A DNA stretch of 38,311 nt from a virus. Position numbers and translations under genes: made by a program. This document shows, piece after piece, positions 1 to 38,311 of this stretch (positions within the stretch are counted from its first letter, which is position 1; each line of letters begins with the position of its first letter). Where the stretch lies: IMG/VR virus record IMGVR_UViG_3300042549_005347, positions 1 to 38,311 of that record. One strand, written 5' to 3'. The notes beneath the pieces are model-generated. The model was given only the letters and a program-made list of their open reading frames with translations. It searched no databases and had not been told where the DNA came from.

Positions 1-228
1 CTCTGGGAACATTTTGCCACCCATGTAGACTTTTTCTACAGAAGCAGTGATTTCTCCACCAGAAACCTGAGTGAAAAGATAGCCAGCAGGCGTTCCTTGA
101 CCCTCAAGTGCAGTTGCAAAGTAGTTAGTGATTGCCGCAGCAACCGTCTGACCAACAGATTCTGTTGGTTTGATTTTTGCAATAACCTGTCGCTGAGCAA
201 CAAGTCTTTTTGAAGTGGTGATAGCCAT
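1..228 (-). CDS. Probable tail tube protein, N-terminal 76 residues (truncated by window edge)
   Basis: The reading frame is open from the ATG at 228 to the left edge. It begins MAITTSKRLVAQRQVIAKIK and continues with a mixed polar and hydrophobic sequence lacking recognisable motifs. A strong GGAGG ribosome site sits just upstream of the ATG, and the gene follows the tail sheath gene by 10 bases. In contractile-tail phages the gene after the sheath is normally the tail tube (inner tube) protein, which polymerises inside the sheath and forms the DNA channel. The assignment rests on position; the visible sequence alone does not prove it. The C-terminal part lies outside the window. Confidence 0.6.
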   Translation of the reverse strand, partial: MAITTSKRLVAQRQVIAKIKPTESVGQTVAAAITNYFATALEGQGTPAGYLFTQVSGGEITASVEKVYMGGKMFPE

Positions 229-238
229 TATTCCTCCG

Positions 239-1711
239 TTATACCAGTGTGCTGGTCAGGTTAGATTTGATGATGTTGACATCAATCTTGTCTCCGACTG
301 ACGAAACTCTTACGCCGACACGAGCCTTGATTAAGCCAGTTTCGAGTTGAGCAAGAGGATTCAAACTGTCATCAACAGTGATTGTGTAACCAGAGTCAAC
401 TTTGCGTCCCTGTGTATCAAACATTTCAAAGAAGCCGCCAGCCTGACGGATTGGCTCCAAGACTCCCTGAAGAGCCGAACGAATGGCAAGGTATACACCG
501 CCACGACCGTCAATGCCAGAGAACACGAGGGGTTCAAGTGCTTCTTCTGCCAAGTACACGACATAGTTCATTGTGTCGCGGTTGGTAATGAAACGCCATT
601 GCGATGTTACGGTTGAGTGTGAACGAGCACCGTAGATACGGACTGAACCGTTGATGATGCGGATAGCGTTCACGCGGTCAGCATCAAGAAGGTCGCCGTC
701 GGCACGAGATACTGCAGTTGCAATACCCGTTACGAAGCGTGACTCTGAAACGACACCAGCGTATGCGCGCCATGCTCCAGAAGTTTTGACTGTGCGAGCA
801 CGAACTGCTGCAACATATGCTTCTGGTGGTACGGAAAGGTTTACACCAGTTCCTGATGGGATAACCACATTGGGGTAGTAGAACGCAAGATGCTCTTGAC
901 CAGTTGGGTCAGTTGCCTGATAAGCGGTAGATACTGACTTGGCTGCACTAATGCTTGCGGTTGGAGCAAACGACACGAGACCAATACGGTTATTGGCGAC
1001 ACAGTGAGCCATGATTGCATCATACTCAGTTGTGTCTGTTCCGTCATAAAGACCAGGAACCGCTACAGCGCCAGGACCGAGGTCTGGAGTGAACAACGCG
1101 AGTGCTGCTGTGCGCTCCGTGCTTGTTGCGGCTACATATGTACCGAGAGTGAATGCGCTAACTGCCGAAGTAGACAAGATGTCCGCACCGTTTGCGCTAG
1201 TGGTTAACGCTGCTGTGCAGTAGTTAGCCAAAACAGTGCTGTTATTGACTGCGTCAACGATTTCTTGGCAACTACCAGTGTATTCAAACAAAGGCAATGA
1301 ATCATCTGCACCGTAACGAACAGTAATTGTTGCGTCAGTGTCATTGTTTACAACATCAACTTTGATTGAGTTGCCCCAAGTGCCTTTACCTACAGCAGTA
1401 AGAGTTACGCCAGGAGCAGAAGGTTCAGCGGCAAGAACTTTAGAAGCACGAACGCCAGAACCAGAAATGCTCGCAACATACATTGCCGAGCCGCCCTCTT
1501 CAAAGAAGACACGGGCTTGCTGATATGCATATTTTGTTGCAGAAACATAACCACCAAAAGCGGTTACAAACTCTCCGAGACTAGTTACAAGAACTGCCTC
1601 AGTATCAATTCCACGCTCGCACTCTGCAGCCATGAAGAAAACTTCTCCAATAGCAATGCCGTTGCCCGAAGGGCCTGTGCGGGTTCCAGTTGTTACGATT
1701 ACACCAGGCAT
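239..1711 (-). CDS. Contractile tail sheath protein
   Basis: This 490-aa protein matches the phage tail sheath family. It starts MPGVIVTTGTRTGPSG, has a variable middle domain, and ends with the conserved C-terminal sheath region (GGVYLAIRSALQGVLEPIRQ, then an FEMFDTQGRKVDSGYTITVD strand-rich segment), the part that binds the tail tube and neighbouring sheath subunits. Subunits stack as hexameric rings around the tube and contract to drive DNA injection. The ATG is preceded by GGAGG at good spacing. The tube-like gene follows 10 bases downstream and small neck or completion genes precede it, the usual order for myovirus tail modules. Length is normal for the family. The presence of a sheath is the main evidence for a contractile tail. 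Confidence 0.93.
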   Translation of the reverse strand: MPGVIVTTGTRTGPSGNGIAIGEVFFMAAECERGIDTEAVLVTSLGEFVTAFGGYVSATKYAYQQARVFFEEGGSAMYVASISGSGVRASKVLAAEPSAPGVTLTAVGKGTWGNSIKVDVVNNDTDATITVRYGADDSLPLFEYTGSCQEIVDAVNNSTVLANYCTAALTTSANGADILSTSAVSAFTLGTYVAATSTERTAALALFTPDLGPGAVAVPGLYDGTDTTEYDAIMAHCVANNRIGLVSFAPTASISAAKSVSTAYQATDPTGQEHLAFYYPNVVIPSGTGVNLSVPPEAYVAAVRARTVKTSGAWRAYAGVVSESRFVTGIATAVSRADGDLLDADRVNAIRIINGSVRIYGARSHSTVTSQWRFITNRDTMNYVVYLAEEALEPLVFSGIDGRGGVYLAIRSALQGVLEPIRQAGGFFEMFDTQGRKVDSGYTITVDDSLNPLAQLETGLIKARVGVRVSSVGDKIDVNIIKSNLTSTLV

Positions 1712-1769
1712 TCGGCGCCCTCCATATTGCGTTTGAAAAGTTTACTTAGACCAAGTTGGAATAAATAAA

Positions 1770-2129
1770 TCATTGACCTTCTTCATGAAGTTCTTCTTCA
1801 CTAGATTGTACTTCACTTGCTACCTCGCTGGCAGCAACATCTTCCCCAATTGTTGGGATTACTTCAACAGGGGCTTGCTCTGCTGGAATTTCAGCATTCT
1901 CAAGATTGTGCACTTTTTTTACCTTTTTAGGGGCTGGTGCTTCATTTTCCACTGGCGCATCAACTTCTTCAGGTGAATCCATCAAGACCAAAAGACCATT
2001 TGCAAGAGCATTTTCCATAACAATATTCATTGGGGCTTGAGCAGTTTCTGCTGGAGCAACAACAGCGCCATTTTCGTTATATTTAACGAGACCCTGTGTT
2101 GCGTTCCATACTTTTGTCAGTTTTGTCAT
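1770..2129 (-). CDS. Hypothetical protein with acidic low-complexity C-terminus, neck/tail operon
   Basis: This 119-aa protein is unrecognised. The first ~50 residues are a small mixed segment (VWNATQGLVKYNENG, then a hydrophobic stretch NALANGLLVLMD) that could fold. The rest is rich in Glu, Ala, Pro and Val with a short basic patch (KKVKKV), and is probably disordered. Its start codon overlaps the stop of the upstream tail-completion gene as TAATG, so translation is likely coupled. It lies between a tail-terminator-like gene and the sheath, so a role in neck or tail assembly is plausible from position only. Confidence 0.75.
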   Translation of the reverse strand: MTKLTKVWNATQGLVKYNENGAVVAPAETAQAPMNIVMENALANGLLVLMDSPEEVDAPVENEAPAPKKVKKVHNLENAEIPAEQAPVEVIPTIGEDVAASEVASEVQSSEEELHEEGQ

Positions 2130-2728
2130 TATTGAGCCAACTTGTTGAAGACGGTGTTTTCGATTTCCAGAACAGAGCCAATCGGTTTACGAAGGACAAT
2201 TTCGTTCAGAGTTAAATCATAGCCTATATACGCTCCCGCCAAGACACGGTCACCTTTAATAAGGGTTAAATCAGAAAATTCTTCCCGAATTGTTCCTTCA
2301 TCAATAATTGCGTCATAAGCACCAGTGTCATCAACTGTGTCAAGTGAAGGGTGGTCGAGAAGGGCAGAACGAACAACGGTGGTCAGACGGTCACGCATTT
2401 CTGTCGTTTCCCCAGAGCCTTCTGTTCTCACCCAGATGTATGTTCTCATAGAGTAAGAAACACGATATTCAGGGTTCCACGCCATATTTACACCTGTACG
2501 CATAAATTCATTCGTGGAGATAACAACAGTGATAATGCTCGGCCAGTGGTCTAATGCAATTGGTTCGTAGGTCAGGTATAACTCTGGGTTTGGGAGAACA
2601 TAGTCATCTAGTTCCCATCCGTTGCGATACCTGATTAGGCGAGAAGGGATGTCATTTTGAAGATAATTATTGACAAAATTCTTCGCAAAATGAGCACCAT
2701 GCATTAGTTCTGAAGCGGTAGTTGTCAT
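2129..2728 (-). CDS. Putative tail terminator / tail-completion protein
   Basis: The 199-aa product begins MTTTASELMHGAHFAKNFVN. I chose the ATG at 2728 because it overlaps the upstream stop as ATGA; a longer TTG start at 2737 is possible. The sequence reads as an alpha/beta protein with an early helix, central strands (WPSIITVVISTNEF, VSYSMRTYIWVRTEG), a helix (EMRDRLTTVVRSALLDHP) and C-terminal strands. This pattern, and its place between a virion-morphogenesis protein and the sheath, resembles tail terminator proteins that cap the tail tube and sheath. No diagnostic motif is present, so the call is positional and architectural. Confidence 0.6.
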   Translation of the reverse strand: MTTTASELMHGAHFAKNFVNNYLQNDIPSRLIRYRNGWELDDYVLPNPELYLTYEPIALDHWPSIITVVISTNEFMRTGVNMAWNPEYRVSYSMRTYIWVRTEGSGETTEMRDRLTTVVRSALLDHPSLDTVDDTGAYDAIIDEGTIREEFSDLTLIKGDRVLAGAYIGYDLTLNEIVLRKPIGSVLEIENTVFNKLAQ

Positions 2729-3201
2729 CTGAACCAACTTAGCATGCCACCAACAGCGTCATTCTCAATGTGCTCAACAGCGCGAAGTTTAAGTTGCGCT
2801 TCAAAACCTACTGGTTCAAAAACGATTTGACGCTTTGCCATCTTTGTTGTGCCGTATTGATGGAACTTTGCATATTCAACATTCGTACCGAAAATGGCAA
2901 AATTCTTACCAATCACATTCGGTGCTCCACGGAGATTAGCAAGGCTCTTAAACAAGGCACCTGTGCGAACCATTAATGGAGCGCCAGGGAAGTTGACGGA
3001 CTTCCATGCTCCGTAGCGTGCACTCAAAGGAGACCAACCGCCCACAGGGAGCCCGTTGGTAGTAAAGTTCTCGGCGTTAGCCTTCTGGATTTCCTGTTTA
3101 GCCCACTTAAAAACTGGTCGGAAATCTTTGGCTCGCTTTTCCATCCTGTCCAACATTTGGATGTCTGCTTTTGCATCACAGGAGATTTTCAACTTATACA
3201 T
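2725..3201 (-). CDS. Phage virion morphogenesis / tail-completion protein (Mu gpG-like)
   Basis: This 158-aa protein has the pattern of the phage virion morphogenesis family (P2 gpS / Mu gpG type). Visible hallmarks are a central W-P-L segment (GGWSPLSARYGAWK), LMVRTGALFKSLANL, and GTNVEYAKFHQYGTTKMAKR near the C-terminus; the Y-A-x-x-H-Q-x-G signature is especially typical. Such proteins help join the tail to the head or terminate the tail. The start at 3201 fits because it overlaps the upstream stop as TAATG and follows GAGGA; an upstream in-frame start at 3225 would overlap the neighbour by 25 bases and is less likely. Confidence 0.8.
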   Translation of the reverse strand: MYKLKISCDAKADIQMLDRMEKRAKDFRPVFKWAKQEIQKANAENFTTNGLPVGGWSPLSARYGAWKSVNFPGAPLMVRTGALFKSLANLRGAPNVIGKNFAIFGTNVEYAKFHQYGTTKMAKRQIVFEPVGFEAQLKLRAVEHIENDAVGGMLSWFR

Positions 3202-3827
3202 TAAGCAATCCTCACGCGTCTCCATCGCTTAACGGCAGCAAGTTCTTTTTCCAGAAAACCAGTCTCCATTGGAGCGACATTTCGCGCTTCTAGGTCTTTG
3301 ATACCCACAACATCGTCGTGCATATTTTGCATTTCTCGTGACGCAGCACGGAGAATCATCAACTTGAAGACTTTGATTGCTGAGCCTTCTAACCCTGCTT
3401 CGTAAACAATAGTTACTTCATCATTTGCGTAAGATTTATATACATCAACACCATAACGCCGCATTATATAATCACGCTCGGCAACCTGCACCTGTCCAGT
3501 AATCGATGCTGGCTGGCGGATAGAAACTGAAGTAATTGACACGACAGGCGAGTTTTTTAGGTAAATCGTTGACGGCGGCATTAATGCCGCAATTTCGTGA
3601 GAAGTTGAGTCAAGGTCACTATTGTAAAAAAACGACGATGTAGGAATGCCGACATCATTTGACGGAATTGTGTAAACTTCAGTAAATTCGGCAACCTCTA
3701 CAGGGCGACGCAAATAAGACTCAAGTTCACTTTGTAGTCCTTCTAATACAAATTCCGCTGCTTCCTCTTGACGATTAGAGAAGCGGATGTCCATGTATTT
3801 CGTAAGGTCAGCGACTGTTACCAGCAT
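3201..3827 (-). CDS. Head-tail connector (HK97 gp6-like / gp15-like adaptor)
   Basis: The 208-aa product starts MLVTVADLTKYMDIRFSNRQ and continues with a helical segment (AAEFVLEGLQSELESYLRRP), the usual N-terminus of head-tail connector proteins of the phage_connect/gp6 type. A strand-rich middle (TIYLKNSPVVSITSVSIRQP; VTIVYEAGLEG) is followed by a helix bundle (KVFKLMILRAASREMQ). These proteins form a ring under the portal to which neck and tail attach. A strong GGAGGTGAT ribosome site lies 9 bases before the ATG at 3827; a GTG at 3830 is also possible. The stop overlaps the next start as TAATG. Confidence 0.72.
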   Translation of the reverse strand: MLVTVADLTKYMDIRFSNRQEEAAEFVLEGLQSELESYLRRPVEVAEFTEVYTIPSNDVGIPTSSFFYNSDLDSTSHEIAALMPPSTIYLKNSPVVSITSVSIRQPASITGQVQVAERDYIMRRYGVDVYKSYANDEVTIVYEAGLEGSAIKVFKLMILRAASREMQNMHDDVVGIKDLEARNVAPMETGFLEKELAAVKRWRRVRIA

Positions 3828-3851
3828 CACTAATCACCTCCCAGCGTTATC

Positions 3852-4223
3852 TTAGCGACGACGCGCCCTTCGGTTTGCCGCGCGACGCTCAATACCACGA
3901 GCAGCAGCACGAATACCACGGCGAATTCGTGTACCAAGACCTGTACGGCGGGCACCAGCAGCAGGAGCGGCTGGATTGTTTGCGGCACGACCACGAGCAG
4001 CCCCACGAGCAGCACGACGGCTTCCCTCAGTTGCTCTTTGTGCAGCACGACGACCTGCAAGAAGTTCACGCTGGCGCTGCCTGTAATAACGAGCATTTCC
4101 AGGAACATTACGACCATTTACCCGACGGGGGCGCTTAATAAACTTGCCTCGGCGTACGACAGAGCCACGCGTATTCACATCTGTCAAAAACTCAATGTCC
4201 TCGGTGAGGTTGCTATTTGGCAT
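3852..4223 (-). CDS. Arg/Ala-rich, extremely basic protein of unknown function
   Basis: This 123-aa protein has an N-terminal ~40 residues of ordinary composition (MPNSNLTEDIEFLTDVNTRG) and then becomes dominated by Arg, Ala and Gly (for example RRAAQRATEGSRRAARGAAR) up to an Arg-only-like tail RRANRRARRR-type end. There are almost no acidic residues in the second half. The composition suggests nucleic-acid binding or charge neutralisation, or a scaffold-like disordered tail. A GGAGG site 8 bases upstream supports the ATG at 4223 over a TTG at 4235. The gene lies between an IbrB/ParB-like gene and the head-tail connector. The function is not recognised, and the opposite-strand frames here are only composition shadows. 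Confidence 0.7.
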   Translation of the reverse strand: MPNSNLTEDIEFLTDVNTRGSVVRRGKFIKRPRRVNGRNVPGNARYYRQRQRELLAGRRAAQRATEGSRRAARGAARGRAANNPAAPAAGARRTGLGTRIRRGIRAAARGIERRAANRRARRR

Positions 4224-4279
4224 CCAGCCCTCCAAAATCGGAACTAAACAACATTAGCACACAAGGGGGTTGGTTAGAT

Positions 4280-4825
4280 TCATCTATCGGCGTTAGGTGG
4301 TCTTTCAATCAAAGCCTTTTCCACTTGCTCTTTTGATGGTGCCTCAATAGGAACCCATGCTCTGGAGTAGTTATGTTGTGGAATTTTGCGCTGTTTTAGC
4401 AGTCCACCAGCCAGCATCAAATCAACCTCATCAGGGGACATGATTAGTAAGTCTTCTAATTCCTCGGAAGAGTACTTGTCGGACAAAACAATAGATTTAA
4501 GCATCTTGGAAAATGGTTTAGCAAACATCTCGCCACGAGCACGATTCAAACGGACATGCATAATCATCGCATCAATTAAATCTATATCTTGATACATCAC
4601 AGGAATCTGCTTGCCGTGCTTCTTGATAAATGCAGGTTCTCCAGCCACGACCCATCGGTGATGACCGTCAATAATTGACATATCTTCCACCCGAACAATG
4701 ATTGGCTGAAGCCACCCAAAATCAGACATAGAAAGACGAAGCAATTCCAAGTCAGGCTTCAAAAGATAGTTAGCCCGCCACGAAGAAGGCTTTATTGCGT
4801 TGTTGGGAATGTATTCAATTTTCAT
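4280..4825 (-). CDS. ParB/sulfiredoxin-fold protein, IbrB-like
   Basis: The 181-aa protein shows the ParB/Srx N-terminal domain: an opening beta strand (MKIEYIPNNAIKPSSWRANY), the helix LELLRLSMSDFGWLQP, a strand IIVRVEDMSIIDGHHRW and the signature DGHHRW at residues 53-58, followed by IPVMYQDIDLIDAMIMHVRL and LNRARGEM. No helix-turn-helix partition domain like that of chromosomal ParB is obvious. It overlaps the end of the PAPS-reductase-like gene as ATGA, so the two are translationally coupled. This pairing is the arrangement of IbrA/IbrB, described in E. coli as coactivators of immunoglobulin-binding protein genes. Whether this domain acts as ATPase, nuclease or regulator here is unknown. 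Confidence 0.8.
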   Translation of the reverse strand: MKIEYIPNNAIKPSSWRANYLLKPDLELLRLSMSDFGWLQPIIVRVEDMSIIDGHHRWVVAGEPAFIKKHGKQIPVMYQDIDLIDAMIMHVRLNRARGEMFAKPFSKMLKSIVLSDKYSSEELEDLLIMSPDEVDLMLAGGLLKQRKIPQHNYSRAWVPIEAPSKEQVEKALIERPPNADR

Positions 4826-5988
4826 ATGTTGTCGTCCAGTGCATCCATGTCATTTAAGTCGTTTTCTGTTTGTTGAGCAGCCAGCATTCGCATGGTGTGT
4901 GCTCTTGTTTTAGGTCCCACGGGGTTTGGTGAAGATACTTGGAACTCATTCAATAGGAGTGTTCGTACGAGCGAGTCAATCGGGTAAGAGTATGGGTCGC
5001 CTGATTGCTTACGCTTAAATTCGCCAGCAAACTTATATGCAGCCGCCTGATAACCAGGAGTAAGCATGTTGTCCTCAATGCAGTCCTTAACCCCATCCCA
5101 TCCGCGAGATACATAGTCGGCAATCAAGCCTTCTACATTGAAATGCTTCCACCAGCGACGCTGTGCATCAATATGGGGGTAGCACTCGTACAGTCGGTCG
5201 TAGAACCCTGGCTCGGTAGCCACAACATCGCCAATACGGCGAGACGCAACTGCGTGGAGTGGAATTCCCACTCTTGTATTGCTTCCAGTTATTGCGGCAA
5301 GGTCGTAGTACTCGCAATATTCACCGTTGTGTTCTTCGGTGATGAACTTCAGAACATCGTCCGTTGTCCAGTCGTAAATAACTTTAGCGAAACGCAAAGG
5401 CACTGACTTCTTCATGCGGAAAGGAATATTTATATAGTTCTCATGCAACTTCTGAACACAGGAGCGGTAGCGAATCATTGACTCGTTAGCCCGAACACCA
5501 GTAATAAAAGCGGTGCGACCCTTCTTGCCTTGCATCGTATAGAAGTCGATTGTCTCGGGAATTGGGCGTGTTGGGTCAATACCGAAATGCTCTGCCTTGA
5601 TTGCAAAAGAAGGCATCTCACGAATCAACATATTTCGTTTTGCCCGCTCTGGAGACCAAAGCAAACAATATTCTCTCCTACCCAAAACCCAGACTTCTTG
5701 ACCCACTGGAAGGCAATACCATTCCATGTCAACCCAGTCGTAGTCTCTGACTTTCATGATGAAATCAACAACTACAGGACTGACCATTTCTTCATCTCTG
5801 AAGATAACTTTTACTGGTCCGAGCCCACGCTCTTCGTGGATTTCTTTTGCAAGATACAGAATCGCAGTGGAATCTTTTCCACCCGAGAACTGAACACACA
5901 CAGTGTCAAAAGTATCGTAAACATGACGCATGCGTTCACGAGCAGCATCAACACAAGATATGTCTAGAAACATTCTTTGCCTAGTCAT
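4822..5988 (-). CDS. PAPS reductase-family PP-loop protein, IbrA-like
   Basis: This 388-aa protein has the PP-loop motif SGGKDS at residues 35-40, preceded by an N-terminal helix and beta strand (DTVCVQFSGGKDSTAILYLA). It also has a GVRANES...RYRSC segment (residues ~165-175), the typical substrate-side motif of phosphoadenosine phosphosulfate reductase relatives, and IYDWTTDDVLKF. The extended C-terminal half with many aromatic and charged residues resembles IbrA-type (DUF3440-like) proteins rather than short assimilatory CysH. PP-loop proteins adenylate substrates or handle sulfur, but IbrA-type enzymology is not established. Its stop overlaps the start of the IbrB-like gene as ATGA. The ATG at 5988 gives a 12-base gap to the preceding gene; an internal ATG at 5973 is an alternative. 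Confidence 0.85.
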   Translation of the reverse strand: MTRQRMFLDISCVDAARERMRHVYDTFDTVCVQFSGGKDSTAILYLAKEIHEERGLGPVKVIFRDEEMVSPVVVDFIMKVRDYDWVDMEWYCLPVGQEVWVLGRREYCLLWSPERAKRNMLIREMPSFAIKAEHFGIDPTRPIPETIDFYTMQGKKGRTAFITGVRANESMIRYRSCVQKLHENYINIPFRMKKSVPLRFAKVIYDWTTDDVLKFITEEHNGEYCEYYDLAAITGSNTRVGIPLHAVASRRIGDVVATEPGFYDRLYECYPHIDAQRRWWKHFNVEGLIADYVSRGWDGVKDCIEDNMLTPGYQAAAYKFAGEFKRKQSGDPYSYPIDSLVRTLLLNEFQVSSPNPVGPKTRAHTMRMLAAQQTENDLNDMDALDDNI

Positions 5989-6000
5989 CAGAACCCCAAA

Positions 6001-6513
6001 CTAAGCATCAATAAGGTTCTCTTCGGTGATGTCATCAAATGCCCATCTACCTTCAAGACTTTCCCAAAGCGCAATGTCTATCGCTGTTGGTTCAAGGTCG
6101 TATTCTTCCATAAGTGCACGATGCTCACTAATTGCTTTCCGCAGAAACTCAACCGTCTTCAGTCGTTCTTCAACTTCTTCGCCGCCCATAGCAATCATGC
6201 GAGAAATCTCATCAAGACGGGCTACCACATGGAACTTAAACCGTTCAATCTTTGTCCGACGGAAGGCAAAGTTGGCTTGTAGTTCCAGAACCATTTTACG
6301 GCTATCGGGCGTACCATCGTCATATCGTGCTAGTTCGTCTTGCTCTTGGCTTGTAATCAACGCTAACTGATTTGCCAAGTTGTCATTCAGGACAGTTACT
6401 GCCCGTTTCCATCTAACCCAGTTTTCTGGGAGCATCAAATATTCTTTGTGCTGACGACTTGTTTGGTTTTTTACTTCTTCCGCAACTATGCGGGCAAACG
6501 AATCATCGTTCAT
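6001..6513 (-). CDS. Hypothetical helical protein in the recombination cluster
   Basis: The 170-aa protein is not recognised. It is almost entirely charged and helical, with long amphipathic stretches (RWKRAVTVLNDNLANQLALI, ERLKTVEFLRKAISEHRALM) suggesting coiled coils, and an acidic C-terminus. Its first residues MNDDS match the start of the 173-aa protein at 7938-8459, though the rest does not obviously align. Its start overlaps the stop of the RecB-like exonuclease as TAATG, so the two are coupled. From position it may belong with DNA recombination or packaging. Confidence 0.75.
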   Translation of the reverse strand: MNDDSFARIVAEEVKNQTSRQHKEYLMLPENWVRWKRAVTVLNDNLANQLALITSQEQDELARYDDGTPDSRKMVLELQANFAFRRTKIERFKFHVVARLDEISRMIAMGGEEVEERLKTVEFLRKAISEHRALMEEYDLEPTAIDIALWESLEGRWAFDDITEENLIDA

Positions 6514-7325
6514 TATTTACTCCAACTTGGGCAGATGCTTTTATAGGCACACCAGTCGCACAAGCGATTTGGTGTAGGTTCAAAAACTCCAGAGGCGCAT
6601 CTGTTATCTATTTGTTCTCTGACTTCTGTAACTACTTTTTTTACTTCAGCCATATCTTCAGGCTTGACAGTATGGGAAAGTTTTATGGAATCTTTAATAT
6701 AGAGAAGTTCCAGTTCAACAACTGGCTTCCCTAGTTGCTGTTCCAAAACATATCCGTAAAGGCATAACTGGAAAAACTTATCTTCCCTAAATCTAGGCGC
6801 AGGGGTCTTGCCAGTCTTATAGTCGCCAACAACGATTCCGCCATCAACTTCATGCCAACGGTCAATGAACCCCTTAATGGTGACACCATTGATGGCATCA
6901 TCAAGTTGCGTTTCAATACCATCAAAATTTAACTCGCTAGGGTTTTCCATGCCGAAAAGATTTTCAACACACCACCATGAAGTCCATCGGAACATTTGCA
7001 GGGCTTTAGCACTACGAGTAATTTCCAAAACCTTGTCATAGTATTCTTCATCCCATAAAGATTTAGCCAATTGCTTGGCTGTCTCAATAGTTCGTTCTTC
7101 ACTTGGAAGACCGTACAAGGTCTCCAAAATAGAGTGAACAAAGTTTCCTCGGAGGGTTGCTTCCGTGGGTGGCTCTGTCAATCCATCTATGCGTGAATAC
7201 TTATACTTCAGCGGACATTGCTGAAATGTCGATATAGATGAAGGGGAAAGATATGGGGGCGCAACGAGAGGTATATCACTCGCTGACAACAGTCGCACCT
7301 TCAAATGACAAGCGGACACACTCAT
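6513..7325 (-). CDS. RecB/Cas4-like PD-(D/E)XK exonuclease with iron-sulfur cysteines
   Basis: The 270-aa product matches the PDDEXK family of RecB/AddB/Cas4 nucleases. It has the N-terminal LSPSSISTFQQCPLKYKY segment, a G-N-F-V-H helix at residues 60-64, the acidic active-site positions in GFIDR (D155) and DYKTGK (D168, K170), and a helix with Q186 and Y190. Cys37 plus C-terminal C256, C259 and C265 (CDWCAYKSIC) make the four-cysteine pattern of an iron-sulfur cluster. It probably resects dsDNA ends for the adjacent Rad52-like annealing protein. The ATG at 7325 overlaps the upstream gene by 50 bases without a clear ribosome site, so a later start (for example TTG near 7289) is possible. Confidence 0.85.
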   Translation of the reverse strand: MSVSACHLKVRLLSASDIPLVAPPYLSPSSISTFQQCPLKYKYSRIDGLTEPPTEATLRGNFVHSILETLYGLPSEERTIETAKQLAKSLWDEEYYDKVLEITRSAKALQMFRWTSWWCVENLFGMENPSELNFDGIETQLDDAINGVTIKGFIDRWHEVDGGIVVGDYKTGKTPAPRFREDKFFQLCLYGYVLEQQLGKPVVELELLYIKDSIKLSHTVKPEDMAEVKKVVTEVREQIDNRCASGVFEPTPNRLCDWCAYKSICPSWSK

Positions 7326-7938
7326 TAATCAACTCAACAAGGTCTTCTTTTGTAGCAGTAGTCTTTGTTGGTTTTGGTCGTTCTCCCGCATGGGTCTTCC
7401 AGAAATTATTAAGGTCGCCCCTTGCGTTCGCATTGAGACTCTTTGAAAGCCCAATAAAGTTGCCCCACAGTTCTTCAATTTCTGGTTCAATCTTTACTTC
7501 AGGTATTGGTTCAACATCAGCCTCTAGTGCTTCTTCACTACGAGCAAGGTAGAGACCGACACCTAGAGTTTGAGCGGCTTTTTTAAGTGCGTCAGAAACA
7601 GCACCCTTCATTTCGTCACCAAGGTCAACAATGGTGCCATCTTTCTTGCGTTTAATTGTTTGTCCGCCGAAACCATCACGAACAATGCAACTATCTGGAC
7701 GAGTTGCGTCCACATGCCACATCAAACGAACATGCGCAACAATGAAGTCAGGGTCAATAGCATCTCGTTCGCAAGAAACAATATTGAACGACCATGCGTC
7801 AATTCCGAGAACTTTATTGAGACGAGTAATCACTTCACTCACAGGAATGTAAGTAAGTCGTGTTCCACCCTTGCTCAGTGTTTTTTCAACTTCAGAAGCA
7901 AACGGCTCGTAGAGGTTTTGGTATTTTGTAGGTGACAT
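7276..7938 (-). CDS. Rad52/Rad22-family single-strand annealing protein
   Basis: This 220-aa protein resembles Rad52/Rad22-type annealing proteins of phages. Typical segments are the N-terminal helix with LSKGGTRLTYIPVSEVITRL, the strand LGIDAWSFNIV, a strand pair ending VRLMWHVDA, the loop VRDGFGGQTIKRKKDG, and the helix DEMKGAVSDALKKAAQTLG followed by VGLYLAR. The C-terminal third is charged and variable, perhaps for contacts with a nuclease or SSB. It anneals complementary single strands during phage recombination and pairs naturally with the RecB-like exonuclease downstream. The start overlaps the upstream stop as TAATG. Confidence 0.88.
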   Translation of the reverse strand: MSPTKYQNLYEPFASEVEKTLSKGGTRLTYIPVSEVITRLNKVLGIDAWSFNIVSCERDAIDPDFIVAHVRLMWHVDATRPDSCIVRDGFGGQTIKRKKDGTIVDLGDEMKGAVSDALKKAAQTLGVGLYLARSEEALEADVEPIPEVKIEPEIEELWGNFIGLSKSLNANARGDLNNFWKTHAGERPKPTKTTATKEDLVELINECVRLSFEGATVVSE

Positions 7939-8459
7939 TATTTTGCCTTTCTAATAATGATATTTGTTTTATAATCGCCGACTTCACAGTAGTTGTCGGC
8001 GTTGATTCCTAGTTTTGCTAGTTCTTTAATCCGCCAATAAGACGGTTGGATGTAGTCAAGAAGTTTCGTGACCACTTCGTCTGTGGACATTAGTACTTCG
8101 CCAGTGTCCATGTCAACTGCTGATTGAATTAATCTGCGAGAAACTTCGTTAGCAAGTTTTCCATGTTCCCACTTCTTTCTATCGGAAGCAGTTCTAACTT
8201 CAATTTGACTCGCACCCATTGCGAGGTCTTCAACATTTTGATTTCTAAAAATGCTTACCGCTCTTGCTGTGAAGGTACCGTAGACATCAGTCATCCCGCC
8301 TTTGAGTGCGTGGAGGTCAATAAGTGCAGAACCAAGTTCTTCAGGTTGTGGATTGCTGTCCGCAAACACGCCGAGTTGCTCATCAAGGTCAAGAAGTGCC
8401 TTCATGACACTGGCAATAACTTCATTGATTGACGGGGACGACAGGGAATCATCATTCAT
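7938..8459 (-). CDS. Hypothetical protein, recombination-module neighbour
   Basis: The 173-aa protein is unrecognised. It begins MNDDSLSSPSINEVIASVMK and has a helical N-terminal half (VMKALLDLDEQLGVF; GSALIDLHALKGGMTDVYGT) and a C-terminal half with KKWEHGKLANEVSRRLIQSA, a TGEVLMSTDEVV turn and a final basic strand TNIIIRKAK. It precedes the Rad52-like gene, which overlaps its stop as TAATG, and follows the terminase by 35 bases. Proteins of this size often precede annealing-protein genes in phage operons, so a helper role in recombination is plausible from position. I see no catalytic motif. Confidence 0.8.
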   Translation of the reverse strand: MNDDSLSSPSINEVIASVMKALLDLDEQLGVFADSNPQPEELGSALIDLHALKGGMTDVYGTFTARAVSIFRNQNVEDLAMGASQIEVRTASDRKKWEHGKLANEVSRRLIQSAVDMDTGEVLMSTDEVVTKLLDYIQPSYWRIKELAKLGINADNYCEVGDYKTNIIIRKAK

Positions 8460-8494
8460 GATTTACTCATTTCTAGGCTGAATAGTAGGTTTAC

Positions 8495-9799
8495 TTAGAT
8501 GATGATACTGGCACGACGGCGTTGAGGCAACCCCAAACCAGCCAAAAATGTGAAAGCACCAACCGCAGAGTCAACTTGGTCGTCATGGTCTGATGCTTCA
8601 GGGAAGGAAGCAAGTTCATCAAGCCATTCAGTAATCCACGGCCCTCTAACTAGGCGCACATTCCCGTTAGCCGAAGCGGCAGCAAATGGGCGAGCACGAG
8701 TTATCTTGTCCCCAGATGCCCTAATACCAATCAGGTCGTAGCCAGGAACGACATAGCGAGCATATTGGTCAATAAGTGCCTTTCCTGATGAACCAGGCTC
8801 CTGCTCAACTCTGATGGCGACCATATGACCGTCTTCGGCGGCTGTTTGGGCTATAAGTTGCTCAACCTTGTCTCCTTTTGCCCGAATCTTGCGTACATCC
8901 ATGATGTAGGCGATTCCTTGGTCAAATAGCATCAGTGTCCCAACCGTCCAGTCGGGGTTCATATTGCCAGAATGGGGTTCGGTGGCTGCTAAGTCCCAAA
9001 ACCTCACTGCACGAGCCGCAGATGTGACCTGAGGCACCTCTGTGTGGTCAATAATCTCAAAATCGGTGCGGTCAAATAGGCTTCCGAGGGTCGTTGACCA
9101 CCAATCGCCCTCTTCAAGCCTGCGACGCTCAACAGGGTCAAGTTCCTGAAGTGCCTGCCTATACGAATCTGCGTCAATTCCAGGGTTGTCGGTCAGTTTT
9201 GAGGGCACAAAAATACGACCCGTTGACTGCCCTTCTACGATGAAACGCTGGCGAACCCAATTGGGTGCTGGGTTTGAGGCTGAACGCATCCGAAGAGGCA
9301 CTTGGGATAGCGGTCCAGAAGCAGGGCGACGCAAACGGGAGAACATATATCGATAGTCGGATTCACGAATTTCGGTGACCTCATCCATCCCGATGAACTG
9401 AAATTCAGAACCCTTATAACGAAGGTAGTCATTTGTGTTGTTTAAGTATCCAAATGAAATTCTCGCACCCGATGGAAATGTCGCCACATAACTATTTGCG
9501 TTCCAATGAATTTCTTCCACGCCAGCACTCCATGAACGGAATCTGTCCATCAAAGCACCAGGCAGAGCCAAGTCAGCATATGTGCGTCTAAATAAAATTG
9601 CTGAATAGTTGGGTACATCAACATATTGCATTGCCGACATCAACAGGGCGGACGATTTACCGCCACCAGCAGCGCCACCAAATAATGCTTCAATTGCGTA
9701 AGTACGCAGAAACACTTTTTGAGTTATAGAAGGTTCCTCAGGACAAAAGTGAGGTTCTTTCGGTTGTAGATAATCTAAAACCTTGTTCCAATCGGGCAT
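8495..9799 (-). CDS. terL: Terminase large subunit
   Basis: The 434-aa product has both terminase domains. The N-terminal packaging ATPase shows a Walker A motif GGAAGGGKSS (residues 41-50) and Walker B FQFIGMDE (133-140). The C-terminal RNase H-like nuclease shows D269 in VRFWDLAATE, D283 in PDWTVG, E332 in VRVEQE and the final acidic cluster DHDDQVD (404-410). It drives dsDNA into the prohead through the portal and cuts concatemers. No small terminase subunit is visible nearby. It is the first gene of the long leftward operon and is divergent from the portal operon, so terminase and portal are separated by a promoter region of about 65 bases. No strong ribosome site precedes the ATG. Confidence 0.95.
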   Translation of the reverse strand: MPDWNKVLDYLQPKEPHFCPEEPSITQKVFLRTYAIEALFGGAAGGGKSSALLMSAMQYVDVPNYSAILFRRTYADLALPGALMDRFRSWSAGVEEIHWNANSYVATFPSGARISFGYLNNTNDYLRYKGSEFQFIGMDEVTEIRESDYRYMFSRLRRPASGPLSQVPLRMRSASNPAPNWVRQRFIVEGQSTGRIFVPSKLTDNPGIDADSYRQALQELDPVERRRLEEGDWWSTTLGSLFDRTDFEIIDHTEVPQVTSAARAVRFWDLAATEPHSGNMNPDWTVGTLMLFDQGIAYIMDVRKIRAKGDKVEQLIAQTAAEDGHMVAIRVEQEPGSSGKALIDQYARYVVPGYDLIGIRASGDKITRARPFAAASANGNVRLVRGPWITEWLDELASFPEASDHDDQVDSAVGAFTFLAGLGLPQRRRASIII

Positions 9800-9864
9800 A
9801 TAAACGCTTTCGTAGTGTCCTTTGTACTGTACTATGGGTTAAGACTGCGCTAGAGTACGGATAG
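9800..9864. promoter_or_regulatory. Divergent promoter region between leftward and rightward structural operons
   Basis: About 65 bases separate the terminase start (minus) and the small membrane protein start (plus). Both long operons must be transcribed from here or from very close by. AT-rich hexamers such as TACTAT (9830-9835) could serve as -10 elements, but I found no convincing -35 partner, so exact promoters cannot be called. The short repeat GTACTGTAC lies in the middle. Confidence 0.35.
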
Positions 9865-10041
9865 ATGGGAATGTTTAATTTTTTGAAGAACCGTTGGAAC
9901 CGCGCGAATGCTGCTCATGTGTTGATGCTGTCGTTCGTTTTGTCTAATACAATAGGTGGTTGGATTATATCACCATCAATAGGACTGATTATTTTCGGTG
10001 TGTGTTCAGGTATCTACGGATACCTATTAGGGCGTGAATAA
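9865..10041 (+). CDS. Small membrane protein preceding the portal gene
   Basis: A 58-aa frame begins MGMFNFLKNRWNRANAAHVL and ends YGYLLGRE. Residues ~18-55 are strongly hydrophobic and glycine-containing (LMLSFVLSNTIGGWIISPSI, LIIFGVCSGI), consistent with two short membrane helices and a basic N-terminus. Its TAA stop overlaps the portal ATG as TAATG, strong evidence that it is translated and coupled to the portal. The ATG at 9871 is an alternative start. The function is unknown. Confidence 0.72.
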   Translation: MGMFNFLKNRWNRANAAHVLMLSFVLSNTIGGWIISPSIGLIIFGVCSGIYGYLLGRE

Positions 10042-12221
10042 TGGCGTGGAATTCGTTCGATAACAAGTCGGCACAAGATGGGCTGCAAACTAAGTCCATC
10101 TTAAACGCTGGCGCACCAGTGGCATTTAACTCTGCCGCTGCAGGCAAGCCTTATAAGGATTCGTGGGACATTGAGCGCGCGTACCGTGAAGGACTCCAAA
10201 AAGTAACTTGGGTGTTCAGGTGCATTGACGCAATTGCGGGTAACCAAGCGCGTCTCCCTATGGTCTTGCGAGAAGATAACTCCCCTAATGGAAAAATCGC
10301 TGGCAAAAATCATGCCTTGATGGATATTTTGAACTCCAAGTCAAATATGGGGGAAAACTCCTTTATTTTCCGCTATCGCTTATCTTCTCAACTTCTGATG
10401 AGCACCCGTGGTGTATTCATTGAAAAGGTAAGAGGTCGTGATGGTGCAATTAATGCACTTCACCTTCTACCACCACAGCACACAGCACCAATCCCAGATG
10501 CCAAGACTTTCGTATCGGGATATGAAGTTGACATGCGAAATGGCACAAAGATTATTTTGAAGCCTGATGATGTTATTTGGATTCGTCGCCCACATCCTCT
10601 CGACCCGTATCTTTCAATCACGCCAATGGAATCTGCTGGCATCGCAATTGAAATTGAAAACCTTGCGAAGCAATACAACAGAAATTATTTGATTAATGAC
10701 GGTCGTCCTGGCGGTCTTCTTGTTGTTCGTGGCGAAATGGACGACGATGACAAAGATGAGTTGCGTAACAGATTCCGTGGCAATATTAGTCGCGCAGGTG
10801 CTACCACTGTTATCTCTTCTGATGATGGTGTTGACTTTGTAGATACATCGGCATCTCCCCGTGATGCTGCATATATGCAGATGCGTCAAATCACCAAGGA
10901 AGAAATTCTTGCTTCGTTTGGTGTTCCAGAATCAGTTATCGGAAACGCGGCAGGTCGCACCTTTAGTAACGCTTCCGAAGAACTTCGTGTTTTCTGGATG
11001 GAGACAATGCTTCCCCACCTTGAGCCATTGGCACGAGGACTTGATGACCTTGATGAGAAGTTCTACATTGACTTTGATACTTCCGAAGTTCCAATTCTTA
11101 TCGTTGCAAAGCAAGAGCGTGCTCGCTACCTGATGGACGAATTTCAGCAGGGTCTAATCAGCGTGAACGAGTATCGTGACGGAACTGGCAAGAAGAAAGT
11201 TGATTCTGAACTTGCAGACAGTCTCCTGCAGAACCCGAACCAGACTCCAATCGCAAACACTGAGAAGGCTTTCAAGCCTGAACAGCAAGTACCTGTTGAT
11301 ACTCCAGTTACTCCAGCAGGTGCTGAAGCAGCATTGCCAACTGGTCCTCCTGGTCTTGGACTCACATCTCCAGAAATGCCAGCCGCTCCTGAAGCACCCG
11401 CAAGTCTCGAAAATGTTGCACCACCAGTCAACACACTTTCAGCCGAATCTTTTGACATGGAAACAAAAACAGTCATCCCTCAATACGACGATTGGGATAC
11501 CAAGGCAGAGCAAGACAGTGACCGATGGACTGAAATTCTTGACCGCGCACTAGAGCGTGTTTATGAACGCCAACAGCGTGTTGTTCTTGAAAAAGCAACA
11601 GGTGTAAAAGCCCGCAAAGCCTTGGCTGGCAAGGGAATCGATGCTTCCGCTATCTTTGATATTGATTCTTGGGATAAGCAAATCCAAGAAGACATCATGC
11701 CAGTTCTCCGCTCTGTAGCAATTGACGCAGTAAGCCTCATGTCGCAAAAGAATGGCATTCCTTCAGAGGTTAATGAGCAAGAACTCAACGCCATTATTCA
11801 AGACCAGACAGACCGTGTCAAAAAGGCTAACGGCACAACAAAGGAAGAAATTGTTGCTGCTTTGTTGATTGTGATGGCTATGAGTGAAGACGAAGACAGG
11901 GCTGGAATGCTCCGTGCTGCTCTATCTGCAATCTTTGCAAACTTGATGGGTCGCCGTCGCCGTGTTATTGCCGAGCAAGAAGCACAGACTGCTCATAATG
12001 CTGGAGTTTTCCTTAGCGCAGCAAATGACTCAGATTTAACCAAGACATGGATGACTCGTAGGGATTCCAAGGTTCGCAGTGCCCATCTTTTGCTTCAAGG
12101 AAAGACCATCGGGCTGAATGAAGGTTTTGCTACCGATGGAGCAAGTCTTAGATTCCCTGGTGACCCTTTGGCTCCGATTGAACTAACAATTAACTGTCGT
12201 TGCCGTCTCCGCGTAGGGTGA
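10041..12221 (+). CDS. Portal protein fused to a MuF-like head morphogenesis domain
   Basis: This 726-aa protein joins two virion proteins. Residues ~1-400 are a portal of the HK97/SPP1-like family: WVFRCIDAIAGNQARLPMVL, a wing with LLPPQHTAPIPD, DDVIWIRRPHPLDPY, and the stem-crown part FGVPESVIGNAAGRTFSNAS. A Pro/Ala-rich linker follows (~400-480). The C-terminal ~240 residues form a helical region ending in the MuF signature: TWMTRRDSKVRSAH (~670-683), LRFPGDP and the NCRCRLRV end. MuF proteins are minor capsid proteins packaged with or next to the portal. Separate portal and MuF genes are usual, though fusions are known. Translation is coupled to the upstream membrane protein through TAATG. 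Confidence 0.92.
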   Translation: MAWNSFDNKSAQDGLQTKSILNAGAPVAFNSAAAGKPYKDSWDIERAYREGLQKVTWVFRCIDAIAGNQARLPMVLREDNSPNGKIAGKNHALMDILNSKSNMGENSFIFRYRLSSQLLMSTRGVFIEKVRGRDGAINALHLLPPQHTAPIPDAKTFVSGYEVDMRNGTKIILKPDDVIWIRRPHPLDPYLSITPMESAGIAIEIENLAKQYNRNYLINDGRPGGLLVVRGEMDDDDKDELRNRFRGNISRAGATTVISSDDGVDFVDTSASPRDAAYMQMRQITKEEILASFGVPESVIGNAAGRTFSNASEELRVFWMETMLPHLEPLARGLDDLDEKFYIDFDTSEVPILIVAKQERARYLMDEFQQGLISVNEYRDGTGKKKVDSELADSLLQNPNQTPIANTEKAFKPEQQVPVDTPVTPAGAEAALPTGPPGLGLTSPEMPAAPEAPASLENVAPPVNTLSAESFDMETKTVIPQYDDWDTKAEQDSDRWTEILDRALERVYERQQRVVLEKATGVKARKALAGKGIDASAIFDIDSWDKQIQEDIMPVLRSVAIDAVSLMSQKNGIPSEVNEQELNAIIQDQTDRVKKANGTTKEEIVAALLIVMAMSEDEDRAGMLRAALSAIFANLMGRRRRVIAEQEAQTAHNAGVFLSAANDSDLTKTWMTRRDSKVRSAHLLLQGKTIGLNEGFATDGASLRFPGDPLAPIELTINCRCRLRVG

Positions 12222-12331
12222 CTTTCAGTAAACTATCTGCTGGACTTTACTTAAAGGTCAGATAAAATAGCAATTGTTCCCATTTTCAATGCTCTTTATG
12301 GTTTATTGTATAGAAGAACCCTTGGAGCACT
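12222..12331 (+). promoter_or_regulatory. Intergenic region with promoter-like sequence before the protease gene
   Basis: The 110-base AT-rich gap contains TATAGA at 12309-12314 with TTCAAT 18 bases upstream (12285-12290), a weak sigma-70-like pair. GGAG lies just before the protease ATG. The segment TTTATTGTA followed by AGAA (12302-12315) resembles one before the capsid gene (TTTATTGTAGAA near 27412-27423). The call is tentative. Confidence 0.28.
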
Positions 12332-14314
12332 ATGAGCGACACCGCACTTTTTTCTGAAACCCTATATAAGTCCATTCCTGGTCAAATTAACATTGACGAA
12401 GCGCAAGGCATTGTTGAGTGTTTCGTTGCTGGCATTGGCAATAAGGACTCTGTAGGCGATATTTGCGCCACAGGCTCATTTACTGAAAGCCTCAAGCGCC
12501 GCAAGCCTCGCGTTGTCTGGGGACATAACTGGAACGAGCCAATCGGCAAAGTCCTTGATATTTACGAAGTTGCACCAAACGACCCTCGCCTTCCAATGAA
12601 GATGAAGCGCGCTGGCATCGGTGGTCTTTACGCTCGTGTTCAATTCAACCTCAAATCCGAGCGTGGTCGCCAAGCATTTGCTGATGTTTCATTCTTTGGC
12701 GAAGAACAAGAATGGTCAATCGGATACAAGACTCTCCGTGCAGACTACGACCAAAGCCGTCAGGCAAATGTCCTTAAAGAAGTAGAACTTTACGAAGTTT
12801 CCCCAGTTCTTCACGGTGCAAATCAACTTACTGGCACAATTTCTATCAAAACCGATGAAATCAGTGCAGTTAAAGGTCATGGCGAGGACTACCCACGCGG
12901 TGAAGACGGTGGTATTCCAGCAGCAAACCCTATGAAGGGACGCGAAGATAATCTTCCTAAAGCACTTGCTACGCGTTTCGGCGGAGCCGTTCGTATGCGT
13001 AGTGCCGACAAGAATATTGCCATTTTTGACCATATGAAAGATGGCAAAATGACGACAATGCGTGTTTCTTACCATTTTGATGGTGATGAATTCATGTTCG
13101 GCGATGCGGTTCGCGTGAAGCCAGAAACCGTCTATTTGCCCGTTGAAGGCGAAGACGACGACAAGCCAATGATGCCAGAAAATGACAACAAACCAGAAAC
13201 CCCGTTTGAGGAACAGTACCGAGACGAAATCACTGAAAACCCATCAACTCCACGAGACATTCAGCCAAAAGCATGCCAATGTGGCGGAGCATGTGGTGGA
13301 GAAAAAGTAGAAGAACTTAAAGCCGCGCCTCTTGATGCAATCCCTCAAGAGCGTTTCACTGGTGATGTTCTCCGTGGTTACGGACCTCGTCGTGGAAACC
13401 TTGAGAAGTTGCTCAGGTACTGGCGTCCAATCATGCGTAAAGAAGGCGGATTCCGTCGTTGCCGTGTGATTTTGGCTGACCACCCAGAACTTTACCCTTT
13501 GAACAACATATGTGCTTGGTTGCATCACGAAACCACTGGTCTTTGGCCGAATGAAGGATGTCATCATCCTGGTATGAAAAACTGCCGAAACAAGATTAAA
13601 AAAGGCATGAACGGCACCTTGTGGAATGACTCCGAATGGAACGACCGTATGGACAAATTGCGTTCCGCAGGTAAGAGCATGGACGATGGATTTATGTCGG
13701 CAGACGACAACGACGAGGATTACCAGAAAATGTCTGCCGAGGATTGGGAAGCCAAGGCGATGATGGAACTAAAGACATATGTTGACCAAGAACCAGAGTT
13801 CATTTCCCATATCGGTAAAAACGAAAACTGGGAGCATGTCGGGGACGACGAAGACGGTAAAGAATTTGCTCACCCATTGATGGCTGACGGCAAGGCTGAT
13901 GGCTGTGGTTGTGGAAACAAGCCAACAGTAACCGTTGCTCCAAGTCCTGAAATGGGAGTCATGATGGCTCTTTCTGCTCTTGAAAAGACAATCAATCAAA
14001 GTATTGAACAGAAGGCTGGACGGGTAATCAATAATCGCAATATGGAAAAACTCCGTCAAGCGATGAAACTACTTGAAGATGTTGTAACTGCCGCCACCCC
14101 AACTGTTGAAGTGAAAAACGACAATAGTGGAGTAATTAGTGCACCTTTAGAGGAACTTGATGCAATTAAGGCTCATATTCAGCCAATCATTGAGTACCAC
14201 AACATTAACGCCTCACTGGCTGTTGATGGTATAGAGTTTGCGTTCGTAAGTTCAGAGGCTAAGTCTGCTCTTACGACAGCAATGGAATCGTTTAGTTACG
14301 ACTTTAATCGTTAA
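12332..14314 (+). CDS. Prohead maturation protease (S78-like) with long Cys-containing C-terminal extension
   Basis: Residues ~15-175 form a prohead protease of the HK97 gp4/S78 type: SVGDICATGSFTESLKRRKP, the catalytic His in WGHNWNEPIGK (H65), and the catalytic Ser in EEQEWSIGY (S129), followed by LYEVSPVLHGANQLTG. The enzyme trims scaffold and capsid precursors during head maturation. The protein is 660 aa, about three times the usual ~200. The extension contains CQCGGACGG (~314-322), a conserved-looking block RGNLEKLLRYWRPIMRKEGG followed by Cys/His residues (~391-425), a second CGCGN cluster (~525), and a helical C-terminus (MEKLRQAMKLLEDVV) that may act as an attached scaffold. The extension's function is unknown. 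GGAG precedes the ATG. Confidence 0.88.
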   Translation: MSDTALFSETLYKSIPGQINIDEAQGIVECFVAGIGNKDSVGDICATGSFTESLKRRKPRVVWGHNWNEPIGKVLDIYEVAPNDPRLPMKMKRAGIGGLYARVQFNLKSERGRQAFADVSFFGEEQEWSIGYKTLRADYDQSRQANVLKEVELYEVSPVLHGANQLTGTISIKTDEISAVKGHGEDYPRGEDGGIPAANPMKGREDNLPKALATRFGGAVRMRSADKNIAIFDHMKDGKMTTMRVSYHFDGDEFMFGDAVRVKPETVYLPVEGEDDDKPMMPENDNKPETPFEEQYRDEITENPSTPRDIQPKACQCGGACGGEKVEELKAAPLDAIPQERFTGDVLRGYGPRRGNLEKLLRYWRPIMRKEGGFRRCRVILADHPELYPLNNICAWLHHETTGLWPNEGCHHPGMKNCRNKIKKGMNGTLWNDSEWNDRMDKLRSAGKSMDDGFMSADDNDEDYQKMSAEDWEAKAMMELKTYVDQEPEFISHIGKNENWEHVGDDEDGKEFAHPLMADGKADGCGCGNKPTVTVAPSPEMGVMMALSALEKTINQSIEQKAGRVINNRNMEKLRQAMKLLEDVVTAATPTVEVKNDNSGVISAPLEELDAIKAHIQPIIEYHNINASLAVDGIEFAFVSSEAKSALTTAMESFSYDFNR

Positions 14315-14329
14315 AGGCTGGATAGTTAA

Positions 14330-15727
14330 ATGGGCTATACTGCTAGTAACGGTTTACCGAAAATTTCATACAAATTCCAGTGCGTTGTTTCATCCGAAAA
14401 ACGGATGCAGCCATGTGCTGGATGTTCAAATCCTCAAGGTTGTCTGACATCAACCATGCATTACAAGGAGTCACTAAAGATGACAGATAACCCAACAGTG
14501 GAACTTCTTCCCGACGGTTCAGTAAAGTGTGCAAAAGATTTGCCAATCGCAGAGTGCGGTTATAAGGCAGGCGACAAAGTTTGCGGCAAGTGTGGCGCTA
14601 CAGCCATTCAAGCAAAATCAGAAGATGCTGAGATTCTCTCAGACATTGAAGATGGCGAATGGGTTACTGCCGACCTTGAGTCCAAGGGTGGAAAAAAGAC
14701 ACCAATCGCAGAGATGGTAGACGAAGACATGGTCGACGCTCCAGAAATCACTGCTGATGCCGACATGGTTGACGACGAGGATGCTGACAGCATGCCTGCA
14801 AAGCGCAAGAAGGCTCGCAAGGCTCGTCTCGCTGCTATGGGTGTTAAGTCAGAAGAAATCGACGACGATGCATTCGTTTGTGCCTTTGAGCGCAAAGTTC
14901 TTCCTAACTCCGCTCAAGTATGCGCATCATGCCCTGGTGGCTGTGCGTCAGAAGACGGCATGCCATCACTTCTTGAAATTGAAGGCATTGCAATGGACAT
15001 GTTCTCAGGCAAAGTCCTTGACTCTGGATATGCAGACAAGAACGACATGTTCGTTGTTGACATTGAACGCAAAGATGGCAAGCCTATTGAAGCATTCTTT
15101 GATGGAACTTCAGGCGAGTGCCTCGGTTGGCATATGCTCAACAGTGATGTCATCGGTGAAGTAACAGAGATTGATGGAACGAAAGTAATTTCGTTCGCTG
15201 ACGCTGGTGAACTTGCGGTTAAGAGCATTGAAGGCGATGTTGTATCAGTTGATGCAGACATGTTTGAAGGTCATGACGCATACGCAGTAGAAGTTGACGG
15301 TCTTGATGGCAAGTCATACGATGTGTATGTTTCTCTTGATGGAGAAGTCCTCGGCTGGGATGAGTATGAGGCTGAAGAAGCAGCAGAAATTGATGCAGAA
15401 ATTGCAGAGATTGCACTCAAGGCTGCTTACGACGAAGATGCTCGTGCCGAAATGGCTGACGCTGGCGAAGCAATGCCTGAAGGTGAATTCCCAATCAAAA
15501 ATGGTGAAGACCTCAAGAATGCAATTCAAGCATACGGTCGTGCTGGTGACAAAGAAGCAGCAAAGGCTCACATCATGAAGCGTGCAAAAGAACTTGACAT
15601 GGAAGACATGATTCCTGAGTCATGGGCTGAAGACGCTCCAGTAGAGAAGTCTGCTGAATCTCGTCAACTCATCGCTGACATGATGGAACTTGAATTGCTT
15701 TCAATTGAAACTGAACTTGGAGAATAA
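14330..15727 (+). CDS. Acidic Cys-containing protein with two PepSY-like repeats, capsid operon
   Basis: The 465-aa protein is strongly acidic. It has cysteine clusters near the N-terminus (CAGCSNPQGC; CGKCG) and centre (CASCPGGC), a basic patch AKRKKARKARLA, and two related beta-rich units: DMFVVDIERKDGKPIEAFFD (~240-260) and DAYAVEVDGLDGKSYDVYVS (~322-342), each followed by a G-E-x-LGW turn. These resemble PepSY domains. The C-terminus has FPIKNGEDLKNAIQAYGRAG then KRAKELDMEDMIPESW, a helical unit I associate with actinophage head-gene products. Zinc binding by the cysteines is possible. A strong AAGGAG site precedes an internal ATG at 14480, so a shorter product of 415 aa may be the main or a second product. 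A head assembly or scaffold role is inferred from position. Confidence 0.78.
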   Translation: MGYTASNGLPKISYKFQCVVSSEKRMQPCAGCSNPQGCLTSTMHYKESLKMTDNPTVELLPDGSVKCAKDLPIAECGYKAGDKVCGKCGATAIQAKSEDAEILSDIEDGEWVTADLESKGGKKTPIAEMVDEDMVDAPEITADADMVDDEDADSMPAKRKKARKARLAAMGVKSEEIDDDAFVCAFERKVLPNSAQVCASCPGGCASEDGMPSLLEIEGIAMDMFSGKVLDSGYADKNDMFVVDIERKDGKPIEAFFDGTSGECLGWHMLNSDVIGEVTEIDGTKVISFADAGELAVKSIEGDVVSVDADMFEGHDAYAVEVDGLDGKSYDVYVSLDGEVLGWDEYEAEEAAEIDAEIAEIALKAAYDEDARAEMADAGEAMPEGEFPIKNGEDLKNAIQAYGRAGDKEAAKAHIMKRAKELDMEDMIPESWAEDAPVEKSAESRQLIADMMELELLSIETELGE

Positions 15728-15729
15728 CA

Positions 15730-15987
15730 ATGAGAAAAGTATCCCAACCAAATGCCGCTGGATTTATTGAGGTTCAAACCGCATCGCTTGCTCCTGTGGA
15801 AAACAAGGCAGTTGCGCCTGTTGAAGAGCAGGTTGAAGTGGTCGTTGCAGAAAAGACAGAAGAAGTAGTAGCCGAAGAGGCTCCTGCTAAAGAAGAAAAA
15901 AAGAAGAAGGCAAAAGCCGATTCTTCTACTGATGCAGAAGAAGCAGTAGATGCACCTTCTGAATCAACTCCTGCTGACAAAGAGTAA
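15730..15987 (+). CDS. Low-complexity Glu/Ala/Lys/Val-rich protein
   Basis: This 85-aa protein begins MRKVSQPNAAGFIEVQTASL and then consists mainly of Glu, Ala, Val, Lys and Pro, with a KEEKKKKAKAD basic patch flanked by acidic runs. It is probably disordered. The ATG follows the preceding stop by two bases, and GGAG in the end of the upstream gene supplies the ribosome site. The place within the head operon suggests a scaffold-like or decoration-related role, but nothing in the sequence proves it. Confidence 0.7.
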   Translation: MRKVSQPNAAGFIEVQTASLAPVENKAVAPVEEQVEVVVAEKTEEVVAEEAPAKEEKKKKAKADSSTDAEEAVDAPSESTPADKE

Positions 15988-16010
15988 CTAACCGAAAATA
16001 GGGTGACCGC

Positions 16011-17930
16011 ATGTCACTTCCATATGACGCCAATCAACGCGCTTTAAATTTGTCTAAGGCTATATCTGAAGTTAAAGGCAATATTGTTTTTAAAGGCTTC
16101 ATGGGCCCGACAATCAAGGATGATGTAAGTCTCCCATCTCTTGGAATCCGTGCTGCTCGTAGTGCGGGGGTAATTGTTGATGACCTCGGGAAAATGCGTT
16201 GTCCACCAGGGACTCCGAACGCTAATCAGTTCACTGACCTACAGATGAGTAACTGTATGGTTCCAAGTGCAGAAACAATTGCTAACGCTGCTGCTGAAGC
16301 ATTATCAAGTCTGTTGCCTGGTAAAGAACCGACACCTGTTGAGCGTGCTATTGGAAAACTTACTGATTCTTCAGATTTGGCTGGACTTCCTAAAGTAGAC
16401 CATGCAACATCTGCACAAATTAAAGAGTTCAATGCCGAAATGCTCGCCATGGCTCCAAAGTGGGGTCGCGTTGATGACGAATACATCAAAAGGATAAATG
16501 ATACTGGTTACTACTCCACAGCCATTAGGACACTGACAGAGCGACAGGCGTTACGCAGGGAGCAGATGGCGAAAAAGATTTCCAACCTTCGCCGCATGAT
16601 TGAATCAGGCGCACAGACAGATGAATCAGGATTTCCATTTCATAGAGTGATAGACCCCAAAACTCATGAATTCATCCTCACGCACACCGATGAAGAAGTA
16701 ATTGAGGCGATTGAACAGACCGCATTAATAATTGCAAAAGCACGCAAACCCGAAGCATCAGTATGGGCTAAAGGGGAGCATCTAGAAGCATATTTAACAG
16801 ATGGTTATCGTCCAATGTCGGAAGGTGCATCGGATGCCAAAGTTGGTGAGGCTATGACTTCCTTGCTTGGCAACCGTGGGAAATTTGAAGCGAGCGTTGG
16901 GGCGGAATATGGTTCTGGTGTTCGCCCCGTGTACGGCTTTAGTCGCTTCACTTTCTGGGACGATGAATTAAAACGAATCACGGATGAGAAAAACCTAAAA
17001 GAAGGCGAAGAAGTGTTCAGCACAGACCACTACCTAACCGTTCCTGGTAGAGGTGCGGGTGGAATTGGTGGCTACGAGGGGGCATTTGCTGGCGACGCAA
17101 TCGGCTATGGAGACATGGAATTTGTGCTTCATGCAGAGGTGGCGGATAGAACGACAATACATCACAGGGACAGCCTTCTCAATCCAGCAAGAGGTACTGC
17201 CGCGGTTGATGCACCAGACGAGGAATTGGTTGAGGCAATTATTGGTCACTTGACCGACAGTGACATTGACGACAACATAAATCGTCTATTAAGAACTCAT
17301 GTTACGCAAGATTTTGTTAATTGGACTAGGTCGTCGGGAAACAACGAAGAAAACTTAAATCCAAACGGTCAATTTACGGAATCAAATATTCTTGGGGGAT
17401 TCACCGCTCAAGACATCAAGGAAATTAAATTTGACGCACGGAGACTCTTTCCAGAATACAAAACACGGTTCAACCCTGACGGTATTGACGGCGCGGAACT
17501 GATTCAAAAGATTGAAGACCAGCATTTGTCTACGGAACAGTTACTTGCAGCAGGTTTTACAATGGGCGAGATTGAAGTTGCCCGTGCAAAAATTGCAGGA
17601 TGGAAGACAAAAAACGCCGAAGGCAATCAGGGCAAGAATCAGGCGTCTGCAATGGAGAGCGAGTTGAGTCTCAATGGTTTAATATCGGCTATGGAAATGG
17701 AACGAATCACGGCATTGGTTGCTGAAAAGGCTCCGAACGCCAAACTTATTTTTGGTTCTCCTAATGGTCTAGATTTGAGTGACCCCACAAAATATGCAGG
17801 CGGTAAGGCTGGAGACCTCATCACCGATATTTGGGCAGAGCGCATGCGCGTACAGTTGCTTAAAGATGTCCAAAGAGAAATCCAATGGGCAGCGGCACCG
17901 CCAACCCCAGTCGGCGAAAGTGTTGCGTGA
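16011..17930 (+). CDS. Large accessory head-operon protein: C-x17-C tag plus DUF3626/ART-like region
   Basis: The 639-aa protein carries near its N-terminus the motif RCPPGTPNANQFTDLQMSNC (C64 to C82), the first of four copies in consecutive genes. Helical segments follow (RTLTERQALRREQMAKKISN). Residues ~280-390 contain RPVYGFSRFTFWDDELKR, then AIGYGDMEFVLHAEVADRTT and HHRDSL. The order RPxYG, YGD-x-x-x-VL, R-T-T, DSL resembles DUF3626-type proteins and, more loosely, ADP-ribosyltransferase-like effectors. The C-terminus is helical, with segments that recall nucleic-acid or coiled-coil proteins. The location between protease and capsid suggests packaging in or on the head. The enzymatic assignment is tentative. 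Confidence 0.75.
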   Translation: MSLPYDANQRALNLSKAISEVKGNIVFKGFMGPTIKDDVSLPSLGIRAARSAGVIVDDLGKMRCPPGTPNANQFTDLQMSNCMVPSAETIANAAAEALSSLLPGKEPTPVERAIGKLTDSSDLAGLPKVDHATSAQIKEFNAEMLAMAPKWGRVDDEYIKRINDTGYYSTAIRTLTERQALRREQMAKKISNLRRMIESGAQTDESGFPFHRVIDPKTHEFILTHTDEEVIEAIEQTALIIAKARKPEASVWAKGEHLEAYLTDGYRPMSEGASDAKVGEAMTSLLGNRGKFEASVGAEYGSGVRPVYGFSRFTFWDDELKRITDEKNLKEGEEVFSTDHYLTVPGRGAGGIGGYEGAFAGDAIGYGDMEFVLHAEVADRTTIHHRDSLLNPARGTAAVDAPDEELVEAIIGHLTDSDIDDNINRLLRTHVTQDFVNWTRSSGNNEENLNPNGQFTESNILGGFTAQDIKEIKFDARRLFPEYKTRFNPDGIDGAELIQKIEDQHLSTEQLLAAGFTMGEIEVARAKIAGWKTKNAEGNQGKNQASAMESELSLNGLISAMEMERITALVAEKAPNAKLIFGSPNGLDLSDPTKYAGGKAGDLITDIWAERMRVQLLKDVQREIQWAAAPPTPVGESVA

Positions 17931-17931
17931 C

Positions 17932-18408
17932 ATGATTGACAAAAAAGAGTTTCCCATACCAGTTGCATCGGTCGGTAAGGCGATTATCTACACTTGCCTA
18001 AAGCCTGAGTCGCCAACATATGACGGCTATTTTTCTGAGGACGGGTTAGATAAACCAATCAAGGTTTACGCTTTGTACTTTCACCTAAACGATGGTGGAA
18101 TTCAATCAAAACTTGACGAATGGCGTCTAATAGATACAACAGAGTTTCATAAGCAGTTTTGGGAAATGCCTTCACGCGCAGAAAAGATGGACACAGAAAG
18201 ATGGATAGCCATGTTTTCTACCCGTTCAGAGCCCATGACCCCTGATATTCTTACAAGTGTAGGAATAAAGCCAGAAGAAATATATGGCAAACTGGGCGAG
18301 AGCACTAAAGAGCCTAAATCAGCCCTTGCTCAAAATGCTGACAAGCGTGCCTTTGATTTTAGAAAAAAAGCATCAAAACCAACCGTTCGGAGAAACAATG
18401 CAGGATAA
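17932..18408 (+). CDS. Hypothetical 158-aa protein interleaved in the large-protein array
   Basis: I chose the ATG at 17932, two bases after the preceding stop (TGACATG); in-frame upstream starts would overlap the previous gene. The product begins MIDKKEFPIPVASVGKAIIY, has a strand-rich middle (KVYALYFHLNDGGIQSKLDE), the helix FHKQFWEMPSRAEKMDTERW and a basic, probably disordered end (KKASKPTVRRNN). It overlaps the next large gene by 11 bases. No family is recognised. Like the small genes at 23338 and 26165, it sits between large tagged proteins and may be a partner or chaperone (inference). Confidence 0.72.
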   Translation: MIDKKEFPIPVASVGKAIIYTCLKPESPTYDGYFSEDGLDKPIKVYALYFHLNDGGIQSKLDEWRLIDTTEFHKQFWEMPSRAEKMDTERWIAMFSTRSEPMTPDILTSVGIKPEEIYGKLGESTKEPKSALAQNADKRAFDFRKKASKPTVRRNNAG

Positions 18409-20317
18409 TGAAAGCGTTCTTCCTGTACGCAAGCGTGTTGGTTCAGACTTCCAAGTAAAAGTTGGACTTATTGGCTCGCAGTCTGGCGCAGTACAGGCTG
18501 GACAGGCAGTTGCAAGCACATTGATTCCTGGCAACCTTTCTCCTCTTCGTAGCCCTTTAAAGTCAACCCTCTTTTCTGCTTTAACTCCAGGCAAAGTCAA
18601 TATTCGTGGCATTCCACGACCAGGCAATGGCGTATCTCGCTGTCCTGCTGGCTTTCAACACGGTGGACGCTTCACCAATAACCAGTTCAGCACATGTGGT
18701 GCACAGTTGTTTGACATTCCTGGTCCGCTAGCAATTGCAAGCGCTTTAATTCGTGGAGTCCGTAACGCTTCGTCTGGTCGTGCGCAGGCTGAAAACATCT
18801 CGGAAGTCGTAACTGGTGGTCAGACATCTGGAGTTTCTGCACAAATCAGCCGTATGGCTCAGGTACCTAAAAGCGGTGCTTTTAACGCCAAGAAAGTTGC
18901 TGAAGTAGTAAAGAGTTCAATCAACACATTGACTGGTGCCCCATCTGGTGAAGCACGGCTAATCAGGAAAGATGGCTACCTCCTGAAGCCAATCGTTCCT
19001 TCTTCGGTATTACGCAACTTTGGCGGGAACCCCGACATGCAGGACGGCGTGTTTATCCGTTCTATTCAAAAGCCGTCAGACATTATTGGTGATGACCTTG
19101 CTTTGTTGTCGGGCCCAGCAATCCAGCAAATTACTTATGTCGCACCAAATGGCTCACAGATTTCCATTCAACGCCAGCGTATATTAACTACTGGTGAGAA
19201 GCGCAAGTTTGGTCGCCAACTCAATGCAGCCGCTGCTGCTTCTAGTTCCCTTGATGTCGGAAACACAATTCGTGAGTTTGCCAACAATTCGGGTGGAGCG
19301 TTCAAGTACTCCGAGAAGTTCCCCAACATTGAAAGTCCTTTAGATTTAATCAATGTTACTGATGACAAGAAAAAGAATGTCCAAGTGCGTCGTTGGGTTT
19401 ATGAGACATTCATGAAAAATGGTAAAGGCAAACCGTTAAGTTCATCAACCATGCGCGAGTCGGCAACACTTCGTGAAGATGGCGGTTCATCAACAGACTC
19501 CCCATCTAGCGTCCAAGAAGCAATTGCTTACATTAAAAACGGTGGTGACCCATTTGATGTTCCGCAAGAGTTTCTCGCTCAGGCACTATCCGCTACTGAC
19601 ATCTACGAACAAGAAAACCTCAATACAGGCGTGGTCAAGTTCAGCAAAGGTGACGGGAACGCAATCTATCAAGTTCCAGAAACAGTGAAAAATGGCTCCA
19701 TTGCTGAGCGCATCTATTCAGACATTGCATCACAACTTGGACTCCAAACAGCACCAGCACGATTCATAAAGACCCCCAAGGGACGCAGTACCGTCCTTGG
19801 TGACGCAGTGCCAGATGGCTACAAACTTGACCTCAATGCCCCTCTCAAAGATGTTGACCACGGAGATTTGTTGCGTATCGCAATGAGTGACTTTGTCTCA
19901 GATAAGCGTGGGCGTTCACCTGCAACTATTACACCTGTCCGTTCTGGAGCAAAACTCACGGTCGTTCCTACCAGTAATGAATTATCGCTTGGTGCAGGAT
20001 TAACAACAGCAGAAATAAATGTCAGGTATAAACTTGACTTACCTTCGTACTTGACCACCCGTGAAACTGCAACATACAAAAAGGCTTACGACGGCATTAG
20101 TGAAGAAGCCAGAAAAGTATTAAGCAGATTGTATGATAATATTCTTAATAGGGCAGAAAAATTTAAATGGGATGAATACATATCCCGATTGACTGCAGAT
20201 GGTGAACTTTCTACAGCAGAGAAGGCACACATTTTAATCGTACGGAAAATATACGACAATCGCCTCAAAGCATTAAAATCAAACAAATCACAATTTTTAT
20301 CGTTGCTCGGAATTTAG
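18398..20317 (+). CDS. Large C-x17-C tagged protein with degenerate (pseudo)kinase-like C-terminus
   Basis: The ATG at 18398 (MQDNESVLPVRKRVGSDF) has GGAG at correct spacing; a longer frame back to 18284 lies inside the previous gene. The 639-aa product has the tag RCPAGFQHGGRFTNNQFSTC (C82 to C100) followed by a helix. The C-terminal third contains IAERIYSDIASQLGLQTAPA, similar to the helix-C region of HipA/PI-kinase-like folds, then MSDFVSDKRGRSPATI (~497-512) where the paralogues have DFVFDNQDRHGRN. Here the loop reads DKRGRS (D502-S507), so the His and Asn positions differ, and the metal-binding DNG/DQG motif is not evident. It is probably a catalytically dead kinase-like protein. Confidence 0.8.
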   Translation: MQDNESVLPVRKRVGSDFQVKVGLIGSQSGAVQAGQAVASTLIPGNLSPLRSPLKSTLFSALTPGKVNIRGIPRPGNGVSRCPAGFQHGGRFTNNQFSTCGAQLFDIPGPLAIASALIRGVRNASSGRAQAENISEVVTGGQTSGVSAQISRMAQVPKSGAFNAKKVAEVVKSSINTLTGAPSGEARLIRKDGYLLKPIVPSSVLRNFGGNPDMQDGVFIRSIQKPSDIIGDDLALLSGPAIQQITYVAPNGSQISIQRQRILTTGEKRKFGRQLNAAAAASSSLDVGNTIREFANNSGGAFKYSEKFPNIESPLDLINVTDDKKKNVQVRRWVYETFMKNGKGKPLSSSTMRESATLREDGGSSTDSPSSVQEAIAYIKNGGDPFDVPQEFLAQALSATDIYEQENLNTGVVKFSKGDGNAIYQVPETVKNGSIAERIYSDIASQLGLQTAPARFIKTPKGRSTVLGDAVPDGYKLDLNAPLKDVDHGDLLRIAMSDFVSDKRGRSPATITPVRSGAKLTVVPTSNELSLGAGLTTAEINVRYKLDLPSYLTTRETATYKKAYDGISEEARKVLSRLYDNILNRAEKFKWDEYISRLTADGELSTAEKAHILIVRKIYDNRLKALKSNKSQFLSLLGI

Positions 20318-20318
20318 T

Positions 20319-23300
20319 ATGGAAACAGCATTCATCATCACAGACAAAAACAAGATGCCCTATGCAGTAGTCAGCATTTTGAAGGGTGGTACAGAATTTC
20401 ACCCTCTGTCTGAGAACGCCAAGACATGGTCTGGTTGGATGAACGATGAGTATGCAGTACGCCAAGTGACCAAGGGTCAACTCACGGCGACACTTGATAA
20501 TTCCATGTCCGTTGAAGGACCTATTGCTTATGCCCGCAATAACAAACTTCGTCTTGATGAACTGATTGCTCAGGCAAAGAAGATTCCCGTAGTAGAGCAA
20601 ATTGAAGGCAAGAAGAGCGTGGATGAACTTCAAATCATCTCCATCTTGGATGCTCAACTTTCTCAACTAGATGACAGTGAATGGCATAACGCAATCCAGT
20701 TCAAGGCTGGTGCTTTTGTCGCTGACTCCAATAAGGCTTCAATGAACTTTGAAGTCAAGAGGACTCGCGCACTTTGGGATGCTGGCTTGTCTATTCCTGG
20801 CACAAATCGTCGTGGCGGTTGGCGTTGCCCACCAGGGATGGCTTTTGGTGGTCAAATCACTGACCGTTTTGGTCGTAACTGTGGCGCTGGTCTTGCTCGT
20901 CGTTTAGCCAATGGTCTTCAAAATGTTGGTGAACGAATTGAAAATGCTGATGATGCAAAGCGCGGCAAGCGTGTTGCGCGACGCAACGCTGCTATGGGTC
21001 GCCGTCTTGCTGGCGCAGGCGCTATTGAACGAGGCGCAGGAAGAATCGCTGATGCTTTAGAAACAAACTTACCGAAGGCTCCTGCTGGTCGTGTAGTCGG
21101 TGCACCAGTACGGAAAATTAGAGGTGCTGGTGTTGTAGAACGAGGTGCAGGGCGTCTTGCTGACGCACTAGAAACCAAGCCACCTAAAGTTCGTGGTGCA
21201 GGTCGTATTGAGCGCGGTGCTGGTCGCCTTGCAGATGCTCTTGAAACTAGACCACCAAAGCGTACGCGCATTGGTCGTATTGAGCGTGGCGCAGGAAGAC
21301 TGGCTGACGCACTTGAAACACGCCCACCGAAAGTAAAACCAAAACGCACCATCGTCGGAGAAGCAGACAGAACTCCAATTCGTGATAATGCTATTCGTCG
21401 TGGTCTCCGTGATATTGCGCCAGACCTCATGGCTTATGCCGAAGGTGCTGAAGCAGGAGTTCGTGGACGCAGAAACCCTGTCTATGAAGGAACCCCCGAG
21501 AAACTTCCAAGTGGTGGAGTTCGCAAACCTAAAGCACCTAAAGCGGCTGCAGCAACTGCAAAGCCTCGTAAACCACGAGTGGCACCAGTCGCCCCTAAAA
21601 AACCCAAGGCTCCGAAGGAACCAAAGTTGGTTGATGATGTAAGTGGCATCCCTGTACCAAAGGGACTTCCAAGAAATAACGAATCTCTTTCTGACTACAT
21701 GACTCGTAAGTACAACGAACATCAAGAACAAATTCGTTTGATTCAAAAAGGTGGCGGCAAGGCTGGATTCTTGAAGCGTCCTGAGTGGGACAAGTTCCAC
21801 GGTCCAGAGGTTGAGGCTAACTGGAAGAAAAAGAATGCTGGTCGCGCTGCTCGTGCTACTGCTTCTGACGCAAAAGCACCGAAGAAACCAGTTGCACCAA
21901 AGAAACCCGCAGCACCTAAAAAGCCATTTGATTCACCCAAAAAAGGATTTGATGACTTGATGGATGCACAGCGTGCTCGCGCTCTCCATGAAGCAGACAT
22001 CAACAGAGCACAAGCGCACAAAATTGTTAGATACGACGGTAAGTATTTTGTTGTTGAAGATGGCGAAGTAATTCGCGCCAATGCCGCTGGTGCCAACCTT
22101 AATGTAGTGCCAGAGCCGCCACGACCTCCTGCGAGACCGCCAGTAGTGGTAACCCCTCCTACCCCAGTCGTTACAGCACCAACGGCACCAAAGAAGCCGC
22201 GAGCACGGAAGGGTGATGTTGTTGATACGGATATTAAACCGAAGCGCAGCCCTAAGAACACTGGCAAAAAGGGTCTAGCCAACATTGACAACGCTATTGA
22301 CCATCTTCAAAAAAATGATGGTCTTCTCGCCGACCTTCCAGAAAATGTTGTGGCAGAAGCGGTCATTGACAACAACCTTCGTGGCAATCCAGCAATCCTT
22401 GGTAAGACACGCAGTGAAATTATGCGTGGTGGATTTAAAGCAAATGGTCTCAGGCAAGGAGATACATTTGAAAATGATAGATACAAGTTCAAGTTAGTTA
22501 AAGAAACATCAGGATATGGCATCTGGGATGTTGTTGAAGTCGTCGATAAAGACACTAAAGAAAAATGGTTCTTGAAAGCATCACAGTTCGGTCAGCACGA
22601 CGCAATGTTAGAAAATATTGGTATGGCGGCGGCGGAAGCACTTGACTTCGGCAACGATGCTAACCATATTAAAATGGGTGACGAGTTTGAGGCTTTTGAC
22701 GGACGAAACGCACGATGGACAATGATGCGAGACATTAATCAGTGGGAGCATGGCGGTCAGAGGGGCAATCAGCCGTATGCAGATGCGATTGATATGCCTC
22801 CGCAGTTGAGGTCAAAAATTGAATTACGCGATGCTGCAAGGCTCGCTGTCATGGACTTTGTTTTCGACAACCAAGACCGTCATGGAAGAAACTTCATGTT
22901 TGCCGAAAATGCTAAAGGTCAAGTGCGGTTAGGTGTTATCGATAATGGTCTTTTTGCTGGCGGAAGAGTTGAAGATGGTGATTTCAAACGCTATGCAAAA
23001 GAGGTTAAAGGTCTTAATGTTGCTGAATACAAGGCTGGAAACCACCGTTTCTCTGGCAACAATGGAATTAATGGACTCAGAAAGATTGGTTTCAGACACC
23101 AAGACGCCCCTAGCCGCGAGAGGTTTGCTGAACAAGCAAGGCGTTCGGTCGCAAGAATACAACAAGAACTTGATAGTATCCTTGACATAAAAAGAATTGA
23201 AGGAAATGGTGTGAAGTTGTCATCAACCGAAAAACAACATCTTGCCGCAGTTCGCACTATTGCAGAAGCAAGAATTGCTCATCTTTTAAATCCAGCAAAC

Positions 23301-23330
23301 ATGAACGAACTAGTCGGAATGTTCAACTAA
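20319..23330 (+). CDS. Very large C-x17-C tagged protein with PI3/4-kinase/HipA-like C-terminal domain
   Basis: The 1003-aa protein is modular. Residues 1-140 are a distinct N-terminal domain. At 142-190 is a segment shared with the 23634 protein, including the tag RCPPGMAFGGQITDRFGRNC (C170 to C188). Residues ~232-338 hold a tandem repeat with core ERGAGRLADALET. A Pro/Lys/Ala-rich linker and a second shared block follow (RKYNEHQ at ~463, then GGGKAG, PEWDKFHG). The C-terminal ~260 residues look like an atypical kinase: K753 in KWFLKAS, a helix-C Glu in AMLENIGMAAAEAL, catalytic loop DRHGRN (D853 to N858) and metal-binding IDNG (D875). The substrate is unknown. A capsid-associated or injected effector is my inference from position. 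Confidence 0.82.
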   Translation: METAFIITDKNKMPYAVVSILKGGTEFHPLSENAKTWSGWMNDEYAVRQVTKGQLTATLDNSMSVEGPIAYARNNKLRLDELIAQAKKIPVVEQIEGKKSVDELQIISILDAQLSQLDDSEWHNAIQFKAGAFVADSNKASMNFEVKRTRALWDAGLSIPGTNRRGGWRCPPGMAFGGQITDRFGRNCGAGLARRLANGLQNVGERIENADDAKRGKRVARRNAAMGRRLAGAGAIERGAGRIADALETNLPKAPAGRVVGAPVRKIRGAGVVERGAGRLADALETKPPKVRGAGRIERGAGRLADALETRPPKRTRIGRIERGAGRLADALETRPPKVKPKRTIVGEADRTPIRDNAIRRGLRDIAPDLMAYAEGAEAGVRGRRNPVYEGTPEKLPSGGVRKPKAPKAAAATAKPRKPRVAPVAPKKPKAPKEPKLVDDVSGIPVPKGLPRNNESLSDYMTRKYNEHQEQIRLIQKGGGKAGFLKRPEWDKFHGPEVEANWKKKNAGRAARATASDAKAPKKPVAPKKPAAPKKPFDSPKKGFDDLMDAQRARALHEADINRAQAHKIVRYDGKYFVVEDGEVIRANAAGANLNVVPEPPRPPARPPVVVTPPTPVVTAPTAPKKPRARKGDVVDTDIKPKRSPKNTGKKGLANIDNAIDHLQKNDGLLADLPENVVAEAVIDNNLRGNPAILGKTRSEIMRGGFKANGLRQGDTFENDRYKFKLVKETSGYGIWDVVEVVDKDTKEKWFLKASQFGQHDAMLENIGMAAAEALDFGNDANHIKMGDEFEAFDGRNARWTMMRDINQWEHGGQRGNQPYADAIDMPPQLRSKIELRDAARLAVMDFVFDNQDRHGRNFMFAENAKGQVRLGVIDNGLFAGGRVEDGDFKRYAKEVKGLNVAEYKAGNHRFSGNNGINGLRKIGFRHQDAPSRERFAEQARRSVARIQQELDSILDIKRIEGNGVKLSSTEKQHLAAVRTIAEARIAHLLNPANMNELVGMFN
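21012..21332 (+). repeat. In-frame tandem repeat (four units) within the large kinase-like gene
   Basis: Four units begin near 21012, 21123, 21195 and 21267. Each encodes a core (I/V)ERGAGR(L/I)ADALET followed by a Pro/Lys spacer. Units 2 to 4 have an exact 24-codon period; unit 1 has a 13-residue longer spacer. The paralogue at 23634 has only one copy (VERAAGRVADALET, around residue 109), so the array looks like an expansion within this gene. Confidence 0.9.
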
Positions 23331-23337
23331 GGAAATT

Positions 23338-23628
23338 ATGTATCCAATAGTTTATACACAAACAGACACAAACAAAAATAAGGCTTTCCGTTTAGTGGTA
23401 GTCACCGCTCTTGGTCAATTTGAAGAGCATTCCAATTTTGGAATTTACGATATTGAAACAAGCGAAAATTATTCAAACAATAAAGGTCGTTTTGATTCAG
23501 AAAAAGCAGTGCGGGGACTTTTCACTACTGGCTCACAGGGTTCTTCTACCGAATTTACAAAAATTGAAAATGCCAGCAAAGCAAAAATTACTTCTCTAAT
23601 TAATGAAGTAAAGAATTACCACGAGTAG
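23338..23628 (+). CDS. Hypothetical 96-aa protein between two kinase-like genes
   Basis: The product starts MYPIVYTQTDTNKNKAFRLV after a good AAGGAA ribosome site. It is a small alpha/beta-looking protein: strands RLVVVTALGQFEEHSNFGIY, a polar middle (SENYSNNKGRFDSEKAVRGL) and a C-terminal helix KAKITSLINEVKNYHE. No family is recognised. It lies 7 bases after one large kinase-like gene and 5 bases before the next. The spacing suggests co-translation and perhaps a binding partner of one of them (inference). Confidence 0.75.
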   Translation: MYPIVYTQTDTNKNKAFRLVVVTALGQFEEHSNFGIYDIETSENYSNNKGRFDSEKAVRGLFTTGSQGSSTEFTKIENASKAKITSLINEVKNYHE

Positions 23629-23633
23629 TAACA

Positions 23634-26162
23634 ATGCATCAAAACCTTCTAAACCACAAATCTGCACAGTTCGCAACAGAGCGTGACACTTCGTCCATAC
23701 TGTACGAGGTAAAAAAGACTCGCGCTATTTGGGATGCTGGATTATCAGTCCCTGGCACTGACCGCAGAGGTGGCTGGCGTTGCCCGCCAGGAATGGCATT
23801 CGGTGGACAGATAACAGACCGCTTTGGTCGTAACTGTGGATACGGATTAGTTCGCCGTTTAGGCAATGCAATGAATGACCTCGGCGAACGCATGAACGAA
23901 GGCGACAAGAGGCGTCGTGAGCGTCGCATTGCAAAACTTGGAGCAAATATCAATCAGCCAGGAATGGTAGAGCGTGCTGCTGGTCGGGTAGCCGATGCAT
24001 TAGAGACCGACAAGAAACCTGCTCGTCGTGTACGAACAGGAAACATTGATGCCGTAAAGCCAATAAAACCTGTAAAACCTATAAAGCCAGTTGCGCGGGC
24101 AGCAAAAGGCGACTTAAAGAAGCCAGCAGCAGTTGACACTGTAAGCAACACCCCAGTTCCTGCAGGTGCCCCAAATGTCGGTGAAACCCTCAATGAGTAC
24201 AAGCGTCGTAAGTACAACGAGCACCAGAAGCGTGTACGCGAAATCCAAGAAGGTGGCGGCAAGGCTGGGATGCTTAGATACCCAGAGTGGGATAAATTCC
24301 ACGGTTCAGTAATTGAAGAAAACTGGAGAAAAAATAACGGTATCCCTAGGGCTAGAAAGCGTGTTGTCAACAAACCGAAGCCTAAAGATAAAATTGAGGC
24401 TGTTCCTGCGGATGAAGTTAAGAAGCCTGTTAAGCCTCGCGCCCCTAAGGCAAAGATTGCAGATGCCAAAAAGGAAGTCACGGCAGAGAAGCCAGCAGTA
24501 AAGAAAGCCGCTGTCAAGAAACCTGCTGTCAAGAAGGCTGCTGTCAAAAAAGAAGCAACGCCTAAAGACCCTACCAAAAAAGATAAGCCAATTGATTTCG
24601 CTGGAATACGGAAACAATTAAAAGGTAACGGAATTCTTGGTGCTGCCGATTTTGCAGAACTATTCAAAAATGAAAAAGATGCATTTGGTGATACTGTCCC
24701 AAGCAACGATATTCAGCCTCTCGCTCTTCGCGTCTACCAAGATGTAGATGCACGGCGTAAGGACATCGGGGAAAGGTTTGCTGAGCGATACAAGAATGAC
24801 ACTCCTGCCCAATTTGATGCTTGGGTCTCTTTGTTTGAAGACGATATTAAGGGCGGCGAAAAAAACATTCTTGATGCTATTGACCGTCTAGAGAAAGCAA
24901 TTGCTGACGGTGCGGAGCAAGATGAAATAAATCGTCTACGCGACAGAATTATTTCCAAGAACCGCCTTCATGTGGCAAATGTTGAAGTTGTTCGTTTAAA
25001 CAAGGAATTGCCTCCACGCCCTGTTACTCCTCCTGAGTCAATAGTCCCAGAAGCCTCCGATGCTCGCGTTCTGGAACCTGCTGGCAAAGGCAAGGGTAAG
25101 GATTTAGCGAAAGTCCTTCGTGTTGCTGGAGTTAAAAAGCATGGCAAAGAAGGCAAAATTGCCAAAGGCGATGGGCTTCCTCCTGCGCCTGGTGAACTTC
25201 CTGTACCTCATATTGTTAATTCAAAGATGACAAGTGCTGAAGCAATCGCTCATGTTAAAGGCGGCGGCGACCTTGCTGTAGTCCCTCACAATCTCTGGCT
25301 TGAGGCAATTCAGGCAAACCTTAAATCAGAAAATAACCCAACTGGCAAATGGGGCAAATTGGCTAAAAAAGGTGGCAATATTGGTGACACTTTCATTTAT
25401 GTAAAACTGGATGAAAAGGGCAGAAAAACAAACGCTGGCTGGGTATTCAAAGCATCAGCAGAAGACGACAACTTGCATGAGTTAATGGCGTGGAACCTCG
25501 CAGGCGCTCATGGCTTCGATATTGAGGGTGCTCACATGGACGGACAAATCAACGGGCGTAATGCTGTTGTTTTGCCGTTTGCTCAACATCATGTTCCCAA
25601 AGAGTGGAAAGAAATTAGCGGAGACGGAAACAACTTCGATAAAGATGCAGTTGATAAACTTCCTGACCGAGCATACCCACAGAGAATGGCACATTACCTT
25701 CACAACTATCTGCTGAATGTGCGAGACAGACATGCAGGAAATGGCTTTGCAAAAGTTTATGCCAAACCAAGCGGTGAAAAAGTTGCACACATTATCCCTA
25801 TTGACCAAGGGTGGGCATTCAAAAAAGGATACAACGCCCCTGAAGGAATAGACAGATACGACCTTGGAATGGATTACGACCTTTTCTCAAATATAAGTCG
25901 TCACTTGGCACGGATTGATGACAAAGTTGAGCGAGAGAAACAAAGAAAAGCCATTGTTGATGCAGTGGACGGTATAATTGAAAATGCTCAAAAAGTAATG
26001 AAAATGAATGAGTCAGATATTTATGACTGGGTAAAATCAATGTACCCAGAAGGTCAAAATGTTGGTAATGCAGATGTTGCTCGTTTTTGGAAAAACTACA
26101 GAAAAATGGTCAAGCAACTCACAGCGGAACGCAATAAAGTTATTGCGAAAATTGGAGGATAA
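23634..26162 (+). CDS. Large C-x17-C tagged protein with PI3/4-kinase/HipA-like C-terminal domain (paralogue)
   Basis: The 842-aa protein is a paralogue of the 20319 product with a shorter N-terminus. It has the shared segment with tag RCPPGMAFGGQITDRFGRNC (C50 to C68), one copy of the ERxAGRxADALET unit, and the second shared block (RKYNEHQ at ~191; PEWDKFHG). A histone-H1-like Lys/Ala/Val linker (~286-318) and a helical region follow. The C-terminal kinase-like domain has K606 in WVFKAS, helix HELMAWNLAGAHGF, catalytic loop DRHAGN (D698 to N703) and IDQG (D724). All key positions for nucleotide and metal binding appear present, unlike the 18398 protein. No target can be read from sequence. 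Its small partner-like gene follows after two bases. Confidence 0.82.
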   Translation: MHQNLLNHKSAQFATERDTSSILYEVKKTRAIWDAGLSVPGTDRRGGWRCPPGMAFGGQITDRFGRNCGYGLVRRLGNAMNDLGERMNEGDKRRRERRIAKLGANINQPGMVERAAGRVADALETDKKPARRVRTGNIDAVKPIKPVKPIKPVARAAKGDLKKPAAVDTVSNTPVPAGAPNVGETLNEYKRRKYNEHQKRVREIQEGGGKAGMLRYPEWDKFHGSVIEENWRKNNGIPRARKRVVNKPKPKDKIEAVPADEVKKPVKPRAPKAKIADAKKEVTAEKPAVKKAAVKKPAVKKAAVKKEATPKDPTKKDKPIDFAGIRKQLKGNGILGAADFAELFKNEKDAFGDTVPSNDIQPLALRVYQDVDARRKDIGERFAERYKNDTPAQFDAWVSLFEDDIKGGEKNILDAIDRLEKAIADGAEQDEINRLRDRIISKNRLHVANVEVVRLNKELPPRPVTPPESIVPEASDARVLEPAGKGKGKDLAKVLRVAGVKKHGKEGKIAKGDGLPPAPGELPVPHIVNSKMTSAEAIAHVKGGGDLAVVPHNLWLEAIQANLKSENNPTGKWGKLAKKGGNIGDTFIYVKLDEKGRKTNAGWVFKASAEDDNLHELMAWNLAGAHGFDIEGAHMDGQINGRNAVVLPFAQHHVPKEWKEISGDGNNFDKDAVDKLPDRAYPQRMAHYLHNYLLNVRDRHAGNGFAKVYAKPSGEKVAHIIPIDQGWAFKKGYNAPEGIDRYDLGMDYDLFSNISRHLARIDDKVEREKQRKAIVDAVDGIIENAQKVMKMNESDIYDWVKSMYPEGQNVGNADVARFWKNYRKMVKQLTAERNKVIAKIGG
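24490..24592 (+). repeat. Histone-H1-like Lys/Ala/Val repeat region
   Basis: Codons here encode repeated AVKKxAVKKP-type units (AVKKAAVKKPAVKKAAVKK, then basic Pro/Lys sequence). The composition is that of linker-histone tails and suggests a flexible, DNA-binding or charge-neutralising linker between the tag half and the kinase half of the protein. Confidence 0.75.
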
Positions 26163-26164
26163 TT

Positions 26165-26482
26165 ATGGCGCAGGAAGAAATCCTCATCTACAAAACACCA
26201 ACATCAATCCATGATGAAAGTGATGCAGAACTTATTTGCTCAATCTCTCGTGATGGCAAATCTCTCACCATAAGAGGGATGAACAAGAATTGGGCAAGCA
26301 CCTATTCTGACATCATTAAGAACTCATCAGGTCGACCAGATATTGGTAAAGACAAATACGGTCTAGTGACAATTCTCAACTCCACATACGGCAGAGAAGT
26401 CCATTACGGCGACCAAATTGAAGATGGCGTATTCGCTGAAGAATCAGCCACTCTTCCATTTAAAATTACACTAAAAGTTTAG
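26165..26482 (+). CDS. Hypothetical 105-aa protein after kinase-like gene
   Basis: The product starts MAQEEILIYKTPTSIHDESD with TTGGAGGA as a strong ribosome site inside the end of the previous gene. It has short strands (AELICSISRDGKSLTIRGM), a segment WASTYSDIIKNSSGRPDIGK, and a final strand PFKITLKV. No family is recognised. It follows the kinase-like gene by two bases, as the 96-aa gene follows the other kinase-like gene by seven. The two small proteins do not obviously align with each other. Confidence 0.75.
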   Translation: MAQEEILIYKTPTSIHDESDAELICSISRDGKSLTIRGMNKNWASTYSDIIKNSSGRPDIGKDKYGLVTILNSTYGREVHYGDQIEDGVFAEESATLPFKITLKV

Positions 26483-26488
26483 GCACCA

Positions 26489-27316
26489 ATGTCACGCAAA
26501 TCCATTATTGAGACCAAAACAGACAACCCAAAGTCACCCCTATTCGCTACCCGCGAACAGGCGATTAGTGCTGGGAATGGTTGCACGGGAGTGCGTATTG
26601 TTTTGGTTAATGGAGCACGGATGTTTGCTCCGTGCCCACCGAAAACAAATGGATTTGAAAAACTAGGCGAGCGTGGGATTCTTGGAATAGAGACCCTCCC
26701 TGACGGTGGTTTAGTTTCAGCAAAAGACGATGACATCGTGGAGATAGACGAGAAGGGCTTCGTTAGTAACTACAGCCGTTCTACTGACCCTGATGTTTTC
26801 TCTGACCCTGATTCTGCTCGTGTTCGTGCCCGCAATCTTGGCTGTATTGGGATTCGTTCATATATTGCAAAAGATGGCAAAAAGGTTTACTTGCCTTGTA
26901 CAAATTCTTCTGACTACAACAAATACACGGGTCTACGCCATGACGGTAGACCGATGAAGAAGAAGTCAGCCCTGTCTCGTGTCGGTAAGCGCAAAATGCG
27001 CACGATTCTCACAAAACCAACTAAGCCAAGCGTGCCTAAAGAGATAGACATTGACTCACAAACAGTCAATACTCTCGCTATGAAAGTACGCCAGCACAAC
27101 TCTGGAGTAACTAACAAGCCAGACTGGGCACATACAAACCTTAGAGTCTTAAAAGATGTTTACATAAGAGGAAATAAAGACGGCAAAGGGTTCGCCCGTG
27201 TCAATGAATTTCTAAAACTTGTGCGTAGCGGAACGGCTGATGCTGCCTACCACAAAGATGATGACCTTCTGGACTCAAATCACCCTTGGTTGAACAAGCC
27301 GAGCGGTAAAAAATAA
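26489..27316 (+). CDS. Protein with two Cys-containing 'GC-x-G' repeats, last gene before capsid
   Basis: The 275-aa protein has two related units: ATREQAISAGNGCTGVRIVL followed by NGARMFAPCPP, and DSARVRARNLGCIGIRSYIA followed by DGKKVYLPC. Each reads as a helix, a G-C-x-G turn, a strand pair and a Pro-Cys. Units of this kind (A..RA..LGC.G......G....PC) recur in phage head-region proteins I know, but I cannot name a family. The C-terminal half is basic and contains VNTLAMKVRQHNSG and VNEFLKLVRSGTADAAYHK. The CPP segment recalls the tag in the preceding large genes but lacks the second cysteine spacing. A virion or head-assembly role is inferred from position. Confidence 0.72.
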   Translation: MSRKSIIETKTDNPKSPLFATREQAISAGNGCTGVRIVLVNGARMFAPCPPKTNGFEKLGERGILGIETLPDGGLVSAKDDDIVEIDEKGFVSNYSRSTDPDVFSDPDSARVRARNLGCIGIRSYIAKDGKKVYLPCTNSSDYNKYTGLRHDGRPMKKKSALSRVGKRKMRTILTKPTKPSVPKEIDIDSQTVNTLAMKVRQHNSGVTNKPDWAHTNLRVLKDVYIRGNKDGKGFARVNEFLKLVRSGTADAAYHKDDDLLDSNHPWLNKPSGKK

Positions 27317-27460
27317 AACCGAAAATTTCTTAAATAGTTGCAGGGATACAACATAGTCAAGTGTTACTCTGCTTAATAAGACATTAAACGGTTGGGTGCT
27401 CACCTGAGCCTTTATTGTAGAAAACAAAAATCCACCATAACTAACTTTTTAGGAGTTAAC
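27317..27460 (+). promoter_or_regulatory. Leader and possible promoter of the major capsid gene
   Basis: The 144-base AT-rich gap before the capsid gene is the longest in the head operon. It contains TTGCAG followed after 18 bases by TGTTAC, a weak promoter-like pair, and the TTTATTGTAGAA segment similar to one before the protease gene. AGGAG (27451-27455) is the capsid ribosome site. A separate promoter would suit a highly expressed capsid gene that is also followed by its own terminator. Confidence 0.35.
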
Positions 27461-28762
27461 ATGTCTTTTGACGAATCCCGCCTACGGGAACTACAAGGTG
27501 CCTTGCGCACCAAAATGGCAGACAACAAAGCAATTGCTGACTCATTCCAAATTGAGAATGAAACAGTAGTAGTTGATGCCAAGCAAAAATCAGCATTTGA
27601 TAGCAACATGCGTGATATCCGCGAAATCAAGAGCCTCATTGAGGGTCTTGAGGGAATGCGCGATGTCGATTCATGGTCAAACCAACCAGCAACCGCTTCG
27701 GTAGCACAAGAGTCAAACGCTCAAGGTCAGTGGGCTCCTCAGCCTCAGGCTAAGAGCCTTGGTCAAATGTTCCTTGATTCACCAGAATTCAAGGCTTTGG
27801 ATTCAGGTAAGAATGGCGCAAACATGCCAAGTCCTTTCCAATTGAACCGTGCAGATGTTGCGGGAATGTGGAGCACCAAGGATATCTACTCAGCATTGCC
27901 ATCAGGAACTCCTGGTTCGTTTGGTTCAATCCAGCGCGACCCAATGGTTCTTCCTCCAATGCGTACTCGCCGTGTTCGTGACTTGTTCCCAAGCCGCACC
28001 ACGACAGCAGCAGTTATCGAATACTTCCGCATGACTGGTTTCACCAACAACGCGGCAGCAGTTGCAGAGCGTGCCAGTTCGGCATTCGCTGCTAAGCCAC
28101 AGTCGTCTTTCTCCTTCGTTGGAGAACAGGCTCCTGTACGCACCTTGGCACACTGGGAAGCAGCACATCGCAATGTTCTTGCTGATGAGCCACAACTGCG
28201 TTCAATCATTGATAACGAACTCCTTTACGGATTGCGTTTGCAAGAAGATTCACAAATTCTTACAGGTGACGGCGCTGGTGAAAACCTTCGCGGTATCTTG
28301 GAGACTTCAGGAATCCAGACATACGACTGGTCTGCAGGAGTTCTCGGTGACAACAAGGCTGATGCGATTCGTCGTGCCGCAACCTTGTCGTTCCTTGCTT
28401 ACTACGAGCCAACAGGTGTTGTTCTTCACCCTAACGATTGGGAAGACATTGAACTTTCCAAGGATGACAATGGTCAGTACCTCGTAGCAGTTTCTGTTGC
28501 TATGGGTGGCGAGCCAAAGTTGTGGCGTATTCCTGTGGTTGATACCCCAGCAATGACAGAGGGCACTGCTCTCGTCGGTGCTTTCGGTACAGGCGCACAG
28601 TTGTATGACCGTGAACAGGCAAGCATCCGTATCAGCGAACAGCATGCAGACTTCTTCGTCCGCAACGCTATCGTTGTTCTTGCTGAGCAGCGTTTGGCTC
28701 TTGCAGTCAAGCGTCCTGAAGCATTCGTTGCAGTATCTTTCAACGGCGCTCCAGAAGCCTAA
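27461..28762 (+). CDS. Major capsid protein (HK97 fold)
   Basis: The 433-aa product starts MSFDESRLRELQGALRTKMA after AGGAG; an upstream in-frame start at 27392 lacks a site. The N-terminal ~100 residues are helical and charged, like the delta domain that prohead protease removes. The rest follows the HK97 capsid pattern: an E-loop region (RTTTAAVIEYFRMTGFTNNA, FSFVGEQAPVRTLAHWEAAH), a spine helix (LRSIIDNELLYGLRLQEDSQ), then ILTGDGAGENLRGILE, VVLHPNDWEDIELSKD, WRIPVVDTPAMTEGTALVGA and the C-terminal ISEQHADFFVRNAIVVLAEQ strand-helix. It forms the icosahedral shell. Translation is likely strong and the gene ends at a strong terminator. Confidence 0.95.
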   Translation: MSFDESRLRELQGALRTKMADNKAIADSFQIENETVVVDAKQKSAFDSNMRDIREIKSLIEGLEGMRDVDSWSNQPATASVAQESNAQGQWAPQPQAKSLGQMFLDSPEFKALDSGKNGANMPSPFQLNRADVAGMWSTKDIYSALPSGTPGSFGSIQRDPMVLPPMRTRRVRDLFPSRTTTAAVIEYFRMTGFTNNAAAVAERASSAFAAKPQSSFSFVGEQAPVRTLAHWEAAHRNVLADEPQLRSIIDNELLYGLRLQEDSQILTGDGAGENLRGILETSGIQTYDWSAGVLGDNKADAIRRAATLSFLAYYEPTGVVLHPNDWEDIELSKDDNGQYLVAVSVAMGGEPKLWRIPVVDTPAMTEGTALVGAFGTGAQLYDREQASIRISEQHADFFVRNAIVVLAEQRLALAVKRPEAFVAVSFNGAPEA

Positions 28763-28776
28763 TAAGCACTAAGCGG

Positions 28777-28813
28777 AACCCCGCTCATGCCTTCGGGTGT
28801 GGGCGGGGTTTTT
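28777..28813 (+). terminator. Rho-independent terminator after the capsid gene
   Basis: Arms AACCCCGC and GCGGGGTT enclose a second paired section CATGCC/GGTGTG closed by a TTCG tetraloop, followed by a T run. It ends the rightward structural operon. Confidence 0.9.
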
Positions 28814-28835
28814 GCTATATATGGGAAGATTATGT

Positions 28836-29375
28836 ATGAAAGAAAATGAATCGTTTTCATACTTTGGTGAGTTTCAAGATTTTGACTCGCTGTTACTGCT
28901 CGTCAATAAATTTGAAGAAGACGACTGGTTGGCGTATAAAGAACGCAAAAAAACAGGTGGTATTGCAAGCGCCTATAGCGACACCATTCCTTTGATTTAT
29001 AATCCGAAAATTAGAAATGCAAAGGATATCCATCACATACATTATGAAAGATTTCAGCGTCATGTGGACGCAGTGATTCAGGCAGCACTGCCGTTTATTG
29101 GGAGAACCATCCCCGTTCAAGCCATGCTGACGCGCATGAAGCCGCAGTCAACAATTGCTAGACATAAAGATAGGGGCGAAGTAACGAAAGTCTCCCACCG
29201 CATTCATGTTCCAATCATTACTAATCAGCAATGCATATTCACTATTGAAAATGATGAAAAACATTTACAAGCAGGGAGCGTCTGGTTGATAGACAACACT
29301 GACAGGTTTCATTCTGTTAGAAATGATGGCGATAAACATCGCATTCATCTAATTGTTGATGCCCGAGAAATATGA
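28836..29375 (+). CDS. Aspartyl/asparaginyl beta-hydroxylase-like 2-oxoglutarate/Fe(II) oxygenase
   Basis: The 179-aa product (start MKENESFSYFGEFQDFDSLL, GGAAG upstream) matches the aspartyl/asparaginyl beta-hydroxylase-type cupin fold. It has the HxD motif H110-K-D112 in TIARHKDRGEV, then HRIHVPIITN, the turn LQAGSVWLIDNTDRFHSVRN with distal ligand H159, and R169 in HRIHLIVDAR as the likely 2-oxoglutarate contact. These are the expected metal and cosubstrate ligands, so activity is plausible. The substrate is unknown: protein side chains or small molecules are both possible. The gene lies alone between two terminators directly after the capsid gene, so it may be expressed by read-through or by a weak promoter of its own. 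Confidence 0.85.
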   Translation: MKENESFSYFGEFQDFDSLLLLVNKFEEDDWLAYKERKKTGGIASAYSDTIPLIYNPKIRNAKDIHHIHYERFQRHVDAVIQAALPFIGRTIPVQAMLTRMKPQSTIARHKDRGEVTKVSHRIHVPIITNQQCIFTIENDEKHLQAGSVWLIDNTDRFHSVRNDGDKHRIHLIVDAREI

Positions 29376-29408
29376 GACAATATACACATGCCTACCTTAG
29401 GGCTAGAG

Positions 29409-29443
29409 AAACCCCCTGTCCGTAATAGGCTGGGGGTTTTTTT
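29409..29443 (+). terminator. Rho-independent terminator between convergent genes
   Basis: Arms AAACCCCC and GGGGGTTT flank a short loop section, followed by a run of seven or more T. It terminates the plus-strand oxygenase gene; on the minus strand the downstream tract is weaker. Confidence 0.88.
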
Positions 29444-29447
29444 ATTA

Positions 29448-29810
29448 CTAAATTATGGCTATCTCTAGCCTATTGATTTGTTTATTAAAGAAAGACACAA
29501 CATCATCAGTGGTCGCAGTTTCGCTCCACGAGTTCATATCTTCATCCATGAAGGCTTCTAAGTACTTTATTGTCTCCGCATAGAGACCCCATTTAATTGA
29601 ATCAATAGGGGCATCCTCAAGAGAACCATCCCAAGATTTCATATCTTTAAGAGAAGCACCACACGCAAGAGCCACAGCGCCATTTATGTTTATCTCACCA
29701 GAATACGAATGAAGGGGTAGCCAACCATTAAAGCCATACTGCTTAACATTGCTTGCAGCATTCTTTAATATGTCAACTACCCCTATTCGTACTAGGTCAA
29801 GCAGTGTCAT
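29448..29810 (-). CDS. Hypothetical protein, DUF6197-like
   Basis: The 120-aa protein has the pattern helix (LVRIGVVDILKNAASNVKQY), then GFNGWLPLHSYSGEININGA, a G-A-x-x-x-A helix (GAVALACGASLKDM), a long acidic middle and a C-terminal helix preceded by WSETATTDDVVSFFNKQI. The order 'helix, GW, small domain with I-x-GA helix, final W..T...VV..' resembles the DUF6197 family found in actinobacteria and their phages. No function is known for that family. It follows the ribonucleotide reductase by four bases, so it is co-transcribed with it. The family match is from memory of pattern and should be treated as probable only. Confidence 0.7.
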   Translation of the reverse strand: MTLLDLVRIGVVDILKNAASNVKQYGFNGWLPLHSYSGEININGAVALACGASLKDMKSWDGSLEDAPIDSIKWGLYAETIKYLEAFMDEDMNSWSETATTDDVVSFFNKQINRLEIAII

Positions 29811-29814
29811 GCAC

Positions 29815-31740
29815 TCACTTTACAGGACAAGCACCGCCAGCACAGTCATCAAAGTCAATCTCAAATCCGCGAGCGGCTTGCATTGGTGCAGAGAAGTCAA
29901 CTTTCGCAAGAATCTTCTCATACTCTGCTTCGGTAATTTCCTCATATGGAGGCAACGGGAAGTTATGGTCAGCATGAAGAAGGAAAGAGACCGACTTAAC
30001 GCTCACATCATAATTCTTGGATAGCCATTCCCTGATTGAATCAAGTTCTTCCTTGCGGTAGTACACAGTTACCGAAACAGCGTTATCTGCCCAGTCTCTC
30101 TGAAGTGCACTTACCCATTCCAACTGGTCAATAGCAGTCATGTCTTTAGCAAGCACAGAGTTATCTGGTGACTTACATGGAAACTCAACAACATACTTAG
30201 TGTGGTCTTCGCGTCCGTCAAGACCAATATCCCAAGTCACCTTATAACCACGGCGACGGCAAGCATCAACGAGTTTATCGGCAGCACCGAACCGAACACG
30301 ACGAATGTAGTGACGAGCAAATGCTGGGTGAATACCTGGTGTTACGCCAGGAAGCAAGGAGAGTGTTCCCGAAGGCTGAACAGTTGTCAAACGAACAGAC
30401 ACTGGCAGTTTGTTTTCGGCAGAGAACTGCTTGTCAAACCTGTCAAGTTCTTCATAGCCTGTTTTTAACCATGAAAGTTGCTCTGTGTTGCACTGAAGGA
30501 TTCCAGTAACGGATTGTCCAAGTCGTGCATTCTTCTTCACGATGTTGGTTGTCTTCTCGTATGGGTAGTCCATTTGAGTGATGCGCTTCTGGCAGAGATA
30601 CAGCAGGCGTGAGATTTCACAGAACTGCTCGTATGACTCAATATTCGGCAAGAACAAAGTTGCAAGGTTGCATGACTCACCGTCAGCCAGAGCAATCTCT
30701 GCGCAGGGGTTAAAGCCCTCAATAGATGGGTCAGGGCGCTTCTCCCCAGTACGACCAAATTGACGCGCTAGACGGCGATTGAGAAGCCCATACGGCTCTC
30801 CGTTGCCGCCATAGCCCTTCCATAGTTCAGGAAGGATATGGTCGTAGTAGTCGGCATAGATACTGTTGTTTGAGTTGGCTCGCCATGCTGGCACATCGCC
30901 ACTTCCCCAGTTCTTTGCACGAAGGAAAAGAACATCGTCAGGGTCGCCGATAGCAATCTGTGCTGAACGACGAGAAGAGCCAGAAACGACGATACGACCA
31001 ATGATGTTGCAAATATCAAGCACATCAACTGAACGCAGTTTCTTTCCTGCACGGTTGTTCATTACATTGCAAATGTCTTCAATACCATCAATGAGTGCAC
31101 CAGGACCTGATGCTGTTCCACCAAAGGTGCTCAACTTGGCACCAAATTCACGAACAAGGATTGTTGAGTAGGTGAATGACTTGCCTGTAATGAAGTACGA
31201 CTTCAGTGCGGCGTGAAGCAGGCGACGCCAACCGCCACGAGAGTCAGGAACAATGATGTCAGCATCATTTGTGCGTTCATGAGTGATTGTTACATTTGAC
31301 TTGACTTTTGGAAGGTCGTGAATCTTTGAACGCTCAACAGAGAACCCAACTCCGCCACCAAGCATGAGGTAGTCAAATAGAAGTTCAAAGTCTTCAATCT
31401 TTTCGATGTTTGTGAAGTAACAGTTATTCATTGATGTGCCATTGAATTGCTGTACAAGTGGTGTTCCTAATTGCCACAATGCTCGTCCGCTGAAAGAGCA
31501 GCGAAGGTTGAACATATGGTCAAAAAGTTTTTCTGCATCTTCTTTTGTGTACGGAACACCAATGTCGTATGCACCGTTGATGCAACGCTCAATTGTTTCT
31601 GCCCATGTTTCATTCATGTCTGTTCCGTCAATTGGACGGCTATATGTGCGGAGATAAACAATCTCTCCGAGACCGCCGAAACCCCAAGGTGGTGTTTGGT
31701 TCTGGTACGACAAAACGAACGATTTATCAAGTATTGACAC
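29815..31740 (-). CDS. nrdJ: Class II (adenosylcobalamin-dependent) ribonucleotide reductase, monomeric type
   Basis: The 641-aa enzyme reduces ribonucleoside triphosphates (or diphosphates) to deoxyribonucleotides using a B12 radical, supplying phage DNA synthesis. Visible residues match the Lactobacillus-type enzyme: C107 in MNNCYF; N344, C346 and E348 in FNPCAEI; C357 in ESCNLA (11-residue spacing to C346 preserved); and a redox pair C633/C638 in the C-terminal CAGGACPVK. The glycyl-radical and di-iron features of the other classes are absent. It is shorter than the ~739-aa L. leichmannii enzyme. Translation starts at GTG 31740 preceded by AGGGG. It heads a two-gene unit with the DUF6197-like gene. 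It implies the host makes or imports cobalamin. Confidence 0.94.
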   Translation of the reverse strand: MSILDKSFVLSYQNQTPPWGFGGLGEIVYLRTYSRPIDGTDMNETWAETIERCINGAYDIGVPYTKEDAEKLFDHMFNLRCSFSGRALWQLGTPLVQQFNGTSMNNCYFTNIEKIEDFELLFDYLMLGGGVGFSVERSKIHDLPKVKSNVTITHERTNDADIIVPDSRGGWRRLLHAALKSYFITGKSFTYSTILVREFGAKLSTFGGTASGPGALIDGIEDICNVMNNRAGKKLRSVDVLDICNIIGRIVVSGSSRRSAQIAIGDPDDVLFLRAKNWGSGDVPAWRANSNNSIYADYYDHILPELWKGYGGNGEPYGLLNRRLARQFGRTGEKRPDPSIEGFNPCAEIALADGESCNLATLFLPNIESYEQFCEISRLLYLCQKRITQMDYPYEKTTNIVKKNARLGQSVTGILQCNTEQLSWLKTGYEELDRFDKQFSAENKLPVSVRLTTVQPSGTLSLLPGVTPGIHPAFARHYIRRVRFGAADKLVDACRRRGYKVTWDIGLDGREDHTKYVVEFPCKSPDNSVLAKDMTAIDQLEWVSALQRDWADNAVSVTVYYRKEELDSIREWLSKNYDVSVKSVSFLLHADHNFPLPPYEEITEAEYEKILAKVDFSAPMQAARGFEIDFDDCAGGACPVK

Positions 31741-31806
31741 GATGTCCCCTAATTCTTTACTAACTGTGGAGTACTAGCATACACGGAACAGGAATACAGA
31801 AAGTGT

Positions 31807-32109
31807 TTAGAGTAGTCCTAATTCTTTTGCTTTTTCGACTGTGATGTAACTGCCCTTGCGCGCTAACAAAACCTTGTTTTTGTAAAAAGGAGTTATTTGT
31901 CTGTCTTCAAAAATGTCTTCCTCAACGAGAACTGTTGTCTTTTTATCCAGTGATTCATAAAGACCGATGCCAACAATGTGTTTAGGTTCAGCCCCATCAA
32001 CAGTACAATCACCAGTTTTGTTGCCGCAAACAATGCACGGTTGGCGTGTTGCTCTAATGATTTGCACATCGTCAAAAATGAATTCTGGTCGTTCGCCTTG
32101 ATTACTCAT
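31807..32109 (-). CDS. Small protein with CxxC...C motif, possible zinc binding
   Basis: The ATG at 32109 (MSNQGERPEFIFDDVQIIRA) overlaps the end of the upstream gene by 8 bases; an in-frame start at 32163 would overlap far more. The 100-aa product has PCIVCGNKTGDCT (three cysteines), then EPKHIVGIG, giving a C-x2-C-x5-C...H pattern that suggests a zinc-binding knuckle. The remainder is strand-rich (TTVLVEEDIFEDRQI) with a basic C-terminal stretch VEKAKELGLL. Similar small proteins occur in actinophages. The function is unknown. Confidence 0.75.
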   Translation of the reverse strand: MSNQGERPEFIFDDVQIIRATRQPCIVCGNKTGDCTVDGAEPKHIVGIGLYESLDKKTTVLVEEDIFEDRQITPFYKNKVLLARKGSYITVEKAKELGLL

Positions 32110-32713
32110 TATCCACAGCCTTTTCCACAGAACCAATACGCGGAGCAACTCTTGTAGATTCACTCCACGCTTTTCGTAGTTCTTCTCCGTCGGCAGTAGT
32201 GATGTCTCCGCCGTTTAGGTGCGGGCCGTAGCCACCAGACATAATAACAACATCAGCCACACTGATTAATACGGTAGAGATGCGTTTTCTGCGCCACATT
32301 TCATTGACCATCACTTGCTGAAGCCGTGAGTCGGAACGAAACCATCTAACAAAACCAACCCTGTCGGAAGCGGTCAACTTTATTCCGCCAACATCTTTTA
32401 CCGTAAGAACGGTGCCCTTAGGGAACTCGCCGCCAGCCATTCCATGAATAGACACCATGTCTGTTGGATGGGGGTTTTCTTCAAGGATGTACCAAAGGTC
32501 TGGGACTCCATCAAACTGCTCGTCAGTCAACCTAACTACGAGGCGCTCGTGCTCGTCAGCCATAACAAACGAATGCGGCTCAGACTTCGTAGGACACACC
32601 TTGCTTTCAATTACAAAGGGGTGAGGATGCTCGTCCGTAGCATAAGTCGCTACAACTGACCATTTGCTATTTAGTGGTGGTCCTTTCCAGAACCAGACTG
32701 TCTTCATTGCCAT
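32102..32713 (-). CDS. Hypothetical protein
   Basis: The 203-aa product begins MAMKTVWFWKGPPLNSKWSV and contains short beta-rich segments (HPFVIESKVCPTKSEPHSFV, ERLVVRLTDEQFDGVPDLWY), a glycine-rich turn MVSIHGMAGGEFPKGTV, and later RVGFVRWFRSDSRLQQVMVN and VADVVIMSGGYGPHLNGGDI. No family is recognised. It is followed by the small cysteine protein in an 8-base overlap and preceded by a 234-aa probable structural protein, all on the minus strand. Confidence 0.75.
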   Translation of the reverse strand: MAMKTVWFWKGPPLNSKWSVVATYATDEHPHPFVIESKVCPTKSEPHSFVMADEHERLVVRLTDEQFDGVPDLWYILEENPHPTDMVSIHGMAGGEFPKGTVLTVKDVGGIKLTASDRVGFVRWFRSDSRLQQVMVNEMWRRKRISTVLISVADVVIMSGGYGPHLNGGDITTADGEELRKAWSESTRVAPRIGSVEKAVDNE

Positions 32714-32722
32714 ACGGCAATA

Positions 32723-33427
32723 CTAGTCGTTCCACCACTCTGTCCACGGCTTGGCTGTGGCGGATGCTGCTTCTTCGTTGGACACACCAGTGTAGGCAAC
32801 CGATATTGTGACTTTCCCTTCACTGTTGTAGTCTGTCCAGTCTCCATCAGCGTTGTAGACGAACAACTGCAACATCTCGTCAGTGTTCATAATTGCAACA
32901 TCTGCTAGGTATGTATTGGCGTTGTATTCTGTTTCATTCCAACTGCTGTTTATGGCGTGGGCTTTATCAATAGGTGCTACAGCGGTACTGCGAAGACTTT
33001 GTGCGGAGCCCCATACACCACCAGATGTAGAGAATGCGCCGAATCTTCCAGCAGCATCATCAGGGTTTCCAAGCCACATTGTTGGCTTTAGGGTTTCGTC
33101 AATGTTGCTACTGTTCCAACCTGCATCGTTGAATACAGCCATTAAGTCTGTTGGGTTATCGTAAGTTCCGTGCTGTGTCTTGGAGTTCTTAGACTTAAAT
33201 GCCGCGAGACGCAATAATCTCTCGGTTGTCTCAATGTCTACGCTCGTGTCCCCGCCTTCGCCGTTTAGGGTATGCCAAAGACCATATCCGTCGCTTAGTA
33301 CCTGAGTGGTAAACCAGATTTTCTCAATCTTCACTCGAAAAGGAAACGACACATTCAAGAAAGAAGGGTCTGTTTGCTTGACGGTCCACTCATAGTTGAC
33401 GATTGCGGGTGCGATGATTCCAGACAT
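32723..33427 (-). CDS. Hypothetical beta-rich protein, possibly virion-associated
   Basis: The ATG at 33427 follows AGGAG closely; a much longer open frame upstream to 33748 is a shadow of the next gene. The 234-aa product starts MSGIIAPAIVNYEWTVKQTD and is rich in strands, Asn, Asp, Thr and Trp (FPFRVKIEKIWFTTQVLSDG, NANTYLADVAIMNTDEMLQL, GKVTISVAYTGVSNEE). The composition resembles phage surface or decoration proteins, but no family is recognised. Its own promoter-like element follows the terminator of the preceding gene, so it is expressed separately from it. Confidence 0.7.
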   Translation of the reverse strand: MSGIIAPAIVNYEWTVKQTDPSFLNVSFPFRVKIEKIWFTTQVLSDGYGLWHTLNGEGGDTSVDIETTERLLRLAAFKSKNSKTQHGTYDNPTDLMAVFNDAGWNSSNIDETLKPTMWLGNPDDAAGRFGAFSTSGGVWGSAQSLRSTAVAPIDKAHAINSSWNETEYNANTYLADVAIMNTDEMLQLFVYNADGDWTDYNSEGKVTISVAYTGVSNEEAASATAKPWTEWWND

Positions 33428-33458
33428 TTTGTCTCCTGCTTTTAGAGGGGGCGCTAAT

Positions 33459-33467
33459 ATTATGACA
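33459..33467 (-). promoter_or_regulatory. Extended -10 promoter-like element for the 234-aa gene
   Basis: The minus-strand sequence reads TGTCATAAT (TGn plus CATAAT) about 32 bases before the ATG and directly after the U-tract of the previous gene's terminator. The same TTTTTTTATGTCATA string occurs before the neighbouring 116-aa gene. No consensus -35 is visible. Confidence 0.4.
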
Positions 33468-33475
33468 TAAAAAAA
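33461..33475. repeat. 15-base direct repeat, copy 1 (other copy at 33910-33924)
   Basis: TATGACATAAAAAAA on the plus strand occurs identically at 33910-33924. Both copies sit between a terminator and a minus-strand start codon. Confidence 0.9.
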
Positions 33476-33508
33476 GAAGAGAGCGCCCCACAAAAGGACG
33501 CTCTCTTC
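33469..33508 (-). terminator. Rho-independent terminator of the 116-aa gene
   Basis: On the minus strand GAAGAGAGCG and CGCTCTCTTC form a 10-bp perfect stem, followed by seven T. It lies 20 bases after the stop of the gene at 33528-33878. Confidence 0.9.
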
Positions 33509-33527
33509 CAGTGAAACTAAAAGTTTT

Positions 33528-33878
33528 TTAGGCTTCGATAACAGTGAATGCAACGGTTGCGTTTGTACCAGCAGAACCTGAACCGATTCCCGAAACATCA
33601 AGATGAACCAAGTCACCCTTAACGAAATCAACATTTGCAGCCGTAAGGGTTGCTTCATCAGAATAACCAGTGGCAGCGATTGAAAATGCTGCTGCAACAT
33701 CAGTGCCAACCTTGAGGTCTGCGGTAAGTGCTGCGCCAGTAGGTGCACCAGTCACTGCCAAAAATGCGCCAGTGATTGTTCCATTGAACGGCATTGCCAT
33801 TGTGACAAGGCTGCTCGTAGTGAGTGTTCCTGGAATTCCAAGAACGATTGTGGTGGGGGCAAGAATACCTGTTGACAT
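33528..33878 (-). CDS. Small Ala/Thr/Gly-rich beta protein, probable structural or decoration protein
   Basis: The ATG at 33878 (MSTGILAPTTIVLGIPGTLT) has AGGAG upstream. The 116-aa product is rich in Ala, Thr, Gly and Val with alternating strands (TMAMPFNGTITGAFLAVTGA, TADLKVGTDVAAAFSIAATG, GDLVHLDVSGIGSGSAGTN, TVAFTVIEA). This pattern is like small jelly-roll domains of phage structural and tail-fibre proteins, where 'GTITG....V..APTGA.L..DL..GT' and 'GD...DV..IGS..AGT...V' recur. It has its own promoter-like element and terminator, as expected for an abundant protein. Confidence 0.72.
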   Translation of the reverse strand: MSTGILAPTTIVLGIPGTLTTSSLVTMAMPFNGTITGAFLAVTGAPTGAALTADLKVGTDVAAAFSIAATGYSDEATLTAANVDFVKGDLVHLDVSGIGSGSAGTNATVAFTVIEA

Positions 33879-33907
33879 TTTTCTCCTAAATAGTGGGGTA
33901 TATAGAT

Positions 33908-33916
33908 AGTATGACA
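33908..33916 (-). promoter_or_regulatory. Extended -10 promoter-like element for the 116-aa gene
   Basis: The minus-strand sequence reads TGTCATACT directly after a terminator U-tract, 30 bases before the ATG. It matches the element before the 234-aa gene in sequence and position. Confidence 0.4.
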
Positions 33917-33924
33917 TAAAAAAA
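33910..33924. repeat. 15-base direct repeat, copy 2
   Basis: This is an identical copy of the 33461-33475 sequence, overlapping the terminator U-tract and the promoter-like element. Confidence 0.9.
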
Positions 33925-33956
33925 CACCTCACTGATTAACAGTGAGGTGTTTTTAA
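33917..33956 (-). terminator. Rho-independent terminator of the 80-aa gene (symmetrical)
   Basis: Perfect 14-base arms AAAAACACCTCACT and AGTGAGGTGTTTTT flank a 7-base loop, with T runs on both strands. It lies ten bases after the stop of the minus-strand gene at 33967. Confidence 0.92.
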
Positions 33957-33966
33957 AGTTAATTAT

Positions 33967-34209
33967 TTAAACGGTCTTTACGAAACGCTTATCGCTTTCA
34001 AGTGCCGAATACTCTTCATTGAAAAGTACTTTGAACTCTTCTTCATACTTGTGTGAAAGCACAACATTTGCACGACGGCGTGCTTCTGCACGACGAGCAT
34101 TCTCACGCTTTTGCAATTCATTGCGACGAGCCTTTTCTTCCTCTGGAAGAGGTTTGCGACCTTTGCGCTTTTGAAGTGATGCTTTCATCTGTTCATATGG
34201 TGTAGTCAT
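33967..34209 (-). CDS. Small basic helical protein
   Basis: The 80-aa product (MTTPYEQMKASLQKRKGRKP) is rich in Arg, Lys, Glu and Ala, with a long probable helix (EEEKARRNELQKRENARRAE then ARRRANVVLSHKYEEEF) and a short C-terminal tail. The charge pattern suggests nucleic-acid binding or a coiled coil. It has a recognisable promoter (TTGCAA-17-TATTGT), a palindrome in the leader, and its own terminator, so it forms an independently controlled unit. The ribosome site is weak. Confidence 0.75.
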   Translation of the reverse strand: MTTPYEQMKASLQKRKGRKPLPEEEKARRNELQKRENARRAEARRRANVVLSHKYEEEFKVLFNEEYSALESDKRFVKTV

Positions 34210-34231
34210 TATGTCTACTTTCTGTCTAGGT

Positions 34232-34247
34232 GTGTTCTTTTGAACAC
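34232..34247. promoter_or_regulatory. Perfect palindrome at the predicted start of transcription (operator or leader hairpin)
   Basis: GTGTTC-TTTT-GAACAC is a perfect inverted repeat. Its right edge coincides with the predicted +1 of the minus-strand promoter at 34253-34281, a usual place for a repressor site. As RNA it would form a 6-bp hairpin at the very 5-prime end. Confidence 0.5.
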
Positions 34248-34252
34248 TTGAA

Positions 34253-34281
34253 ACAATACACCCGCACTAGCACGATTGCAA
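34253..34281 (-). promoter_or_regulatory. Promoter of the 80-aa gene, TTGCAA-17-TATTGT
   Basis: The -35 is TTGCAA (34276-34281), the spacer is 17 bases ending GGGTG, and the -10 is TATTGT (34253-34258). The same layout (AAGTTGCAAT, 17-base spacer ending GGGTG, TATAGT) occurs at 34605-34633. Confidence 0.6.
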
Positions 34282-34299
34282 CTTTTCTCAAATAATCTT

Positions 34300-34331
34300 T
34301 TGACTTGCATTGTTTCCCGAAAGCAGATAAA
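34300..34331 (+). promoter_or_regulatory. Promoter-like region before the 86-aa gene, possibly leaderless
   Basis: TTGACT (34300-34305) or TTGCAT (34305-34310) may act as -35, with GATAAA at 34326-34331 as -10. Spacing is not ideal (20 or 15 bases). The ATG at 34341 lies so close that little or no leader would be present, and no ribosome site is visible. Confidence 0.4.
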
Positions 34332-34340
34332 GTGCCAACC

Positions 34341-34601
34341 ATGACTAACACCTCTTTTGATTATGAGCAAGAAAAAACCCTCCTTCAAGCCCTAGATGAA
34401 GCAATCAAGGTTGCTGGCAAAAAGATGGACTTGGATGACATCGCAGATGACGCCCCAGATGACGAGCAGGACTCCCTATACGAGGAGCGCTTTCACTGTG
34501 GCACTTGTATTGTCCGCTCGGTCTTAGACACAATCTGGGTCGATATGGAGCGTCTGATGGACTTCTACAGGGATTCAACCCCACCAGAAAATATCTTGTA
34601 G
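34341..34601 (+). CDS. Small acidic protein with HCGTC motif
   Basis: I chose the ATG at 34341 (MTNTSFDYEQEKTLLQALDE); the frame extends upstream only with a TTG inside the promoter region. The 86-aa product is acidic and helical (DEAIKVAGKKMDLDDIADDA) with FHCGTCIVRSVLDTIWVDME near the C-terminus. The two cysteines could bind metal or be redox active. No family is recognised. It is the first gene of the rightward small-gene cluster and may be translated from a leaderless message. Confidence 0.72.
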   Translation: MTNTSFDYEQEKTLLQALDEAIKVAGKKMDLDDIADDAPDDEQDSLYEERFHCGTCIVRSVLDTIWVDMERLMDFYRDSTPPENIL

Positions 34602-34604
34602 AAG

Positions 34605-34633
34605 TTGCAATACTACAACAGGGGGTGTATAGT
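34605..34633 (+). promoter_or_regulatory. Promoter TTGCAA-17-TATAGT before the phosphatase gene
   Basis: TTGCAA (34605-34610), a 17-base spacer ending GGGGGTG, and TATAGT (34628-34633). It matches the minus-strand promoter at 34253-34281 in -35, spacing, spacer end and -10, so both probably belong to one regulon. Confidence 0.65.
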
Positions 34634-34664
34634 TACTCCCCTTACCTACTAAAGAAAGATAAAA

Positions 34665-35147
34665 ATGAATATTTCACCTATTGAATTGCCTGTCGTCAGG
34701 AACCTTCAAGAATCACGAGAACTAGCATCAATGTTTGCTGCAATTCTCACTGTTGGGCCAGAAGAACGAGAAGTTAGATGGAAGCACGACAACCATAAAG
34801 TATTGGTTTTCGGCGACACCACCAGCGGACATGGCGCACCAACATTTGAACAAATTGCAGAAGCAGTTGAATGGGGCAAAGACCAAAACGACTTGCTCGT
34901 TCACTGTCACGCAGGAATGTCACGCTCAACCGCTACGGCATGGGGCATCTCAATCGCACGAGGTGCAGACCCACTAGACTCATTCCTTGCACTCAAAGAA
35001 GCACAACCACAAAGCGAATATCGTGGTGGACGCGGGCGTGAGTTCATCCCCAACAATCTAATCGTCAAGCACCTCGAAAAGTTTTTCAACATCAAAGGTC
35101 TCCTTGACATTCGCAAGGAACACGCAACATCAAGTGGATGGTTCTAA
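34665..35147 (+). CDS. Dual-specificity/tyrosine phosphatase-like protein
   Basis: The 160-aa protein has the cysteine-phosphatase signature VHCHAGMSRSTATAWG with nucleophile C81 and R87 (CX5R), preceded by the strand LLVHC and followed by a helix and ISIARGADPLDSFLALKEAQ, which fits the dual-specificity phosphatase fold. The upstream part contains VLVFGDTTSGHGAPTFEQIA, where D51 may be the general acid. It removes phosphate from protein Tyr/Ser/Thr or from another phosphorylated substrate. It is the first gene after a well-formed promoter and overlaps or abuts the next genes. Because the same genome encodes kinase-like proteins, a functional link is conceivable but not shown. Confidence 0.85.
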   Translation: MNISPIELPVVRNLQESRELASMFAAILTVGPEEREVRWKHDNHKVLVFGDTTSGHGAPTFEQIAEAVEWGKDQNDLLVHCHAGMSRSTATAWGISIARGADPLDSFLALKEAQPQSEYRGGRGREFIPNNLIVKHLEKFFNIKGLLDIRKEHATSSGWF

Positions 35148-35149
35148 CA

Positions 35150-35428
35150 ATGACCGACGAAAAGCGCAAACCTAAAATAGTTCACGGCACATACGCCTGT
35201 TACACAAACAGCAAATGCCGTTGTGAACTATGTGCAGGTGCGGCTCGTGAATACATGCGCAAATACAGGCAGACTGAACAAGGACGCCAGAAAAGTCGCT
35301 TCTATACACACCTCGCTGCCAAGCGTGCTAGTCGTGCCGCTTCATGGCTTAAAGAGAACAACCCCGATGTGTGGGCTGAAATATGTTTAGAAATCAATCC
35401 ATCCACATACAAAAATGGTTCTAAGTAA
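35150..35428 (+). CDS. Small basic Cys-rich protein (HGTxxxY...CRCxxC type)
   Basis: The 92-aa product contains HGTYACYTNSKCRCELCAGA followed by an Arg/Lys/Tyr-rich helix (REYMRKYRQTEQGRQKSR). The H-G-T...C-R-C-x2-C arrangement is a small zinc-ribbon-like motif that recurs in actinophage genomes; the basic helix suggests DNA binding. It starts two bases after the phosphatase stop; an in-frame ATG at 35138 overlapping that gene is an alternative. The function is unknown. Confidence 0.78.
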   Translation: MTDEKRKPKIVHGTYACYTNSKCRCELCAGAAREYMRKYRQTEQGRQKSRFYTHLAAKRASRAASWLKENNPDVWAEICLEINPSTYKNGSK

Positions 35429-35650
35429 ATGGCAGACCACGACGAGATTCGTCGCATTATGAGAAATCTTGAAGTCCATGACTGTCTTGACTCTCTAATG
35501 AAACTCGCTACAAGCGAATTAACTACTACAGATACTGCGCAACTAGCGCTTGACGCTCATGGGTTTTTGGTAGAACTATCCGCTGAAAATAAAGTATTCA
35601 ACGATATTCTTCGCAATAGAGGGACAAGGTATCCGCATGAAGTGGTTTAA
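35429..35650 (+). CDS. Hypothetical small helical protein
   Basis: The 73-aa product (MADHDEIRRIMRNLEVHDCL) starts directly at the preceding stop (TAAATG). It is mostly helical and acidic, with alternating hydrophobic positions (CLDSLMKLATSELTTTDTAQ, HGFLVELSAENKVFNDIL). No family is recognised. It overlaps the next gene by 14 bases. Confidence 0.68.
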   Translation: MADHDEIRRIMRNLEVHDCLDSLMKLATSELTTTDTAQLALDAHGFLVELSAENKVFNDILRNRGTRYPHEVV

Positions 35651-35909
35651 CGATTCTCTAAGTGGTTACAAATCCATTGGATTTGACTATTGTGTACAAG
35701 ATGGACAAAGATGGTATGGTTTATTAATATGGAACAAAGTAATAGGAATCAAAGTCAAGCAGACCAGACGGATGCTCTCCGCAAAGAAATTTCAGAACTC
35801 CGTGGACGACTTATCGACAGTAATCGCGTGGTTGAACGAGAAGAATACAGCGAGTCGGCAATCGGTAGAACCCTCGGAACAATCGGAACACGATTCAAAT
35901 CCCTCTTAA
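35637..35909 (+). CDS. Hypothetical protein overlapping the following gene
   Basis: The 90-aa frame starts MKWFNDSLSGYKSIGFDYCV after AAGG and its first ~42 residues look like a real small beta domain (GQRWYGLLIWNKVIGIKVK). From about residue 43 it shares its DNA with another frame (35729-35926), where the composition looks more coding. Either the genes overlap by 181 bases, or the first protein is shorter than the frame suggests, for example through a sequencing error. Confidence 0.5.
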   Translation: MKWFNDSLSGYKSIGFDYCVQDGQRWYGLLIWNKVIGIKVKQTRRMLSAKKFQNSVDDLSTVIAWLNEKNTASRQSVEPSEQSEHDSNPS

Positions 35910-35926
35910 ACAACAAAAAAATATAA
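35729..35926 (+). CDS. Hypothetical small coiled-coil protein
   Basis: The 65-aa product begins MEQSNRNQSQADQTDALRKE and contains a likely coiled coil (LRKEISELRGRLIDSNRVVE) and a basic C-terminus (RTLGTIGTRFKSLLNNKK). Its ribosome site is weak (GGTATGG). It overlaps the preceding frame by 181 bases in the -1 relation. The regular heptad-like spacing favours it as real. Confidence 0.55.
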   Translation: MEQSNRNQSQADQTDALRKEISELRGRLIDSNRVVEREEYSESAIGRTLGTIGTRFKSLLNNKKI

Positions 35927-35945
35927 ACTAACTAGAAAGTAAAAA

Positions 35946-36242
35946 ATGCAACTATCGTTTTTACCAGACGACCATGATGTTTCCATTACAGTGCCGTGCA
36001 TTGTAATGCTCCATTACCCAGATGGGCAGGGCGTATATCACGGTCCATTCAAAAATGTTCTTGAAGCACGAAAATGGATTGACGACCGTCACGACAATAC
36101 GAGTCGCTATATGTCTTTATCAATAATTTACCTTCGTCGTACTGACCTGCAAATGGAAACGAATGATTACTACGCTCCCCCAAGTTGCTTCAGCGAAGAA
36201 GGCTACTTAAATCTATATCTCAGAAATGAAACGGAAAAATAA
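35946..36242 (+). CDS. Hypothetical protein
   Basis: The 98-aa product (MQLSFLPDDHDVSITVPCIV) has a strand-loop-strand core, MLHYPDGQGVYHGPFKNVLE followed by ARKWIDDRHDN, then strands (YMSLSIIYLRRTDLQ) and a polar C-terminus. The 'Y-H-G-P-F...A..W' arrangement suggests a small globular fold, but I cannot name a family. It is co-directional with the preceding small genes and followed after two bases by a short helical protein. Confidence 0.68.
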   Translation: MQLSFLPDDHDVSITVPCIVMLHYPDGQGVYHGPFKNVLEARKWIDDRHDNTSRYMSLSIIYLRRTDLQMETNDYYAPPSCFSEEGYLNLYLRNETEK

Positions 36243-36244
36243 AA

Positions 36245-36427
36245 ATGGAAATGCCAGACCTACCACCAGCAGAAAAATCAGCAGAACAACGCAGAGCGTT
36301 AAAGTTTTGGGTTGACCACTGCGCACGGCTTGAAGCAATGATTGGCGAACTTCGCGCTCAACTCACTGAAACCAAAGGCTTGCTAGAAAAACTAGAAAAG
36401 CGCATCTTTGAAGAGTTGCCTAAATAG
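36245..36427 (+). CDS. Hypothetical short coiled-coil protein
   Basis: The 60-aa product (MEMPDLPPAEKSAEQRRALK) is almost entirely helical with a heptad-like section (ARLEAMIGELRAQLTETKGL, LEKLEKRIFEELPK), consistent with a coiled coil. It ends two bases before the end of the convergent holin-like gene, and no terminator is visible between them. Confidence 0.65.
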   Translation: MEMPDLPPAEKSAEQRRALKFWVDHCARLEAMIGELRAQLTETKGLLEKLEKRIFEELPK

Positions 36428-36429
36428 AT

Positions 36430-36669
36430 TTATTCTGCTTTTCTGTCTACCTTGTTGAAGACAGCATGAATCTCACTAGAGTCTAATTTGCCGTCATCAA
36501 GATAAGCCCTTGACAGACCTTCAACTACGGTGGCAACACCAGCGATACCTGCCATAAAGCATGCTTTCCATAGTGGAACGCCAGCAACAGCACCTGCACC
36601 GATAACACCAAGACCTGATGCTGCAAATACGGCAAGGATACGGGTAAGTATGTTAATTAATGACTTCAT
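36430..36669 (-). CDS. Small two-helix membrane protein, holin-like
   Basis: The 79-aa product starts MKSLINILTRILAVFAASGL (ATG 36669; the TTG at 36672 is less likely). It has a first hydrophobic helix with many Ala and Gly (~5-32, ending GVIGAGAVAGVP), a second (LWKACFMAGIAGVATVVEGL) and an acidic, charged C-terminus (RAYLDDGKLDSSEIHAVFNK). Size and layout match small phage holins, and the DDGKLDxxEI tail is familiar from actinophage membrane proteins. No endolysin lies next to it, so holin is a probable rather than certain call. A perfect TATAAT lies 6 bases before the ATG, suggesting a leaderless message. Confidence 0.68.
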   Translation of the reverse strand: MKSLINILTRILAVFAASGLGVIGAGAVAGVPLWKACFMAGIAGVATVVEGLSRAYLDDGKLDSSEIHAVFNKVDRKAE

Positions 36670-36675
36670 CAATTA

Positions 36676-36681
36676 ATTATA
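36676..36681 (-). promoter_or_regulatory. -10 element TATAAT immediately before the holin-like gene
   Basis: This is a perfect TATAAT on the minus strand whose last base is 6 bases before the ATG. Transcription would begin at or next to the start codon. No good -35 is visible at 17-18 bases. Confidence 0.5.
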
Positions 36682-36693
36682 CTTTATGGACTG

Positions 36694-37107
36694 CTACTTT
36701 GAGTCCTTCTTGAACTCTGTCCATGTCTTGTCGCCAACGCCGAAGTATTCACGAGCATAGCCAGACTGAATAATGTCCTTGTTCAGACAGGCAGTAGTTG
36801 GGTCTTCAATATCATCCGAAGAAAAAATTCGTGCCAGAATACGCCCATACTTATCGTTCTTGTCAGGAATCGTATTAACAAAAACCCACTTGTGGTTTGT
36901 AAGCCAATCCTGTGTGTACGCCTTTGCTTTCATGCCCATTTCTTTTTCAGCAAGGTCTTTAGTGCGTGACTCTGGCGTATTCACACCGTAAAGACGAACA
37001 CGAATCTTGTGATGGATATTGAACCCAAGGTCAATCATCAACTCAATAGTGTCGCCATCAATCACTTTCAACAGTGTTGCTCCATACCAAAAACGCTCGT
37101 TAGTCAT
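36694..37107 (-). CDS. Staphylococcal-nuclease-fold thermonuclease-like protein
   Basis: The 137-aa protein has the SNase signature: VIDGDTIELMID (D17, D19, D26), RVRLYGVNTPE (R38, E46) and DKYGRILARIF (R89), followed by LNKDIIQSGYA. R38, E46 and R89 correspond to catalytic R35, E43 and R87 of staphylococcal nuclease by spacing; the Asp that follows the strand there (D40) is Asn here (N43), a substitution that may alter calcium binding. No signal peptide is visible, so it probably acts inside the cell, perhaps on host DNA or RNA. It follows the DUF6321-like gene with 7 bases between and has GAGGA before its ATG. Confidence 0.88.
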   Translation of the reverse strand: MTNERFWYGATLLKVIDGDTIELMIDLGFNIHHKIRVRLYGVNTPESRTKDLAEKEMGMKAKAYTQDWLTNHKWVFVNTIPDKNDKYGRILARIFSSDDIEDPTTACLNKDIIQSGYAREYFGVGDKTWTEFKKDSK

Positions 37108-37114
37108 TATTTCC

Positions 37115-37516
37115 TCAATCTTTTGTTTTAGCGTACTTTTCTAGAAGAGCACGCCCCTTTGCAGCGAGTTTCGCTGCTTCTTCCAAATTGTCTGGCACTG
37201 GTTCACCCCATGCGGTAGCAGAAAGAGCCAAACGAGTAGGTCTACCTTTTTCATCTTTCATAGGTCCACTGGGATTAGTGAAAAACCTTGTTAAAAAAGA
37301 ACCTTTACGGCGCATTTTTGCTGGGGTATCAGCAGGCCCGTCAACGCCAGGTTTCAAGTTAGAACCCTCAGTACGATTAAAGTACCTACGACCCGCTGGA
37401 GTTAAACCACCTTTTGGGTCTTTTAGAGGTTCTGATTTTTCGTTGTATTCAGCAGAATAGTCTTCAGTCTCAAACCTGACAGATTTAATGCTCCCCTGAT
37501 AATCTTTCCAAAGCAT
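37115..37516 (-). CDS. DUF6321-like protein
   Basis: The 133-aa protein contains the block DPKGGLTPAGRRYFNRTEGS, then LKPGVDGPADTPAKMRRKGS, FLTRFFTNPSGPMKDEKGRP and TRLALSATAWGEPVPDN, ending in a Lys/Ala helix. These strongly conserved-looking Gly/Pro/Arg segments match, from memory, the DUF6321 family in cyanobacteria, actinobacteria and phages. The function is unknown. The basic, Trp- and Phe-containing sequence would suit nucleic-acid contact. Its promoter (TGGTATAAT) lies about 35 bases upstream, and it is co-transcribed with the nuclease gene. Confidence 0.72.
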   Translation of the reverse strand: MLWKDYQGSIKSVRFETEDYSAEYNEKSEPLKDPKGGLTPAGRRYFNRTEGSNLKPGVDGPADTPAKMRRKGSFLTRFFTNPSGPMKDEKGRPTRLALSATAWGEPVPDNLEEAAKLAAKGRALLEKYAKTKD

Positions 37517-37550
37517 AAAGCAGCCAATCCATAGTGGTTAGTGTGGCTAC

Positions 37551-37559
37551 ATTATACCA
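37551..37559 (-). promoter_or_regulatory. Extended -10 promoter TGGTATAAT
   Basis: The minus strand reads TGG followed by a perfect TATAAT (37551-37556), an extended -10. TTACCG lies 17 bases upstream as a weak -35. It lies 35 bases before the ATG of the DUF6321-like gene and just inside the end of the upstream intergenic space. Confidence 0.6.
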
Positions 37560-37569
37560 TTCAAGGCTT

Positions 37570-38154
37570 TTAGCGGTAAGGTTCACCCTCAGCCCATGCA
37601 ACAATGCACCAGCGTTCACCGCTAGTCACAGGCGTGACATGGTTAGGTAGATACGAAGCCCACAGGGTAGCAAAGCCGATATTCGTAGGAATCACATTGT
37701 CCATGTGACCAGCAGAAAGCACCACATCGCCACCCTCATACTCGTCAGGTTCCGACAACTGAAGAACCATAGATATTTTACGGCGGGGATTATTGCTAGA
37801 CCAATCCATAGAGCGACTCAAGTGGTCACCCTCTCTGAATCTTAAAATCTGGACAGTCCTGATTATGTTCCATTCAAAACGCCAAGAATTAGAACCTTCA
37901 AAAATAGTCTGCAAACGCTCCCAAAGACCAGGGTATTTCTTTTGCGACAGCGTATATGTCATCACCGAGCGAATAGATTTATCCGATTCATTTTCGTCAA
38001 CGGCGACTTCATGAATACCGTCCTCCATCAAAGCAAGAGCAATCAACTCCTCGCATTCCTCAGGAGTAAAAACAGAAACAACATTCGCCACACCATGAAG
38101 GCTCGGCGCATAAACCAATTTCCCCCTAGGGATAAAATGTCTACCCTTTGCCAT
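37570..38154 (-). CDS. 2-oxoglutarate/Fe(II) oxygenase-like protein with altered metal site
   Basis: The 194-aa protein has the PKHD/prolyl-hydroxylase-like fold: FTPEECEELIALAL, the strand VQILRFREGDHLSRSMDWSS, then RRKISMVLQLSEPDEYEGGD, IPTNIGFATLWASYLPNHVT (H172) and PVTSGERW (R181). The usual HxD pair is replaced by S115-M116-D117, so one of the three iron ligands appears missing; H111 four residues upstream might substitute, or the protein may be inactive or use another metal arrangement. A GAGGA site precedes the ATG. It overlaps the end of the preceding gene by 14 bases. The substrate cannot be predicted. Confidence 0.8.
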   Translation of the reverse strand: MAKGRHFIPRGKLVYAPSLHGVANVVSVFTPEECEELIALALMEDGIHEVAVDENESDKSIRSVMTYTLSQKKYPGLWERLQTIFEGSNSWRFEWNIIRTVQILRFREGDHLSRSMDWSSNNPRRKISMVLQLSEPDEYEGGDVVLSAGHMDNVIPTNIGFATLWASYLPNHVTPVTSGERWCIVAWAEGEPYR

Positions 38155-38311
38155 TTGTCCTCATCTTTGAATAACATTGATGCATTGCCAGAACTGGCTC
38201 CTCATGCTGGTCGCTAGAAATAAAAGACTCACCAGACCACACACGGCACTGCCAAGTTGCATCTTTATAAGTCAAAGAAAAACTGCAATCCTTCAAAGCA
38301 AACCATTTCGT
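38141..38311 (-). CDS. C-terminal fragment of an unidentified protein (cut by window edge)
   Basis: An open frame enters from the right edge and ends at TAG 38141-38143, overlapping the oxygenase start by 14 bases. Its last 56 residues include FALKDCSFSLTYKDATWQCR and ISSDQHEEPVLAMHQCYSKM. The sequence is rich in Trp, Cys and aromatic residues and has the overlap typical of coupled phage genes. The start lies outside the window and no family is recognised. Confidence 0.6.
   Translation of the reverse strand, partial: TKWFALKDCSFSLTYKDATWQCRVWSGESFISSDQHEEPVLAMHQCYSKMRTNGKG

Follow-up and report, generated by a model that had tools for sequence, protein, structure and literature searches.

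Three promoter-like sites in a 380-bp control region

The window (the whole 38,311-nt stretch analysed here, IMG/VR record IMGVR_UViG_3300042549_005347) contains three clustered promoter-like sites, each of them directly upstream of a gene that it could serve. The features of this locus are, in order of position:

33920–33954, minus strand: terminator-like hairpin, 15-bp stem followed by a U-run (−22.5 kcal/mol, z −6.02)
33967–34209, minus strand: 80-aa gene, candidate target of promoter 1
34232–34247, minus strand: stem-loop GTGTTC-AAAA-GAACAC (−7.4 kcal/mol, z −3.14) where the promoter 1 message is predicted to begin
34253–34281, minus strand: promoter 1, −35 TTGCAA (34276–34281), spacer 34259–34275, −10 TATTGT (34253–34258)
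34305–34333, plus strand: promoter 2, −35 TTGCAT, 17-bp spacer, −10 TAAAGT (34328–34333)
34341–34601, plus strand: 86-aa gene, candidate target of promoter 2
34605–34633, plus strand: promoter 3, −35 TTGCAA, spacer ending in GGGTG, −10 TATAGT (34628–34633)
34665–35147, plus strand: 160-aa gene, candidate target of promoter 3

Promoter 1 has a predicted start at ~34246–34249 (minus strand), and 43 bases separate its −10 box from the ATG of the 80-aa gene, which is kept in five loci, scores below the Pfam cut-off for all families and has no family in PHROGs. The 86-aa gene also has no PHROGs family; its ATG lies 7 nt past the −10 box of promoter 2, so the message from this promoter is probably leaderless. 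Promoter 3 starts 3 bases past the stop codon of the 86-aa gene, and the ATG of the 160-aa gene follows 31 bases on. The product of the latter weakly resembles dual-specificity phosphatases, under the Pfam cut-off.

The first-pass annotation of this DNA had described two promoters of identical design on opposite strands. That design, TTGCAA-N12-GGGTG-TAT[A/T]GT, is present exactly at 34253–34281 (minus) and 34605–34633 (plus), and at both sites a 17-bp spacer ending in GGGTG does lie behind the −35 box TTGCAA. The spacer length holds when counted from TTGCAA, but would be 16 bp if the upstream box were AAGTTGCAAT, a slip of wording in the annotation. Both promoters stand, but the count was incomplete: promoter 2 belongs to this class as well and is situated between them, in divergent orientation next to the minus-strand promoter 1. 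The two TTGCAA boxes also have a preceding AAG and a following T in common. As to a possible origin of promoters 1 and 3 by duplication, their spacers are, by eye, alike in 10 of 17 bases, mostly at the right end, and their flanks are little alike. The 23 AT-rich bases that separate the divergent −35 boxes (34282–34304) are identical (23/23) in the close relative G002, and possibly represent an UP element or an operator.

The terminator-like hairpin closes the promoter 1 unit; at its place in G002 the stem bases differ and the pairing is kept. The relative G014 has another 6-bp stem, CGGTTG-AAAC-CAACCG, at the position of the leader stem-loop, which hints at selection for structure. Perfect stems of at least 5 bp were found in 8 of 20 5′ leaders of at least 38 nt from the window, G002, G004, G014 and L027, against 1.6 expected, near-identical spacers (at least 82% identity) being counted once and two of the eight being the homologous pair from the window and G002.

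The window, whose genes include those for a portal, a terminase, an HK97-type capsid and a ribonucleotide reductase, is only part of a large genome of actinophage type. Record L027 overlaps it over 5,850 bases at 100% identity and extends ~8.5 kb beyond, G002 is 85–90% identical over most of 24132–37443 (one segment at 71%, the last at 80%) and extends ~43 kb beyond, and related records reach 128–145 kb. L016–L021 (weak, partial matches), L060 and phage DSL-LC01 (L115–L117) were left out of a locus count. WhiB genes, an actinophage indicator as described in PMC10202952, occur in 7 of the 11 records searched, the window itself having none, and the capsid and terminase are closest to those of Gordonia and Brevibacterium phages, which makes an actinobacterium the most likely host. 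No near DNA match to window positions 1–24000 or to 20 kb of the relative G007 was found in the phage collection. A scan of genome contigs with the ribonucleotide reductase gave a single match, a 3.3-kb contig in a bin called Alphaproteobacteria, which was judged likely viral and was set aside as evidence on the host.

A 17-bp spacing rule in the phage group

Comparison with G002 shows how differently the parts of promoter 1 have changed. The −35 box (6/6), the TG (2/2) and the −10 box (6/6) are kept, whereas only 6 of the other 15 spacer bases are identical, and the spacer ends in GTGTG in place of GGGTG; the leader is nearly unchanged (42/43). Promoter 2 retains 5/6 bases of the −35 box, 13/17 of the spacer, 6/6 of the −10 box and 7/7 at 34334–34340. 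Promoter 3 is identical over −35, spacer and −10 (29/29) and thus provides no footprint. Upstream of the same phosphatase-like gene, TTGCAT-N15-TG-TAAAGT occurs in 6 of the 13 loci inspected in more distant relatives (L007–L012, among which L007/L012 and L009/L011 are identical pairs); in L006 and L013–L015 no TTGCAW promoter was seen before the homologous gene.

Within the window, TTGCAW-N17-TAWWGT occurs three times against a mean of 0.064 in dinucleotide shuffles, none of the 500 shuffles reaching three. The same spacing stands out when the window is taken together with eight relatives: in these nine records, whose enrichment counts take in the homologous sites of both the window and G002, we found 22 sites of the form TTGCAW-N17-TAWWVT, where shuffles gave 4.0. 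At spacer lengths of 15, 16, 18 and 19 bp the counts were 3, 2, 1 and 1, with 2.7, 2.8, 3.0 and 3.7 in shuffles. With the −35 box TTGACA there are 27 sites at 17 bp against 0.9, and a minor excess at 18 bp (5 against 1.2) and 19 bp (6 against 0.9, all six in G013). After near-duplicates were removed by the same spacer threshold, 47 sites remained at 17 bp, compared with 3–9 at each other spacer length from 14 to 20. An ATG lies 6–8 nt past the −10 box in 10 of these 47 sites, a pattern as in leaderless actinobacterial genes, and at 24–55 nt in 30; none of the 34 sites with spacers of 14–16 or 18–20 bp has an ATG 5–8 nt past the −10 box. A wider set, the records of 41 of the 80 capsid-bearing loci, contains 54 TTGMMW-N17-TATAVT sites, which come from 22 of these records; the reversed pattern, used as a control, has 4. 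The phage DSL-LC01 is a counter-example, with one such site in the first 50,000 of its 129,469 bases.

The shared spacer end has to be seen against this background. Of the 47 sites, 17 have a TG adjacent to the −10 box and 13 have it shifted one base upstream, compared with 1–6 for other positions, so the TG part of GGGTG, which the two noted promoters have in common, is meaningful. The complete GGGTG, in turn, does not define a promoter class of its own: it ends the spacer in 3 of the 47 sites, two of them the window's own, and in 1 of the 54 sites of the wider set of relatives.

Taken together, position, exact 17-bp spacing, hexamers kept beside a diverged spacer and the similar sites of relatives, all read directly from the sequences, support well the earlier claim that the sites are promoters.

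Host sigma-A or a phage factor

The three sites agree with the sigma-A consensus of Corynebacterium in every sequence feature. The −35 hexamers TTGCAA, TTGCAT and TTGCAA agree with the sigma-A pattern (TTGACA/TTGNCA/TTGCAA-related), the −10 hexamers TATTGT, TAAAGT and TATAGT with TAnnnT, and the 17-bp spacer of all three with a range of 16–19 bp; the positions of the genes are compatible with a predicted start ~7 nt past the −10 box. For C. diphtheriae and C. glutamicum, PMC5784534 reports ttgcaa as the sigma-A −35 motif, with the −10 at 16–20 bp and the start 6.9 bp on, and 20% of the genes of C. diphtheriae as leaderless; for C. glutamicum, PMC3890552 also gives TTGNCA/TANANT and describes TGnTATAAT as frequent. 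The likeness covers both hexamers (ttgcaa/ttgnca and TAnnnT), the spacer of ~17 bp, the frequent TG and, as predicted here, the distance to the start and the many leaderless genes. Unlike in Corynebacterium, the spacing of the phage group is stricter (17 only), and TG-TATA (17/47) is as frequent as TGn-TATA (13/47). The bifidobacterial consensus given in PMC10832533, TTGACA-N17-TATAAT with an optimum at 17 bp, shares its hexamers and its spacing with the TTGACA sites of the relatives, whereas the three sites of the window use TTGCAW. We therefore consider it very likely, from the enrichment at 17 bp, the ATGs of leaderless type, the identity of TTGCAA with the Corynebacterium −35 box and the lack of Sigma70_r2 matches (see below), that the three sites are housekeeping-type promoters of a large actinophage, read by the sigma-A of its host.

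The first-pass annotation had taken the common GGGTG as the mark of a promoter specific to the phage or to a sigma factor. If TTGCAA plus GGGTG were a special class, read by a sigma factor or a sigma-like co-factor that the phage encodes, this would explain why the exact two-element design was found in only three IMG/VR records (by overlap two of the same phage, the third being G002), and why, among the eight 17-bp-spaced sites listed on L027, which belongs to the same phage, three end in GGGTG (two of them the window's own) and a fourth in GTGTG. This explanation nevertheless appears quite unlikely. The third GGGTG site of L027, TTGACA-TATGACACGGGTGGGTG-TATAGT at window-equivalent 43353, has a TTGACA −35 box, so that GGGTG also occurs apart from TTGCAA, and the minus-strand site of G002 has GTGTG in its place. 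Nor is there a distinct consensus: GGGTG stands behind both −35 types, and most sites of the group lack it. Viral contigs in general often carry TTGACA-N12-GGGTG-TATAVT (at least 120 matching stretches, against 71 for the permuted GTGGG). The supposed mark is thus unsupported, and the GGGTG block is better described as a recurring habit of this phage, untied to the TTGCAA box. Sigma70_r2 gave no match in 30 phage records, window included, a search in which 10 of 14 controls gave a match; since these records are fragments or of uncertain completeness, this does not prove the absence of a sigma gene. Aquatic actinophages can carry one: the freshwater Planktophila phages E7 and F5, described in PMC10202952 as 39-kb genomes with a sigma-70 gene, resemble our group in habitat, GC (45–46%) and WhiB (in the window's relatives) but have this gene, of which none was found in our group, and the same source reports a sigma factor in an isolated pair of Nanopelagicales phages. 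What the group does encode are proteins with a region-4-like helix-turn-helix. Sigma70_r4 matches occur in 6 of 11 records, three of them over the cut-off and corresponding to small proteins of 128–168 aa, alike by eye, with the helix-turn-helix at the C-terminus:

G002 46391–46498, minus strand: sigma-region-4-like helix-turn-helix of a small protein, preceded by a helicase-associated domain (Pfam)
G010 100084–100191, plus strand: sigma-region-4-like helix-turn-helix of a small protein
G007 90323–90430, plus strand: sigma-region-4-like helix-turn-helix of a small protein

The presence of this helicase-associated/sigma-4-like protein in a relative as close as G002 speaks for a phage factor; it is a possible transcription factor and could alter promoter choice. 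The matches in G008 and at G007:128105 are 213-aa helix-turn-helix proteins with region-4 scores below the cut-off, and the remaining ones fall in G011 and G013. That the sites are chance matches devoid of function is hardly credible. A general sigma-70 consensus scan of 26000–38311 did give no excess (17 sites against 17.9 expected), so that the case rests on the specific design and the comparison with relatives, and with up to three mismatches allowed, where promoters 1 and 3 are the only matches in the window (0.24 expected), 3 of 100 shuffles also reach two. The exact design, however, appeared twice in none of 500 dinucleotide-preserving shuffles of the window (mean 0.0), each of the three sites is directed towards a start codon that lies plausibly far away, the hexamers are conserved beside a diverged spacer, and the enrichment across relatives is at 17 bp only. 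The window being the entire record, a search of it returned the two noted copies only; this lack of further copies, which the first-pass annotation had named as one thing that would count against its proposal, holds for the strict TTGCAA...GGGTG string only.

The second TTGACA site of L027 is TTGACA-TATGACAGGGGGGTGTG-TATTAT at window-equivalent 42873. Most of both TTGACA sites is contained in a stretch of ~530 bases (L027 ~10396–10926, window-equivalent 42857–43387) that has no match in G002. The spacers of the two promoter-like sites in this stretch are 14/17 identical, and it is possibly a small movable gene unit.

Promoter spacers are normally unconserved. In the relatives, a CACC box recurs at a fixed place: of 56 promoter-like sites, 17 have it at spacer position 7–10 and 1 has it elsewhere (11 against 1 when near-duplicates are removed). 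A strict version of this promoter is found in 21 stretches in IMG/VR, and examples of its general form, TTGACW-N5-ACACC-N7-TAWWVT, are:

G007 102924–102952, minus strand: CACC promoter
G004 67934–67962, plus strand: CACC promoter
G010 106241–106269, minus strand: CACC promoter

In some promoters the mid-spacer ACACC and the −10 side together make up a candidate dyad, TACAC-N5-GTGTA, and TACACCTAGGGTGTA and TACACACAGGGTGTA lie inside promoters of G013 and TACACCCCTCGTGTA in G007. From this and the fixed position of the box it could be argued that GGGTGT/ACACCC is the operator half-site of a putative regulator, of which the window keeps the right half only. We regard this as very improbable: none of the three spacers of the window contains CACC, and the right half of the dyad shares bases with the TG-TA that ordinarily opens the −10 region, so the candidate dyad may be coincidental. 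WhiA was considered as the reader of the CACC box, since the relatives carry WhiB and WhiA binds the motif GACAC (PMC3781837), and was rejected, as the box, NACACC, can begin with any of the four bases and in most cases does not begin with G. The open-access papers searched had nothing directly on a CACC or GGGTG motif within promoter spacers of actinophages. A structure of WhiA, WhiB and sigma-A exists. A spacer code, in which a WhiB-like protein or the helicase-associated/sigma-4-like protein would act as a co-factor of the phage and sort sigma-A promoters into expression groups of a CACC class and a GGGTG class, is an unlikely if conceivable extension. Should the CACC box turn out to have a function, such recognition of bases within a promoter spacer would be unusual.

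Under the preferred reading, the host RNA polymerase with sigma-A would recognize a −35 TTGCAW, an exact 17-bp spacer and a −10 TAWWGT. Promoter 1 would drive the lone 80-aa gene leftwards, stopping at the hairpin terminator; promoter 2 would drive the probably leaderless 86-aa gene rightwards; and promoter 3, just past the stop codon of the latter, would boost the phosphatase-like gene and the genes behind it. GGGTG would then be mostly the frequent TG beside the −10 box, and its G run a local habit of this phage. We infer sigma-A as the reader, the exact start sites and the time of expression. The promoters look like the places where the virus turns on a few small genes, not like a new kind of switch. 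In effect, they place the probable switch-on point, and its mode, of a small early-type gene cluster in an uncultured actinophage, and they provide a simple promoter-finding rule for an abundant phage group: TTGACW or TTGCAW, exactly 17 bp, TAWWVT, and a TG beside the −10 box.
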